Positions 1-64,000 of a DNA stretch of 64,000 nucleotides are shown here, in pieces. Below the pieces are notes generated by a model. That model saw only the letters and a list, made by a program, of their open reading frames with translations. It was not told the DNA's origin and ran no database searches. The position numbers and the translations under genes are program-made. Origin of the DNA: Sisyra terminalis (lineage: Eukaryota > Arthropoda > Insecta > Neuroptera > Sisyridae); contig OY292277.1 in the NCBI GenBank assembly GCA_958496175.1, positions 43,721,050-43,785,049 of the forward strand, given 5' to 3'. Within the stretch, counting starts at the first letter, position 1. Each line of letters opens with the position of its first letter.

Positions 1-853
1 TTATTTTTCTTATTTCTTTTACGAAAAACATAATCATACCTAAAAACACTATTTTGTCAACTTTAAAAAGACACATTTAATAAACTGTTGCAGAGAATAA
101 AATTGTTCTATGTAATAATCAATTAATTTTCAAAAAATATTTATAAATATCTAAAAAGAGTATGTCTATTGCGTATACCTACGGTAGGTATACCTACCGT
201 AGACCAAATAATCTGTAAATCAATCAGCATCTATACATAAATAAAAAATATCGCCAAGTTCAATAAAGTTGGTCTTAATTATAGGTAAAGAGCCGTGACC
301 ATGCGATATTTTTCAAATAAGTTACATTTTTAAATTTGTGATATCTTTCGAATGGAATGCTCAAATTGAATAACTCAAAAAGTTATATAATGGTATTGAA
401 GCAAACTTAAATATGAAGTCATTTATTTTGATAATGATTAATCCCAAAGTATAAATAAAAAAGCTTTTACAGCGGTGGCATTTATATATATTTTTTAAAA
501 TCAAAAAAGACTTATTGTGACATAACTATAATAGTTAGACATATGCTGTCGCTCTATTTTTTGTAGATAATGATATGTTCTGCAAAATCGTAATACATTA
601 TTTCGTTCTATAACCAATAGTTTTTGGAGCGCACGCGATAAAATAATGTTTTTTGGTAATTTTTTCAGACCTTGGGTTACATTATTGGACTTTTAGTGGG
701 GATCCCTAACTTTTTTGAAAATTTTATATAGCCTATGTTCATTGGAAACAGTGTAGCTTCCCAACAGTGAAAGAATTTTTCAAATCAGTCAAGTAGTTTC
801 GGAGCCTATTCAAAGCTAACAAACAATCAAATCTTTCCTCTTTATAATAATAG
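1..853 (+). mobile_element. RTE-like LINE relic or non-autonomous derivative, copy 1
   Basis: Bases 1-310 match 15081-15370, and 600-853 match 9075-9306, ending AACAAACAATCAAATCTTTCC then TTTATAATAATAG, the 3' signature of insect RTE-type LINEs. The window cuts its start. No reverse transcriptase frame is seen. Confidence 0.6.
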
Positions 854-856
854 AAA

Positions 857-1003
857 ACCTACTGGTGGCCGAAGGCCTAGGTGACCACTCCAAAACTAAT
901 AGGTAGTGGGTTCGATCCTTGTATCGTGCAAATTTTCAATATCTCTCGATAACCGATCTAATTAACCTTAGAGCCGCTCAAGAACCTTAGTAGTAATAAA
1001 GCG
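857..1003 (+). mobile_element. tRNA-headed SINE family 1, copy A
   Basis: A box TGGCCGAAGGCC near 866, B box GGGTTCGATCC near 909, then a short body ending in AGTAATAAAGCG. Copies at 25832-25980 and 48983-49096 share both head and body. It lies directly against the RTE-like 3' end. Confidence 0.7.
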
Positions 1004-1154
1004 ATGGTAAATAACAATTAAAAAAATATTAGGAAATGTTCTAAATTAGCGGTCGCACTCCCATCTCTGGGTCACCATGACAAAAATATTGAATTGTATC
1101 TAGCTTATTATATCTTTAATTAATATTCTAAGATTCGGCTGCCAAATTGGTTCA

Positions 1155-2178
1155 CGAATAATGTAGATAATCAAAATCTTAAAAAAGAAGGAAATCATTT
1201 TTTATAAGGTGCCAGTTAAAAATGGTCCACCTGTCCTATTAATAAAAATATTATCAATTAACTTTTAAAGAAATATTTCGTTTACATAGAAATAAAATCT
1301 ACACCACTTCACAACAGTGTATTTAAAAGATTTTAAAGTCATAGTTGCTGCTGATTGTTTAGCCGCAACCTCTACGCATCCAAGTGTTAACAGGTGTGAT
1401 TTATTGTAAACTTTTCGTCAATGACATATATTTATTCCATTTGTACCACATTAAAGCCTTTTTTCTGTATTTAATGCTATAAAGCTGCCTGTAAAAATCC
1501 ACTTATCGAAGTTTCCTACCTTTAAGGTTGTTAGGGAAATAAAGTGACATAGAGTGATCGCGTTACGCTACTAGTTAGACAAGGATACAAAATTCCAGCT
1601 AAATAGGGTTCCCAACCAACGGTCTAGGAACGACACTATTTTTAAAAGAGCCGTTCTTGCTTCTACTTAGACTGTTGATTCAGAACCATATTTATCGAGG
1701 CGTAAGCCATAGCCAAAAAAAACGCGTAAATCTGGCATTTAGCATCCTTGTCTAACAAGCAGCGTTGCACAATTAGAAAAACTTCAGGGCAGAAAACTTC
1801 GATTTCAATTTTTTTAGAGGGAACTTTATGACATTAAATCCAGCAAAAAGGCTTTAAAGTGGTACAAATGAAAGAAATATACATCATTGATAAAAAGTTT
1901 ACAAGAAATCATACCTGGTAATACCTGGGTGCGTAGAGGTTGCGGCTGAAGCCATCACCAGTAACTGTATCTTTTAAATTCTTTTAAATACACTATTGTA
2001 AAGTGGTGTAGGTTTTATTTCCATAAGATGTATAAGAAATATTTCTTTAAAAGTTAATTAAAAATATTTTAAGTAAAAGCACTGGCGGACAGTTTTTAAT
2101 TGGTACCTTATGAAAAAATGAATTCCCTCACTTGTGAAAATACTTAAAAATTATATTTTGATTATCTACATTATTCTA
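1155..2178. mobile_element. Foldback MITE
   Basis: Left words such as AATGTAGATAATC, ATAAGGTGCCAGTTAAAAA and CTACACCACTTCACAA recur as complements towards the right end. Arm length is about 400 bp or more with moderate divergence. It has no coding content. Confidence 0.8.
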
Positions 2179-2419
2179 TAGGTGCTAATTATGCAACTAA
2201 ATCCTGTACTATAACAATTCTTAACGATAAATTTGTACTGAACCATTAATATTAATTACCTGCAGCCTTGTAGATATCTTCGCATGTGCTTTTAGGGTTA
2301 AAAAGGTTGGGGTTCTCTGGTTTAAAGTAATAAACATTTGTGTCAGAAAAAGGATATATTTGAGAATCTTTAATAAGTTCCAAATAAAATTTGGCATTTC
2401 GACTCAAGTATCTATATTC

Positions 2420-3372
2420 GACTGGGCCAAAAAAATCGACTGTTTTTTAAAGTATATCGAAAATATTGTTCAAGGTGACAAAAAAAAAATCATCGAGAAG
2501 GTTTGAGCCCTTAATATTTAGTGGTCTATCATCTTTAATTTCGATTTTTTATTTGTGCTTTTATTTTTGCGTCATGCTGTCAAACTATCAAGGTAAAAAA
2601 AATCATCTGCACATATATTTATAGAAAATTGAATTCCCTACAAAAAACGTAACTATGCAAAGTTTTGCCAGACAATCAAACTTTAAATATTGATATAATT
2701 TTTAGATTTATCTTCTATGTTTTGGAATTTTGTAACTAAGGAACAAATAAATTTATAGAAATGAATAATATAGATTCTTGAAGGGAATTTAATACTCTAC
2801 AAAAAAGGTTTCTTGGCGTTCTTACATAAAATCACTGTTTCAAAAATTATTCACAATTAAAGTAGAAGGAAAAATGAAATTATTGTTTTTTTCATTGTTG
2901 AACCAATTTTTAAAAAGTGATTTTAAGTAAAAACGTTAAGAGACCTTTTTTGTAGAGCATTAAATTCCCTTCAAGAATCTTCAAGAATTGTTCATTGCTA
3001 TATATTTATTTGTTCGTTAGTTACAAAATTCCAAAATAAAGAAGATAAATCTAAAAATTATGTCAATGTGTAAAGCTTGACTGTTCAGAAACGGCGTGTC
3101 TGGCGAAAATTTTCAAGGAGACATTTTTTGTAGGGAATTTAATTTTCTATAAATATATGTGCAGATGAATTTTTTTACCTTGATAGTTTGACAGCATTGA
3201 GGCAAAAAATGAAAGCACTAATAAAAAATCGAAATTAAAGATGATAGACCTCTTAATATTAATATTATGGGCTCAAACCTTCTCGATATTTATTTTTTTG
3301 TATTCTTGAACAATATTTTCGATATACTTTTCAAAAAAAAAAAAAAAAATAGTCGATTTTTTTTGCCCAGTC
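2420..3372. mobile_element. Foldback MITE family 'GACTGGGCC', copy A
   Basis: It starts GACTGGGCCAAAAAA and ends with the complement; the arms pair over most of the 953 bp. Nearly the same sequence occurs at 59066-60030 and, truncated, at 47334-48162. The frame at 3267-3515 belongs to the arm and is not a gene. Confidence 0.88.
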
Positions 3373-3379
3373 TAATCTA

Positions 3380-4290
3380 CATTCTACCCCTTTCGGTTTT
3401 CAAAGGTTTCAAAACGCATTTGTTTTGCAAACTTCTTATACTTATCTTAAACTTATACTTATATCTCCAAGTCTTTCTAATATCTAAAATAACTTTACCA
3501 AATTATTATAATTAATTATCAATTAGTCGCTTAAAACCGTCGAAGTTTGAAATCTTCATGTCTAATTATAAACGATTTTACCACATTATTTGAAGAAAAG
3601 TGTCCATTTTCTCACTTTGTACATTTCGGAAACAGCCTGTACAATAAATAAATTTGCGATAAATTGAGAAAACTGTGCGCGACAAACGAATTAAATGCAA
3701 GGAAATTAAAAGAATGGAAGATTATAAATAAGGATTCGTGTACCAATCAAAATGGAAATGTGGGCGTTTATTGTATGCCACATTCGCACAATACTCTCTA
3801 AGGTTCAATCGATCGATTTATTCCTATATAAAAAAAAAATGAATTTATTCCAACTTAATGTGATCGGAATCCGGTGGGAAAAAATGCCAATGGTAGGCGA
3901 ACAATTCGAAATTAAAAATGTGAATTTTAAAATAATGTTTGCTTAATTTTCTGTGTATATTAAAAATGCTGGCTTTATCAAGCTTTTCAGACGAGCTTTC
4001 AGAGGGTGGAACTTGATAAATTCTTAGGGCGTTCTTTAATGACTTGTTAATTGTTTGATCGACGTTTAAACTCTGTGAAAATGAAAGGTTTTACCTTTAA
4101 GAACATGTGTGCATATGTGTAGGCAACTCGTGTTACACCTACGTCTATTGAATGTCTAAACGAAAAAATGTTTTATTTGAATTTTTTGCATATAATATGA
4201 ATCACAAATCTGAGATTTATTTGCTGGTTTCAAAATAATGGAATTTTAAATTTTTATAGGAAATTTAAGCATTATAAAAGTTTTTTTTTT
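3380..4290. other. No gene seen
   Basis: AT-rich unique DNA. The 64-codon frame at 3752 has no family signature. Confidence 0.5.
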
Positions 4291-4294
4291 TTAA

Positions 4295-5560
4295 TTTATA
4301 ACCAATTAGCTGATTCTGCCAGTTGTTGTCCTGCCAGTCTATATTATAATGGCTGTAAATAAATAACTTGGATTGAAAAATATGTTCTTGGAACATTAAA
4401 AACCCCGCCTTTAGCATCTTGCAGCATCCCTTGCTATACCATTTATAACTTATCTCCAAGATATACATTTTTCAATTAAGTTTTGAGAAAATTTGATATA
4501 CCTCTAAAAATCACTACACGATCGGAATAATGCCGTTTTTGCAGTCGCAGGTATATTATTGATGCAAGAAATATATTAAAACATTAAGAGATATAAATAT
4601 TTACAGTATGTATATTTGACTTAAGTATGGAGAAGTATTGAGATATATAACTTTAATGGTAGCCTGCGGAATAATGATGCAATATCATTTGGGTTGGCCA
4701 TCCCTGATTTAAAATATGCTGGTTTTTTGATACCTTGAACTAGAAAATAGGTATTTAATTAAAGGGTAAATTAATATCTGATTAATGGGTATCTATTAAT
4801 TTATTTTAATCCGCCTTCTTCTGAATGCTATTTTTATTATTAATAATTAAACGTAAATAGGCAATCTTTTCTTCTGAAGAAAAATTAGTTGAACTTTATT
4901 ACAAAGTTTCTATCAAATTAGTAATGCTGCCTTTAAATTGGAACCATAAATGAAATAAGAATAAAATATTGGTACAACTATTTAAATTAGACTTCTTTCT
5001 GACTTTCATTATACTTTTTTTTGGGCGAAACACTAAGATGTACCTGAAAACAAAATATTATCGAAATCGATAAACCTTTTCTTGAATTGTACGAAAGAAT
5101 GCAGGTAGAAAGATATTTACGTTCAAATTATCAACCTTTGTCCCATAATGATCAATATTGTGAACAAAACTAGATAAATTCCTAACTGGTGTGAAATTGT
5201 AAGGAATTTTACCTGCTCTCAATTGGCGATATGAAATAACATAGTAAAAGCTTGAAGGCCAAAATCTGAGAAAAAGGCAGATTCAAAGGTGTCATTTATG
5301 GATTTGGAAACAGGTGTTAATTTGATTATAATTGACAACAAATAATAAATACCTCAAACTGGTTCCAAATTCCTTAAACAACATATTTATATCTGCCATT
5401 CTCTCATTTTGGCCTTCAAGCTTTGACAATGTTATTTCATATCAACACTTGAATCCATACTGACAAAAATCATAACAAAAATGAAAAGTAATCCAATTTT
5501 CATTTTATCCCATACTAGTTGATGCTTGCAACTTCGTCAGCGTGACATTTAATTCAATTC
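4295..5560 (+). repeat. Interspersed repeat, copy 1 (inverse copy at 50612-51965)
   Basis: Shares long diverged blocks in the same order with the reverse complement of 50612-51965, for example TTGGGTTGGCCA, TGATCAATATTGTGA and CAAACTGGTTCCAAATTCC. It ends at an ACTAGTTGATGCTTGCAACTT word that resembles the 5' word of the RTE-like family. I find no coding content. Confidence 0.7.
5231..5443. mobile_element. Small palindromic MITE
   Basis: ATGAAATAACAT..AAAGCTTGAAGGCCAAAAT is mirrored at 5400-5443. The element lies within the repeat shared with 50612-51965. Confidence 0.6.
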
Positions 5561-5564
5561 AAGA

Positions 5565-7565
5565 AGCAACTGCTTATTTAACATTTAACCCATTATTTTA
5601 ATCGTTAACCTTTAAAATTCAGCATAAATTGTTCTTACATTATAATCTCTATAACCAAACTTTTTACCACCAGAAGAGAAAAAAAAATTGACTGTTTTTT
5701 TTTTTAATTTTTACTTTATCGTGGGTAAAGGTAAAAGTTCACAAAGAAAAAAAATTCATGAGATAAAAGAGTAAACTTTTTTTTATCGAAGAAACCATAC
5801 ATTAAAAAATACGTCAAAAAAAGCTCTCAATTATGTCGAACAATGGTGGTGCAAATAAATAATATATAAAATATCTAACTTACAAATGAAAAACAAAAGA
5901 AAAATTCGAGCAAACAAAAAAGAATCACACCTGCTAATATAAACAATACAAAAAAAAAAATGAATGGTAAACAACCCTTAAAATGGGAACAAATATTAAC
6001 CCATATTAGCTGGAAATACACTGAAAATTGTCAAACTAGAAAATGGAAAATTGGAAGATTGACGAAAACAATTTGCTCAAGAAATGAATGGGTAATTTTC
6101 TTCAACGTTTACTTTATAATTTGCATAGTGTTAGGTGTATAGAAAGTGTTACATTTTCAATTTTCACATAATTTTCTATTACATACACAGGGGGCGTAGG
6201 AGATCTAATTTTCCTGTAAAGAAATTTCTTGTAACTTTGTTATTATTTACAACTAACAAGCTATGGGTATCAAAGTTTTTCTAAGAAAGATATAATTTCA
6301 AAAAAAAAAAAAAAAATGAAGTAGTTTTATACTGAAATAGTATCCTCTCTAATTTGTAGTAGTAACCCAACATTTATAATGATAATAGGCTTAATCATTG
6401 ACGGTAATTTATGCAAATCTAATTCTTTGAATGAAGAGACTATATTTTATATTATTTATATCTCTTAAGGTGTTTATTTTTATATATGGTTTATTTATAT
6501 ATATTTTGTGTTCTAATTTTTCGAGAAGAATAAATAACTTGAAAACAAATTTAAATAGGCAATTTGTTAGTTATTGTGTCCTCAAAAATTAGATTTTTTT
6601 TAATTTTAAACACTAGCAGCCCATTGCTATTGGAATTGTTATTGGTTGTTCACTTTTATATAATTGTTATTCATTCTAAAACCAAAGCTGTCAGCTCCCA
6701 ATACATTGTATTCATGTTGCTCATATACTTTAATATTTAGCATAAATTCATTATTATTTATGATAATTCTACTTATATTTAGAAATCGATTTTCCCTTAA
6801 AACTATTAATTCCATGTGAATTATATGAAATTGTATTTAGAACTTATATTCATACTTGGTAAAATAACGACACTAGAGCCCTCTGCATTGTAGGTACCTT
6901 CATTTCGTGGAAGTTTTTGCAATATAGCGTTCGTTTTTCTATCATTTATATGTATACTTCGAGGTCTTGGTTTGTACACGAAAATTTGGTGGAAAAGAAT
7001 TAGGACCCCCTCCCCCCTCCACAACTATATTGCAAAAATGTATAGCTTGACCTATAAGTTGAGATCGTTCCCAAATTCCTTTATGACTCACCACATAGCA
7101 ATTCCGAAGTGATCCAATACTACTTGATGACCACTGAGGAGGATTGCTTGGCAATTGAAATACGTATTTGGGAAATACGTCAAAAATACATTTGATTGAA
7201 TTTTTGTTCGAATGTTTATAGTATACTTTTCGAAATTATATTACATAAATAAAACCATAATATGTTTTATATTGTATTGAAATATGGATTATAAACCGGG
7301 CAATATTTTTTGATAGATTTCATTCTCGTTTACCAGCATATCTAATGCTGCTGAAGTCATAATGATATAATTAAAATATTAATTAGAATATTTCAATAAT
7401 AGTTTCTCCTTGAAACACTTTGGCTTACAAATATTTTCAATAAATCTTGCCTAAATAACTTTTGTATTGAAAAATAAGACTTTATCGCAAACCGAAAAAG
7501 AAATTTCTTTAATTTTTAGCTAAGGAAAGGTTAAAACTATGGAGGTAAATTTTATAAATATATGC
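5565..7565. other. No gene seen
   Basis: AT-rich DNA. Two overlapping minus frames (6821-7154) cross a GC-richer patch but show no domain and no splice support. Confidence 0.5.
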
Positions 7566-7567
7566 GC

Positions 7568-7816
7568 CGTTTATTTTGAAAGCGAGTTAAGTCCATTTCA
7601 AGAACAATCCGTATAGTATTATCATTTTTAACCATAGGAACATAAGATACTAAGGAGGAGGAAATAATTGGCGGTTTTGTTATCAACTAAAATTAAAGCA
7701 GTAATTTGTGAAAACTTAACAGTTAAATAATTAACATACTTTGTTCTAGTTACAAGAAGAAGAATCACCATATAAACCGTCTTTGAAATGGACTTACGCC
7801 ACTTTCAAAATAAACG
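7568..7816. mobile_element. 249-bp TIR MITE
   Basis: Ends of about 35 bp (GTTTATTTTGAAAGCGAG and complement, then TCCATTTCAAAGA-type sequence) enclose unrelated DNA. No transposase. Confidence 0.7.
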
Positions 7817-7819
7817 AAA

Positions 7820-8795
7820 GTAATATCGTTTTTTAAATATTCAATTAAAACACAATATTTTATTGCAACTTTTGATTTTAAATCAATGAAATAATCAGCC
7901 GCAATAGTATTAACGTTTTAACATCTAATGTGCAAATTTTTAAGGCCAAATCAGTAAAAATTAATTGCTTTCGAAGGAAAATATCAAAAAATTGCATTTT
8001 GAATATCACTTAAGCTTTTAATTTCTTTAACACTTAGTAAATGTTGTAACGATTAAAATGGATAGGAATCCGATGGAATATTTTTGGACGATTATAATAG
8101 GTATGACAATATCGCCCCTCCCTTAATTTATTGGTGTTTCCAGGACTATTCTTTTGCAATGAAGTCTTGCATTATTGTGTTGCAGCATAGAATTTTCTCT
8201 GTTAACAGTTCTTGGGCACTTTTGGATATTTGGTTGATCGACTAAAATTGATAAGAATTATATGATAGTTCTTCGTTTTTTTGGCATACATTTGGAACCA
8301 TTTCCTCCCTTAACTTCTTATTGGTTAAATTTTTTGCCATTCTTCGTTGGTGCCAGGTGGAGAAATGAAAGTTATCGAATTTGAACTTGAAAAACTCATT
8401 TGGCATTAATGAACATCTAATGCACTTAAAAAAACATTTACAATGTTTTTAATAACAATTTTGAGTTGCTACCCTGTGAAAGTTGAAGAGCATACAATAC
8501 CGAATTTATATTCGTCCGGGTTTTTGATCTTATCATTTCAATATAGATTTCGAAGTAAAAAATATTTTGTATTTTTTAAAAGTTAATAAGTCACTCTAGT
8601 CTTAAAATGTCTTTAGTACCACTTTGAATTAACTTGAATTAACAAAAGAACTGAAAACTAAGAAAGCTTGCACAAATGAAGTCGAAGACATTGTTTTAAT
8701 ATCTGAAATGGAATATTCGAGCAGTGATGAAGAAATACATAAAAAAGATTAAAAAATTACATTGATTGTTTATTATGTATGAAAACATTTATAAT
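7820..8795. other. No gene seen
   Basis: AT-rich unique DNA without open frames above 60 codons. A short stretch near 8690-8750 (GAAGACATTG ... ATGGAATATTCGAGCAG) resembles the N-terminus of a transposase-like frame (MEYSSSDEE) but is too short to assign. Confidence 0.4.
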
Positions 8796-8797
8796 TC

Positions 8798-9306
8798 AAA
8801 AAGGCAATTTTTTGTACTTTAAATTAAATTGCTGTGCTTTTTATTAGTTCAACTAAAAAGATTAACAGATCATTTTTTAACTTTTAAATACCTTTCCAAT
8901 GAAATATAACTCGCCTGTTTAAAGTAAAATATTTTTTTTCGTCCCTCAGTTTTTACGTAGGAGATACATTCCCTTATTATTTTTAAGGAATGATAAATAA
9001 CCTGACGTGTGTGGGTAATTGTGTTGTATCTTAATATAAAGTTCCTTTAAATTCGGTTGTTTCGTTCTTTAGTTAAATCACCAGCGCACGCAATGTAAAA
9101 AAGTTTTTTGGTAATTTTTTCACACATTATTGGAGTTTTAGTATGGATTCCTAATTTTTTTGAAAATGTAATGTAGCCCATGTTCACCGGAAATAGTGTA
9201 GCTTCTCAACAGTGAAAGAATTTTTCAAATCGGTCAAGTAGTTTTGGAACTTATTCAAAGCTAACAAACAATCAAATCTTTCCTCTTTGTAATAATAGAT
9301 AGATAA
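8798..9306 (+). mobile_element. RTE-like 3' end, copy 2
   Basis: Bases 8815-9065 match 17030-17280 (CTGTGCTTTTTATTAGTT, TTCGTTCTTTAGTTAAATC), and the tail matches the end of copy 1, closing with TAATAATAGATAGAT. It is truncated at its 5' side. Confidence 0.65.
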
Positions 9307-9309
9307 ATG

Positions 9310-11650
9310 GCAATTGAATCGATAGGTTTACAAACGATATTTCTTTCCAGTACCTACGCCTAATACTTAAGTTCTTATAAACGTCAATCTTAAAACATTG
9401 CATCCAACTATCGATAATATATTTGTGAAATTTTCGAGTTTTTCAAAGAAAACATTGTTAATTTTTAAACACATTGTATAATATACGCTGCGGCGTCATT
9501 TTGCCGCCACTTTTTCATACATTTTTTTTTTCAAAAGATACAACTTGTATATTTTATAAACCTTGATACTTATATAAATCATAAAAAGTCCCCCTATGGC
9601 GTTTTTGTAGTTAAAACACTGTTCTAGATAAATCCTTGTATGAAGATGATTCCAGGAGTCTCTAATCCTCAACAGCTTTTATGGTGCTTATTTCCACCCT
9701 CTCAAATCTGAAAACCCTACCCTTTACTATTTTGATTGTTTTTTCTTTAGTAGAACAAAGCAGTGAAGCTGTCACTCTATTATCCTTTTGGTTGACTTCC
9801 TTTGATGTCATGTATGAAACTGCATTGTATTAACACCCACTGGCGTTCCGATGTTTTTGGGATTTAAATTTATTCTTAAACAAATACGAGAAATAAGTTC
9901 CTTTGATTATAATTTAAATAATACGAAGGAATTGAATGAATTTTTGAAAATATTTTGTTGAAGATATAAACATAAAAAAGGAAAACTATTTTCCAATCTT
10001 CAGGAGTTGCAATAATAGGAAGCTATATTCGATTAATTCCTGCCGTTGCTACCTACTATAATTTGATTCTACTTAACTACTAGAAGATAGAAGTTGAATT
10101 TTGAATTGTGAATATCCCAGAAACTTACCAAGGAACGTCTGGTATTTTTTTTATTAGAAATTAATCTATAAATGAACAAGTTCACCGACTTTAATTGAAT
10201 TCTGCGGTTTTTTCCCTTGTTCCAAAACTCCCATCCTTTGGAAATCCACCCCCAGCAATGTCTGGCTCTTTATGAGGAATATTTTTTTATTTGTAACTTG
10301 CTTTATTCAACAAAAATTTCAAATAGTTCTATGTTTTTTTTTTTAATTTACCGTTTCCTTTATCAAATAGGGGAAAACGGCTTAAGAAAAATTCATCCCC
10401 ATTGTAGACTCTGGTAGTTCTGCGGTTGGATGTGTTTTAACATAATTTTATCGTTTTCATGGAGGAAAAATAATTTTCTAATAAAAAAAATTTTTAACTA
10501 CGAGGTAGCACTCGAGGAAAAGGTCGAAAATAATTGTTTACTAAAAACATGTAGAAGTATAAAATTTTCTATCGATTCCGGGGAAAATTGAGGAGTGCTT
10601 TTTAAACTTTGTTTTCCCAACCTTTTCATTATCGTTTTCAACGCAAACAATTTTCAAATACTAAACTTTTCTCGGTATTATCTTTGCAAAAAGTTTTCGA
10701 AAATTATTGAACAATTATTTTGGGTTTTTCTTTAATTAATTTCCTCAAAAACTCATTAACTACAGATTTCGTCTCAAATGATTTCCCAATAATTGTCACG
10801 AAAAACTTTCAAAAAATTGACAAACTTTTGCTTTGGGTAACCGATATAGAGCTTTAATAAATACTCTAGAGTAACAAAAAGTTATATTTTTCTTTTCATA
10901 AAAATTCAAGTTACAACTTTCAACTGTATATATTTTTCATTTACCCAACCACCTCAATTATTTCAAGTTGCTACATCTTAACTTTGAACACCATTTTTTT
11001 ATGTAAATTTTCTTTTAATTTTCCCGAACTTTTGTCACCAAATTTTCCACCAATATTATCACCCACGCTTACGTTTCATATAATTTTCGCAATGGCAAAT
11101 CTCGTATACTTGGCTGAATTGTGTTTCGTTTTCCACCATCCCTCTTCATCCCTTCAGCGACATGCCGAGTTCGGTATTCCCATTACGTCTAAAAAGCTTT
11201 TCGCTCTATATTAACACAAATTTTTCACAAATGGAAAACATTATTAACGCGAAACTGTATAGTAAATAAAATATTAAATGTAAATGTTAGAATTGAACAT
11301 TGCGATAACTTGCTTTAAAATAGTTCGACTGGTGTTATTAAATTCAAATTAATATTGCCGCGTTTTGGTTGATTAATCAACGAAATATTGTTGAGACAAG
11401 GAATTTGAGTGGAAAATTTGGAAAATTATGAAATTCGAGGGAATGAAGTCGATATGAGATACAAGTTTCATGCATATTGTAATAAAGTGAATAATTAGAA
11501 AATGTGGGTAGATATCGTAGTAGTTGGAGTCAATCATTTTACAGAAATTAGTTCAACTTATAATTAGCCTTACGTTATATTATACTCATATTTTAGCTGA
11601 AATCGTAATCTCAAAATGAAAATTTAACATTTCAAGGTTATATTTTTTAA
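9310..11650. other. No gene confirmed; low-repeat region
   Basis: Less repetitive than its neighbours. Plus frames at 10217-10417 and 10984-11214 (76 codons, no domain) are flanked by pyrimidine-rich DNA. I cannot support either as an exon. Confidence 0.4.
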
Positions 11651-11657
11651 AAAGCAT

Positions 11658-12534
11658 CATTAAAATTCCGTAAAAATCTGAAGAACTCACCAATTTGTCA
11701 ACGGAGGATGATATTCTTTTTACTAGGAAAAAGTTTTCGGGTTGTAGTCTAGGTTTATGTAAGTTATCTGAAAGAAAAATTAAAGAAGAAGTTAGGAAGA
11801 TATTATGACTTGGAAATAATATTATTCTTTCAAAAGTCCAAGATAGTTCAAGAAGTTTCAGATGGAATACTGATAACTAACACCAAAATAGAGCAAATAT
11901 GAGAAGATATTCATTTTGACATATACTCGTTATAATTTAAACAGCTACTAGAAGAATCAAATCAGAAATGCCTTGGTAGTCTAACTTACAAAGTATGAGG
12001 TATTTTGAAATATATTTGAATATTAGTTTAAATTAGCATACAAATATAACAAGGAGATTCTAATTATATAGATCGTATAGATCTCACTCTGAAAAACATC
12101 TAATTGATTGCCCAAAAGTTCGACTAGATCCAAATAAGTGTGAACCATTCAGTACTATTCAGAAGTTTCTGAAAAAAATATTTTAGGAACTTTAAAAATG
12201 TCCATTTTTTTATTATTAAGTTGGGTTTTCTGGAATGAAATCAGCGGAGCCTCAACTATATAGCCTCAGGACATAATATGCTATCTGGGTTCTACGTCAC
12301 CTATTTATGATCCCTTGTATTGTGACGTTTGATATCTTCTGATAATTGGACTTTTAAAGTAATAATAATATTTCCTACTCTTAATATAGAGTTTTCCTAG
12401 CTTCTATTTAATATTTCCTTCAGTTAACTTAGATACACCAAATCTATAATCCAAAAAACTTTTACCTAGTTAAAAGAATATCATCCTCCGTTGACAAATT
12501 GGTGAATTCTTCAGGTGTATACGGAATTTAATGC
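11658..12534. mobile_element. Foldback MITE
   Basis: ATTAAAATTCCGTA ... TCACCAATTTGTCAACGG on the left is mirrored at 12450-12534. The arms are at least 100 bp; the middle is not paired by eye. Confidence 0.75.
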
Positions 12535-12539
12535 TGAGC

Positions 12540-14990
12540 AGTTAGGTGAACCTCAGGATTCGTCACACTAGGTGCTTTCTGACCATTTTAGATCCAGGGC
12601 TTGATATCCTTAGTTCCTCATGTCTTTATTAATTCAGAGCATCGCATTCCCATAGAAATAAAGAAGTGGTTTCATCCTCTACCTGGCAAAATTTATATCT
12701 AAATCCATTATATGCAGGGGCTTCCTCATTCCACAGTACCCGGTTTTTGGGTCTGTTACCATTATTTTCTTGTAAAACCAAGTATTTCAATAGTTAATTT
12801 CTATGATGGTTAACCCATCATCCTTTTACTGTACTTTTGTCCGGTGGTATTCTTCTATTCTGTGTAGTGATTTTTTGTAAACTCATTTTTTGATGGAATT
12901 TTTCACTGGAAATCTTGTAACGCTAAGTACAGGTTGTGGGCTTGTGAATAATACTTGGGATGCATATCGGCCAAAGAAGTTGGCCTTTTTATTGCCTTTA
13001 ATACCCTTATAACCTGGCACTTATCCCAAGTTGATCTTTTGTATCTTAGTGACTGTATCTTAATTGCTTTATTTTTTGGCAAAAATTAATAAGTATCTTA
13101 ATTTCTTTTTTTAAAAGAACTGTTTCTTGTAACTTAAAAAAGTATCTTTGGTACCGAAAAACAACACCGCGATATTGGATACCAAGTGTTGTTCTACAAG
13201 ATTCAATTCATACCTCTTATATAAACCATCTATCGTATTTAGGGTTTCTTATGTTTATAGGGAATTAGAAATACATACTTTCGATTTTACTAAATTAATA
13301 ATCGCTATAATAAGGAGTACATTACCTGATTACCTAATAACTTAACATAGTACTTAATGAAACTTAGTTTAAACATAGTATTCAAAGTAACTAAAAAATT
13401 ACCTTTTAAGTATCTTAAAAAGTAACTAAAAATCAGTATATAAGTTTTTTTTAAAGTAACTTTGGATTCTTTCCAAAGGTATAGTTGTCAGCCCTGGTAC
13501 CTTGTAAAAGCAGTAGTAACTTTAACCAGAATAAGCAAAGTTTCAGTACTCAAAAGTCATAAGTTGAAAATAAGAGTTCCATAACTAATATGTAACCACC
13601 AGTTGCGTGAATTTGTGATTTCTTTTGTCACCTATATTCCATAATATACATAGAAGACAAATAAACACCAGTTTAAAGGATCTTTTAAAAAAATTAACTG
13701 ATCATATAATCAAACCAATTTTCTCAATTCTCCCATTTTTCTTTAAAAAAAGAGGCTAAATGGGAATTTCCGAAACAAGACATTCATAATTACATAAATC
13801 ACTTGGAAAAAATCCAGGTTTGATTTTTTTATATACAATTACAATACTGTTATTGCCTAATAAAAGTAAATGAAGAAGAGATGTTAAAAACCCAAAATAA
13901 TCCTTTTTATTTTAACGATAAACTTAACGACCAAGTTGTAAAATTTTAGATGGAAAATATTTTAAGATATAAGAAGGCAATCTTCTATTTATAAATAAAG
14001 AGACTATATCAACTTTAAAGCTATCATCGATTAGGGAGCTTACTATGTGGGTTATATTCTGAAACAAAAAGGATTTATTTTAATGTTATTGAAGGGAATT
14101 TTGAAGGTCCCGGGAAAAAAAAGGAAGAATTAAATACCCCAATTAGTAAAATTCTGCTACGAATAGTTGGACAAGTTGGAGGAAGAAATTCAACCACGCG
14201 GGAAATCAAATTTGTCGTCCAACAAAAACAGGAGAAAATCTGAGCTTAACTTCCCTTGGTTACATGAAGAAATTATAATTATTAATTTGATAATGAATCA
14301 TATTTGAAACACAAATTTATCTTTAAAGAAAAAACTTTTGAATTAAATGGTTTTCTATCTTAACTTTTGGTTTTTGCTCTATAAATTTTGTTGAAAAGGG
14401 TTAATAACTTATTATAACGAAAAGTGTAAATTACATGCCAATATCTTTTTAAGTCTTAGAGAATTAAGAACTTTCTACACTTTCATGAATGATTTATTAG
14501 TTTAAGATCCTAGTAAAAGATAGTAAATCCTCTTATGAAACTATGTTCTGAAACTTTTGGTCATAGTTACAAACTTCAACATAATGTGTTGCAATACTAC
14601 CTACTATTGTCTATTACTATGGTAAAATAATGATATTATTGCATTACAATTTGGTTAACGAGCAGAAATACCAAAAAAAGGATATTTCTTCAATCAGTGT
14701 TTTACATGCAAAAATCAACTATTTTGCTTGTGAAAAATTAATGTGTAGGATGATTTTATAAAGTGGGGAGTGGAAGTTTCACAAAGAAAAACTTTTTTTT
14801 GATTGTTTTTTTTTTGTTCATCAATATTTTTTTATAAAAGAAATGGTTAGATATCTGGTTTTGATCGGTGGTAAAAAAGACGATTTGTGGTCACGTATTT
14901 ACAGTTTTACAAGTATGATTGAAACTGAAAAAAAACATAAGTCTGTGGATGACTTTTAGTCCAAAGTCATTATGTTTTTCTTCTTTTATA
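12540..14990. other. No gene seen
   Basis: AT-rich DNA with a diffuse repeat of AAAAGTATCTT/AGTAACTT words near 13020-13480. No coding signal. Confidence 0.4.
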
Positions 14991-16896
14991 ATATACTAGC
15001 TGATCCCCGCGACTTCGTCTGCGTAACGTAGGTGCAGATTATATTTTCTTTTTTAAATTTGCTATTGGTAGTGGTATATAAAAATTATTATTTTTCTTAT
15101 TTCTTTTACGAAAACCATAAACATACTTAAAAACACTATTTTGTCAACTTTAAAAATACACATTTAATAAACTGTCACTTAGAATAAAATAGTTGTATAT
15201 AATGATCAATTCATTTTCAAAAAATAATTATAAATATCTAAAAAGTACCTAAAAAAACCGTATACCTACGGTAGATGTACCTACCGTGAATCAATTAATC
15301 CGTAAATCAATCAGCATCTATTCATAAATAAAAACTATCGTTAAGTTCCATAAAGTCAGTCATAATTATAACTTAAAACAGTCAAAAGTTATCAAAACAT
15401 TCGCCTAGATATTTAGAATAGTAGTAAAAATCACATATCATTGTCTCGACTCTCGAATGAAGCCTTTTCTCGAAACTATTTCACAATTTACTAAACTACC
15501 GCGAAATTAAAATTTGTTCAATTGCACGAAACCCAATTCCTCCATAATCAAGTATAACCATTGTGTATCTATGCACTTATTATTAAAATATCTGAATTTC
15601 AACTATATAATTTAACCATTTTCTTTTAGTTCACCGAATTGTTCGCTACTCAATATTCGCTCACTAATGTATTTATTTGTGAATACGTATTTCGGATTTT
15701 CAGGTTTACAATATGTGAAAGCCAAAAAACAATGCTCACTTATGAACTTAACCTTTTTCAGATATATATATATTAGAGTTTTTTAATTTTTAAGCAGATC
15801 CTACGTTTTTGAATCTAATAATAAATCAACATTGTTTTATTTTAAGCGATAAAACGTTTCGCCTATTACGAACATATTTTGATAATTAAATTTGAAATTT
15901 CGATTGTTTGATAGACGTTATGCCGTACTAACTTTGCCACCATTTTTTACTTTTTTAGGGGAGAAATTAACAAAAACCCTTTCTTATTATATACCTGCAT
16001 CGTATAAGAAAAACATTTTCCAAATTTCGTCGACACAAATATCATTTTATTTGGAAAATACAATGTAAAACGAAAAAACTTATGACCTTCTTTATTTTGA
16101 TCATCATTACTAAAAAGCAATTCGATTTCGCACATTTAGACGTTGTACATACAAAATTGTGGGAAACAGGTAGAAAACGTGGAAGGAAATAAGAATATTT
16201 TATATATTTTCAGAAACAATAATTGATTTTCAAATTTTTCTGAATACCGAAGAAAAGTTGGTTTGGAAGATTTTATATTTTGATTGATAATGAAATATAT
16301 GACAAAAAATTGCTCCCTTAATGTTAAATAATTGCTCCAGGTCACAACAATCATTGGTTCATAAAAATTAGATTTTAAAAAGTTTGATTGTTGAAAAACA
16401 AACAAAAATTAAAAATTGGTTTGTTAGGATAAGTACTACATATACTTTCATACTAATTTAGTGAAATAACGTTATTTAATACGTTGTTACTAAAATGATA
16501 TAACAAAAACAGAAATTTATAATTAATAATTTATTTATTAATTGCACTTATTAAATTCAAAATTTCGATTGTTGATTAACTTAACATTTTCTCATACAAA
16601 CTTAGTCCCTCCTTTTACTCTTTTAGGGTAGGAATTTTCAAAAAAAAATTCTTATCAGATGTCTACTTCTCAAAAGGAATACATCGAATATTAAAATTTC
16701 ATCAGTCAGAGGGGATATATAAATACAGGATTTTATGTATGCACGGTTTTAAAAACGTATTTACTTTAAGTTTAATTACTATTATTATTATTACTACTAC
16801 TACTATTATTTTTTTTGTTAATATTTCAATATTGAGTAACTCTAAAGGTCTATGTACAACAATTTTGTAAAAAAAAAATAAATAAAAGTTTGCTGT

Positions 16897-16985
16897 AAGA
16901 TCCGAACCCACGTCTTTATAATTAGGAAGATCAGAATGTCAGAAACGTTAGCCATTACGCTATTAACATCAACTATGTGTTTTAT
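16897..16985 (-). mobile_element. tRNA-like SINE head, family 2, second copy
   Basis: On the minus strand, A box TAGCGTAATGG (16952-16962), B box GGGTTCGGATCT (16898-16909), then TTTTATTTATTTTTT. The arrangement matches 25137-25205 with a longer A-B gap. Confidence 0.5.
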
Positions 16986-17283
16986 ACATAAAGGTTTATA
17001 TTTCAAAGAGGCAATGTTTTAAAATTTAAATTGAATTTACTGTGCTTTTTATTAGTTTAACTAAAAATATTTTTACAGATTATTTTCTAACTTTAAATTA
17101 CCTTTCCAATGATATTTAACTCACCGGTCTAGTGTAAAAATTAATGTTTTCATCCCTAGGGAATACCTTTCCTTATTATTTTTTTGGAATGATAAGTAGC
17201 CTATAGTCTGTGGGAAAGTGTGTTGTATCTTAATACCAAATTTCATTCAATTCGGTTGTTCCGTTCTTTAGTTAAATCGGGAC

Positions 17284-17309
17284 ACACAGACAGACAGACA
17301 GACAGACAA
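17284..17309. repeat. (ACAG)n microsatellite
   Basis: About six ACAG units near the 3' end of the RTE-like copy, a common tail feature of such elements. Confidence 0.9.
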
Positions 17310-18540
17310 AAATTTTAAAAATGTTAAATTCGGAATAAGGGCCTCTTGAAACAAATATTTACCCTAAAATTGGGTTCAAAATCGAAATGTACAGACAGAC
17401 GTAAGAATTTTATATATTAGTAAAGATGAAGATTCAAAAAATAACTCAAAAGTAACATTCAACGAAAACACTAACTTAAAGCCAAAGTGAATAAGTTGTT
17501 TTGTATATGCAACCCATTATACACATCCGCTATTCAAAGCTTTAATACATGAAATGTCAACTGTATAAGCTCGTATCTATTGTTAACAAATTATAGAATC
17601 TCGAAAGTACAAATTCAATTAATTTATCAAATTTAGAAATAAAAAAGTTAATTGCTTAATTTTAAATGTTTTTCTTTTAATTTTTTAGTTAAAATATAAA
17701 AAAATACGTTGTTTTGGTTATCAACAATTAAGTACTATTTTATTGTGCCCATTAAAAAGACTATTGATTTGGCTTTAGTCAGATTAGTTTGATAGTTGAA
17801 AAGTAAATGGTAACAATCGTAAAAATGAATCTCATCCTACGGACATAAAAGAATAAAATAATACTTTATTTTTTATTTGAAAATATAATGAAATTAAACT
17901 TTGACTTGAAGTTTGGTGGGAATGTGAAAGAAATATCTTTTGAATAGCGTATGAAAATTTGTAAAGTTCAAATCTTTGAGTCCTCAGATCTTTTATATGT
18001 ATGTTTTACGATCAATATAGGCAACTGGGCATTATTTATAATGTCCGGGCAATTTGAAGAGTGTCCAATGGTATGTGAAAATTGATAAATTATATAGAAT
18101 GAATGCTGGAAATTGGATGAGCAATTTGAGAAAAACTTTACTTTATAAGTCTGATTTTCTTTTTCACACTGGAATCATCTTCATTGGCGTGTTTTTCATA
18201 ACCGGAGATTTGAATATCAAATGGCTCTAAGACATTTCCGAGTATTTCTTTTTCGTTGTTAAGGAAATCAGAACTTGGATTAGATAACGAAATGGTAGAA
18301 TAACAGTAGATAATGGTAGATAACGAATGGAAAATTGGACATAACTTTCAATAGAAAATACTTCCTCCTTGTTATGTTGTCTGGTTTATATTGCAGTGCA
18401 CCTTCTTCTACAAACTGCAAATTGTTTTAATCTTTTAAAACTACTTCTAAGTCCTCCTTACAATTAATAATAGGTAAACGTCTGTTGATAGAAAACTTTT
18501 TTTAACCAACTTTTGACTTCGTGGCAAATATGGTCTCATT

Positions 18541-19556
18541 AGAGTGATTCAAAAAAAAAAAAAATAAAAAAAAATTCTTGCAAACAGGCTGAAAAGTTTT
18601 GTTTTGACGTAAAAAAACTCCAGTTAAAATTTCAGCTCTTAATATTAATATTAATGTTGTCCTCATCGCATTTTTTTATTTCCCATAAGAATAATATGGG
18701 AAAAGTTATTTTTACTTCTTCTGATTTTTATACCGTTCAAACGACTATTTAAATAATAAATCTCTTCTATAATCTTTATAGAGAATAAAACGTTCTACAA
18801 AAAGGATTAATAACATTTTTTGTTTAGTCCATGTGTTTAAAAGTTATCCAAGATCAAAGTTCAATTCTTTAAAAATTTGATCGATTTTTGTATATTATAC
18901 CAAAACTGTTGGTTTCAGTGTTAAAATAGGGGTTCAATTTTTTGTCCAAATTTTTAATTTTTTATGATTTTTTTTATTAAATTTTACAATTTACATCCTT
19001 TTAAAGATTTATTTTGCCGAATTTGATTTAAAAAATAATTATCATCAAAATACTATATTGATTTTAATATGAGAAATCTTCTCGATTTTAGTTTTTCCTC
19101 GAATGCTCGTTTTTAGAATTATGTTCGTGAATTTCCGCTTAAAAATTTCAGTATTTTTTCGTGAGTCACTCTCAAAATTAATTATAATTTCAAATAGAAA
19201 TTTTTTATTCAGAATAAATTTTTAAAGAATTGAACTTTGATCTTGAATAACTTTTGAACACATGGACTAATCAAAAAATATTGTCAGTCCTTTTTTGTAA
19301 AACGTTTAATTTTCTATAAAGATTATAGAAGAGATTTTTTATTTAAATAATCGTTTGAGCGGTATAAAAATCAGAAGAAGTAAAAATAACTTTTCCCATA
19401 TTATTCTTATGGGAAATAAAAAAATGCGATGAGGACAACCTTAATATTAATATTAAGAGCTGAAATTTTAACTGGTGCCTTTTTACGTCAAAACAAAACT
19501 TTTCAACTTGTTTGCCAGAAAAAATAAAAAAAAATTTTTTTTTTTGAATCATCCTA
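18541..19556. mobile_element. Foldback MITE
   Basis: The left part (GATTCAAAAAA, then CTGAAAAGTTTTGTTTTGACG) is mirrored to the right end (CGTCAAAACAAAACTTTT ... TTTGAATCATCC). The arms pair over most of the 1.0 kb. The 73-codon frame on the minus strand is part of the arm. Confidence 0.85.
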
Positions 19557-19699
19557 GGCCTCATACGGAGTATCTACGGACTTAAGGATAAAAAGTATCA
19601 ATTTGTTATCAATATTTTATAATATACATCTGTTAAAAGACGTTAAAATATTAATATTTAGATACGAATACGTTTCTTGTAAGAATGTAAAATTTTCAA

Positions 19700-19768
19700 T
19701 TTTTGAATCTCAAACGAAGTTATAGGTGTATACTTAACGTAGACGAAGTCGAAGGTATCAGCTAGTAT
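19700..19768 (-). mobile_element. 5' end fragment of the same RTE-like family
   Basis: AACGTAGACGAAGTCGAAGGTATCAGCTAGTAT is, in short words, the complement of the opening of the 14995 copy. Weaker matches occur at 5513-5550 and 28431-28452. Confidence 0.5.
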
Positions 19769-20014
19769 ATTTATAACAATTCAAATACAGTTTATCAAAC
19801 GAGAACACTTATCCTAAAGAAAAGCATTTCTAAATTAAATTTACGTGTAATTTTTTGATGAAAAGAAAATCTGTTAAAAGGTGTTTAAAAGTGAAGTGTT
19901 TTTGATTCCAAAAACACTTAAAAAATGTATGTAATTTCCGAGAAATGTCATCTTTTAGTCATAAGTTCCCCAGTAAAAATGTGCTCATTTCATTAAAAAA
20001 AAAAAAAAATTCTA

Positions 20015-20937
20015 TTGGGTTGTTCAGAAAGTAATTTCGTTTTTTTCCGACTAAAGATTTATTTGTATTTTTTTGCACTCATTTTATAACTAAGCCGTAT
20101 AATCATTGTATGTTTAGAGAGCTCATATAGCAAGGCTTGTATGTGAAAAAGCTCAAGTGATTCTACGCAATAGTTTTTGGTGCGTGTCCTTTTAAATATG
20201 GAGAGCAAAAACCAGAATTTTCCTCATATATTACTTTTTCACTATAGAAAAGGTCAAATTCTGTTCAATCAAGAAAATATTAACCGTTGTATATGCAGAA
20301 GATGTATTGGCAGCACGCCAGTGCCAAAACTAGTTTGTAAAATTTTGATCGTCAGCAATTTTGATGTCGAAGATGCACCACGGTCTGGAAGACCGGTTAT
20401 AGCTGATCAAGTCACAATGAAATCATTAGTTGATGCAAATCGGTGAATAACAGTATGTGAAATCAGCAAAAGGTAAAATTTACCAAATTCAATTGTTAAT
20501 GACCCACTTGAAAGGCCTAGAATTAACCTCGAACTTCGATATATAGGTTCCCTATGTTTTTATGGGGAGAAATTTGACCTCATACAAGTTTTGTGCCCTC
20601 CCAAAAGCTTTTACAACTTGAATGGTATAAACTGCAATACCTATCATATTCTACAAATCTGGCACCTTCGGTTTATTATTGGTTTTTGGCAAAATCTTTT
20701 AGACGATAAAACCTTTACTTCAAATGAGGAAGTCAAAAATCTCCCAAGATTAGTTTTCGGCTAAAAAAGAGCAAAAATTGTTTCAGTGTAAAATCATACT
20801 ACAGCCAAAAAAATGTCAAAAGGTATTGAACCAGAATATCCAATATATAATTTAAAAAAAATATTTATTCACTATACAAAAATTGTTTTTCATTATCACA
20901 AAAAAAGAAACGAAATAATACTTTCCGAACAACCTAA
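20015..20937 (+). mobile_element. Degenerate mariner element, end to end
   Basis: The inverted ends TTGGGTTGTTCAGAAAGTAA and its near-complement lie between TA dinucleotides. The 5' frame from 20177 contains HILLFHYRKG and FDVEDAPRSGRPVIAD, then VDANR, the N-terminal helix-turn-helix region of mariner transposases. It soon meets stops, and the catalytic part is mostly deleted. The total of 923 bp against about 1.3 kb for an intact element shows it is inactive. Confidence 0.88.
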
Positions 20938-21540
20938 TATTTTGTTAAAAGTTTTAGCATTTACGCATAATAAGATTAGATTGAAGTTATGATGCATACA
21001 ATTTGATGTGTTAAATGGATTGTATTGATTGATTTGAATTTAGATTAATATGCTCCGAAAAATTAGATGCAAACATATATTTTCCTATGAAATTAGTAAT
21101 TCCCCATTAATAACAATGATTGAAATTGCTTGTTTCATCACATTTTCACTGAAATTCAAAATTTGAATATTGAAATATAAATCCCAAATCATAAATAGTT
21201 GCATGGAAAACTAATGAAAATTACGTTATTGCGTTATTGGCATTTTTCATTCGATGTTTTCAATTTTAATTTTAGCCTTGGTATAATTTTTTTCGCTTAT
21301 TCCAAATAATAATATCAGACATTTTGAAGTAATTAATTTAACATTTTGTTTGGCCAATTTTTAATGATTGAATTATTTCCAAACATTTATTAAACTCCAT
21401 CTTTTGAAGTAAATTTAAAATTCTTACATTTGAGAGAAAAATTCAAAAGTTTACAAATTTTTGTTTTTCTTATTCTTTCGGTGTCATGACCAATTTACAA
21501 TCGTTGACTATGATGTTTTTAAATAGCCAGCGATTAATAC

Positions 21541-23412
21541 ACCGGTTCTCAACCGGTGGGTCGCGACCCACAAGAGAATCACCCTAGCTTATCTTGGAAT
21601 AATCGGAAAAGGAACTACCAAGTCTAAAGAATTAAAGTCGGTTCAAAGTCGAGCTTTAGTCAAAAGTTAAAGAGCTTGCACCCTAAGTAATGGGATTACA
21701 CTGAACGATTCACCGATTTCTTCTTGTTACTAAGATTTTTCCATAGAGTTTGCAAGAAGTACCAAACTTTTTGGAGACAATTGTTAATTATATAAAATCT
21801 AGTGCTCTCAATACTCGTTTGTCCAATGAACTATGCAAAAACATGAACTGTGACCAGAAATTTATTCTTTTCTGCACTGCTATCCGTTGGTTATCAAAAG
21901 AAAATTCTGTTGGTCGGGTTTTGAATTGGAAAACAAAATAAAACAGTTCTCAGAACTTAAAAAACAGCCGGAAATCGTTCAATACCAAAAAAAGAAAATC
22001 ATTACCTCAATTTTGGTTTTCTATGCGACATTAGGGTGTCCGTTATTTCCCAAATTGATTTTTTTAGAGCGATCGCCCCCTGAATTTTTAGTTTAAGATA
22101 TAAAAAAATTATCCAATAGAATTAAGCTCTTAATTTCTTGATTAAACCGTGCCGGAATCATGTTACATTTACCATTTAAATAACATGGGATTATTTGACT
22201 TTTTACTTTTAATTTTTTTTCTCAGAAACAGATGGATGAAAAGATTTAAGATTAAATTATTCTGACGTAAAATTTAACGCTTTACAAAAAAGGTCCCTTA
22301 TGAATTTTCGATTAAGTCACTCCATTAAAAGTTATTCAACATTTAACTTATGCCTAGTATAAATCTTGCAATATTTTCAACTATTTGCTCATTTTTACTT
22401 TTTTAACTATAAATTTATTGGAAGAGAAGATAAAAATTATTATCATTAGAGCGCCAGTGATTATTTGTGTTAATTGTATAGCTTGAATTGAAAAATAAAC
22501 AAAAAAAATCCTTTTTTGGCAATTAAAACAGGTGACATAATATCCGAATTCACTATAGTCGTGAAATTCAATTTACCCAGGATAAATTTTCGAATTTTAA
22601 TCAATATTTTGTACCTACGAAGTGAATTTCATACTAATTAATGATACTATCGACAAAAGCGCAATTAAAATTCGAATTTTTACCATTTCACCTGATGCCA
22701 TCTATGAGAAATTTCTTAGAGCTTGTAGTCAGCAAATTAAATGTTGAATAAATTATAAGGTACAAATTAATTCAAATTAAATGTTGAATAACTTTTAATG
22801 GAGTGATTTAATCGAAAATTTATAAGAGACCTTTTTTTTAGAGCGTTAAATTTTACGTCAGAATAATTTGATATTAAATCTTTTCATCCATTTGTTTCTG
22901 AGAAAAAAAATAAAAGTAAAAAGTAAAATAATCCCATGTTATTTAAATGGTAAAAGTAACATGATTCCGGCACGATTTAATCAAGTAATTAAGAGTTTAA
23001 TTGTATTGGATAATTTTTTTTATATCTTAAACTAAAAATTCAGGGGGCGATCGCTCTAAAAAAATCAATTTGGGAAATAACGGACACCCTAATGCAACAT
23101 TCGTATCCTAAAGCATCCATGCTTTCTTTTCGAATATTAGTGCCTTTTATTTTTACTTAGATACCAATGGGAAAGTGGGACGATTTTCAGCGCTTGTTAA
23201 GCAGATGTAAGCTCAATCCTGATGATTAATCATTAAAATTTAAAACATATTTTATAAAAAATATTATTTTTATTGTCAAGTCCTGAAATATTTTTGTCAA
23301 ACATTTTATTTTTTGTTTTATTGATCAAATCGGATAGAAGTAAAATGGGGGTCATGAAAATTTTTAAGAATCTAAAAACAGTCATGATTCAACAAAAGTT
23401 GGAAACCACTGG
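21541..23412 (+). mobile_element. hAT relic (ZBED5-like) split by a foldback MITE
   Basis: The left end CCGGTTCTCAACCGGTGGG and right end TTGGAAACCACTGG are inverted hAT-like termini. The stretch 21745-21960 decodes as transposase (FLETIVNYIKSSALNTRLSN, CTAIRWLSKENSVGRV), the conserved RWLS region of hAT/ZBED proteins. Sequence after 23090 resumes the element. The reading frame is broken. Confidence 0.75.
22034..23089. mobile_element. Foldback MITE, GGGTGTCCG ends, TA target
   Basis: The arms are near-complementary for hundreds of bases (GGGTGTCCGTTATTTCCC ... and its complement), with TA on each side. It interrupts the hAT transposase relic, so it is the younger insertion. Confidence 0.85.
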
Positions 23413-23414
23413 AC

Positions 23415-24825
23415 TAAAAGATAGCAACTTTGTGTTACTACCCTGTGAATTTTAAAAAAACTTTTATTACCAAATGTGTATTATTTCGGGTATTTGTTTT
23501 GCTATTTAAATATAAATTTCAGAATAATATATATTTTACATGTTACGTCTATAGGACGATAGAGAAATTACTCATAAGCCAATGAATGACAATTGAATCT
23601 TTATAGATTTAGAAACGACATTACATTTCGGTCCTCTTAATATAAAATTAATTAGAAAAAATGACTTCATTATTGATAATAAGCGGCGACATTAAATAAT
23701 ATGTACGTTATTCGTTTACGTGGAAATGACAAGGGTGTATGTAAATAAGGGTTTAATATCTTAGGGTGATATGATTAAAATAAAATGTCCGGAAACAACA
23801 GCTTATGTTGGCTACTGGTATATTCCTTTAAAATGCTCAAATGTGTGTTATTTTAATAATATTTAACGATTATATGTTATCAACGAATATAAAAGACCGC
23901 AATTTTTACAAGCTTTTTTTCCCCATTTGTAATACAAATTATAACATTTGTCTCTCAATCTTTTACCCAGTAAATAAAGATCACATATTTTAAAAATAAA
24001 TGTTAAGCAGTGTTAAAAATCCAGAATTTACTAGTTTAATTAGAATCCCAATTTGATTTAAGGGTTTTTTTTTTTGGGAGAAGCAGGGTTATTATGAATG
24101 ATAGATTAACTGTAAAATTTTCATGTAAAACAGTTTTTTTTTTTGTTTCGTTAGTTCAATTAATTTTATGTTTTTTATATCTGGTCAACAATACAACAAT
24201 GAAATCCAATTTAATATTTTAACAAGAAAACTTTCTACCTTTCCCATGTACAAACGATATTTTCAAACTATGAAATACCAATAAGGAACTTTACATTACC
24301 ACTTCGGTCTACCTCCATTGTTTAATTTGAATATTTTACTCAATGTACGTGGTTGCATTTAAAAAAAAAATAAAGAAATATAGGTTTTTAATTATTAACA
24401 GTGTTGGAAAATAATTACTAAACTTGCATTGAAAATATGTGTTCAACTTATCGTTTTGTTCAAAGGAAATAACTAAAAGTTAAATGCAAATAAAATTGGA
24501 AAAGCAAATAATGGTAAAGCTTCAGGGTACATTTTATATTTAATTGTATGAATAAATAAATAATATAAAGGAATTTATTCTTAATTCCAATATTTGTACC
24601 ATGTCTGTTGTGGTCTTCACATGATTTCCTTATAGACGATGTACCAATACACTTTTTATCTTTAATTTTCCCCTCTTTATTCTAGTGCAATATATATCTT
24701 TACAATTAATAAAAATCTAATCATTTAATTCTTATTTGCACCCTGAAAAAGGATTATAGATTCTTCTAGACTAATTTAAATAATATCTTGTTATAACATT
24801 TTTCCTCCAAAAAATTAAATTTGGG
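23415..24825. other. No gene seen
   Basis: AT-rich unique DNA without open frames of note. Confidence 0.5.
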
Positions 24826-25136
24826 TTTACAAGGAGAGTGCAAAGTCTTGGAATCACGGATTTAGTTCAAATTTTGTACAATCGCAGATTTAGTTTCCCT
24901 ATTTATTTAAGATATATGATAAAAGGGACCACTACTCAATAAATTTTCTTGAAATTTGAAATTGAAGATGCAATTCACTCGTTAAATTCAGTTCTACAAT
25001 AAATATTATCCGTTATTTATAAACTTATCAAGTTTCTAGTTATTGAAGACATTTTTTCTCTAAATTATGTAAACTTCATTATGTATTTCCATGTGTAAAA
25101 ATAGACAAAAAATAAATAAATATAAAAGAGTTATTC

Positions 25137-25205
25137 ATCTACCACGGAATCGAACCTAACTTCTAATGAAGAGGAACACTAAATTGTTACTACTATACTA
25201 AACCC
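25137..25205 (-). mobile_element. tRNA-like SINE head, family 2
   Basis: On the minus strand, A box TAGTATAGTAG (25190-25200) and B box GGTTCGATTCC (25146-25156) are 33 bases apart, followed by TTTATTTATTTTTT. The acceptor stem does not pair. Confidence 0.5.
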
Positions 25206-25331
25206 ATAGCATACAATAGTTGGCTACAAAAGTGAATTTAACGTATGAATTACACTGCAACTGCAAATATCAAAAAAAATTTGTTGAGTAGTGGCCTCTA
25301 TCGTATATTTTTATCAACAGGGAAAAAAATT

Positions 25332-25554
25332 GGAACAAGTGTACTTTAGCACACCCACAATCCGGCAACGTTGCATTATTGACTTAGTCTTTAATTTAAT
25401 TTGCGATTAAATCGGTCCATAATGAAAATTTAGCCACAAAAGAGAGAATTATACCAGAGAGAATTAAATTAACAAAAATATCGCGAATTAAATTAAACGC
25501 AAAGTCGAAAATGCAACGTTGCCAGATTGTGGGTGTGCTAAAGTACACTTGAGC
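25332..25554. mobile_element. Nested MITE with 40-bp inverted ends
   Basis: AGTGTACTTTAGCACACCC ... CAACGTTGCATT is mirrored precisely at the right end with one or two changes. The high arm identity suggests a recent insertion. Confidence 0.8.
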
Positions 25555-25831
25555 CAATAAATTTACCATCTTACAAAAATTTGAACTAAATCCGTAACCC
25601 CAAGACTTTGCACGTTCCTTGTTAATAAATTTTAATCTAAATTAAAGGTAAGGTGTATCTTTAGATACACCAATCTAGATCTTAGATTTCACCAATCTCA
25701 ATACAAAACTAAAGCTTTCTATGATTTACTGTTTTTGATATTTGCGAGATTGAAGTACTTAAAATCAAGTTAGGAATGCCCAAAATGGAAATTATTGTCA
25801 ATTTTTTTTACGATAACAATATTTCTTTTGC

Positions 25832-25980
25832 CTACAGGTGGATGACTGGTCTAGGCGACCATTTCAAAACTATTAAGGATTGGGTTCGAGTTTTAAATCG
25901 AGCAAATTTTCGATATTTCTTGATTTATTAGTTTTTATTAACTCTAGAGTCGCTAAACATCTTAGTAGTTAAAAAGCGAG
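25832..25980 (+). mobile_element. tRNA-headed SINE family 1, copy B
   Basis: Same layout as copy A, with GGTCTAGGCGACCA, GGGTTCGAG and the end CTTAGTAGTTAAAAAGCG. The A box is mutated (GGATGACTGG). Confidence 0.7.
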
Positions 25981-26269
25981 TTCTTTAGTTCAGGACTATT
26001 CGATTTGAATCAAATAGTTCAGAATCGTTTTTTTTTTACAAAATTATAACGCAACTGATCCAATAGAACCATCTGAACCGATTTTGAACCTTTTGTATCC
26101 ATTTACATGTTACAGGTCTTAAGAAATAGCTTTAGAGTTAAAAGCAGAAGAGTTTTAAACTTGGAAAATTTTCTTTCGTAAATTTGGTGAAGTTTTGATT
26201 AAATCAACAAATATACTCCCAAAATATTTTTGGTATAAAGGAAGGAAAATTGATGGTTGCTTTTTAAAG

Positions 26270-26453
26270 CAGTGGTCGCCAAAGTGGCGGTTTATGGAGC
26301 ACTAGGGGTCCGCGAGAAAATTTCACTGGTTCACAGAGAAATATGGAATATAATTATTATAATATATTTAACAATTTAAAAAACCCCTAAGTGGTTCGCA
26401 GGATTGAAATAATGATATTTAATTATTAGTGAAGTCAAAAAGATTGGCGACTG
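26270..26453. mobile_element. 184-bp hAT-type MITE
   Basis: The ends CAGTGGTCGCCAA and TTGGCGACTG are inverted hAT-like termini. The flanks CTTTTTAAA and CTATTTTAAA look like a worn target duplication. Confidence 0.65.
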
Positions 26454-26459
26454 CTATTT

Positions 26460-28225
26460 TAAATGATAATAATTGTGAAAAATTATAAAAAAAAAAAACG
26501 GAAAAATTTCGATTTACTTGTACTGTTAAAAGTTTATTTATCATAAGAACATAAGAAATTCTTGGCTTTTTCGCCACTTGTGAAGGATGTAAAGGATAAA
26601 GCTCCCTAAAAATCAACCATTATGTAAAAATTGACTTTCTACTATTAAGATTTGATAGAAACGTATTTTTTTTGGCCGGAAAATTTGGAAAGCATTTAAT
26701 AATTGTATGTATGAAAATCCTATATTTTCATTTAACTCTCTTTTGAAAATGTTTTGAGGTGGCAATTTTAGTATCACAAATAAATCACCTTTCCCTCCGC
26801 AACCCTCGTTTAATGGTGAGACGTACATCTGCATTTGATATGAGAAAAAAGCCTTTTTTCTTAGAAAAAAGGCTTTGGGAGCTTTTGGTGGGAACTGGGG
26901 AATATCTAACGCTTCTGGGCAGTATAGAGGTAGCTGAATTTCTTCAATAACCTTTGAGGGTTGCAAGAATGGGGTTGTATTGGTCAAAAAGTTTGACTTT
27001 CACCAAAATTTTTAAAGTTTGAAAATTAAATGATTTTACTATATTTTAATTGATGAGGTTAAGTTTTTAGATGATGTTTGATTTTTCAACCCCTCATAGC
27101 TAATTGTACTTCTTGAAAAATCTTTTAACGTAAATTCTTGCTCATATTGTTGGAGCTCATTTATAAATATCTCATAAAATATTGTTTTAATTTTTAAAAT
27201 CCAGCAAAACCGATTTCGTCGAATACATACAATAATAAACAATGCGAATTTAAAATCGAAATAAAATGAATTTGACATTGACTCTATTTTTTGTACAAAA
27301 GCCTGTCAAATTTTTACAACTAACGATAGAAAAGAAAAACGATTATGGAAGGCATACAATTTTTTTCTTGATTTAATTAGACCCATTAGAATGTTTAAAT
27401 ATAACACAACGTATTAATAGTACCGAAAGTTTATTAATTTTAAGAAGAAAATGAGAAAAATTAAAAATAAATCCACAACTATTGTGCTTAGTGTGCACGG
27501 GAAATTGGGATTGCGAGACAAACGGAAACAACTGGTTGGAAAAACCAATCGAGGAGAAAAGAGAAAATTTTGTCGAAAGTTTGAAAATCCTTTACTCCAA
27601 CAGTTTGTGTTTCGGGTGAATAAAACCGGAGACGCTAATCTTAATAATACTAAAAATAAACTTTTCGATAAATTTAGGTGAATTTATTTCGGATAATGGA
27701 TGATTTATATTCAAATAAGGGAAATTTATTTATGAAAATGTTTGCAAGTTACAGCAAATATTCGTATATACCTGCGAAAACATATAATGAAGATGACGAA
27801 AGGACTTTAGCCGGGAGGCATCAGTTGGAATAATTGGTTTTGAGTTTAATGAGAAAGTCTTTTTAATATTTTTGTGTTTAATTCTTAAACAGATTTTTCT
27901 TGTTGCCATTGGTTTTATTTACGAGAACAAATACTTTTTGTGTTTTTCTCATTACGTGTGATTTCCTGAGGGAAATTGCCAGGCAGGGGGGCGGTAGAGT
28001 TTTTATTTGTGCCTCGCTCGGCTGGTTTTTTAATGTCAGAAATCGCCTGTGGATATGTGGGGGATGGTTGAAAAATTTGTGGAAAATTGAAACTTGTTGC
28101 ATACTTTGAAAAAAAAAATAACTTACGTTTTTTTTTTATTAGAAAGAATTTGACGAGATTGGATTGGGTTTGGATAGTTGAAGCACTGAAGAAGTTGTTT
28201 TTTTTTTAGTTTTTTTTTCGATTGG
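26460..28225. other. No gene confirmed; GC-richer patches
   Basis: A minus frame 26987-26613 (124 codons, TTG start) and a plus frame 27451-27681 (76 codons, basic) are open, but neither has a recognisable motif or clear splice partners. The stretch 27960-28080 is GC-richer. It may belong to the same unit as the CpG block that follows. Confidence 0.3.
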
Positions 28226-28400
28226 ACGAAAGTTTGCACCCGCGAAAATTTTTCCGTAAGGGTTGTTTTCACCCGATTTCCACGAAGCGGTTAGAACGAC
28301 TACGAGTTTGGACGTCGTGTGGCGTCGAAAACGTTATGCCAAGCGATATATTGGGCGACGCAACGCACCGACCGCGGCGTCGTGCAAACGACGTCGTTAA
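28226..28400. promoter_or_regulatory. CpG-rich block, possible promoter or first exon
   Basis: An isolated stretch with many CpG pairs and ACGTCG/GACGTC words in an otherwise AT-rich, CpG-poor region. A 106-codon plus frame crosses it but has a non-ATG start and no recognisable domain. It could be a transcription start of a gene lying outside or in unseen exons, or a GC-rich repeat. Confidence 0.3.
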
Positions 28401-28786
28401 CTATTGTAATATCAACATATTAACTTTCCAGTTGATACCCGCGACTTCGTTGGACATATTACAATGTCGAGAGAAGAGTTTGTTTAATTTTGTGGAACTT
28501 CTTATACTTTATAAGTTATTTTATACTTTTTATACTTTGTAATAGTTTTTTATACTTTAACTCGTTATAGTACAAAATGGTTAGTTGTTTGAACTTTTGT
28601 TAACGTCTTTTACGTCAACATATACTCTTATACTGTTCATTTCAATTAGGAGGGAAGAAGGGGTATGATAGTGTATTTAGGGTAATTTTCATGATTTTTT
28701 TTTAACATGTAAGGAATAAAAATATTTCATTGAAACTTTATGGTAATATAATACCTATTACTGTAAAATTTCTGATCCTCGATGAT

Positions 28787-29290
28787 AATAGATTGATAAA
28801 AATGCTCATAGAACTAGGATAAAAAATAATCGGTTAAAACTTTATTTATTATATGCGACGTTTCGGCTCCTTTATTGAGGCATCCTCAGGCGTTCGAGAA
28901 AAATCATTTTAACTTTGTTAATAATTATTTTTGTCATAATTCATTTTTGTAGACACGGTACAGTTGGTAAAAAAAAATAATAAAACTTCCAAGTTATAAA
29001 AAAAATTCAATAAAAAATAAACAATTCTGTAATTATTATTTTTTATCGAAAAACTATTTATTTTTTATTGAAATTTTTATATATCTTGGAAGTTTTATTA
29101 TTGTTTTTACCAACTGTACTGTGTCTACAAAAATGAATCATGACAACAATAATTATTAGCAAAGTTAAAACAATTTGTTACGAACGCCTGAGGAAGGCTC
29201 AATAAAGGAGCCGAAGCGTCACATGTGATAAAGAAAGTTTTAACCGATTATTTTTGATCCTAGTCCTCTGAGCATTTTTATCAATCTATT
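28787..29290. mobile_element. 504-bp foldback element with outward hammerhead-like motifs
   Basis: AATAGATTGATAAAAATGCTC at the left end is mirrored at 29270-29290, and the arms pair for about 200 bp each. Each arm has a CTGAGGA ... GGCTC/GAGCC ... GAAAC-GTC block, on the minus strand at 28857-28889 and on the plus strand at 29188-29220. Confidence 0.8.
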
Positions 29291-29299
29291 GAATACATA

Positions 29300-32200
29300 T
29301 ATTGAAGAACATTTGCCGAAATTTTTAAAAGATATTTATTGAAAAATCCTGGAGATATCAACTGTTACACATTATAAGTTGCCAACCGGACAGGTAGTTT
29401 GGCTACATTCTGTAGATCACAAAGTTTATCAGCCAAAAAAATTACTATCTTTATCTATTTAAACTTTTCTCTTCGTTTCTCTTCTCTTCTATTTAATCTA
29501 CAATCATTACAAGAAAATTGAAATTTCTCTTCTATTTCTAATACTTAAAAATAAAGTACGACTTTTAAGCATTTTTAAAATTATACTTCTTTAGCGGCGT
29601 TATGAAAAAAAATCAAACTGAATTTTAAGTACCAATATGACGCCATTGATACAGTAGGAAGTCGCTAGCAAACGGTTAATGAGAAACTTCTAGGGGATGA
29701 AAGCTGGTCGAACTGTGAAAAAATTTTGTAAAAATAGAATGAAATCGAAAAGACAGGTGAAACTAATGACATAATTTAAATTTGAGACAATAAAATTTTA
29801 TAAGTTTCTTAAAATTTACAAGCGATTTAGGATGAAATAAAATAATTTTTTGAGGTCTCTACTCTTATTTTCCCGTTTAAAGATTTAAAATTATACAATG
29901 CTTTTCAATACTTAACAATTGATTAGAACTGAACAAAAACAATAAAAATTAAAACTACGACCTAAAGCACTGCATCTTATTGATGCAAAATAAACTTTTC
30001 CCCTCATGGTAATCGAAAATGGATTGAGTCTTACAAAGATACGAACAAGAAGAGCAAAATTTCGATGAAAAATAATAAAAAAAAATTATAAATACCCTAC
30101 ACAAATCAAACAGGGAAAGAATTTTGAATATTTTTAGCCGAATTGTTAATAAAATCATTAATTTCTGCTAATATTGTATAAAGATTATCATAAAATTTCC
30201 CAATTTGTTAGCAATTTAAAATAAGTACGAATTTTTTTGAAAATATTAAATTTTGAACCCAACAATACTTATGTTGATGCCCTGGTTAACACTATAGTTA
30301 TAAGAAAAGGCTATTAATGAAATTACTTTCTAGAACTACCTACAAATATTTCAGTGAACTTAAAAAACATGAAAACTAAATATTTTCTGGATAAATAAAA
30401 TCTAATGTAATGGATTTTTTGCTTTAAGTTATAACAATGATTACAAAGATCAAGATTTCAGAAAAATATGTTTGTTTTTAATGTTTTACTACCCTAATTT
30501 GTCATTGGAATATTTTGTTTTGAAAAGCTTTAGCTTTTTGAAAATTGCTGAAACTATTTCCAAATTTGAAACTATTCAAAGTTTATTGAATGGTCAGAAA
30601 CCAGAATATAAAAAGAATATAAAACCTTTGATCCAAGATACACAGAAAAATTATAAAATTTTTCACGAATATATTGGTGAAAACTCCAACTAAAGAATTC
30701 GAAGGTTCAAAGAAAAAATTCCATTGTGTTAGATTTGGTAGATTGTAGTCTTATTGGCATAACTTACGACAAGACAAAGAATCAAAATGAGTTTGAAGAA
30801 GCTTTTTGTAGAAAGCTTTTGTTGCATATGAAATTATTGCAGTTTAAATCAGGATACATCCAGAAAGTACTATCTATTAGTTGTAAGGATATAAATACTT
30901 TATCTATTTGGAAGATTTTATTGATGTGAAAATTGAATATTTATGGGAGGTGATATATTGATACACCATGGTAAGATCCTGAACTTTTACTGAATAAATT
31001 TTCATCAAAATTGGTTCATTAATTTAACCGTAAAAATCGGAAAAGCCAAGACATATTCAATGCTTCATTGTATTGAATTAGTATAAATTAAGATTTTTTT
31101 TTTTTTTGTATGGACTATTGCAGTGTTCTTCCACGAAAATTTAGTCTTCCATGTAATGTTTTTTTCTTGCTCCAGTTTCGTTTCTTTACATGGAATATTT
31201 TCTAGGTTCATTAAAGCAACTCGGCTGTGAAAAGGAGACGTTTTTCTCGAGATTTTCCAATTTAAATTGCGCTCTTTGAGAGCGATAATCATTCAGAGCT
31301 AAATATAACGCATTTACGGTCGCTATTGGCGATGAAATGAGATTTTCTTTCCTCTTTGAACACTTGAAAATATTATGGAAAAAGTCGAAAATATATTTCG
31401 TTTTTGAAAATTCTATAGCATAATGTTTCAATTTTAATTTCAAATAACTTCTTCATTTTAACACCAAATCTCTTTACAAGTAACGATTAAATTTTAGAAC
31501 CAAAATTATGTATTTTTACGTCACAAAACATACAAATTTTTGTAGAACTTTGCCCCACTACAAATAAATCTGATGCGACGACAAACAAAGAAAATTGGGA
31601 AATAAAACGCAATAATAAAATTTGGCGATAAGGGTTGAGAATAAGGGTAATTTATGGCCTTAACGATAATGATTTAGAGCCACTTTCACATATATATTCA
31701 CAATTTAATATTAACGATTCGCTTGATACTCTATATATAGAGATATACCTACATAATAGAGTGGCTTTTGCAAGATAAAATCGATTTTATAGAGCCAATA
31801 AATTTTAATCCTATTATAAACATTATATTTAATTGTAGATTCCATTAGAAGATGCACTTTGCAATCGAAAGCTCCCCCTATTTGTTTTTTTTTCGAAATA
31901 AAAAAATAATCTAACTTTTTCATTTAAAAGAACTTCAAAACCTCATGAAAGGTTTAGTTCTTATTAAATATAATTTTGTTTAACTCTATTGTAAGAACTT
32001 TAAAAAAATAAGGTTTTCTAACAGTTTGTAAGTCCTAGAATTTGTGGTTAAACTTAAATAGGAACTGATGAGGAATGAAAATTATCGGATTAAATTTAAA
32101 AGCTTCTTAGATTGTTCACTTTAGTTCTTGATTCACCCCTAATGTTGGTTGTAGACCTAACAATCTTAAATTCTTGTACATTAAACTTCCCCACTTTTTC

Positions 32201-32645
32201 CTCCCTTAGTAGAACTATCTAAATCAAAACTATATGGTTGCTGTTAAAAACTTTAACCATTTTGAAAATTGTACCCCATTTTTTTTTTGTTTCATCTAGT
32301 ATGTTTATATAACAATATTTATTGTACGTCGTATCCACTGGAATAGTCTTGTTTGGAATTTATTTTGTAATTAGATATTATCCAGTGGTGATATAATCTC
32401 CAAAATTTGCGTCACAGGTTTGAGATATTTAGTAGAGCATAACATTTTCCTGATTGTATTACGAAATCTCAGCTTTTTATCTTCATTGCATTATCGTGGC
32501 AAATGATGCATTTGCATGGAAAACTGGTAATATGTCGTTGCATTAAGGACTCATTTTTCCCCAAAAGATGTCGATCTGAGAAGCCGGGGTGGCCTATTCG
32601 TAACCTTCAACATAATAATGATTAACCTTTTCTCTTGTTTAATTT
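29300..32645. other. No gene seen
   Basis: AT-rich, low-repeat DNA. Frames at 30472-30929 (plus) and 31065-31443 (minus, two overlapping) have no family signature. Confidence 0.4.
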
Positions 32646-32649
32646 ATTG

Positions 32650-34580
32650 AGACCAATCGAAAGTATAAGCCTACCCGAACATGCTGTGCAAATTTTCCCG
32701 AAAACAAACAACGTTTAAGGGATGAAATCGACCATCAACGTGCAGAAGAAATGATGAAACAATTCAAAATTCAATCTAATGTAACATCGATAAATAAGGG
32801 AAGATTTTCGAACAAAGAACAGTTACGGGTTCATAACAGTGTCTTAAACGTTAATATAATAATCTATTTCGAATTCAAAACAAAAAAATTTTAGTCAAAA
32901 AAATAAACGTGGATTGAAAAACTGTGGATTAAATTTTTCCGAAAAACAAACTACGTTTAAGCGATGAAATCGACCATCAAAATGGCAGAAGAAATCATAC
33001 AAAACCACCCAAACTTCAATCGCATGCTACATCGCTATATAAGGGATGATTTTCGAGCCAAAGGCAGCTTCAGGTTCGTAACAATGTATCAACGATAATA
33101 TAACAATTTTTTCGAATTCGACAAAAAAATATTTTTCTTCCAAAAAAATCGTTGGTTAACGTCGAATTTTCACGAAAATCGTCAAATTTCATTTTTTTTT
33201 TTACGATACAAATCGAAAGTAAAAGTCCATCTGTGCAAATTTTTCCGAAAACAAGCCACGTTTAAGGGATGAAATCGACCATCAAAGTGGCAGAAGATAT
33301 CACAGAAAACCATTCAAAGTTCAATCGCTTGTATTATCGTTATTTAAGGGATGATTTTCGAACCAAAGGCAGTTTCGGGTTCGTAACAATGTATCAAACG
33401 ATAATATAACAATCTACTTCGAATTCGAGACAAAAAAAATTTTCGCCAAAAACAATAATGGATTAACGATCGTTGATTTTTCACGAAATTCGAAAAATTT
33501 CATGAACTTTTGTGTGTGGACGTATATTATCGATTAGCATCGTGAAAAAACATTTAAAATTTGTCGATTTTCGTGAAAAATCAATGATGGTTAACACACG
33601 ATTTATTTGGAAGAAACATATGTTTTTTTCGAATTCGAAAAAATTGTCATATCGTTTGACACAATATTACGAACCCGAAACAGTATTTGGTTCCAAAATC
33701 ATCCCTTATATAACGATGTTACATGCGATTGAAGTTTGGAGTGTTTTCTTTGATTTCTTTTGCCACTTTCATGGTTGATTTCTTCCCTTAAACGTGGTTT
33801 GTTTTCGGAAAAATTTGCACAAAATGCACAAATGGACGTTTACTTTCGATTGGTATCCTTAACAATTTTTTTTTTGAAATTGGACGATTTTCGGGAACAA
33901 TCAACGATGTTTTTTTTGACTAAAAAATGTTGTGTTTCGAATTCGAAAAAGATTGTTATATTATGGTTTAGTACATTGTTACGAATCCGAAACTGCCCTT
34001 GGTTCGACAATCATCCCCAACTTAGTAAGGTTACAACCTCTTAAAGTTCGGATGCTTTATCGATTTCTTCTGCCACTTTCGAGGTCGAGTTCATCCCTTA
34101 AACGTTGTTTATTTTCGAAAAAATTTGCACAGCATGCACAGATGGACGTATACTTTCGATTGGCATCCTTATTTATTTTTTTTTGAAATCTGACGGTTTT
34201 TGAGAAAAATTAACGATGGTTAATCCACGGTTTTTTTTTTGACGAAAAATGTTTTTGTTTCGAATTCGAAAAAGCTGGTTATATTATCGTTCTATACCTT
34301 GTTACGAACCCGAAACTGCCTTTGGTTCGAAAATCATCCCTTATATAACTATGTTACGTGCGATTGAAGTTTGGATGGTTTTCTATGATTTCTTCTGCCA
34401 CTTTGATGGTTGATTTCATCCCTTAAACGTGGTTTGTTTTCGGAAAAATTTGTACAAAAGGCACAGATGGAGGTATACTTTCGATTGGCATCCTTAAATT
34501 TTTTTTTAAATTTGATGATTTTAGTAAGAAATCAACGATGGTTAACCTACGGTTTTTTTTGACGAAAAATATTTTTGTCT
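32650..34580. repeat. Satellite array, about 0.3-kb monomers, inverted at about 33500
   Basis: About three monomers run forward (32650-33500) and three or more run in reverse (33500-34580), each about 270-320 bp. Diagnostic words are TTTAAGGGATGAAATCGACC, GGCAGAAGAAATCA, GATGATTTTCGAACC and GGTTCGTAACAATGTATC. Monomers differ from one another by substitutions and small indels. Peptide-like open frames across the monomers are by-products of the repeat. Confidence 0.85.
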
Positions 34581-34584
34581 CAAA

Positions 34585-35325
34585 ATCGAAATCTTTAATT
34601 GAAATCCTGCGTTTACTGATGTGTTTATTTATTTTTACTGTGGTTTTCTATGGGTTTTTATTTTTGTTTATTTTTTTTGCTTTAGTAACGCAACAAAGGA
34701 ACAGGAACCAGTCGACAACAATGGATCAATATTGGATCGGAAAAGAATTATTTGTGCCAAAGGTGTTGTGTGAATAATTAGTGATAGTTATAATGTAAAT
34801 CTCAAGTGAATAAATGAAAAATGGAAGAATAAAATTATTTTCACTATATACTATAGTGTTTTTATGACTTTAAATCTTATTTGTGTTCACTGCAGTATGA
34901 TTAACAAAAACCAAAACAGCAATTTGTAAATTAAAATAATATTTTGTGGAAATCTATATCAATCTTGTGCATTTGTCGTAATTGGAAAATTTTATTGAAA
35001 ATCAATAAACCTTTTTACTGTGGAAAAGTTGTTTTATTTACAAGTATTGTTTTTCAGGAAATTCTTCTTTCAGATAAATTATCAACAATAATGATATTAA
35101 ATAAGGTTTGTTTGAGATTACATCAAAGATCAATAATGCAAAAAAAAATTCTAACTAAAAGTGATATAGTTTTTCTCAAACAATCCATCTTTAATATTAT
35201 TATTTTGAGTCTAAAGTTTGGTAATTGTTGGCAATTTCGAACATCATTCTATTGTTTGTTTTTGGAGATTGTTGCACAGAAGTTTCACGATAAGTAAGCC
35301 TTTCAAAGAGTAAGTATTTCCGATA

Positions 35326-35365
<40 letters not shown>

Positions 35366-35700
35366 GTATTTCATTAATAACCCTAAGAAAAAAAAAGAAT
35401 ATACCTTTTAGTGTGCATTTCAACGTAATGTTACACTTAGGCAACCAACTTTGCATTAATGTATGTTAGTTGCGTTCAAAAATTATTATTATACATATTA
35501 GTTTTGCTAAACAATCAGATAATGAGATGAAAATGTCATTGATTTCATTTTTTTTATCATCGAAAAAAACGTGCAGGGACATAAAAATATTTTTCGATTA
35601 CTTTGGCGGATTTAACACGAAGCAGCCTATAGTGTGAATGATTTCGAAAAATACAAGTTAGTTTAATCAAAAGAATTTCCATTTTAAGTGCAAATCTCAT
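34585..35700. other. No gene seen; between satellite and palindrome
   Basis: Holds a 117-codon frame with a TTG start (34944-35297) rich in Ile, Leu and Lys as expected of AT-rich noncoding DNA, and a (TA)n run. Confidence 0.4.
35329..35363. repeat. (TA)n microsatellite
   Basis: An uninterrupted TA run of about 35 bases, 340 bp before the giant palindrome. Confidence 0.95.
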
Positions 35701-35748
35701 GAGAATTGTTTATATATGAGTTTTAACGTCATTTACTTATATCATATG

Positions 35749-35826
35749 ATAGCCGCATCGCTAAGGTCGCCGCCACTACCGGAGCTGAGGTCCCTGGTTC
35801 GAATCCCGAAGGGGTAAGTGTTTTTT
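35749..35826 (+). ncRNA. tRNA-like Pol III cassette 1 (left end of palindrome)
   Basis: A tRNA-like stretch with a perfect B box (GGTTCGAATCC) near 35805 and a degenerate A box (GCATCGCTAAGGTCG) about 35755-35770, followed by a T6 run at 35821-35826 that would end Pol III transcription. The acceptor stem does not pair, so it is not a functional tRNA gene. It is homologous to cassettes 2 and 3 and identical to cassette 4 in inverse orientation. Transcription has not been shown. Confidence 0.5.
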
Positions 35827-37671
35827 CTTAAATATAATAATTGATTTATATTCCTTACACCTTACCATATCACTAATTAACATTAATAATTGTTTCCAGA
35901 CATTGTATCATCGAAATATTCGATCGAACAGTTCCAACCTTTCGGGGTTGGAAATAATCGATCGATCGATCGATGATGCAATATATTTTTCATTTTATTT
36001 TTGCTCATTGGTTTTGTGACGTCACTCAATTTCCTATATATGATGTCCCACATACGTCGCTATCCAATGACATCACCCAATGATGTCATTATCGAAAAAA
36101 ATCGAAAAATGAGCGAATTTTCCATTTTTTGTGAAATAGGATATTGGGAATGGCTTAGTTACGTCACGGGAGGCATTAAAAACATATCAAAAGGTGCATT
36201 ATTTTCATTTTTTTTTCAAAAATTTTCCGGCCGAAATTTTGAAGAATCCCAAAAATAGGCCTAATTTATCGATTTTTTAAACTTTTTTCAACTTTAACGC
36301 CGTTTTTAGCGAAAACTATCGGTCGTAGGTTAACGATAGTAGGCTTATTCGATAGCGCTTGAATTACTCTATCGATGGTATTAATTTGGTCCCGGAAAAC
36401 CTTAAGGAAAAAAAGTTTTTTTTTCAACTCCTCAGAAATTTCATTTCGTCGACCAAATGCACGTGAAAAATATGATTTTTTTTTTGTCGAATTTTTTAAT
36501 GAAATTCTCACCATAGATGCATTACGTTACCATCAAAGCATATATATAAAAAAATCTCACTTTTTCGATATCGTTAATGGTTTTTTCGATTTTTAAATTT
36601 TACCTATTGTGCGAGCTAATGCTGTTTAAATACAAATTTGTTTTGTTAGAAAAAGGATCAAGGACCTTAAAATGTTGCAATTTTATTACACAACTTTTCC
36701 AAACGTCACATGGAGCTGCTTTGGTGAAAATATTTCCCGAAAATTCCAAGAAAATCTCAAGGCCAAATCTGTTTCACCAGATCGATTTTCATGGAATTTT
36801 CCGGAAAAATTTAAACCATAGGTTGTCCATGTTAAGATCGGAAAAGATGTTGAATCACATTGCATACTTTTAATGTCCTTGATCCTTTTTTACCATAAAA
36901 CATAAATGTATTCAAATGAAGTTACGTCACAACATTTTAATCTTTAATATCGAAAAAAACGATAAAGAGGATCGAAAAGTTAAGATTTTTTGGTATAGGG
37001 TTTTCGTTCGTAACATTCTGTAGCTATGGTGCGAATTTCATCGGAAAATGCGAATAAAATATATTCAAAAAAAATTTTATAAAATCGACGAGCATCGGGT
37101 CGAGGAAATGAAATTTCTGAGGAGTTGAAAAAAAAAGTTTTTCCCCTTAAGCTTTTCCGGGACCAAATTTACACCATCGATAGAGTAATTCAAGCGCTAT
37201 CGAATAAGCTAACTATCGATAACCTACGATCGTTAGTTTTCGCTCAAATTGACGTTAAAGTTGGAAAAAGTGCAAAAAGGAGTCATTTTTGGCCCATTTT
37301 TCAGATTTTTTTGGATTTTGGTCGAAAAATTTTCTCAAAAAAAATGAAAAATTCAAAAAAAGGATATGATTTTTAGGCCTCCCGTATCATCCTTATGCCA
37401 CACACCAAATCCTATTTTACTAAAATCGAAAATTCGATATCCTCCCCCTCATTTTTTCGGGAATGACGTCATTGAGTGACGTCACATATGCGGGATCAAA
37501 AAAAAATTATAACTCATCGATTGATCGATCCAATTCCAACCCCGAAAGGCTGGAACTTCTCGTTCGAATATTTCGTCCTTACAAACTCTGGAAACAAGGA
37601 TTAATGTTATTACATGATATTATATGCTGTAAGGAACAATTATTAATTATAATATTTGAAAAAAATCCTGG

Positions 37672-37748
37672 GTCCAGGTCCATCCGGGAATCGAACTCGT
37701 GATCTTCCGCTCGTGAGGTGCCGCTCATATCCACTTGGCCACGTGAGT
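37672..37748 (-). ncRNA. tRNA-like Pol III cassette 2 (inner end of left arm)
   Basis: On the minus strand it has a canonical A box (TGGCCAAGTGG) and a B box (GAGTTCGATTCC) separated by 32 bases, the spacing of a true tRNA gene. A short CCTGG/CCAGG hairpin and a run of Ts follow. The T stem pairs only partly and the acceptor stem not at all, so this is a promoter-bearing relic or SINE-like head, not a tRNA. Confidence 0.55.
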
Positions 37749-38221
37749 TATATGTATTGTTCGTTAAAACTTATATTTAAACAATTCTTAATCAATCGGG
37801 ACTTTAAAATTTTTTCGATCGAAATAATTGTAAGTTTCAAATAATAATCTATCAAAAAAGGCTTTATATTTAAATTGGTAAAGAATTTTTATTGGAAGCT
37901 TTAAGTTCACCGCATATTACCACAGATGGCAATGAAATCTTAAAATTCTTTTCAACTTAAATTGTTAATAGTATGGATCTTAATGCACAGGCGGCACAGA
38001 AAACTTAAGTTGGTTCAAAATATTTAAAGATTTCATTGCCATCTGTGGTAATATGCGGTGAACTTAAAGCTTCCAATAAAAATTCTTTACCAATTTAAAT
38101 ATAAAGCCTTTTTTGATAGATTATTATTTGAAACTTACAATTATTTCGATCGAAAAAATTTTAAAGTCCCGATTGATTAAGAATTGTTTAAATATAAGTT
38201 TTAACGAACAATACATATAAC

Positions 38222-38308
38222 TCACGTGGCCAAGTGGATATGAGCGGCACCTCACGAGCGGAAGATCACGAGTTCGATTCCCGGATGGACCTGGACCCAG
38301 GATTTTTT
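38222..38308 (+). ncRNA. tRNA-like Pol III cassette 3 (inner end of right arm)
   Basis: Mirror copy of cassette 2: A box TGGCCAAGTGG at 38227-38237, B box GAGTTCGATTCC at about 38270-38281, a CCTGG/CCAGG hairpin, then T7 at about 38302-38308. If transcribed it would give an RNA of roughly 85 nt. Cassettes 2 and 3 diverge from the palindrome centre. Confidence 0.55.
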
Positions 38309-40143
38309 TCAAATATTATAATTAATAATTGTTCCTTACAGCATATAATATCATGTAATAACATTAATCCTTGTTTCCAGAGTTTGTAAGGACGAAATAT
38401 TCGAACGAGAAGTTCCAGCCTTTCGGGGTTGGAATTGGATCGATCAATCGATGAGTTATAATTTTTTTTTGATCCCGCATATGTGACGTCACTCAATGAC
38501 GTCATTCCCGAAAAAATGAGGGGGAGGATATCGAATTTTCGATTTTAGTAAAATAGGATTTGGTGTGTGGCATAAGGATGATACGGGAGGCCTAAAAATC
38601 ATATCCTTTTTTTGAATTTTTCATTTTTTTTGAGAAAATTTTTCGACCAAAATCCAAAAAAATCTGAAAAATGGGCCAAAAATGACTCCTTTTTGCACTT
38701 TTTCCAACTTTAACGTCAATTTGAGCGAAAACTAACGATCGTAGGTTATCGATAGTTAGCTTATTCGATAGCGCTTGAATTACTCTATCGATGGTGTAAA
38801 TTTGGTCCCGGAAAAGCTTAAGGGGAAAAACTTTTTTTTTCAACTCCTCAGAAATTTCATTTCCTCGACCCGATGCTCGTCGATTTTATAAAATTTTTTT
38901 TGAATATATTTTATTCGCATTTTCCGATGAAATTCGCACCATAGCTACAGAATGTTACGAACGAAAACCCTATACCAAAAAATCTTAACTTTTCGATCCT
39001 CTTTATCGTTTTTTTCGATATTAAAGATTAAAATGTTGTGACGTAACTTCATTTGAATACATTTATGTTTTATGGTAAAAAAGGATCAAGGACATTAAAA
39101 GTATGCAATGTGATTCAACATCTTTTCCGATCTTAACATGGACAACCTATGGTTTAAATTTTTCCGGAAAATTCCATGAAAATCGATCTGGTGAAACAGA
39201 TTTGGCCTTGAGATTTTCTTGGAATTTTCGGGAAATATTTTCACCAAAGCAGCTCCATGTGACGTTTGGAAAAGTTGTGTAATAAAATTGCAACATTTTA
39301 AGGTCCTTGATCCTTTTTCTAACAAAACAAATTTGTATTTAAACAGCATTAGCTCGCACAATAGGTAAAATTTAAAAATCGAAAAAACCATTAACGATAT
39401 CGAAAAAGTGAGATTTTTTTATATATATGCTTTGATGGTAACGTAATGCATCTATGGTGAGAATTTCATTAAAAAATTCGACAAAAAAAAAATCATATTT
39501 TTCACGTGCATTTGGTCGACGAAATGAAATTTCTGAGGAGTTGAAAAAAAAACTTTTTTTCCTTAAGGTTTTCCGGGACCAAATTAATACCATCGATAGA
39601 GTAATTCAAGCGCTATCGAATAAGCCTACTATCGTTAACCTACGACCGATAGTTTTCGCTAAAAACGGCGTTAAAGTTGAAAAAAGTTTAAAAAATCGAT
39701 AAATTAGGCCTATTTTTGGGATTCTTCAAAATTTCGGCCGGAAAATTTTTGAAAAAAAAATGAAAATAATGCACCTTTTGATATGTTTTTAATGCCTCCC
39801 GTGACGTAACTAAGCCATTCCCAATATCCTATTTCACAAAAAATGGAAAATTCGCTCATTTTTCGATTTTTTTCGATAATGACATCATTGGGTGATGTCA
39901 TTGGATAGCGACGTATGTGTGACGTCATATATTTGAAATTGAGTGACGTCACAAAACCAATGAGCAAAAATAAAATGAAAAATATATTGCATCATCGATC
40001 GATCGATCGATTATTTCCAACCCCGAAAGGTTGGAACTGTTCGATCGAATATTTCGATGATACAATGTCTGGAAACAATTATTAATGTTAATTAGTGATA
40101 TGGTAAGCTGTAAGGAATAGAAATCAATTATTATATTTAAGAA

Positions 40144-40220
40144 AAAACACTTACCCCTTCGGGATTCGAACCAGGGACCTCAGCTCCGGTAGTGGCGGCG
40201 ACCTTAGCGATGCGGCTATC
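40144..40220 (-). ncRNA. tRNA-like Pol III cassette 4 (right end of palindrome)
   Basis: Inverse copy of cassette 1 with the same perfect B box and the same T-run beyond it. It points into the palindrome. Confidence 0.5.
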
Positions 40221-40266
40221 ATATGATATAAGTAAATGACGTTAAAACTCATATATAAACAATTCT

Positions 40267-40560
40267 TATAAGGTTTATGGAAAATTGAAATTTTTTTCGA
40301 TCGAAATAATTAGAATTTCCCAACCATAGGCGAACCATAGCTGCTCCATGTTAAAGTTGGAAAAGTTGAGTAATCAAATTGCAAGATTTTAAGGTCCTTG
40401 ATCCTTTTTTTGCGTAAAAACCAAATTGTATTTCAATAGAATTTCGTCATAAAATAAAGGCATTTAATGACGAAAAAAAACGATTATGGACATCGAAAAG
40501 TTAAGATTTTTTTCGATATTGGCTTTTTTCGTATTATTCGATAATTTATCGAAAAACGTT
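40267..40560. mobile_element. Third, partial and diverged copy of the foldback sub-element
   Basis: The homology of the palindrome continues past its right end. The stretch with TTTTTTCGATCGAAATAATT near 40290-40312 matches the one near 37812-37832. Bases 40320-40410 (GCTGCTCCATGTTAA ... AAGGTCCTTGATCC) match the central region near 36660-36720, with many substitutions. The family was therefore present more than once at this site. Confidence 0.6.
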
Positions 40561-41084
40561 GCACCTACATTACATACCGTATTAATTTTATTAAACCTAC
40601 CTATATTATTATCCCTTTTATTATACTTACCTTATTATTAATTTAACTCTTATATGTATTTTAACTGTAAAAAAAAATCCCTGGAAAATAAAATTCAAGA
40701 GGATGGGTGGAGTAAGTTGAATTGAAACATTGCATTCTATGAACATAAATTTATTGATGTTTAATATCAATTAAATATATACAATATTGCAATAACAGTT
40801 TTGTGCATATTTACAATTGCTTGTATAAACTATGTAAAAGAATCATTTGTTATAATCTTATAGAAACTATTAAGTTAATAAAAAGCTATTGAATTGTCTG
40901 ATATTTTGAGTATTTATCACTTGAACTACACTCTATCACTTCACTTCACTGATTTATTGAAACACAATTTACACAACTTATTATTGTAGTAAATCCATTC
41001 GTATTCTTCTCGGTAGATAGCCATTGTGGAATGATATCCTTGATGAATTTGATTGAAGATTATCGAACGATCCACATCCATTCT

Positions 41085-41295
41085 TCAAACGTCCATTCGA
41101 AAATGATGACAATCCAAATTCAATATTTCTCTAATGTCTTCGGTCAGCTTCCTCTGAAGTAAAAAATTCAATTAGAACAACATTCACAAGTTTCAATAAG
41201 TCTGACACTTACTAAACATTTATCGCCAAAAAGAATGGTACTTTCTCCAACCCCAACCAAACTGTCTTGGTACTTAATTTTCAGGTAAGTTGAAT
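41085..41295 (-). CDS. 3' end of an unrecognised small minus-strand gene (two exons)
   Basis: Exon 41295-41213 (acceptor TTTTTACAG|ATTC, donor GTTTA|GTAAGT) is open in one frame only, reading STYLKIKYQDSLVGVGEST then ILFGDKCL. It joins in phase 0 to 41153-41085 (acceptor TTTACTTCAG|AGG), which reads RKLTEDIREILNLDCHHF and RMDV before a TGA. Both exons are open only in the frames that splice together, and both splice sites are strong. The region after the stop has an AATAAA near 40960-40955. The upstream part is uncertain: the exon needs one base from a phase-1 junction. The gene would lie about 1 kb downstream of PIG-S on the same strand. I do not recognise the protein. Confidence 0.55.
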
Positions 41296-41508
41296 CTGTA
41301 AAAATACATAAAATTAAATTAATAAAACATATCAAACGTCCAATTTATATTAAGTGGTAAACAAGGGAACTTAGGCCGCAGCCCAATTTCCTAGTCGAAT
41401 AAATTGTTGCCTAACTTCAGTAATTAGTAAAAAAAACGGATAATTTCAAGGAATGCCTTTCCTGATCACGGTAACTTTTTTCAATGTCTTATAAAAAAAG
41501 ATCCATAC

Positions 41509-42194
41509 GTGAACTGTAATATGGATCCAGATTCTTGGAAAATCAAAACGGGAAATTAGAGGAGTGAAAAAGCACCCATTAAATTTGCACTAAAATTGGT
41601 CGAAATATTATAACAATCTACTTCGAATTCGAAACAAAAAAAAATTTCGTCAAAAAAACCTGTGGGTTAATTTTCACGAAAATTGTCAATTTCAAATACA
41701 ATTATTTACGATGGCAGTTGATAATATACATGTACATGCTGTGCAAATTGTTCCGAAAACATACCACGTTTAAGGGATGAAATCGACAATTAAAGGGGCC
41801 GAAGAAATCATCAATCCGTCCAAAATTCAATCGCTTGTATTATCGTTATATAAGAGATGATTTTCGAACCAACGACAGTTTTGGGTTCGTAATAATGTAA
41901 TAAACTCAAATATAACAATATTTTTCGAATTCGTAACAAAAATGTTTTTTGCCAAAAAAAAACCGTGAGATAAATAAAAAAAAAATCTAAATCTAAAATT
42001 TGACGACGTTTATACAAGAGAGAAAAATCTGGGGTAGATTTTTTTTATAAAAACGTAATACATTATTTATTTTAAATGCTGTAAATATAAAACCATTATT
42101 AACCATTATAAAAACAAATCATAAATGATATATTATATTTGATTCATCTACTTACAATTTTTGATACGCCGTTATCCTCCAAAAAAATGTTCAT
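41509..42194 (-). CDS. Possible 5' exons of the same small gene
   Basis: An ATG at 42194 opens MNIFLEDNGVSKI and runs into a strong donor, AAAATT|GTAAGT, at 42156. A 25-base candidate exon, 41533-41509 (acceptor TTTTCCAAG|AATC, weak donor TTCAC|GTATGG), would supply the phase shift needed by exon 41295-41213. Together with that pair it would make a 71-residue protein. A 1.4-monomer satellite fragment lies in the first intron. The donor at 42156 is good evidence for an exon; the 25-base exon rests on phase arithmetic only. Confidence 0.25.
41588..42005 (+). repeat. Satellite fragment, about 1.4 monomers
   Basis: Same family and orientation as the forward half of 32650-34580, with GTTTAAGGGATGAAATCGAC near 41768 and GGTTCGTAATAATGTA near 41884. 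It lies between the candidate exons of the small minus-strand gene. Confidence 0.8.
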
Positions 42195-43158
42195 TAAATG
42201 GATCAGAGAAATTTATTTATGTTTAAGTTAAATTCTTGAATAGAAAAGATTTGAATTACTCGATTAATTAAAAAATTATAATCTGAATATTAAGTCTGTA
42301 TGTATATGTTTTGATTATTTAATATCCACGTAGAATAAATAATTGCCTCTTCTATAACAAAGATTCAAATTGAGTTATTAAGATTTACTTAACAATTCTA
42401 AGACAATTAAGAAGACCCAATGAATTTCAATTTAAAAGAATTATAATTTTGTATTTATTAGTATTTATTTATTGTATTTATTAAAAAAACGTGGACCACC
42501 ATTAGTATATTAAATATTGTTTAATTGACACATTTAACGAATTCTTTTCCCTCATATCCATCATATGTATTTAGTACTAGGATGATTTCTATAAAAGTTT
42601 ATTTAAATGAGCATATGTGGTTAAAAGAATTTTCCTTACCAGTTGAATATCTCCGAAACTCTTCTTAGTTCATGTGAAAAAATAAATTTGAAATCATAAA
42701 AAATAAGATGACTTTTTCAATATTGTTAAATTATTGTCCAAGTATATTGGCAGATCTGAAAAAAACGACGGAACTACAGTAGATTTAAGCCAAAACCAGA
42801 ACAATTTAGCGGGTGATATTTCGGCGTTCGAGTTATTAATAATTAGAGCTTATTTGTGAAAAAATGTTTGATTTAATTAACTTAAAAGAATCAAGAGTCT
42901 TTTTTACATTTGATAGTTATAATGTTTATAAATGTTTTAACCATTTCTTATTTTAAAATAAAAAAAAAGGATTTAAAACTTTTCTTGAAATACTGTTTGA
43001 TTTTTGTCCAGGTACAATACACAAAATAACATTTATATTATAATTTTGAATTGTGCAGCTTTTTTTAAATAAAAAAAAACATTGAAGAAAATATCAAATG
43101 CAATTACACAAAAATAAATATTTCTATTATTCTAGTTATCAATAAGCAAGCATTCTCC

Positions 43159-43270
43159 TTAATCAGTCTTTGGTTTATTTGCTTTCTTGAATAGCCACTT
43201 TCGAATTGGATTCAGCGACATTATTACTGGAATCATAATCGGCAAGAATAATGGAATGTAAATTGCGTAT
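43159..43270 (-). CDS. PIGS: PIG-S final coding exon: C-terminal membrane helix and stop
   Basis: Acceptor TTTGTTTCAG|ATAC. After completing the Lys codon it reads YAIYIPLFLP, continues as a hydrophobic helix (IMIPVIMSL), then a basic tail KKANKPKTD and TAA at 43161-43159. The YxIYIPLFLP start and basic cytosolic tail are typical of PIG-S. The preceding 2.8-kb intron carries satellite DNA, a duplication and a MITE. Confidence 0.96.
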
Positions 43271-46200
43271 CTGAAACAAAATAAATTGACTTGTATTTTT
43301 TTTTATATGGTAAAGAGATGTCAGAAAAATGTAAGAAAAAGGTCAGAAATCTTTTTATTATGGTAAGTGACCGACCGAATTTTGGTGTCTCTTTTTGCCA
43401 AGTTTCGGCTTAGTTTTAGTTTCGGCTTTCATCAAACCAAAACTATGACCGAAATCGCAACTAAACTACTGAGATGAAAATGTTGCGAAATGATATTTCT
43501 TACTTAAAATATTAGATTCCTTTTGAACATCTACCACTTTTTAAGTGTTCAATTTGACCGACCCATTCGTAAGAAACTTTTTTAATTCATTTTATATTAT
43601 TCGTATCTAATATTAAAAATGAATATTAGGTTAATTTCTTTCCAATCAACAATAATTTATCAATAATTTATTTGAAATAAGAAGTTTCCATATTAGGTGA
43701 AGTATTAGAGACTAATTGAATAATAAATATCTTTAGGATTTAAAAGTAAAAACTGACAAATTACGATTGAATTTTTTTCCCCGAAAACATAACTTTATAT
43801 GGAAGTTTCGTCCAAAACTGATACTGATGCCGAAATTCGGTTTCGACCGTAAAAACTAGTTCCTATCGGACACTATAATTTTTAAATGGAAGTAAGCTGT
43901 AAGTCTAAGAAATAATATCTGATTATTCAGAGATTGGTTAGGTTGAAAAATACTACAAAAAATTCATTGCAAAAGTAATAATATTCAAGTTAAGGAACCT
44001 TTAACTATCTTTAACGGTATTGGAAGGTTAATAATTTAAGCAGTTAAATTGAATTTTGAGAGATTATAAAAGTTTTCAATTTCTCCAAAAAGGGGAATTC
44101 ATATGTAATCGCTTGACAGTACTGTAAATTGGGTTGCATAACTTCAACATAGAGTAACCGTTCCTTTATTTCTTCATATCAAACATAAAGTTTAGCGATT
44201 AATTGCTCAATTTAAATAACATAGTTACGTAAGGGATGATTTTCGAACCAAAAACAGTTTCGGGTTCGTTACAATGTATCACACGATAATATAACAATCT
44301 ATTTAGAATTTCGAACAAAAACATTTTCGTCAGAAAAAACCGTGGGTTAACCATCGTTGCTTTTTCACGAAAACCGTCAAATTTCAAAATAAAATTTTAA
44401 GGATGCCAATCGAAAGTATACGTGCATCTGTGCCTTCTGTACAAATTTTTCCGAAAACAAACCACGTTTAAGGGATGAAATCGACCATCAAAATAGCAGA
44501 AGAAATCATAGTAAACCATCCAAATTTCAATCGCATGTAACATCGTTATATAAGGAATGATTTTCGAACCAAAGGCAGTTTAGGGTTCGTAACAATGTAT
44601 ACAACGATAATATAACAAGCTTTTTCAAATTGGAAACAAAAAAATTTTTCGTCAATAAAAACCGTGAGTTAACCATCGTTGATTTTTCACGAAAATCGTC
44701 AAATTTTAGATTTGGTTTTTGTTGATGCCAATCGAAAGTATAAGCCCATCTGTGCATGCTGTGCAAATTTTTCCGAAAACAAATCACGTTTAAGGGATGA
44801 AATCAACCATCAAAGTGGTAGAAGATCATAATCAATCCGTCCAAAGTTCAATCGCTTGTTACATCGTTATTTAGGGGATGATTTTCGAACCAAAGACTGT
44901 TTCAGGTTCGTAACAATGTATAGAACGATAATATAACAAGCTTTCTCGAAATCGAAACAAAATATTTTTCGTCAAAAAAAACCGTTGGTTAACCATCGTT
45001 AATTTTTCACGAAAATCATCAAATTTAAAAATTTTTATTTACGCTGCCAATTTTAATCAGAGACTAAATGAATAATAAATACCTATAGGATAAGTAAAAA
45101 CTGACAAATCACGATGAAATTTTTTTCTCGAAAACTAAACCTAATATGAAAGTTTCGGCCAAAGCTGATACTGATCCTGAAATTCGATTCCGTCCGTAAA
45201 AACAAAGTTTCTGTCGGACACTTTAGTTTTTAAATGAAGTAAGCTGTAGGCCTAAAATGTAATATCTGAATATTCAGAGATTGGGTAGGCTGAAAAACAC
45301 TACAGAAAATTCACCAGTGAAAAGTTAGTATTCCATCGAAGGATTTGCGAACTGGTGATGATCTTAATCGATAGGTCTTATTTATAAAAAAACTAAAGTA
45401 GACCTAACGAAAAAAATATCAGACCTTAACTGACCTAACGATTAAGATCATTACCAGTTCGCAAATCCTTCGATGGGGAGCTAACTTTGCATTGGTAGAA
45501 AATTCATTGTAAAAGCAATAATATTTAAGTTAAGGAACCTTTAATCGTCTTTAACGGTATTGGAAGGTTAATAATTTAAGAAATCAAATTGAATTTTCAT
45601 AGATTATAACAGTTTTCAATTTCTTCAAAAAGGGGAACTAATATGCAATCGCTTGACAGTACTGTAAATGTGGTTGCATAACTTCAACATAGAGTAACTG
45701 TTCCTTAATTTCTTCATACCAAATATAAAATTTAGCGATAGTCTAGCGATTAATCGCTCAATTTTGAAGGGTAATAATTTTCTTCTAAGCGATTATATTT
45801 TAGTGCTAATGGAATAGGTGTATTTAATCTGGTATATCTGTTTTTTTTTTTTCAATTTGTAAAGAAGACAATTTATAAATTTATGAAGTCAAAAGTTTTC
45901 TGTAACTATGAACCACCAATACACAAAATATTTTGTGAAAATTATCCGCAGTTCCACTTTTGATTTGGAGCATTGATTTTATGACATCTTTTCAAAGTAA
46001 AAGTCTTTTTTGATATGAATATTTGTTACTAATCATAGTTCTATTTTCCCCTAATTTTTTCTTACTTTTGATCATCCGGAAAGTAAAGCAAAGCCAATAG
46101 ACTAGGATCATAAAAAGCGGTTTCAGACGACAAAAAGGCAATTCTGGATTTTTCAAAAGCCTCCTCCAGTTGTCCTTCTTGTAAATGCAACGCTGCTACT

Positions 46201-49200
46201 TCGGCATTGGCCACAGCCGAATGAATCGAAGTCCCCACCTAAAATAAAAAAATATTTTTTTCTTGATTTTTTTATTTTATAAAAAAAATTGTAAATCTAA
46301 CCTCATCATTAATCACAATTGTGGTAATTTTCGTCAATAATTCAGCCAATGACTTTAAGGTCAGTCGTGCTGAGACTAATTGCTCCAATGCTCTCAATCG
46401 AAGCAATGCGTCCAATTCCCATTGTCGTGGCTTCAGAGACTTCAACGGCATTACATGAATTCCTGGTGTCGATTCCTAGAAAAATCAATAAGAACACGAA
46501 CCGGAAAAAAATAAATAAATAAACCATCAATGATTCTAAGCTTGTTTCCATACCAGTTCTTGAATTCCAACTAATTGTCGAAGTTGAGTTATAAACGTTG
46601 TCATTATTGTATTGGTATCAGGCGAAATAACTGCTTGGGTTTTATAATCGATCGCATCTTTACACAAATCAGCCTCGGGATTAATAATCGCTACCCCACC
46701 CCAACGTGGTGACAAAAACGCATTTGTACTGCTAGCTTTCATCCCTTAAAAATTCCATGTTTAGTTGTAGAAAGAAAACAAAAAAATAAATAAAAATTTA
46801 AAAAATACCTTTTGAATCATAGATATGCAGAGGTGCCTGTTTACAATGGGCCGCATAAAGAATTAGGTTCAAACATGAATTTTCAGAAATATGCGAAGAT
46901 AGTTTTTTTTCAAACATAGTTATCAAATAGGGAAGTTGATTGGTGAACAGGGCAAATCGTTTTTCGTTCCATTCGGGCAAACTTCGATCGATCATAGTTT
47001 CGATTTTATCTCCAATCGAAACGTAGTACAACCATTGTGATTTCAAATTGAAATTCATGATATGGGAAATTGATTCAGTGAATGGTTTTAAATATTCTGG
47101 AAAAAAAACATATTTTGATTAAAATGAATGTTTTGAGAATAAAAAATTAATTATAAATACAAATTTCACACAAAAGTGTAACTTTTAACGCAACCAGACT
47201 TTGTCATTCTGTATTATTTATTCAAAGTAAAAAATACATAAGAACCTCAGTTATTATTCTTTACTTCTATTATAGTTATCCACTGAAAATAAAATAGTCA
47301 AAAAACAAGAATGATACATTATCATACACATTCGACTGGGCCAAAAAAATCGACAATTTTTTTTTTTGAAAAGTATATCGAAAATATTGTTTAAGGTGAC
47401 AAAAAAAAATTATCGGGAAGGTTTGAGCCCTTAATATTAAGAGATCTATCATCTTTAACTTCGATTTTTTATTTGTGCTTTCATTTTTGCGTCAATGCTG
47501 TCAAACTATCAAGATAAAAAAATTCATCTGTACATATATTTATAGAAAATTAAATTCCCTACAAAACACGTCTCTTTGAAAATTTTTACCAGACACGCCG
47601 TTTCCGAATAATCAAGATTTAAACATTGATATAAATTTAAGATTTATCTTCTTTATTTTAGAATTTTGTAACTAACGAACAAATAAATTTATAGAAATGA
47701 ACAATATAGATTCTTGAAGGGAATTTAATGCTCTACAAAAAAGGTCTCTTAACGTTTTTACATAAAATCACTCTTTCAAAAGTTATTCCCAATTAAAGTT
47801 GAAGGAAAAATTAAATTATTGTTTTTTTCCTTGTTGAACCAATTTTGAAAGAGTGATTTTATGTAAAAACGTTAAGAGACCTTTTTTGTAGAGCATTAAA
47901 TTCACTTTAAGAATCTATATTGTTTATTTCAATATATTTATTTGTTCGTCAGTTACAAAATTCCAAAATAAAGAAGATAAATCTAAAAATTATATCAATG
48001 TTTAATGCTTGATTATTCGGAAACGGCGTATCTGGCAAAATTTTTCAAAGGAACATTTTTTGTAGGGAATTTAATTTTCTATAAATATATGTGCATATGA
48101 ACTTTTTTACCTAGATAGTTTGACAGCATTGACGCAAAAATGAAAGCACAAATTAAAAAATCTTTTCGTTTACCATTTATACAAAAACCATTGCGGAATC
48201 GGAATCGCTTCGAACGCTTATTGAAGCTTACTGTTTTAAAAAATAGAAATTACGATATCGACGTGGAAAACGAAGAACGTGGAAGACCAATTGTTAGAGT
48301 TGAGGAATGAAAATGATAGTCAAACGCAATAACTACTTAACAAAGAAGATTTGAATTAAGCTTTAGGGCTAAAAACAGCTAGAATATCAAAATAAGCAAT
48401 ACAAAGTGATCTTGCAGTTTGGTAATTCCCCTGGTCACACAGAAAAACGAGTGCAAGATATGGTGGAGGCAATTAGTCAGGAAATACTTTCCAGCCGCAT
48501 GCGGCTTACTCCCCAGACTTGGCTCCTTCTGATTAGTACTTATTTACGTCGATGGGACACGCACTTGCTGAATAGCACTTCACATCCTATAAGGATCTAC
48601 AACAATGACTCGATAATGGGTTTTGCTCAAAAGATGAACAATTTTCTTGGCATGGTATCCAAAAATTGTCAGAAAGATGAAAAAAATGTACAGTTAAAAG
48701 AAGAAATAATTTTGAATAAAATAAGCATTTTCATGAAGAAAAAAAGCTATTTTTTAGAACGAAAATCCGGTTTCATAATTACACATCTAGTATATATCCA
48801 TTATATAAAAGAGTTCTAGAGGAAATCAATTTGATACTAAATTTATTGACAAGTAAAGAAAAGTTCTGTGAAACCGTCGTTATACAATTGTAAAAGAATT
48901 GAAAACTTATCAACAATTGTAAATTTTATGAGCCGTTGTTCTATAACAGATTTAGAAAACGATTTTTTTTTAATTGTTATTTACCGTCGCTTTTATAACT
49001 ATGTGCTAAGATCCTTTAGCGACTCTAGGGTTAATTAAATCCGTTATCGAGAAATATTGAAAATTTCAACGATACGAGGATCGAACCCACTTTAGAAAAT
49101 GTTATAGAAATTTTATAACTTTACTGTTTAATATACTAATAGGCTTTCTTTAAAACTAATAATAAATTTGTTAATCGAAAAAGAAAGGTGGTGTCAGCAG

Positions 49201-52200
49201 TGAATCAGCAATCGAATACAGCAGTAAATCTACTGGGTTTTGTTAAGCTGATGGAAAAATAAAATTGCCACAATTAACACTATCACCAGATCCATTATGC
49301 TCCTTATTTTATGGGATAGGTAATGATTCTAAAAACTCCTTGGTCATTATTCAAAAATATAACAATTTTTTTCAAATGACGTCGTTTGGCGCATAAAACG
49401 AATATTATGTTTCAGGAAGTACTGAAGAAAATAGGAACATTCCCAGTATGCTTCCAGTTCGTGACGATTGAATTGGTCAAAAAAATAATACAATTTCGAG
49501 GGACACAAAAAGACAAAAACAAAAATATGTTTATAGATATGAGCAAGATCACGTCAAGTGGACCCCCTATTTTCCACTTGATCATAAAAATTAAGTTCAT
49601 GTATATTTTTCATAACTAGTTACTATGAAAAATTGATCCCCCAAACAATTTTTAAAAATTTTAATTTTAACAATAATTTTTTTAACAATGAAAATTTTAA
49701 GTACTTTTAATTAAAAAATAGATTTTAAGTCAACCGTTAAAGATAAATTAATGAAATTTTCAGGGTTTACTGTCAAATATAAATATTTTGAGAAAACATT
49801 AATAACTAAAAATTATTTGTTTATTATCATATTGTTAATTAACTTTTAAGTTAACAAATGAAAATTTCATTGATTTCTCGGTCAAAATTTGATTTTTTTT
49901 TAACAGTCACATGCGTTATTTATCTAAGTTTAAAATTCCGAAAGAAAATTTCACTGCTCGCGATTAGTTTAAACAATATGAATTTATTTATTACAGCGCG
50001 CCGGGCGCCAAGCGCTGTGATAATAAATTAATTAATAAAAAATCAATGAAATTTTCATTTGTTAACTTAAAAGTTAATTAACAATATGATAATAAACAAA
50101 TAATTTTTAGTTATTAATGTTTTCTCAAAATATTTATATTTGACAGTAAACCCTGAAAATTTCATTAATTTATCTTTAACGGTTGACTTAAAATCTATTT
50201 TTTAATTAAAAGTACCTAAAATTTTCATTGTTAAAAAAATTATTGTTAAAATTAAAATTTTTAAAAATCGTTTGGGGGATCAATTTTTCATAGTAACTAG
50301 CTATGAAAAATATACATGAACTTAATTTTTATGATCAAGTGGAAAATAGGGGGTCCACTTGACGTGATCTTGCTCATATCTAAGTTTGTCTTTAAACTCA
50401 TTAATAGGTGAGAATTTTAGGGTTTTTTGTATGCATATGAGTTTTACCAGCTTTATACATGTTTTATATGTTTTACATGTTTTATAAGTGTAAATCTCAA
50501 TAAGTACAATACAATGTATATTAATTTAATTGTTAATAATTATTGTTATTGTTAGAAATTTAATAATAAAAATATGAGAGTACGAGACAATGGCAGGTTT
50601 AAATAAGAAGATCAGGAATTTGGAACCAGTTTGAGGCATTTATTATTTGTTGTCAATTATAATCACATTAACACCTCTTTCTGACTCCATAAATGATACC
50701 TTTGAACCGATATTTTTCCCACATTTTGCCCTTCAAGCTTTCACTATGCTATTCTATACCACCCGTTGAGAACAGCTAAGAGTCGTTTGCAATTTCACAC
50801 CAACTTGGAATTCAGCCAGTTTCGGTCACAATATTGATCATTATGAATCAAAGGTCGATAATTCGAACGTACATTTCTGCCTACCTGCATTCTTTCGTAA
50901 GATTCAAGAACAGGTTTATTGATTTTGATAATATTTTGTTTTCAGGTACTTCTTAGTGTTTTACCAAAAAAAAAAAACAGTATAAAGGTCACAAACAAGT
51001 CTAATCTAAATAGATGTATCAATATTTAATTCTGGTTTTACTTTTGGTTCCAATTTAAAGACAGCCTTACTGATTTGATAGAAACTTCGTAATAAAGATC
51101 AACTAATTTTTATTCATAAGAAAAGGTTGCCTATTTAGGTTTAAGTATTAATAATAAAAATAGCTATTAATTGCATATAAATTGGACCCTTTAATTAAAT
51201 ATCTATGATCTTTTTTAAGATATCAAAAAATCAGCATATTTTAAATCAGGAGTGGCCAACCCAAATGATATTGCGGACCACTTCGGAAATGCATCATAAC
51301 TCCGTGGACCACTTTCGAAGTTATGTTTCAAATTTTCCATTCTAAATTTAGATATATTGTAAACATTTTTAATATATTGACTTTCACCACTTTGGTGGTT
51401 ATAAAATGTATACATTTTATAAAACTCTGATGCATATCGCGGGTCGAAAAAATTGTCAAGGGTGCTTTTTGCGGTCCGCCGATTGGCCACCTCTGACAAC
51501 CTCTAATTGAAATAAATAATGAATAATCTATCGTTTATCTACGAATATAAAATTATTATATTGGTTTGGGTGAATTTCAAAAACTCAAAAAATTTTGCAT
51601 CGATTTAGCTCAAATTTTGACACGATATACAATCCGCTTCAAAGATTCTTTTTCTTAGGTCAGTAACATACCTGCGACGGCAAGAAAACGACTTCTTCAA
51701 CGGTTTATACATTAGCCACTAACTGTCAATACTTCATGGCTATGATCGTGTAATGATTTTTAGAGGTAGAGCAAAATTTTCTCAAACCATAATTGATAGA
51801 TGTATATCTTGAAGGTAAGTTATTATTGGTACATCGAGGGTAGCTGCGGGTTGATAAGGGATGTAATTCTAATCATTCATAAGCTTTTTTTCCTAATTCA
51901 ATTTATTTATTTACAACCATTGGCTGGCAGAACAACGTCTGCCTAATTCAGCTAGTTCCATGATAAATTTAAATTATAATATCAATATAAAAATTTTAAT
52001 TTGCGTTTCAAAATCAATCAAAATACTAAAATGAGTTTTTACACAGTAAAAAAAATTATACCAAATGATCATTTTGAACATCATATAATTTAAAGAAACT
52101 AAAAACGAATAAATTATTCCAATATGTAAAAGTACCAGTTGACTACAGTATAGACGTATAGGCAAACCGTGTTACATACGAGTGGAATTGTTGCCTACCG

Positions 52201-55200
52201 TTTATAATATATTTCAATAAATATGCATAATAAACCCTTGAGCTATGCTACCCCAGTAATACAAAAAAGAAGGGCCACTAAGAAAATGTTAAGGTAAAAA
52301 CGTTTCCAGGAAAATTATAGATTTTTACACGAAGAACCAATTTGCGTTATTTAAATAAACCTCTAAAGATCTTAGATGTTTTAAAGCGATATTATATAGC
52401 GGCATTATATATTGTATCAAAGAGACACACGAATCTCTGCCTCAATTCTCTTTGGAAGAGTTTTAAAAAAAATCACCTTTAATAAAACTCCGGGAATGAT
52501 GAAATTTAAATTCAATTCTTCGTCTAATTGCAATTCTGGTCTTAAATCTACAAATATTTTCCACAGAATAAAAAGACAAACTAACGTAAATATTATTAGA
52601 TATTCCATATTTTTTTATAGTAGGAAATTCAAGAAATATTTTGAAAATTTTCCTAAGAATAGAATGTTTATACTCTCTCCCCCATTAAATATATATTTAG
52701 GAACACCAAATACTGGTTTCCAAAACTCATGAGGCTCTTCATTTTTCTTTTTTGTATCTAAATTTGATTATAAAATATAATTTTAACAATCAAAAGTATT
52801 TCTAGTTGGAAAAAAATTAACAATTTACCATTTTGCTACACTAAACAAATCTTCTACAATTATCTGCTCTTCCGTTATATTATTATTAAATACAGTAAAG
52901 AGAAAATCTTAATATATTTTTCTTAATCATTCCTACCACTCAATTACAACATCTATTTGTAAAACTACGACGTCGTTTCATAAAATAATTCACTCATAAA
53001 TTAATTCGTACATTAATTTGCATTAAATTCAAAAGTAGAAACAATCTCACCGACCTTCACGCAAAAAAAAATCCAAGGAAAACTTTTACGAAGTGTTTTT
53101 CCACAAACAAATACAAATATTCTCACCTAAAGTAGCATTTTTTGGGTCCCAATCGATTTTAATCATTTCCGGATCGGGGTTGATAACCGTTATCATTATG
53201 TCGTGGCGTCCTGCTGCCGTTATCCTTCGTCGAATTATGGCGTCTTGCTTTTCCCTTCCCGGCGTTTGCATATTATGTACCATATGACTCAAAGTTTGCT
53301 CCTGTAAAATCCATTTACTCAGCACATTGACCACCTGAGCACCAGCTGAAAAGAAAAAAAATATCTAGTGATTCAGAAAAAAAAAATTGGTAATGTCATT
53401 TAAAAAAAGTATGCAATTTTAAATTTGTGACATAAAATGTGGAAACGATTTTTTGGCAAGAAAAAACCACATTTGTCGGAATCAAAATTTGAAGCGGCTT
53501 TCGAAGGCAAAGCGGACAATTCTTCGAAAGTTAAGTCTCTTGATAAAAGTGTTGATATTTTAAAAGGAACCAAAAATCACCAAAATCCTAGTTTGGGAGA
53601 TAACGCGACGCAAACTTTGCGAGAAAAAACCGAAACGAAAGGGACGGGTAGTGCCATTTTGGTGGAAAGTCCAGCACGGACGGAAAGTGGAATCCAGACG
53701 GTTTTAGCGACGACAACGTTGACGACCGATAATTGTATCCAGACGGAACGAGAACCACCCGTTGATGGGGCGGCTGTTACATCCGAGATGGGCAATCAAA
53801 CCGAACATCGCTATAGCCGTGAGCGGTCCGGAGGTGATTTTAATCAAATCGAAGAATCTTAACAAAGAATCTTAATTTTTGGCCAATTAGGTGAAATGAT
53901 TTTCAATGTAGACGCGGAAATATCGTATGAAACTCCGATGGATCAGGCGCAAAACGAACAACCCCTAGTCTCACCTGGGGAACTTATTGAAGCACTTCAG
54001 AATCTAGTCATGGAACAAGGTATGCTAATTATTTCTTATAAAGTTTAAGAAACCAAATTGACTTTCAGTATAAGACAAAAGAAACTTTCATTGCAAATAG
54101 TAGTTCAAAATTAAATAACGAAGTTAAAAGAAAATACGAGCATTTCCTTACTCCAATAGAAAATTAAAAGCATTGAAGAATAAAAAGGAAATTAGGAATT
54201 AGAAAACCAAGACATGCATTACACAGAATCCAATATTTCCACTTCCATTAGAATGCCCAGGTTTTTCTTCAACATTCTTTAGTTTCCACATAAAATTTAA
54301 TCTTTTTATTAGAAACTTATCGATTAAAGATTTTCAGGGTTTAAGATCTCATCATTTTTAATAGCATTGAATATACCAAATTCTCTGTCTAAAAAGTACG
54401 GTTTACTGACACTATTAATTTTCTATTACCATTTAAACAAAAACGGATGCGGAATCGTATCGAATGCTTGTCGAAAAGCTTGCCTTGAACATGCTCTTAG
54501 GAAATCCTAGTGGTTTAAGGGGCTTTAAGGAGTTGAACATGGCGATATTGACGTGGAAAACAAAGAACGTGAAAAACCACCGAAAAAGTTTGAACATATT
54601 GAATTGTAAGAGTTGTTGGAAGAAAATGCTAGTCAAACTTGCGATGGTTGATTTGAATTAATCTGTAGCACGAAAAACGGCCGGAATATAAAAATAGGTA
54701 ATACAAAGTGATCTTGATACATGGTAATTCCCCTGGTCACATAGAAAAACGAGTGAAGAATATGATTGAGACATTAAGTTTGAAAATACTTTCGTATATG
54801 AATACTTATTTAGTTCGAACACGCACTTAATGATTAGCACTTCACATCTTACGAAGAACAATGAAAATGACTCGATTATGGGGTTCCATGATATTTGATC
54901 CCCCGACAAAATATCCCCTAAAACAATTATCTCCGACAAAATATCCCTAAGACAAAAAAATCTCCAATATTCCGACTTAAAATATCCCAACAACGAAATA
55001 TTTAACAAGACTATAGTTTTTCCAGCATTACGATTTGAAATTGGATTCTTATAGGTCTCAATGAAATAAAACGAAAATAAGAAATCAATTTTTGATATTT
55101 CGCTTAATTTACTTAATTTATGAGATATTAATACTTAAAAATATGAAAAATTATATTTTTTTTTCACTTTTTCAAACGATTTTCTCTAGATCAGAAGTTG

Positions 55201-58200
55201 CCAAATGGCAAACCACGGTTTTTCATTATTTTGTTCTTCTATTGTACATCAAATTCTTGAAGAAGTTATTATTATGCAACAATAGATCGTCAAATTGTAC
55301 ATCAACTTCTTCAAGAAGTTGATGATATTGTATGAACTTGATGATATTATATATCAACTTATTGAAGAAGTTGATGTACAATTTGACGATCTATTGCTGC
55401 ATAATAATAGTTAAGTAAAGACTGCGTTTTAGAAAGATTCTTCAGCATTTTAGAACACTTAAGACATATCTTTTCAACAGTGATCACAATTCAGTAAAGC
55501 TGCCATTGATTTTGACGAATATTTTTAAACATATCAATGACCTGAACCTTAATCTTCAAGTCAAGGGAAAGCTTGTATGGGAACTCATGTCGGAAGTAAA
55601 AAGCTTTTTAGTGAAAACTCGATTTTGTTATTAATGATCTTGGTAATGAATGCTTTAACTTAAACTTCCCCAATTAAAATAAAATAATCAGTAGTGACGA
55701 CGAGATTGATATCGGTCAATACAAGAAGTTCATTATGGATCTTAAATCGGAGTTTTACTTCGCTGATTTTAAGAAAATTTGAAGATACAGAAATCCTCAG
55801 CAGCATTTACTTTCTGCATCTTGATGGTGAATGGAGTAATGATGTTGCAATTGTTTTCAGGAGTGATAATGCTACTCTGCAGATGGAAATGATTGATTTC
55901 CAAGAAAACATAGTTTTAAAACCCAAACTTTCGGAAGTTTCCAGTGAAGAGTTCTGGATAAAATTTGTGGGGGATGATAAATATCCGGAACTACAAATAT
56001 TTGCTTTGAAGCTTCTAACTTTTTTTGGGTCAATATATATTTGAGAAGTAGCATTTTCGAATATGAACTTTATTATAAAATAAGTTTCGATCTCGACTTA
56101 CTGATAAACATCTCCAGGATTTAATGTCAATAGCTTGCACCAATTTTACTCTAAACTTCAGACATATAATCCTCAACAAAAAATATCATTTTTTTCATTG
56201 ATATATAAAAAAATACCTTTGTTATTTCCGTAATTACATTTGTTTAATAATTATTTTTTTCTATTAAGTGTTGTACGGACCACAATAGTCACTTCATTTC
56301 TTAAAACGGACACTAAGCAAAACTAATTGGTGACCCCTGCTCTAGATATCAAAAAAAAAAGGAAATTGTTTACAACCGCGGTTCCCACTCTTTCTTTGTG
56401 CAAAGATAATAAAACACAAGAGGTCCAGGGGCGATCCTGCTGAAAGTTCCTTTTAGTAACATCAATATCTGACTGTTGTATTTTCGACTTGGTTTTTAAT
56501 TTGATTCGCGATTAAATCGAGCTATAATTAAATTAACATTTTAAATAATATTGGAATTGATATTGGGGGGCTTCGCCCCTAGACCTCTTATGTATAGTTC
56601 TTTTAGCACAAAAATAGGTGGAACCGAGGTTGAAAACAATAATTTTTTTAAGCAATTAACAATCGAAGGATCAATTGACGGATATATTTTGTCTTATTGA
56701 TATTTTGTTTAGGGATATTTTGTATAGGAATACTTTCTGTGTGGATAATTTTTTTTGCGGGGATGTTTTGTCGGGAGATCAAGACGCCGATACGGATGAT
56801 GAGTTTTGTTTAAAAAATGAACTTTTCTGATATGGTTTACCCATAAACAATCAGAAAAATAGCAAAAATGAATAATTAATAGCGGGAATTATTTTGAATA
56901 AATAAGGGTTTTCATATAGAAATAATGATCAAGACTCCTGATACTGAAGATGGCGGGTTTTGTTTAAAAAATGATCAATTATTCTGATATGGTATCCATA
57001 AACTATCAGAAACATAGCAAAAATGTATAGGTACTTAATAGAGGGAATTATTTTGGATAAATAAGGGTTTCCATATAGAAATAATGAAGAATTATTTTTC
57101 ACAAAAAAAAAACAGTTTTTATATTAACACACCTAAAGCTTTCCGAACAATCCAATATACGAAAAATTTCAACCAAAATTCATATAAAAAATGGTAAGCA
57201 AAATATCACAATCATAATAAAAATTCAATTAAAGGGTTGAAAACGTTAATAATAATTCACTTGTAAATTGTAGTAGAACGCCAGTAAGCACCTAGTGACC
57301 TTTTCAATCGCAAAAGAAATTTGGTCAGAAAAGTTGCACTTTTGCTAGGGGAGCTTTTTTAACAAAGAATTTAACTAACAGATGGCGTGACTGTGCAATA
57401 GATTTATTACTTCCCAAATAAGTTGACAAAAAGTTCAATTCCATATTAAGTAGGAAATAACATTTATACTATCTATTTTATAATTGCTTTTTAATTTTAC
57501 TTATCAACTAATTATAAAATTAATTGGAAAAATAAAAAAAAATTAAAACAAAGAACGGAAAATCAGTTCTACTTTTTCCACAAAATAACACTAAGTACAA
57601 CATACTCCGATGCCATCCGATTCAATCGTATTGATTTCATTAATAAATGCACTTAATTATAAGGTCATTTTTTCAACGATAATTAATTCCACGTGCCACT
57701 TTCAACTTGCATTACAACATTCTATTCAATTTATTCCCGTGTAATACACTTATTGCTAGAATCAGTACTACATAAATAATAATGGTCACAATAAATAATT
57801 GTTAATAAGATATATTATACTTTGGGAAAGTCTTTAAAAAGACTTTAAGTCTTAAAATAAAAGTCTTTTTTTTTCTCTCGATTTTCTCGTTAAGTAGTTT
57901 TCAATTTTCAATCATATGACAAAGTTTTCATTGACGAAAAAAAATTTGGCAAACAAAACGTGTTTTCACTCAGCCTTGAATAGTTCAAAAAAAGATTTTT
58001 ACGTATCTTTCGTCTACTATTATATAAGAAATTTGTTTTTTTTTTAAACTATTTTAAATAATTTAATTATAAGAATTTTCTTGTTTCAGAAGCTGATGGT
58101 GATAAATAGGAACTATGTATTTTTTATTGAGGGGGGCGATATTTTTAAATGAGGGGGACGAAATTTGGACTTACTTGTTGCGGATGTAAAGTACAGGACT

Positions 58201-61200
58201 CGATGGGAAGTGATTACGATTGATTCGGGAGCTTTGGGCCACTCGACCAAATAGATGTCACCAATGTTGACAGGAATTCGGGCCGCGGTTACGTCCACAT
58301 CGTCCAAACTTTTGGGAATCCATTCGGGTTGAATGTCAATTTTTTGTAGAGATACGTTTAGAATGTCTAAGAAAAAAGAAAAATAAAAAGTTAAATTAAA
58401 GAATTTTATTGTATGGAAAATATTTTTCCTTGAAAATTTTCTCGATGAAAATTCAAATTTAAAAACCTTATAACTTAGTCCACGCAAGCGTGGAAAGCCT
58501 TACCATATTTCATTGACCTGCAATTTTCTGCTCTTTTCTTTCATAACTTTTCTCAGAACAAATTGAATAGTTACAGATATAATTTTATCTCCACATAGAT
58601 ACAAACGAATAAACCAAACACTATAAAATAAATATCCACGGCTAAAATAGCATTTTACAATTGCGTGATGGTCGCACAAAACCTCAACTTAACGTACACT
58701 TTATAGAAATTCCTCGGTCATTATTAATGTTCATTAATTATAGACAAATGCAATTGCATTTTTTATACTTTTCCTTGTGTTGGTTTTCAGTAAAGCGGAA
58801 AATATTTAACAAGCATCCGAACAAGTCAAGTTGCTTGACCTTTACACGTGAAATAGAAATGCTTGATAGATTGAAATATGAAGATTTATGTAATTCCCCT
58901 GGAATAAGTCTTAACGATCTGTGATGATTACTTTTCTTCTTTTATATCACACCCAAATAAAAACGTTGATTTTTATTTTCAATTTTACTGAAAAATATTT
59001 TTCAGTTTTCATAACTATGTTAGTCAAATCTAATTAAAATGCAAAGATTTGGATAATGTTTATTAGACTGGGCCAAAAAAATCGACTATTTTTTTTTTTT
59101 GAAAAGTATATCGCAAATATTGTTCAAGGTGACAAAAAAAAATATCGGGAAGGTTTGAGCCCTTAATTTTAATATTAAGAGATATATCATCTTTAATTTA
59201 GATGTTTTATTTGTGCTCTCATTTTTGCGTCAATGCTGACAAACTATCAAGGTAAATAAGTACATCTGCACATATATTTATAGAAAATTAAATTCCCTAC
59301 AAAAAACGGCGCTTTGGAAATTTTTACCAGACACACCGTTTCCAAAAAATCAAGCTTTAAACATTGATATAGTTTTAAGATTTATCTTCTTTATTTTGGA
59401 ATTTTGTAACTAACGAACAAATAAATATATAGAAATGAACAATATAGATTCTTGAAGGGAATTTAATTCTCAACAAAAAAGGTCTCTTAACGTTTTTACA
59501 TAAAATCACTTTTTCAAAAGTTATTCACAGTAAAGTTGAAGGAAAAATGAAATTATTGTTTTTTTCGTTGTAGAACCAATTTTGAAAGAGTGATTTTATG
59601 TAAAAACGTTGAGAGACCTTCTTTGTAGAGCATTAAATTCCTTTCAAGAGTCTATATTGTTCATATCTATATATTTATTTGTTCGTTAGTTACAAAATTC
59701 CAAAATAAAGAAGATAAATCTAAAAATTATATCAATATCAAAAGCTTGATTATTCGGAAACGGCGTGTCTGGTTAAAATTTTCATAGAAACATTTTTTGT
59801 AGGGAATTTAATTTTCTATAAATATATGTGCAAATGATTATTTTTTCTTGATAGTTTGACAGCTTTGACGCAAAAATGAAAGCACAAATAAAAAATCGAA
59901 ATTAAAGATGATAGACCTCTTAATATTAATATTAAGGGCTCAAACCTTCCCGATATTTTTTTTGTCACCTTGAACAATATTTTCGATATACTTTTCAAAA
60001 AAAAAAAAAATCGATTTTTTTGGCCCAGTCTAATATTTATTTAAGGATGTTATGGAGGTAAAATCGGAGACAAAAGTACATAACAATAGAAATTCGTGAA
60101 TAATTACGTTGTATAGTATTCAATGAGGTGAATAAATAGGTCGATACTTAAAAAACTGTACATAGTTTAAGAGAAAATCGGAAATTACTCTAAAAATTTT
60201 GAACAAAATAAAAAAACAAAAAATAAAAAAAATTTTGAACTAACTTTTGGGACTAAATATGCCTTGATTTACTTTACATATCAAAATATTATTGATTTGA
60301 TGCTTTAAAGTTATGAATGTAGAATTTTTAAATAAGTTTAAATCATAAATGAAACGTTAATTTAGCATGTTTGAAGACAATTATATTATCGTTATTTATT
60401 TTAACTTTAGCAGCATCTTCATGAACCATTTCATTAACTCCCCACGATTTTATTGGAATTTTTCACTAATATTGTGGATACAATGGAAATTGTATTCTTA
60501 GTATTTTATGTTAAAAGCAATTGATTTGGTGGAATAGGTACAAACTTTTCGATAATATTTAAGTTAAATTTTTGCGAATTTCCAGGTTGAATTCACAAGC
60601 AACCGAAATCTAGTTGGGATTGTCGAAGGTAACAATAAACGCCTAAAAAAGATTCCAGGTTTCAAAGTTATGATTGGCGAAGGTATCACTTTCAAGTGGT
60701 CTAATTCATTAGGGTTTCCTGAATTTTTGTTGAGATAGGGGGATGTACCAAAAATGTATCCAAAAAGAGGGTTTTAGGGTTCGACTGAAACTAGTTTTTC
60801 GGTCGAAACTCAAGGCCAGAAGCCAACCATTTTCGATACAGGAAAAGTAGTTGGCTTCGGACCCCGATTTTGGCCTAAAAAATAGTTTTAGTCGAACCCT
60901 AAAACCGTCTTTTTGGATACATTTTTGGTACTTCCCCCTATCTCAACAAAAATTCAGGTAGCCCCAATGAATTTGACCACTTGAAAGTGATACCTTCGCC
61001 AATCATAACTTTGGAACTTGGAAACTGTTTTAGACTTACTTTGTTACCTTCGGCAATCCAAAGTTGATTTCGGTTGCTTATGAATTCAACTTGGAAATTC
61101 ACAAAAATTTAACTCAAATATTATCAAAAAGTTTGTAATTATTCCACTAAATCAATTGCATTTTAACATAAAATACTTAGAATACAATTTCCTTTGTATC

Positions 61201-62504
61201 CATAATAATAGTGAAAAATTCCAATAAAATCGTGGGGAGTTAATGAAATGGTTCATAAAGTCAGATGCTGTTAAAGTTACACTTAATTACGATAATATAA
61301 TTGTCTTCAAACATGCTAAATTAACGTTTCATTTATGATTTAAACATATTCCAGAAGTCTACATTCATAACTTTAGAGAATCAAATGAATAATATTTTGA
61401 TTTGTAAAGTAAATCAAGGCATAAGTATTCACCCGCAAAAGTTAGTTAAAAAATTTCTATATTTTTTTTTCTGACCCCCGGTTTTGGCCGAAAAAACTAG
61501 TTTCGGTTGAACCCTAGAAGGCTTTTATGAACGACAAAATTAAATACCCAAGGAGGCGGCGGAAACACAGTCGCTTGTTTTCTGTGTACGGTACTCTTCG
61601 TGGTTCTGGGTCCCATATTTATTTACTTTTTGTTTCTAGATTCTTGACCAAAAACATGGTACAAAACTGGGGTACAATAATTTTTTTAAGACGCAGTGCA
61701 AAGGAACTCTTAGTAAAGGTTCCCAGTAGAATGAAAAAGAAGAAACCGAATGAACGATAAATAAGGAAATTGGAACCGGGATACAAATCGAAGGAGGGGA
61801 ATTTAAAAGGGAAACAAAAATGCTTTGGTTTTACTGAACAACAAAGGTCTTTTCTATATATTTCTGTGATATTTTATTGCAAAAAAAGTAGAAAAAATAA
61901 ATATGTGACCCAATACTTCGAAGGGCACCTACTGGTTAGGAGAGGCCTCCCGTAAAGAGAAGAAGAAGAACTGTTAGTAATTGTTTAAGTTACCAAATAG
62001 GGAAAAAATATTTATATAGTTTATATAGGTTTTTTATATATATATATTTATATATATATTTATATAGGTTATATAGTAAGCAAAATTTTTTCAGGAATTC
62101 TTCCATGGACCACTTATACGCAAACTCGAATAGATTATGAGGGATCCAGAAAAATGGATTCTCTATCAAAAGCTCTTGTTTTTGAAGTATTCAAGTTCTA
62201 ATTTCTAAAGATTCCAATAGTTTAAAGAATTCACTTCTCAAATAATTATTTAAGTTACCTGATTGAGAAAAATGGTCAGTTATATGGTTGGCAACATCTC
62301 CATGGAATGAATTGGTTGTTGAAGGAGCCGCTATCCCGGCCATGTATATATTGAGGCTCAATTTAACAGGTGCTGTTCCTAAAAGTTGCATTCGTTCATC
62401 CGGTAGTGCCATCCGATACAATTTGGTGGTATACCACCAAACCGGAAGTCCAATGACAAACAGGACAAATGCATAGGAAATGGCTGCATACATTCGACGT
62501 GCCT
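43159..62504 (-). CDS. PIGS: GPI transamidase component PIG-S (8 coding exons found; first exon uncertain)
   Basis: PIG-S is a subunit of the ER-membrane GPI transamidase (with PIG-K, GPAA1, PIG-T and PIG-U), which cleaves the C-terminal signal of proteins and attaches the GPI anchor. Coding exons on the minus strand are 62504-62259, 58366-58175, 53345-53127, 47096-46809, 46744-46554, 46475-46302, 46238-46066 and 43270-43159. They give about 531 residues, close to the usual 530-560. All junctions have GT/AG and the phases join (1,1,1,1,0,0,2). Family hallmarks are an N-terminal membrane helix ending GLPVWW; VINPDP followed by WDP; NAFLSPRWGG; WELD; FYDPSLLALLYFPDDQK; and a C-terminal membrane helix beginning YAIYIPLFLP. 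The first listed exon opens inside a codon (intron phase 1), so a short upstream exon with the ATG is expected. Two weak candidates of matching phase are 62726-62711 and one just before the GT near 62755. Large introns are filled with transposons; introns 4-6 are 63-78 bp. The fold is intact, so I expect a functional gene. Confidence 0.95.
43709..44215 (+). repeat. Segmental duplication, copy 1
   Basis: Matches 45057-45762 over its length at roughly 85-90% by eye (AAGTTAAGGAACCTTTAA, CGCTTGACAGTACTGTAAAT and CTTCAACATAGAGTAAC are shared). It lacks the 185-bp MITE present in copy 2 and so gives the empty insertion site. Confidence 0.85.
44205..45055 (+). repeat. Satellite array, about three monomers, inside the last PIG-S intron
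   Basis: Three head-to-tail monomers of the same family; GGGATGAAATC words recur near 44470 and 44790. The array sits between the two copies of a duplicated segment (43709-44215 and 45057-45762), so one period consists of about 0.5 kb of unique DNA plus the array. Confidence 0.85.
45057..45762 (+). repeat. Segmental duplication, copy 2 (carries a MITE)
   Basis: Second copy of the 43709-44215 segment, interrupted at 45314-45498 by a small palindromic MITE. It lies in the last PIG-S intron. Confidence 0.85.
45314..45498. mobile_element. 185-bp palindromic MITE with 8-bp target duplication
   Basis: It begins CCAGTGAAAAGTTAG and ends CTAACTTTGCATTGG plus TAG, with a long inner inverted repeat (CCATCGAAGGATTTGCGAAC and its complement). 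AAAATTCA flanks it on both sides (45306-45313 and 45499-45506), and the paralogous segment at 43709-44215 has AAAATTCA once at the same place. The 8-bp duplication suggests a hAT-type transposase. Confidence 0.85.
46066..46238 (-). CDS. PIGS: PIG-S exon 7 of those found: YFPDDQK motif
   Basis: Acceptor TATTTTAG|GTGG, donor CAAAA|GTAAGA, 173 bases. It reads VGTSIHSAVANAEVAAL, then SSETAFYDPSLLALLYFPDD, the conserved segment just before the C-terminal membrane helix. It leaves in phase 2, completed as Lys by the final exon. The frame is too short to stand out in an ORF search. Confidence 0.97.
46302..46475 (-). CDS. PIGS: PIG-S exon 6 of those found
   Basis: Acceptor TTTTCTAG|GAAT, donor GATGAG|GTTAGA, 174 bases, phase 0 at both ends. 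Read in phase 0 it gives LKPRQWELDALLRLRALEQL, then SLAELLTKITTIVINDE, aligning with the WELDRLL and SNIVIKDD stretches of vertebrate PIG-S. Another frame of this segment is open for 69 codons but matches nothing. Confidence 0.96.
46554..46744 (-). CDS. PIGS: PIG-S exon 5 of those found: SPRWGG motif
   Basis: Acceptor TTTTTAAG|GG, donor GAACTG|GTATGG, 191 bases, leaving in phase 0. It encodes ASSTNAFLSPRWGG, the most recognisable motif of PIG-S, then IITNPEAD-type sequence (read here as INPEAD) and ITQLRQLVGIQEL. It is separated from exon 4 by a 64-bp intron. Confidence 0.97.
46809..47096 (-). CDS. PIGS: PIG-S exon 4 of those found: lumenal domain
   Basis: Acceptor TTTTCCAG|AATA, donor AAAAG|GTATTT, 288 bases, phase 1 at both ends. 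It begins YLKPFTESI, which aligns with the family's YVQPFLNAL, and continues through SQWLYYVSIGDK and LNLILYAAHCKQAPLHIYD. An open frame at 52608-52417 in the preceding intron is skipped, because exons 3 and 4 join in frame without it. Confidence 0.95.
47334..48162. mobile_element. Foldback MITE family 'GACTGGGCC', copy B (right end lost)
   Basis: It starts GACTGGGCCAAAAAA and follows the other copies until AAAAAATC, where a mariner relic begins. The right terminus is missing, so the mariner junction cut it or a deletion joined the two. Confidence 0.85.
48163..48800 (+). pseudogene. mariner transposase relic
   Basis: A 137-codon frame (48406-48819) reads ILQFGNSPGHTEKRVQDMVE, the mariner 'DNAPSHT.KRV' catalytic neighbourhood with the first Asp replaced, then degenerates. 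Upstream pieces (GATATCGACGTGGAAAACGA) match the 54424 copy. An internal deletion removes most of the N-terminal half. It abuts the truncated right end of the foldback at 47334. Confidence 0.75.
48983..49096 (-). mobile_element. tRNA-headed SINE family 1, copy C (5' truncated)
   Basis: The complement reads GGGTTCGATCCTCGTATCG, then the family body to TAAAAGCG. The A-box part is lost. It is in PIG-S intron 3. Confidence 0.65.
49509..50394. mobile_element. Foldback MITE with a GC-rich apex
   Basis: The arms from AGCAAGATCACGTCAAGTGG pair nearly perfectly with the right arm. The centre (49994-50020) is a GC-rich hairpin, ACAGCGC...GCGCTGT, unlike anything around it. The frames at 49386-49619 fall largely in the arm. 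Confidence 0.85.
50612..51965 (-). repeat. Interspersed repeat, copy 2
   Basis: Reverse-orientation copy of 4295-5560. It contains the hAT-type MITE at 51247-51495, largely missing in copy 1. It lies in PIG-S intron 3. Confidence 0.7.
51247..51495. mobile_element. 249-bp hAT-type MITE
   Basis: The termini CAGGAGTGGCCAACC and GATTGGCCACCTCTG are inverted hAT-like ends. The 94-codon frame across it has no support as a gene. A remnant of the same sequence lies at 4660-4711. Confidence 0.65.
53127..53345 (-). CDS. PIGS: PIG-S exon 3 of those found: lumenal domain with NPDP/WDP
   Basis: Acceptor TTTTCAG|CTGG, donor TTAG|GTGAGA, 219 bases, phase 1 at both ends. It contains VVNVLSKWILQEQTL and HDIMITVINPDPEM followed by IDWDP, matching the conserved LLNPDP...WD stretch of PIG-S. 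The plus-strand nested gene starts only 92 bp from the acceptor side of this exon. Confidence 0.93.
53437..54019 (+). CDS. Nested two-exon gene on the strand opposite PIG-S; protein with repeated QT (LC8-like) motifs
   Basis: I do not recognise the family. Exon 1 is 53437-53833 and exon 2 is 53891-54019, joined by a 57-bp intron (GGAG|GTGATT ... CAATTAG|GTGAAA) that keeps the frame open. The ATG has a good context (AAAATG) and an in-frame TGA just upstream. The sequence is visibly richer in G+C than its surroundings, as real exons here are. The product starts MWKRFFGKKK, is hydrophilic and probably disordered, and has QT at residues 59-60, 87-88, 102-103 and 121-122 in the contexts NATQT, SGIQT, NCIQTE and GNQTE. 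Such spaced TQT/IQT motifs are typical of LC8 (dynein light chain) partners. Exon 2 ends VSPGELIEALQNLVMEQ, possibly a helix. The end is unresolved: read-through stops at 54048, while splicing at CAAG|GTATGC to the AG near 54068 gives one Val and a stop; a longer gene is possible. It lies inside PIG-S intron 2. Confidence 0.6.
55192..56339 (+). mobile_element. Defective hAT element (ZBED/SCAND3-like transposase relic) with 8-bp TSD
   Basis: The 8-bp direct repeat CTCTAGAT flanks it exactly (55184-55191 and 56340-56347). The termini start CAGaaGTtgCCAA and CAGGGGTCACCAA, typical hAT ends. Inside, 55694-56044 and the following sequence decode as the C-terminal dimerisation part of a hAT transposase (KYPELQIFALKLLTFFGS, then RLTDKHLQDLMSIACTNF after a frameshift). 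Most of the transposase is deleted and a 55245-55410 inversion forms a hairpin. It cannot be autonomous. Confidence 0.88.
56373..56632. mobile_element. 260-bp MITE with CAACCGCGGTTCC ends
   Basis: The terminal repeats CAACCgCGGTTCCcAC and GTGGAACCGaGGTTG bracket 260 bp that include a GC-rich mini-hairpin (GGGGGGCTTCGCCCC). It has no coding content. Confidence 0.6.
58175..58366 (-). CDS. PIGS: PIG-S exon 2 of those found: lumenal domain
   Basis: Acceptor TTTCTTAG|AC, donor CAACAA|GTAAGT. It joins in phase 1 to the previous exon, making an Asp codon, and leaves in phase 1. The product has ILNVSLQKIDIQPEWIP, then VEWPKAPESIVITSHRVLYF. This is a less conserved part of PIG-S; the call rests on phase continuity, splice sites and position. 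Confidence 0.85.
59066..60030. mobile_element. Foldback MITE family 'GACTGGGCC', copy C (full)
   Basis: Complete element of 965 bp, flanked TTA|GACTGGGCC ... GGCCCAGTC|TAA, consistent with a TA target duplication. It lies in PIG-S intron 1. Confidence 0.9.
60230..61456. mobile_element. Foldback MITE in PIG-S intron 1
   Basis: AACTAACTTTTGGGACTAAATA ... on the left is mirrored around 60840 to 61456, with arms of about 600 bp that differ at scattered sites. The centre carries GGTTTTAGGGTTCGAC words that recur at 61470-61520, just beyond the element. Confidence 0.85.
62259..62504 (-). CDS. PIGS: PIG-S exon: N-terminal membrane helix
   Basis: The acceptor is a pyrimidine tract ending TTTTTTCCAG and the donor is CAG|GTAACT. 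The exon reads ARRMYAA, then a hydrophobic helix ending VIGLPVWW, then TTKLYRMALP, the membrane anchor and start of the lumenal domain in this family. It opens two bases into a codon and closes in phase 1. An ATG (RRM) in the exon could serve as the start if the upstream exon is untranslated. Confidence 0.93.
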
Positions 62505-62509
62505 CTGGA

Positions 62510-64000
62510 AAAAAGAAAACAATTTTACCATTTCGAAGCTTTTTAATCAATAGAAATAATATTAGAGCATGAAAAATATATCAAATGGAATATGTATGTG
62601 TTTTTTTATAAATTAAGCAAATTATACGGCAAATGCTTCGATTTACATTGTCGATAAGAATATGTGGTTGAGATTTACAATGAGTTCTGAGAAGAAAAAA
62701 AATAGTTCACGATTTTGTTTTATCATTGAAATAAATGGCAATTGCTCGTGTTACTTAATATAAACATAAACAGAAAAAAATCAATAAAAAATTGGCAAAA
62801 TTAAAAGTTTATTACTTCAAATATTACATTTATTCTTCCCAATCTCCTTATATTTCTACATTCATTAGACATAAGCAATATTTGGGAGATTAAAGCAATA
62901 AAATTTTATTACATTCACCGAAAAAAAATATACCAAAACATAATTTTTATCTATTTATAAATTGATCTTGAATTTAAAAGGTTAATATTTATTTTTTCTC
63001 GTTTTATTTTATTTTGCGTAAATCATACGATATTAATCTTTGGCCCTTGCGTAGAGAAAAAAAAACACGCATTTGAAAAATCGATGTTGAGATTTCCACG
63101 AAGATAATTCGTCAACTTGTCTTTAACATTGTGCATATCTTTTCAATTAAATATCCATGCCAGTGAGAAAAGGAAAAATCAAGGTTGACAACAGATAACC
63201 TACATGAGTTTTCCGTATTTTTCTAGTTATTTCTGTATTTTTGTTCGATGATGAGAATTCAATCAACATTCACCATAATCAACGATTCTTATGTAAATTT
63301 AATTCAATAATCTAAATGCAAAACAACAATTATTACGTTTGATAGAAAATATGTCGATAAACGATAAAGTTTGTTTATAAGTAATTCAATATTTACAGAG
63401 TTGCGAAAAATTAGATAAAAAGCGGCAAGAGAATAACAGGAAGGAGTTTATAAATAGGTATAGATTTAATGGAAAATATTTACTTCTAGATTATTTTTTT
63501 TTTCTATAAAAGTTAAGAATGTTTAGTCTTTCAAAGTGAAATCAGGAAATTCTCATTTGATGTCTCATATATAGGTACTATCGAATTACAATGTTTTGGA
63601 CGTCCTAAATGAAAAATTGCTACTGAAAAAGGGATAACAATTCAACAATTTTTGTGGATGGAACAAAGTTTTGGGACAAAGTCCAGCCAGAGAAATTGCT
63701 TATTTATTCAACTAAGCCATCATTACGAAAATGGAATAAAGAAGTACTCAGGAAAAAATAATCTTGGGGGGTACCCGAATGAGGAGTAAGTCAGTGGGTC
63801 CAGTTTTTCATACCAAGATTGATTGTGAAATTTGAAGGAAAATATATATGAAATTATAGAAACAAATAAATAATTGTTAATGCAATTTATTAAATTTTAT
63901 TGACACGAATGAAGTGTAACAAGGGAAAAAGAACCTAATATTTTACCGGAAATTTTTTCTATGATATTAGGAATATTTGACATGGATTCGGAACCAATTC
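62510..64000. other. PIG-S upstream side; first exon and promoter expected here or beyond
   Basis: AT-rich DNA. Two tiny ATG-plus-donor candidates of correct phase lie near 62711-62726 and 62755-62770, neither with a strong donor. Nothing else is recognisable. Confidence 0.3.

What the first reader, a model, noticed from the sequence alone, without database searches (positions are those of the whole stretch)
35702..40266. Palindrome of palindromes with tRNA-like Pol III cassettes at every end
Seen: two arms of about 2.24 kb are near-identical inverted copies around a centre of about 86 bp. Each arm is itself an older, clearly diverged inverted repeat. Each of the four sub-element ends carries an inward-pointing tRNA-like sequence with a B box, an A box (canonical in the inner pair) and a T6-T7 terminator. 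I know of foldback elements and of tRNA-derived SINEs, but of no named family that is a foldback with Pol III cassettes at both ends. Inference: the cassettes could transcribe the ends of a non-autonomous element, or supply ends recognised by a replication or integration machinery.
Basis: partly seen in the sequence, partly recalled or inferred. Interest (0 to 1): 0.9.

Follow-up and report, generated by a model that had tools for sequence, protein, structure and literature searches.

The report
Satellite-flanked palindromes with tRNA-like promoter boxes
The palindrome is real and is the core of a repeated chromosome unit in a spongillafly-like insect: a DNA mirror carrying four tRNA-like promoter boxes, often flanked by mirrored satellite arrays and found at dozens of places, probably a chromatin landmark or an unusual mobile element.

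Summary
In detail: 2,260-bp inverted arms (12 mismatches, 65-bp centre), each an old inverted repeat, with four inward B boxes. The window's own genome (376.6 Mb; cox1 97% identical to Sisyra aurorae, Neuroptera) holds at least 53 loci of the family, 20 of them inverted pairs on contig C4 at 42.8-51.4 Mb. In 15 of 23 palindromes read, the arms run outward into 340-bp satellite arrays mirrored on both sides; one unit spans 29 kb. Arms differ by under 1% in 16 of 21 loci and are sisters in the tree in 18 of 21, which points to gene conversion within palindromes. All 23 keep four B boxes under a relaxed pattern; of the 22 other than the window, 15 do under the strict one. The C4 loci are spaced more evenly than chance (mean 451 kb, minimum 237 kb), but the catalogue is incomplete and C5 does not clearly agree. 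No target duplication or ORF was found in the few units examined. Best reading: a dispersed satellite macro-dyad with a TFIIIC-type core acting as chromatin boundary or anchor; a mobile foldback is a serious rival. Function is inferred.

The parts
35692..37951 (+). left palindrome arm (sub-element S 35702-37790 plus 161 bp towards the centre)
38017..40276 (-). right palindrome arm, inverted copy, 12 mismatches
37952..38016 (.). 65-bp centre between the arms
35750..35826 (+). outer tRNA-like cassette, left: A-box-like 35750-35766, B box 35796-35806, T6 35821-35826
37659..37741 (-). inner tRNA-like cassette, left arm: A box 37728-37741, B box 37687-37697, T7 37659-37665
38227..38309 (+). inner tRNA-like cassette, right arm: B box 38271-38281
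40142..40218 (-). outer tRNA-like cassette, right arm: B box 40162-40172
36350..36377 (+). 28-bp core motif CGATAGCGCTTGAATTACTCTATCGATG, four exact copies in the palindrome (also 37175-37202 -, 38766-38793 +, 39591-39618 -)
   Evidence: a 32-bp form of it is found with 0-2 mismatches four times each in L010, L024, L027, L028, L031, L032
40277..41512 (+). outer arm extension of the unit, present on the right side only in the window
   Evidence: match 38084-41512 to L010, 88.5%
41529..41603 (-). stub of the 340-bp satellite that forms mirrored arrays in other units
33553..34591 (.). second satellite (period about 323 bp) left of the palindrome; relatives at 32641-33503 and, right of it, 41605-41973 and 44217-45052; part of the copies are inverted across the palindrome, part direct

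Best explanation
The window holds one copy of a non-coding chromosomal unit of a Sisyra-like insect. Its usual plan is: 340-bp satellite array - outer arm about 1.1 kb - sub-element S (2.1 kb, two inward tRNA-like cassettes) - short centre - S inverted - outer arm inverted - satellite array inverted. SHOWN by sequence: inverted pairs of S on C4, C5, C6 and C3 and a single full arm seen on C2; the full plan with both arrays in 15 of 23 palindromes read (C4, C5, C6); four B boxes in all 23 under a relaxed pattern; arms alike within most loci and different between loci; neighbouring C4 loci more alike than distant ones; the 20 C4-right loci evenly spaced. INFERRED: arms are kept alike by gene conversion within each palindrome; the boxes recruit TFIIIC (and perhaps Pol III); TFIIIC bounds or anchors the satellite chromatin, as tRNA genes do at fission-yeast centromeres, so that each unit acts as a boundary or tether a few hundred kilobases from the next.
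For: Copies and layout. Mirrored 340-bp arrays: both sides in 15 of 23 (23 = window, L009-L028, L031, L032). Satellite leads to core: a note written after predicted a core just left of a satellite array at C4:10.0456 Mb, and 1.6 kb fetched there holds S (84-86%) with core motif and inner B box; its orientation was not as the plan requires (see against). Concerted arms: under 1% divergence in 16 of 21 loci, below the nearest other locus in 17 of 21, sisters in the tree in 18 of 21; differences bunched in 200-bp bins in several loci (judged by eye). B boxes: relaxed pattern (RGTTCGNWTCC or RGTTCGANTCC) 2+2 in 22 of 22 held two-arm loci, strict RGTTCGANTCC in 15 of 22 and in the window. Cassette bins vary by 0.8-2.7% (minor alleles per 30 bp; the bin with the inner T run 4.6%) and the block 37562-37651 by 0.2-0.8%, against 3.8% over S. 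Spacing on C4-right: 20 loci, CV 0.33, minimum gap 237 kb, 0 of 10,000 uniform draws as even. Mantel r 0.35, 0 of 5,000 permutations (19 loci). Precedent for a Pol III-dependent barrier: PMC2040200 (listing and start of abstract only).
Against: No transcription, ChIP or Hi-C data, so no function is shown. At C4:10.04 Mb S lies with its INNER end towards a right-hand array, the reverse of the plan, so that locus is rearranged or incomplete and the prediction was met only for presence. Arrays are stubs in L012, L025 and the window (right side only), one-sided in L011, absent from the fetched stretches of L013, L014, L015, L022. Arms are no closer to each other than to another locus in L012, L013, L014, L019, and differences are spread rather than bunched in L013, L021, L022. 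Spacing on C5-left (15 loci) is ordinary by CV (P 0.26; minimum gap 207 kb, P 0.012) and unremarkable for 7 C5-right loci. The catalogue is incomplete: 40 of 452-1,009 candidates scored per arm or cassette search, 10 of 1,369 for the satellite. Bins beside the outer cassette vary up to 6.5%. Satellite bits at C4:44.90 and 50.91 Mb have no core known beside them. TFIIIC binding rests on motif match alone.
Confidence: 0.43

Rival explanations
1. A large non-autonomous foldback-type mobile element that carries satellite arrays and tRNA-like boxes and has spread locally on each chromosome arm; palindrome and arms are made afresh at each insertion.
For: At least 53 dispersed loci; neighbours alike, as in local hopping; isolated copies of one regional type elsewhere (C6:35.68 is C4-like, C2:9.64 is C5-left-like, C3:8.58 is C5-right-like); incomplete or rearranged copies; satellites carried by mobile elements are known in oyster Helentrons, which lack target duplications (PMC7492417, abstract and passages).
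Against: No target duplication or common outer end in the three cases looked at (L024 unit by eye; L015 and window); no ORF in four units; the 20 C4-right copies known are never closer than 237 kb; half-converted loci point to conversion in place.
Confidence: 0.37
2. Centromere-type unit: many small centromere-like sites along the chromosomes (holocentric or polycentric), or pericentromeric satellite.
For: Inverted satellites round a core with tRNA-like boxes look like fission-yeast centromeres (layout recalled); multi-kb satellite macro-dyads are described for Tribolium putative (peri)centromeres (PMC13081366, passages).
Against: Sisyra nigra chromosomes have a localized centromere (PMC12734326, passages); C5 has loci at 5.5-15.4 and 37.4-50.3 Mb, and C4 at 10.0 and 42.8-51.4 Mb; the window carries a PIG-S exon 22 kb away. 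Centromere proteins were not checked: the CENP-C search did not complete.
Confidence: 0.08
3. Inert leftovers: old inverted duplications of tRNA-derived SINE pairs with satellite growth, kept alike by conversion but without function.
For: S looks like two tail-to-tail tRNA-derived halves; conversion needs no function; satellites grow by themselves; 7 of 22 loci miss at least one strict B box.
Against: Four relaxed B boxes kept in 23 of 23 palindromes although the C4 and C5 types of S differ by about 12%; cassette bins and the core motif are among the less variable parts.
Confidence: 0.1
4. Assembly or long-read palindrome artefact.
For: Long palindromes are a known artefact class (recalled); no reads could be checked.
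Against: Arms differ, loci differ, 20 inverted pairs on one contig, no N in the 46 loci held.
Confidence: 0.02

Closest known systems
Satellite macro-dyad symmetries of Tribolium (PMC13081366, passages incl. abstract)
   Same: Multi-kb mirrored satellite arrays meeting at a conserved inversion site; lengths up to tens of kb.
   Different: There in multi-megabase putative (peri)centromeric regions, with no tRNA mentioned in the main text (0 occurrences); here separate units in chromosome arms, with a 7-kb core and four tRNA-like boxes. The paper says that such symmetries were documented only in Tribolium.
Fission-yeast centromere and its tRNA barrier (PMC2040200, listing and start of abstract; layout recalled)
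   Same: A core within inverted repeats, with Pol III genes inside and repeats outside.
   Different: One per chromosome and functional there; here dozens of copies in an insect whose genus is reported to have localized centromeres.
Foldback (FB/Galileo) transposons (recalled)
   Same: Long inverted arms with tandem repeats.
   Different: No target duplication or defined end found in three cases; tRNA-like cassettes; larger; evenly spaced on C4-right.
tRNA-derived SINEs (recalled)
   Same: A and B boxes in a tRNA-like head.
   Different: Cassettes sit in inverted pairs and a T-run follows directly; a SINE tail was not sought.
Satellite-bearing non-autonomous Helentrons of oyster (PMC7492417, passages)
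   Same: Dispersed satellite-like arrays carried in a defined element; no target duplication.
   Different: There the repeats are central; here they are outermost and mirrored. Helentron end motifs were not sought here.

Membership tests
Foldback / TIR transposon | long inverted arms | tested here: met
Foldback / TIR transposon | defined outer ends with target-site duplication | tested here: not met
   three cases only: L024 unit by eye; L015 (longest shared word 7 bp) and the window (9 bp, not at the arm ends)
Foldback / TIR transposon | transposase or partner element | tested here: inconclusive
   no ORF beyond the shuffle of L010 in 4 units; no autonomous partner was sought
tRNA-derived SINE | A and B boxes | tested here: met
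   motif level only
tRNA-derived SINE | 3' tail and target duplications of single copies | not tested
   -
Non-autonomous Helentron with satellite repeats | subterminal inverted repeats and 3' palindrome | not tested
   -
Satellite macro-dyad (Tribolium type) | mirrored multi-kb satellite arrays | tested here: met
   L024 unit 30.3 and 34.7 monomers; both sides in 15 of 23 loci, array lengths elsewhere not measured
Satellite macro-dyad (Tribolium type) | multi-megabase (peri)centromeric region | tested here: not met
   separate units hundreds of kb apart; centromere positions of this genome unknown
Holocentromere unit | holocentric chromosomes | tested here: not met
   by literature on S. nigra only, PMC12734326 passages; genus inferred from cox1
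TFIIIC boundary (S. pombe type) | TFIIIC occupancy and heterochromatin on one side | not testable with these tools
   -

The most novel reading that the evidence does not exclude
An animal genome with DNA-encoded, evenly spaced chromosome-arm landmarks: satellite macro-dyads whose inversion point is a self-repairing palindrome with four TFIIIC boxes, serving as boundaries or tethers every few hundred kilobases.
Probability: 0.28. Interest if true: 0.92.

Novelty: new variant of a known kind. Interest (0 to 1): 0.75.

Why it matters
Regular spacing along animal chromosomes is not usually tied to one long DNA sequence (general knowledge). A unit of known sequence, present at dozens of places with tRNA-like boxes and mirrored satellites, can be tested directly by occupancy and contact mapping. 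Even if it is a mobile element, a 10-30 kb foldback that carries its own satellites and Pol III boxes and whose arms are kept alike would be unusual. It would also take satellite macro-dyads outside Tribolium, where PMC13081366 says they were so far documented (passage).

Tried and rejected
Reading it as a tRNA gene pair: ARAGORN (bacterial mode) found none in the window and in 22 further loci, Rfam none in the window. RNA-level selection on the hairpin: G-U-type changes are about equal on both strands (39 against 43). Viral origin: the 28-bp core has no exact match in viral contigs (exact matches only, and records near this genome may be left out there). Holocentromere: set aside after the genus was found; units of Luzula holocentromeres are called non-uniformly spaced (PMC11538461, passages). 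Dosage compensation: C4-C6 are probably autosomes by size, while the S. nigra X is 31 Mb; inference only. Coding content: longest frames 87-107 aa in four units, against a mean of 99 and maximum of 155 in 50 shuffles of L010. Literature searches for an equivalent; nothing matching was seen in the listings, some of which were cut to part of the papers found, and most subscription journals are not held.

Not achieved: a full catalogue. The genome-wide motif pattern search did not complete (22 requests). Whether C1 and the presumed X have units is unknown. The search with the C4-left arm and the CENP-C search did not complete.
Full report
WHAT THE WINDOW SHOWS. The two arms are 35692-37951 and 38017-40276, 2,260 bp, 12 mismatches, no gaps, 65-bp centre. 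Each arm contains S (35702-37790), itself an inverted repeat at 69% over 2,061 bp. Four B boxes matching RGTTCGANTCC point inward, against a mean of 0.10 matches in shuffles of the whole window; a fifth match lies at 25146. T6-T7 runs are as described. The A box is canonical in the inner pair; in the C5 copy L028 the outer cassette reads TAGCCGAGTCGCTAAGG, closer to a canonical A box (consensus recalled) than the window's. ARAGORN (bacterial mode) and Rfam call no tRNA.

The right arm continues to 41512 (match to L010, 88.5%) and then to a stub of a 340-bp satellite at 41529-41603; the left arm stops matching L010 at about 35611. The flanks at the supposed ends are still related to each other. 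In other copies the arms run outward into satellite arrays in mirror orientation. The unit mapped to both ends, C4:50,556,797-50,586,040, has 30.3 monomers, a 7.15-kb core and 34.7 inverted monomers, and aligns with its own reverse complement over 27.8 kb at 95%. Of 23 palindromes read (window, L009-L028, L031, L032), 15 have the satellite on both sides, L012, L025 and the window (right only) have stubs, L011 has it on one side, and L013, L014, L015 and L022 have none in the stretch fetched. L012, L014, L022 and L027 carry relatives of a second satellite of about 323 bp that also flanks the window's core.

THE GENOME. It has 376.6 Mb in 11 contigs; C11 carries the mitochondrial cox1. This cox1 is 97% identical to Sisyra aurorae, next 94% to a nevrorthid (best 120 of 7,999 listed), so the genome is taken as Sisyra or near kin. 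The published S. nigra assembly has six autosomes of 46-64 Mb, an X of 31 Mb and 30-31.5% GC (PMC11162525, part 1 of 3 of the text), similar to but not the same lengths as here. S. nigra chromosomes have localized centromeres (PMC12734326, passages).

COPIES. Five searches with arms of different regional types give 52 loci: 20 on C4 at 42.79-51.36 Mb, all inverted pairs; 15 on C5 at 5.5-15.4 Mb; 11 on C5 at 37.4-50.3 Mb; 4 on C6 at 35.7-39.4 Mb; an inverted pair on C3 at 8.58 Mb; one full arm with fragments on C2 at 9.64 Mb. On C5 and C6 some loci are known by one arm only. Only 40 of 880-1,009 candidates were scored each time, so the list is a lower bound biased to each query's own type; a search with the 235-bp inner cassette region scored 40 of 452 and added none. 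A search with the satellite (10 of 1,369 candidates scored) found an array at C4:10.0456-10.0500 Mb in the orientation of a right-hand array. I noted that this predicts a core just left of it. The 1.6 kb then fetched there is S at 84-86% with the core motif and an inner B box: locus 53, near the other end of C4. Its orientation does not fit, however: the inner end of S faces the array, where the plan wants the outer end of an inverted S. That locus is therefore rearranged or incomplete, and only the presence of the core was correctly predicted.

CONSERVATION AND CONVERSION. In 21 loci (42 arms; window, L009-L028) the arms of a locus differ by less than 1% in 16, and by less than the distance to the nearest other locus in 17; the exceptions are L012, L013, L014 and L019. 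The nearest other locus is 0.7-5.8% away, 11.6% for the C5 copy L028. In the tree the arms are sisters in 18 of 21 (not L012, L013, L014). Among 19 C4 loci the mean difference is 5.6%. Arm-arm differences are bunched in L012, L014, L017, L020, L025 and the window, as expected of conversion tracts, and spread out in L013, L021 and L022 (200-bp bins, judged by eye, no test). Neighbouring loci are more alike than distant ones (Mantel r 0.35, 0 of 5,000). Cassette bins (0.8-2.7%; 4.6% at the inner T run) and the block 37562-37651 (0.2-0.8%) vary less than S as a whole (3.8%), but a bin beside the outer cassette reaches 6.5%. Under a relaxed B-box pattern each of 22 held two-arm loci has two on each strand (L014 one more); under the strict pattern 15 of 22 do, and where the alignment was looked at the others read GGTTCGCATCC in the outer cassette (L012, L023, L027, L028). 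The single arm L043 lacks an inner match. The core motif is exact in all four places in the window and has 0-2 mismatches in the six units of C4, C5 and C6 checked.

SPACING. The 20 loci of C4-right have mean gap 451 kb, CV 0.33 and minimum 237 kb; 0 of 10,000 uniform draws were as even or had so large a minimum. For C5-left (15 loci) the CV is ordinary (P 0.26) and the minimum gap of 207 kb is large (P 0.012); for the seven C5-right loci known at that time nothing stands out. Undetected members can only shorten gaps, so the even spacing is provisional.

ENDS. In the L024 unit the two arrays end at different phases of the monomer and the flanks share nothing by eye. At L015, which lacks arrays, the longest word shared by the two flanks is 7 bp, and at the window's ends 9 bp, not placed at the arm ends. 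No frame exceeds shuffled expectation in four units. These speak against a classic TIR element without excluding a mobile origin.

MECHANISM. Shown: a recurrent mirrored plan with incomplete and rearranged members, concerted arms in most loci, kept B boxes, regional subfamilies. Inferred: gene conversion between arms; TFIIIC recruitment; a boundary or tether role for the satellite chromatin. I put the boundary/anchor reading at 0.43 and a mobile foldback at 0.37; a mobile unit later kept in place would satisfy both.

KNOWN OR NEW. Macro-dyad satellite arrays are known in Tribolium putative (peri)centromeres, and PMC13081366 states that they were documented exclusively there (passage). Pol III-dependent barriers are known at fission-yeast centromeres (PMC2040200, listing). 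The combination found here was not met in the listings.

Noticed in passing
window 62191-62580 (-): Exon-like match to PIG-S (GPI transamidase; E 4.3e-10), showing a gene 22 kb from the palindrome.
   Followed up: partly
window 55688-56044 (+): ORF with a weak, below-cut-off match to the hAT dimerisation region (E 0.081).
   Followed up: no
window 49534-49876 and 50040-50382: A second, short, 99% identical inverted repeat of 343 bp with 163 bp between the arms.
   Followed up: no
window 2415-3376, 47330-48162, 59061-60034: Dispersed repeat of 0.8-1.0 kb, 84-91% alike, matching in both orientations and so partly palindromic.
   Followed up: no
window 25146-25156 (-): A fifth exact B box outside the palindrome.
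   Followed up: no
G000 C1:64743835-64745172 and 27 further matches outside C11: Many nuclear cox1 fragments (29 matches in all, 26 over the cut-off); the C1 copy scores the same as the one in C11, so it is a very recent insertion or a join error.
   Followed up: no
L037-L042 (six ends of contigs C3, C4, C5): By eye no TTAGG-type telomere array in the last 400 bp; tandem repeats of about 30 bp at three ends (L038, L040, L041), and at one end of C3 a 17-bp exact match to the core motif (E 0.004).
   Followed up: partly
G000 C4:44899737-44900701 and C4:50909389-50910182: Short 340-bp satellite arrays with no core of the family known beside them.
   Followed up: no
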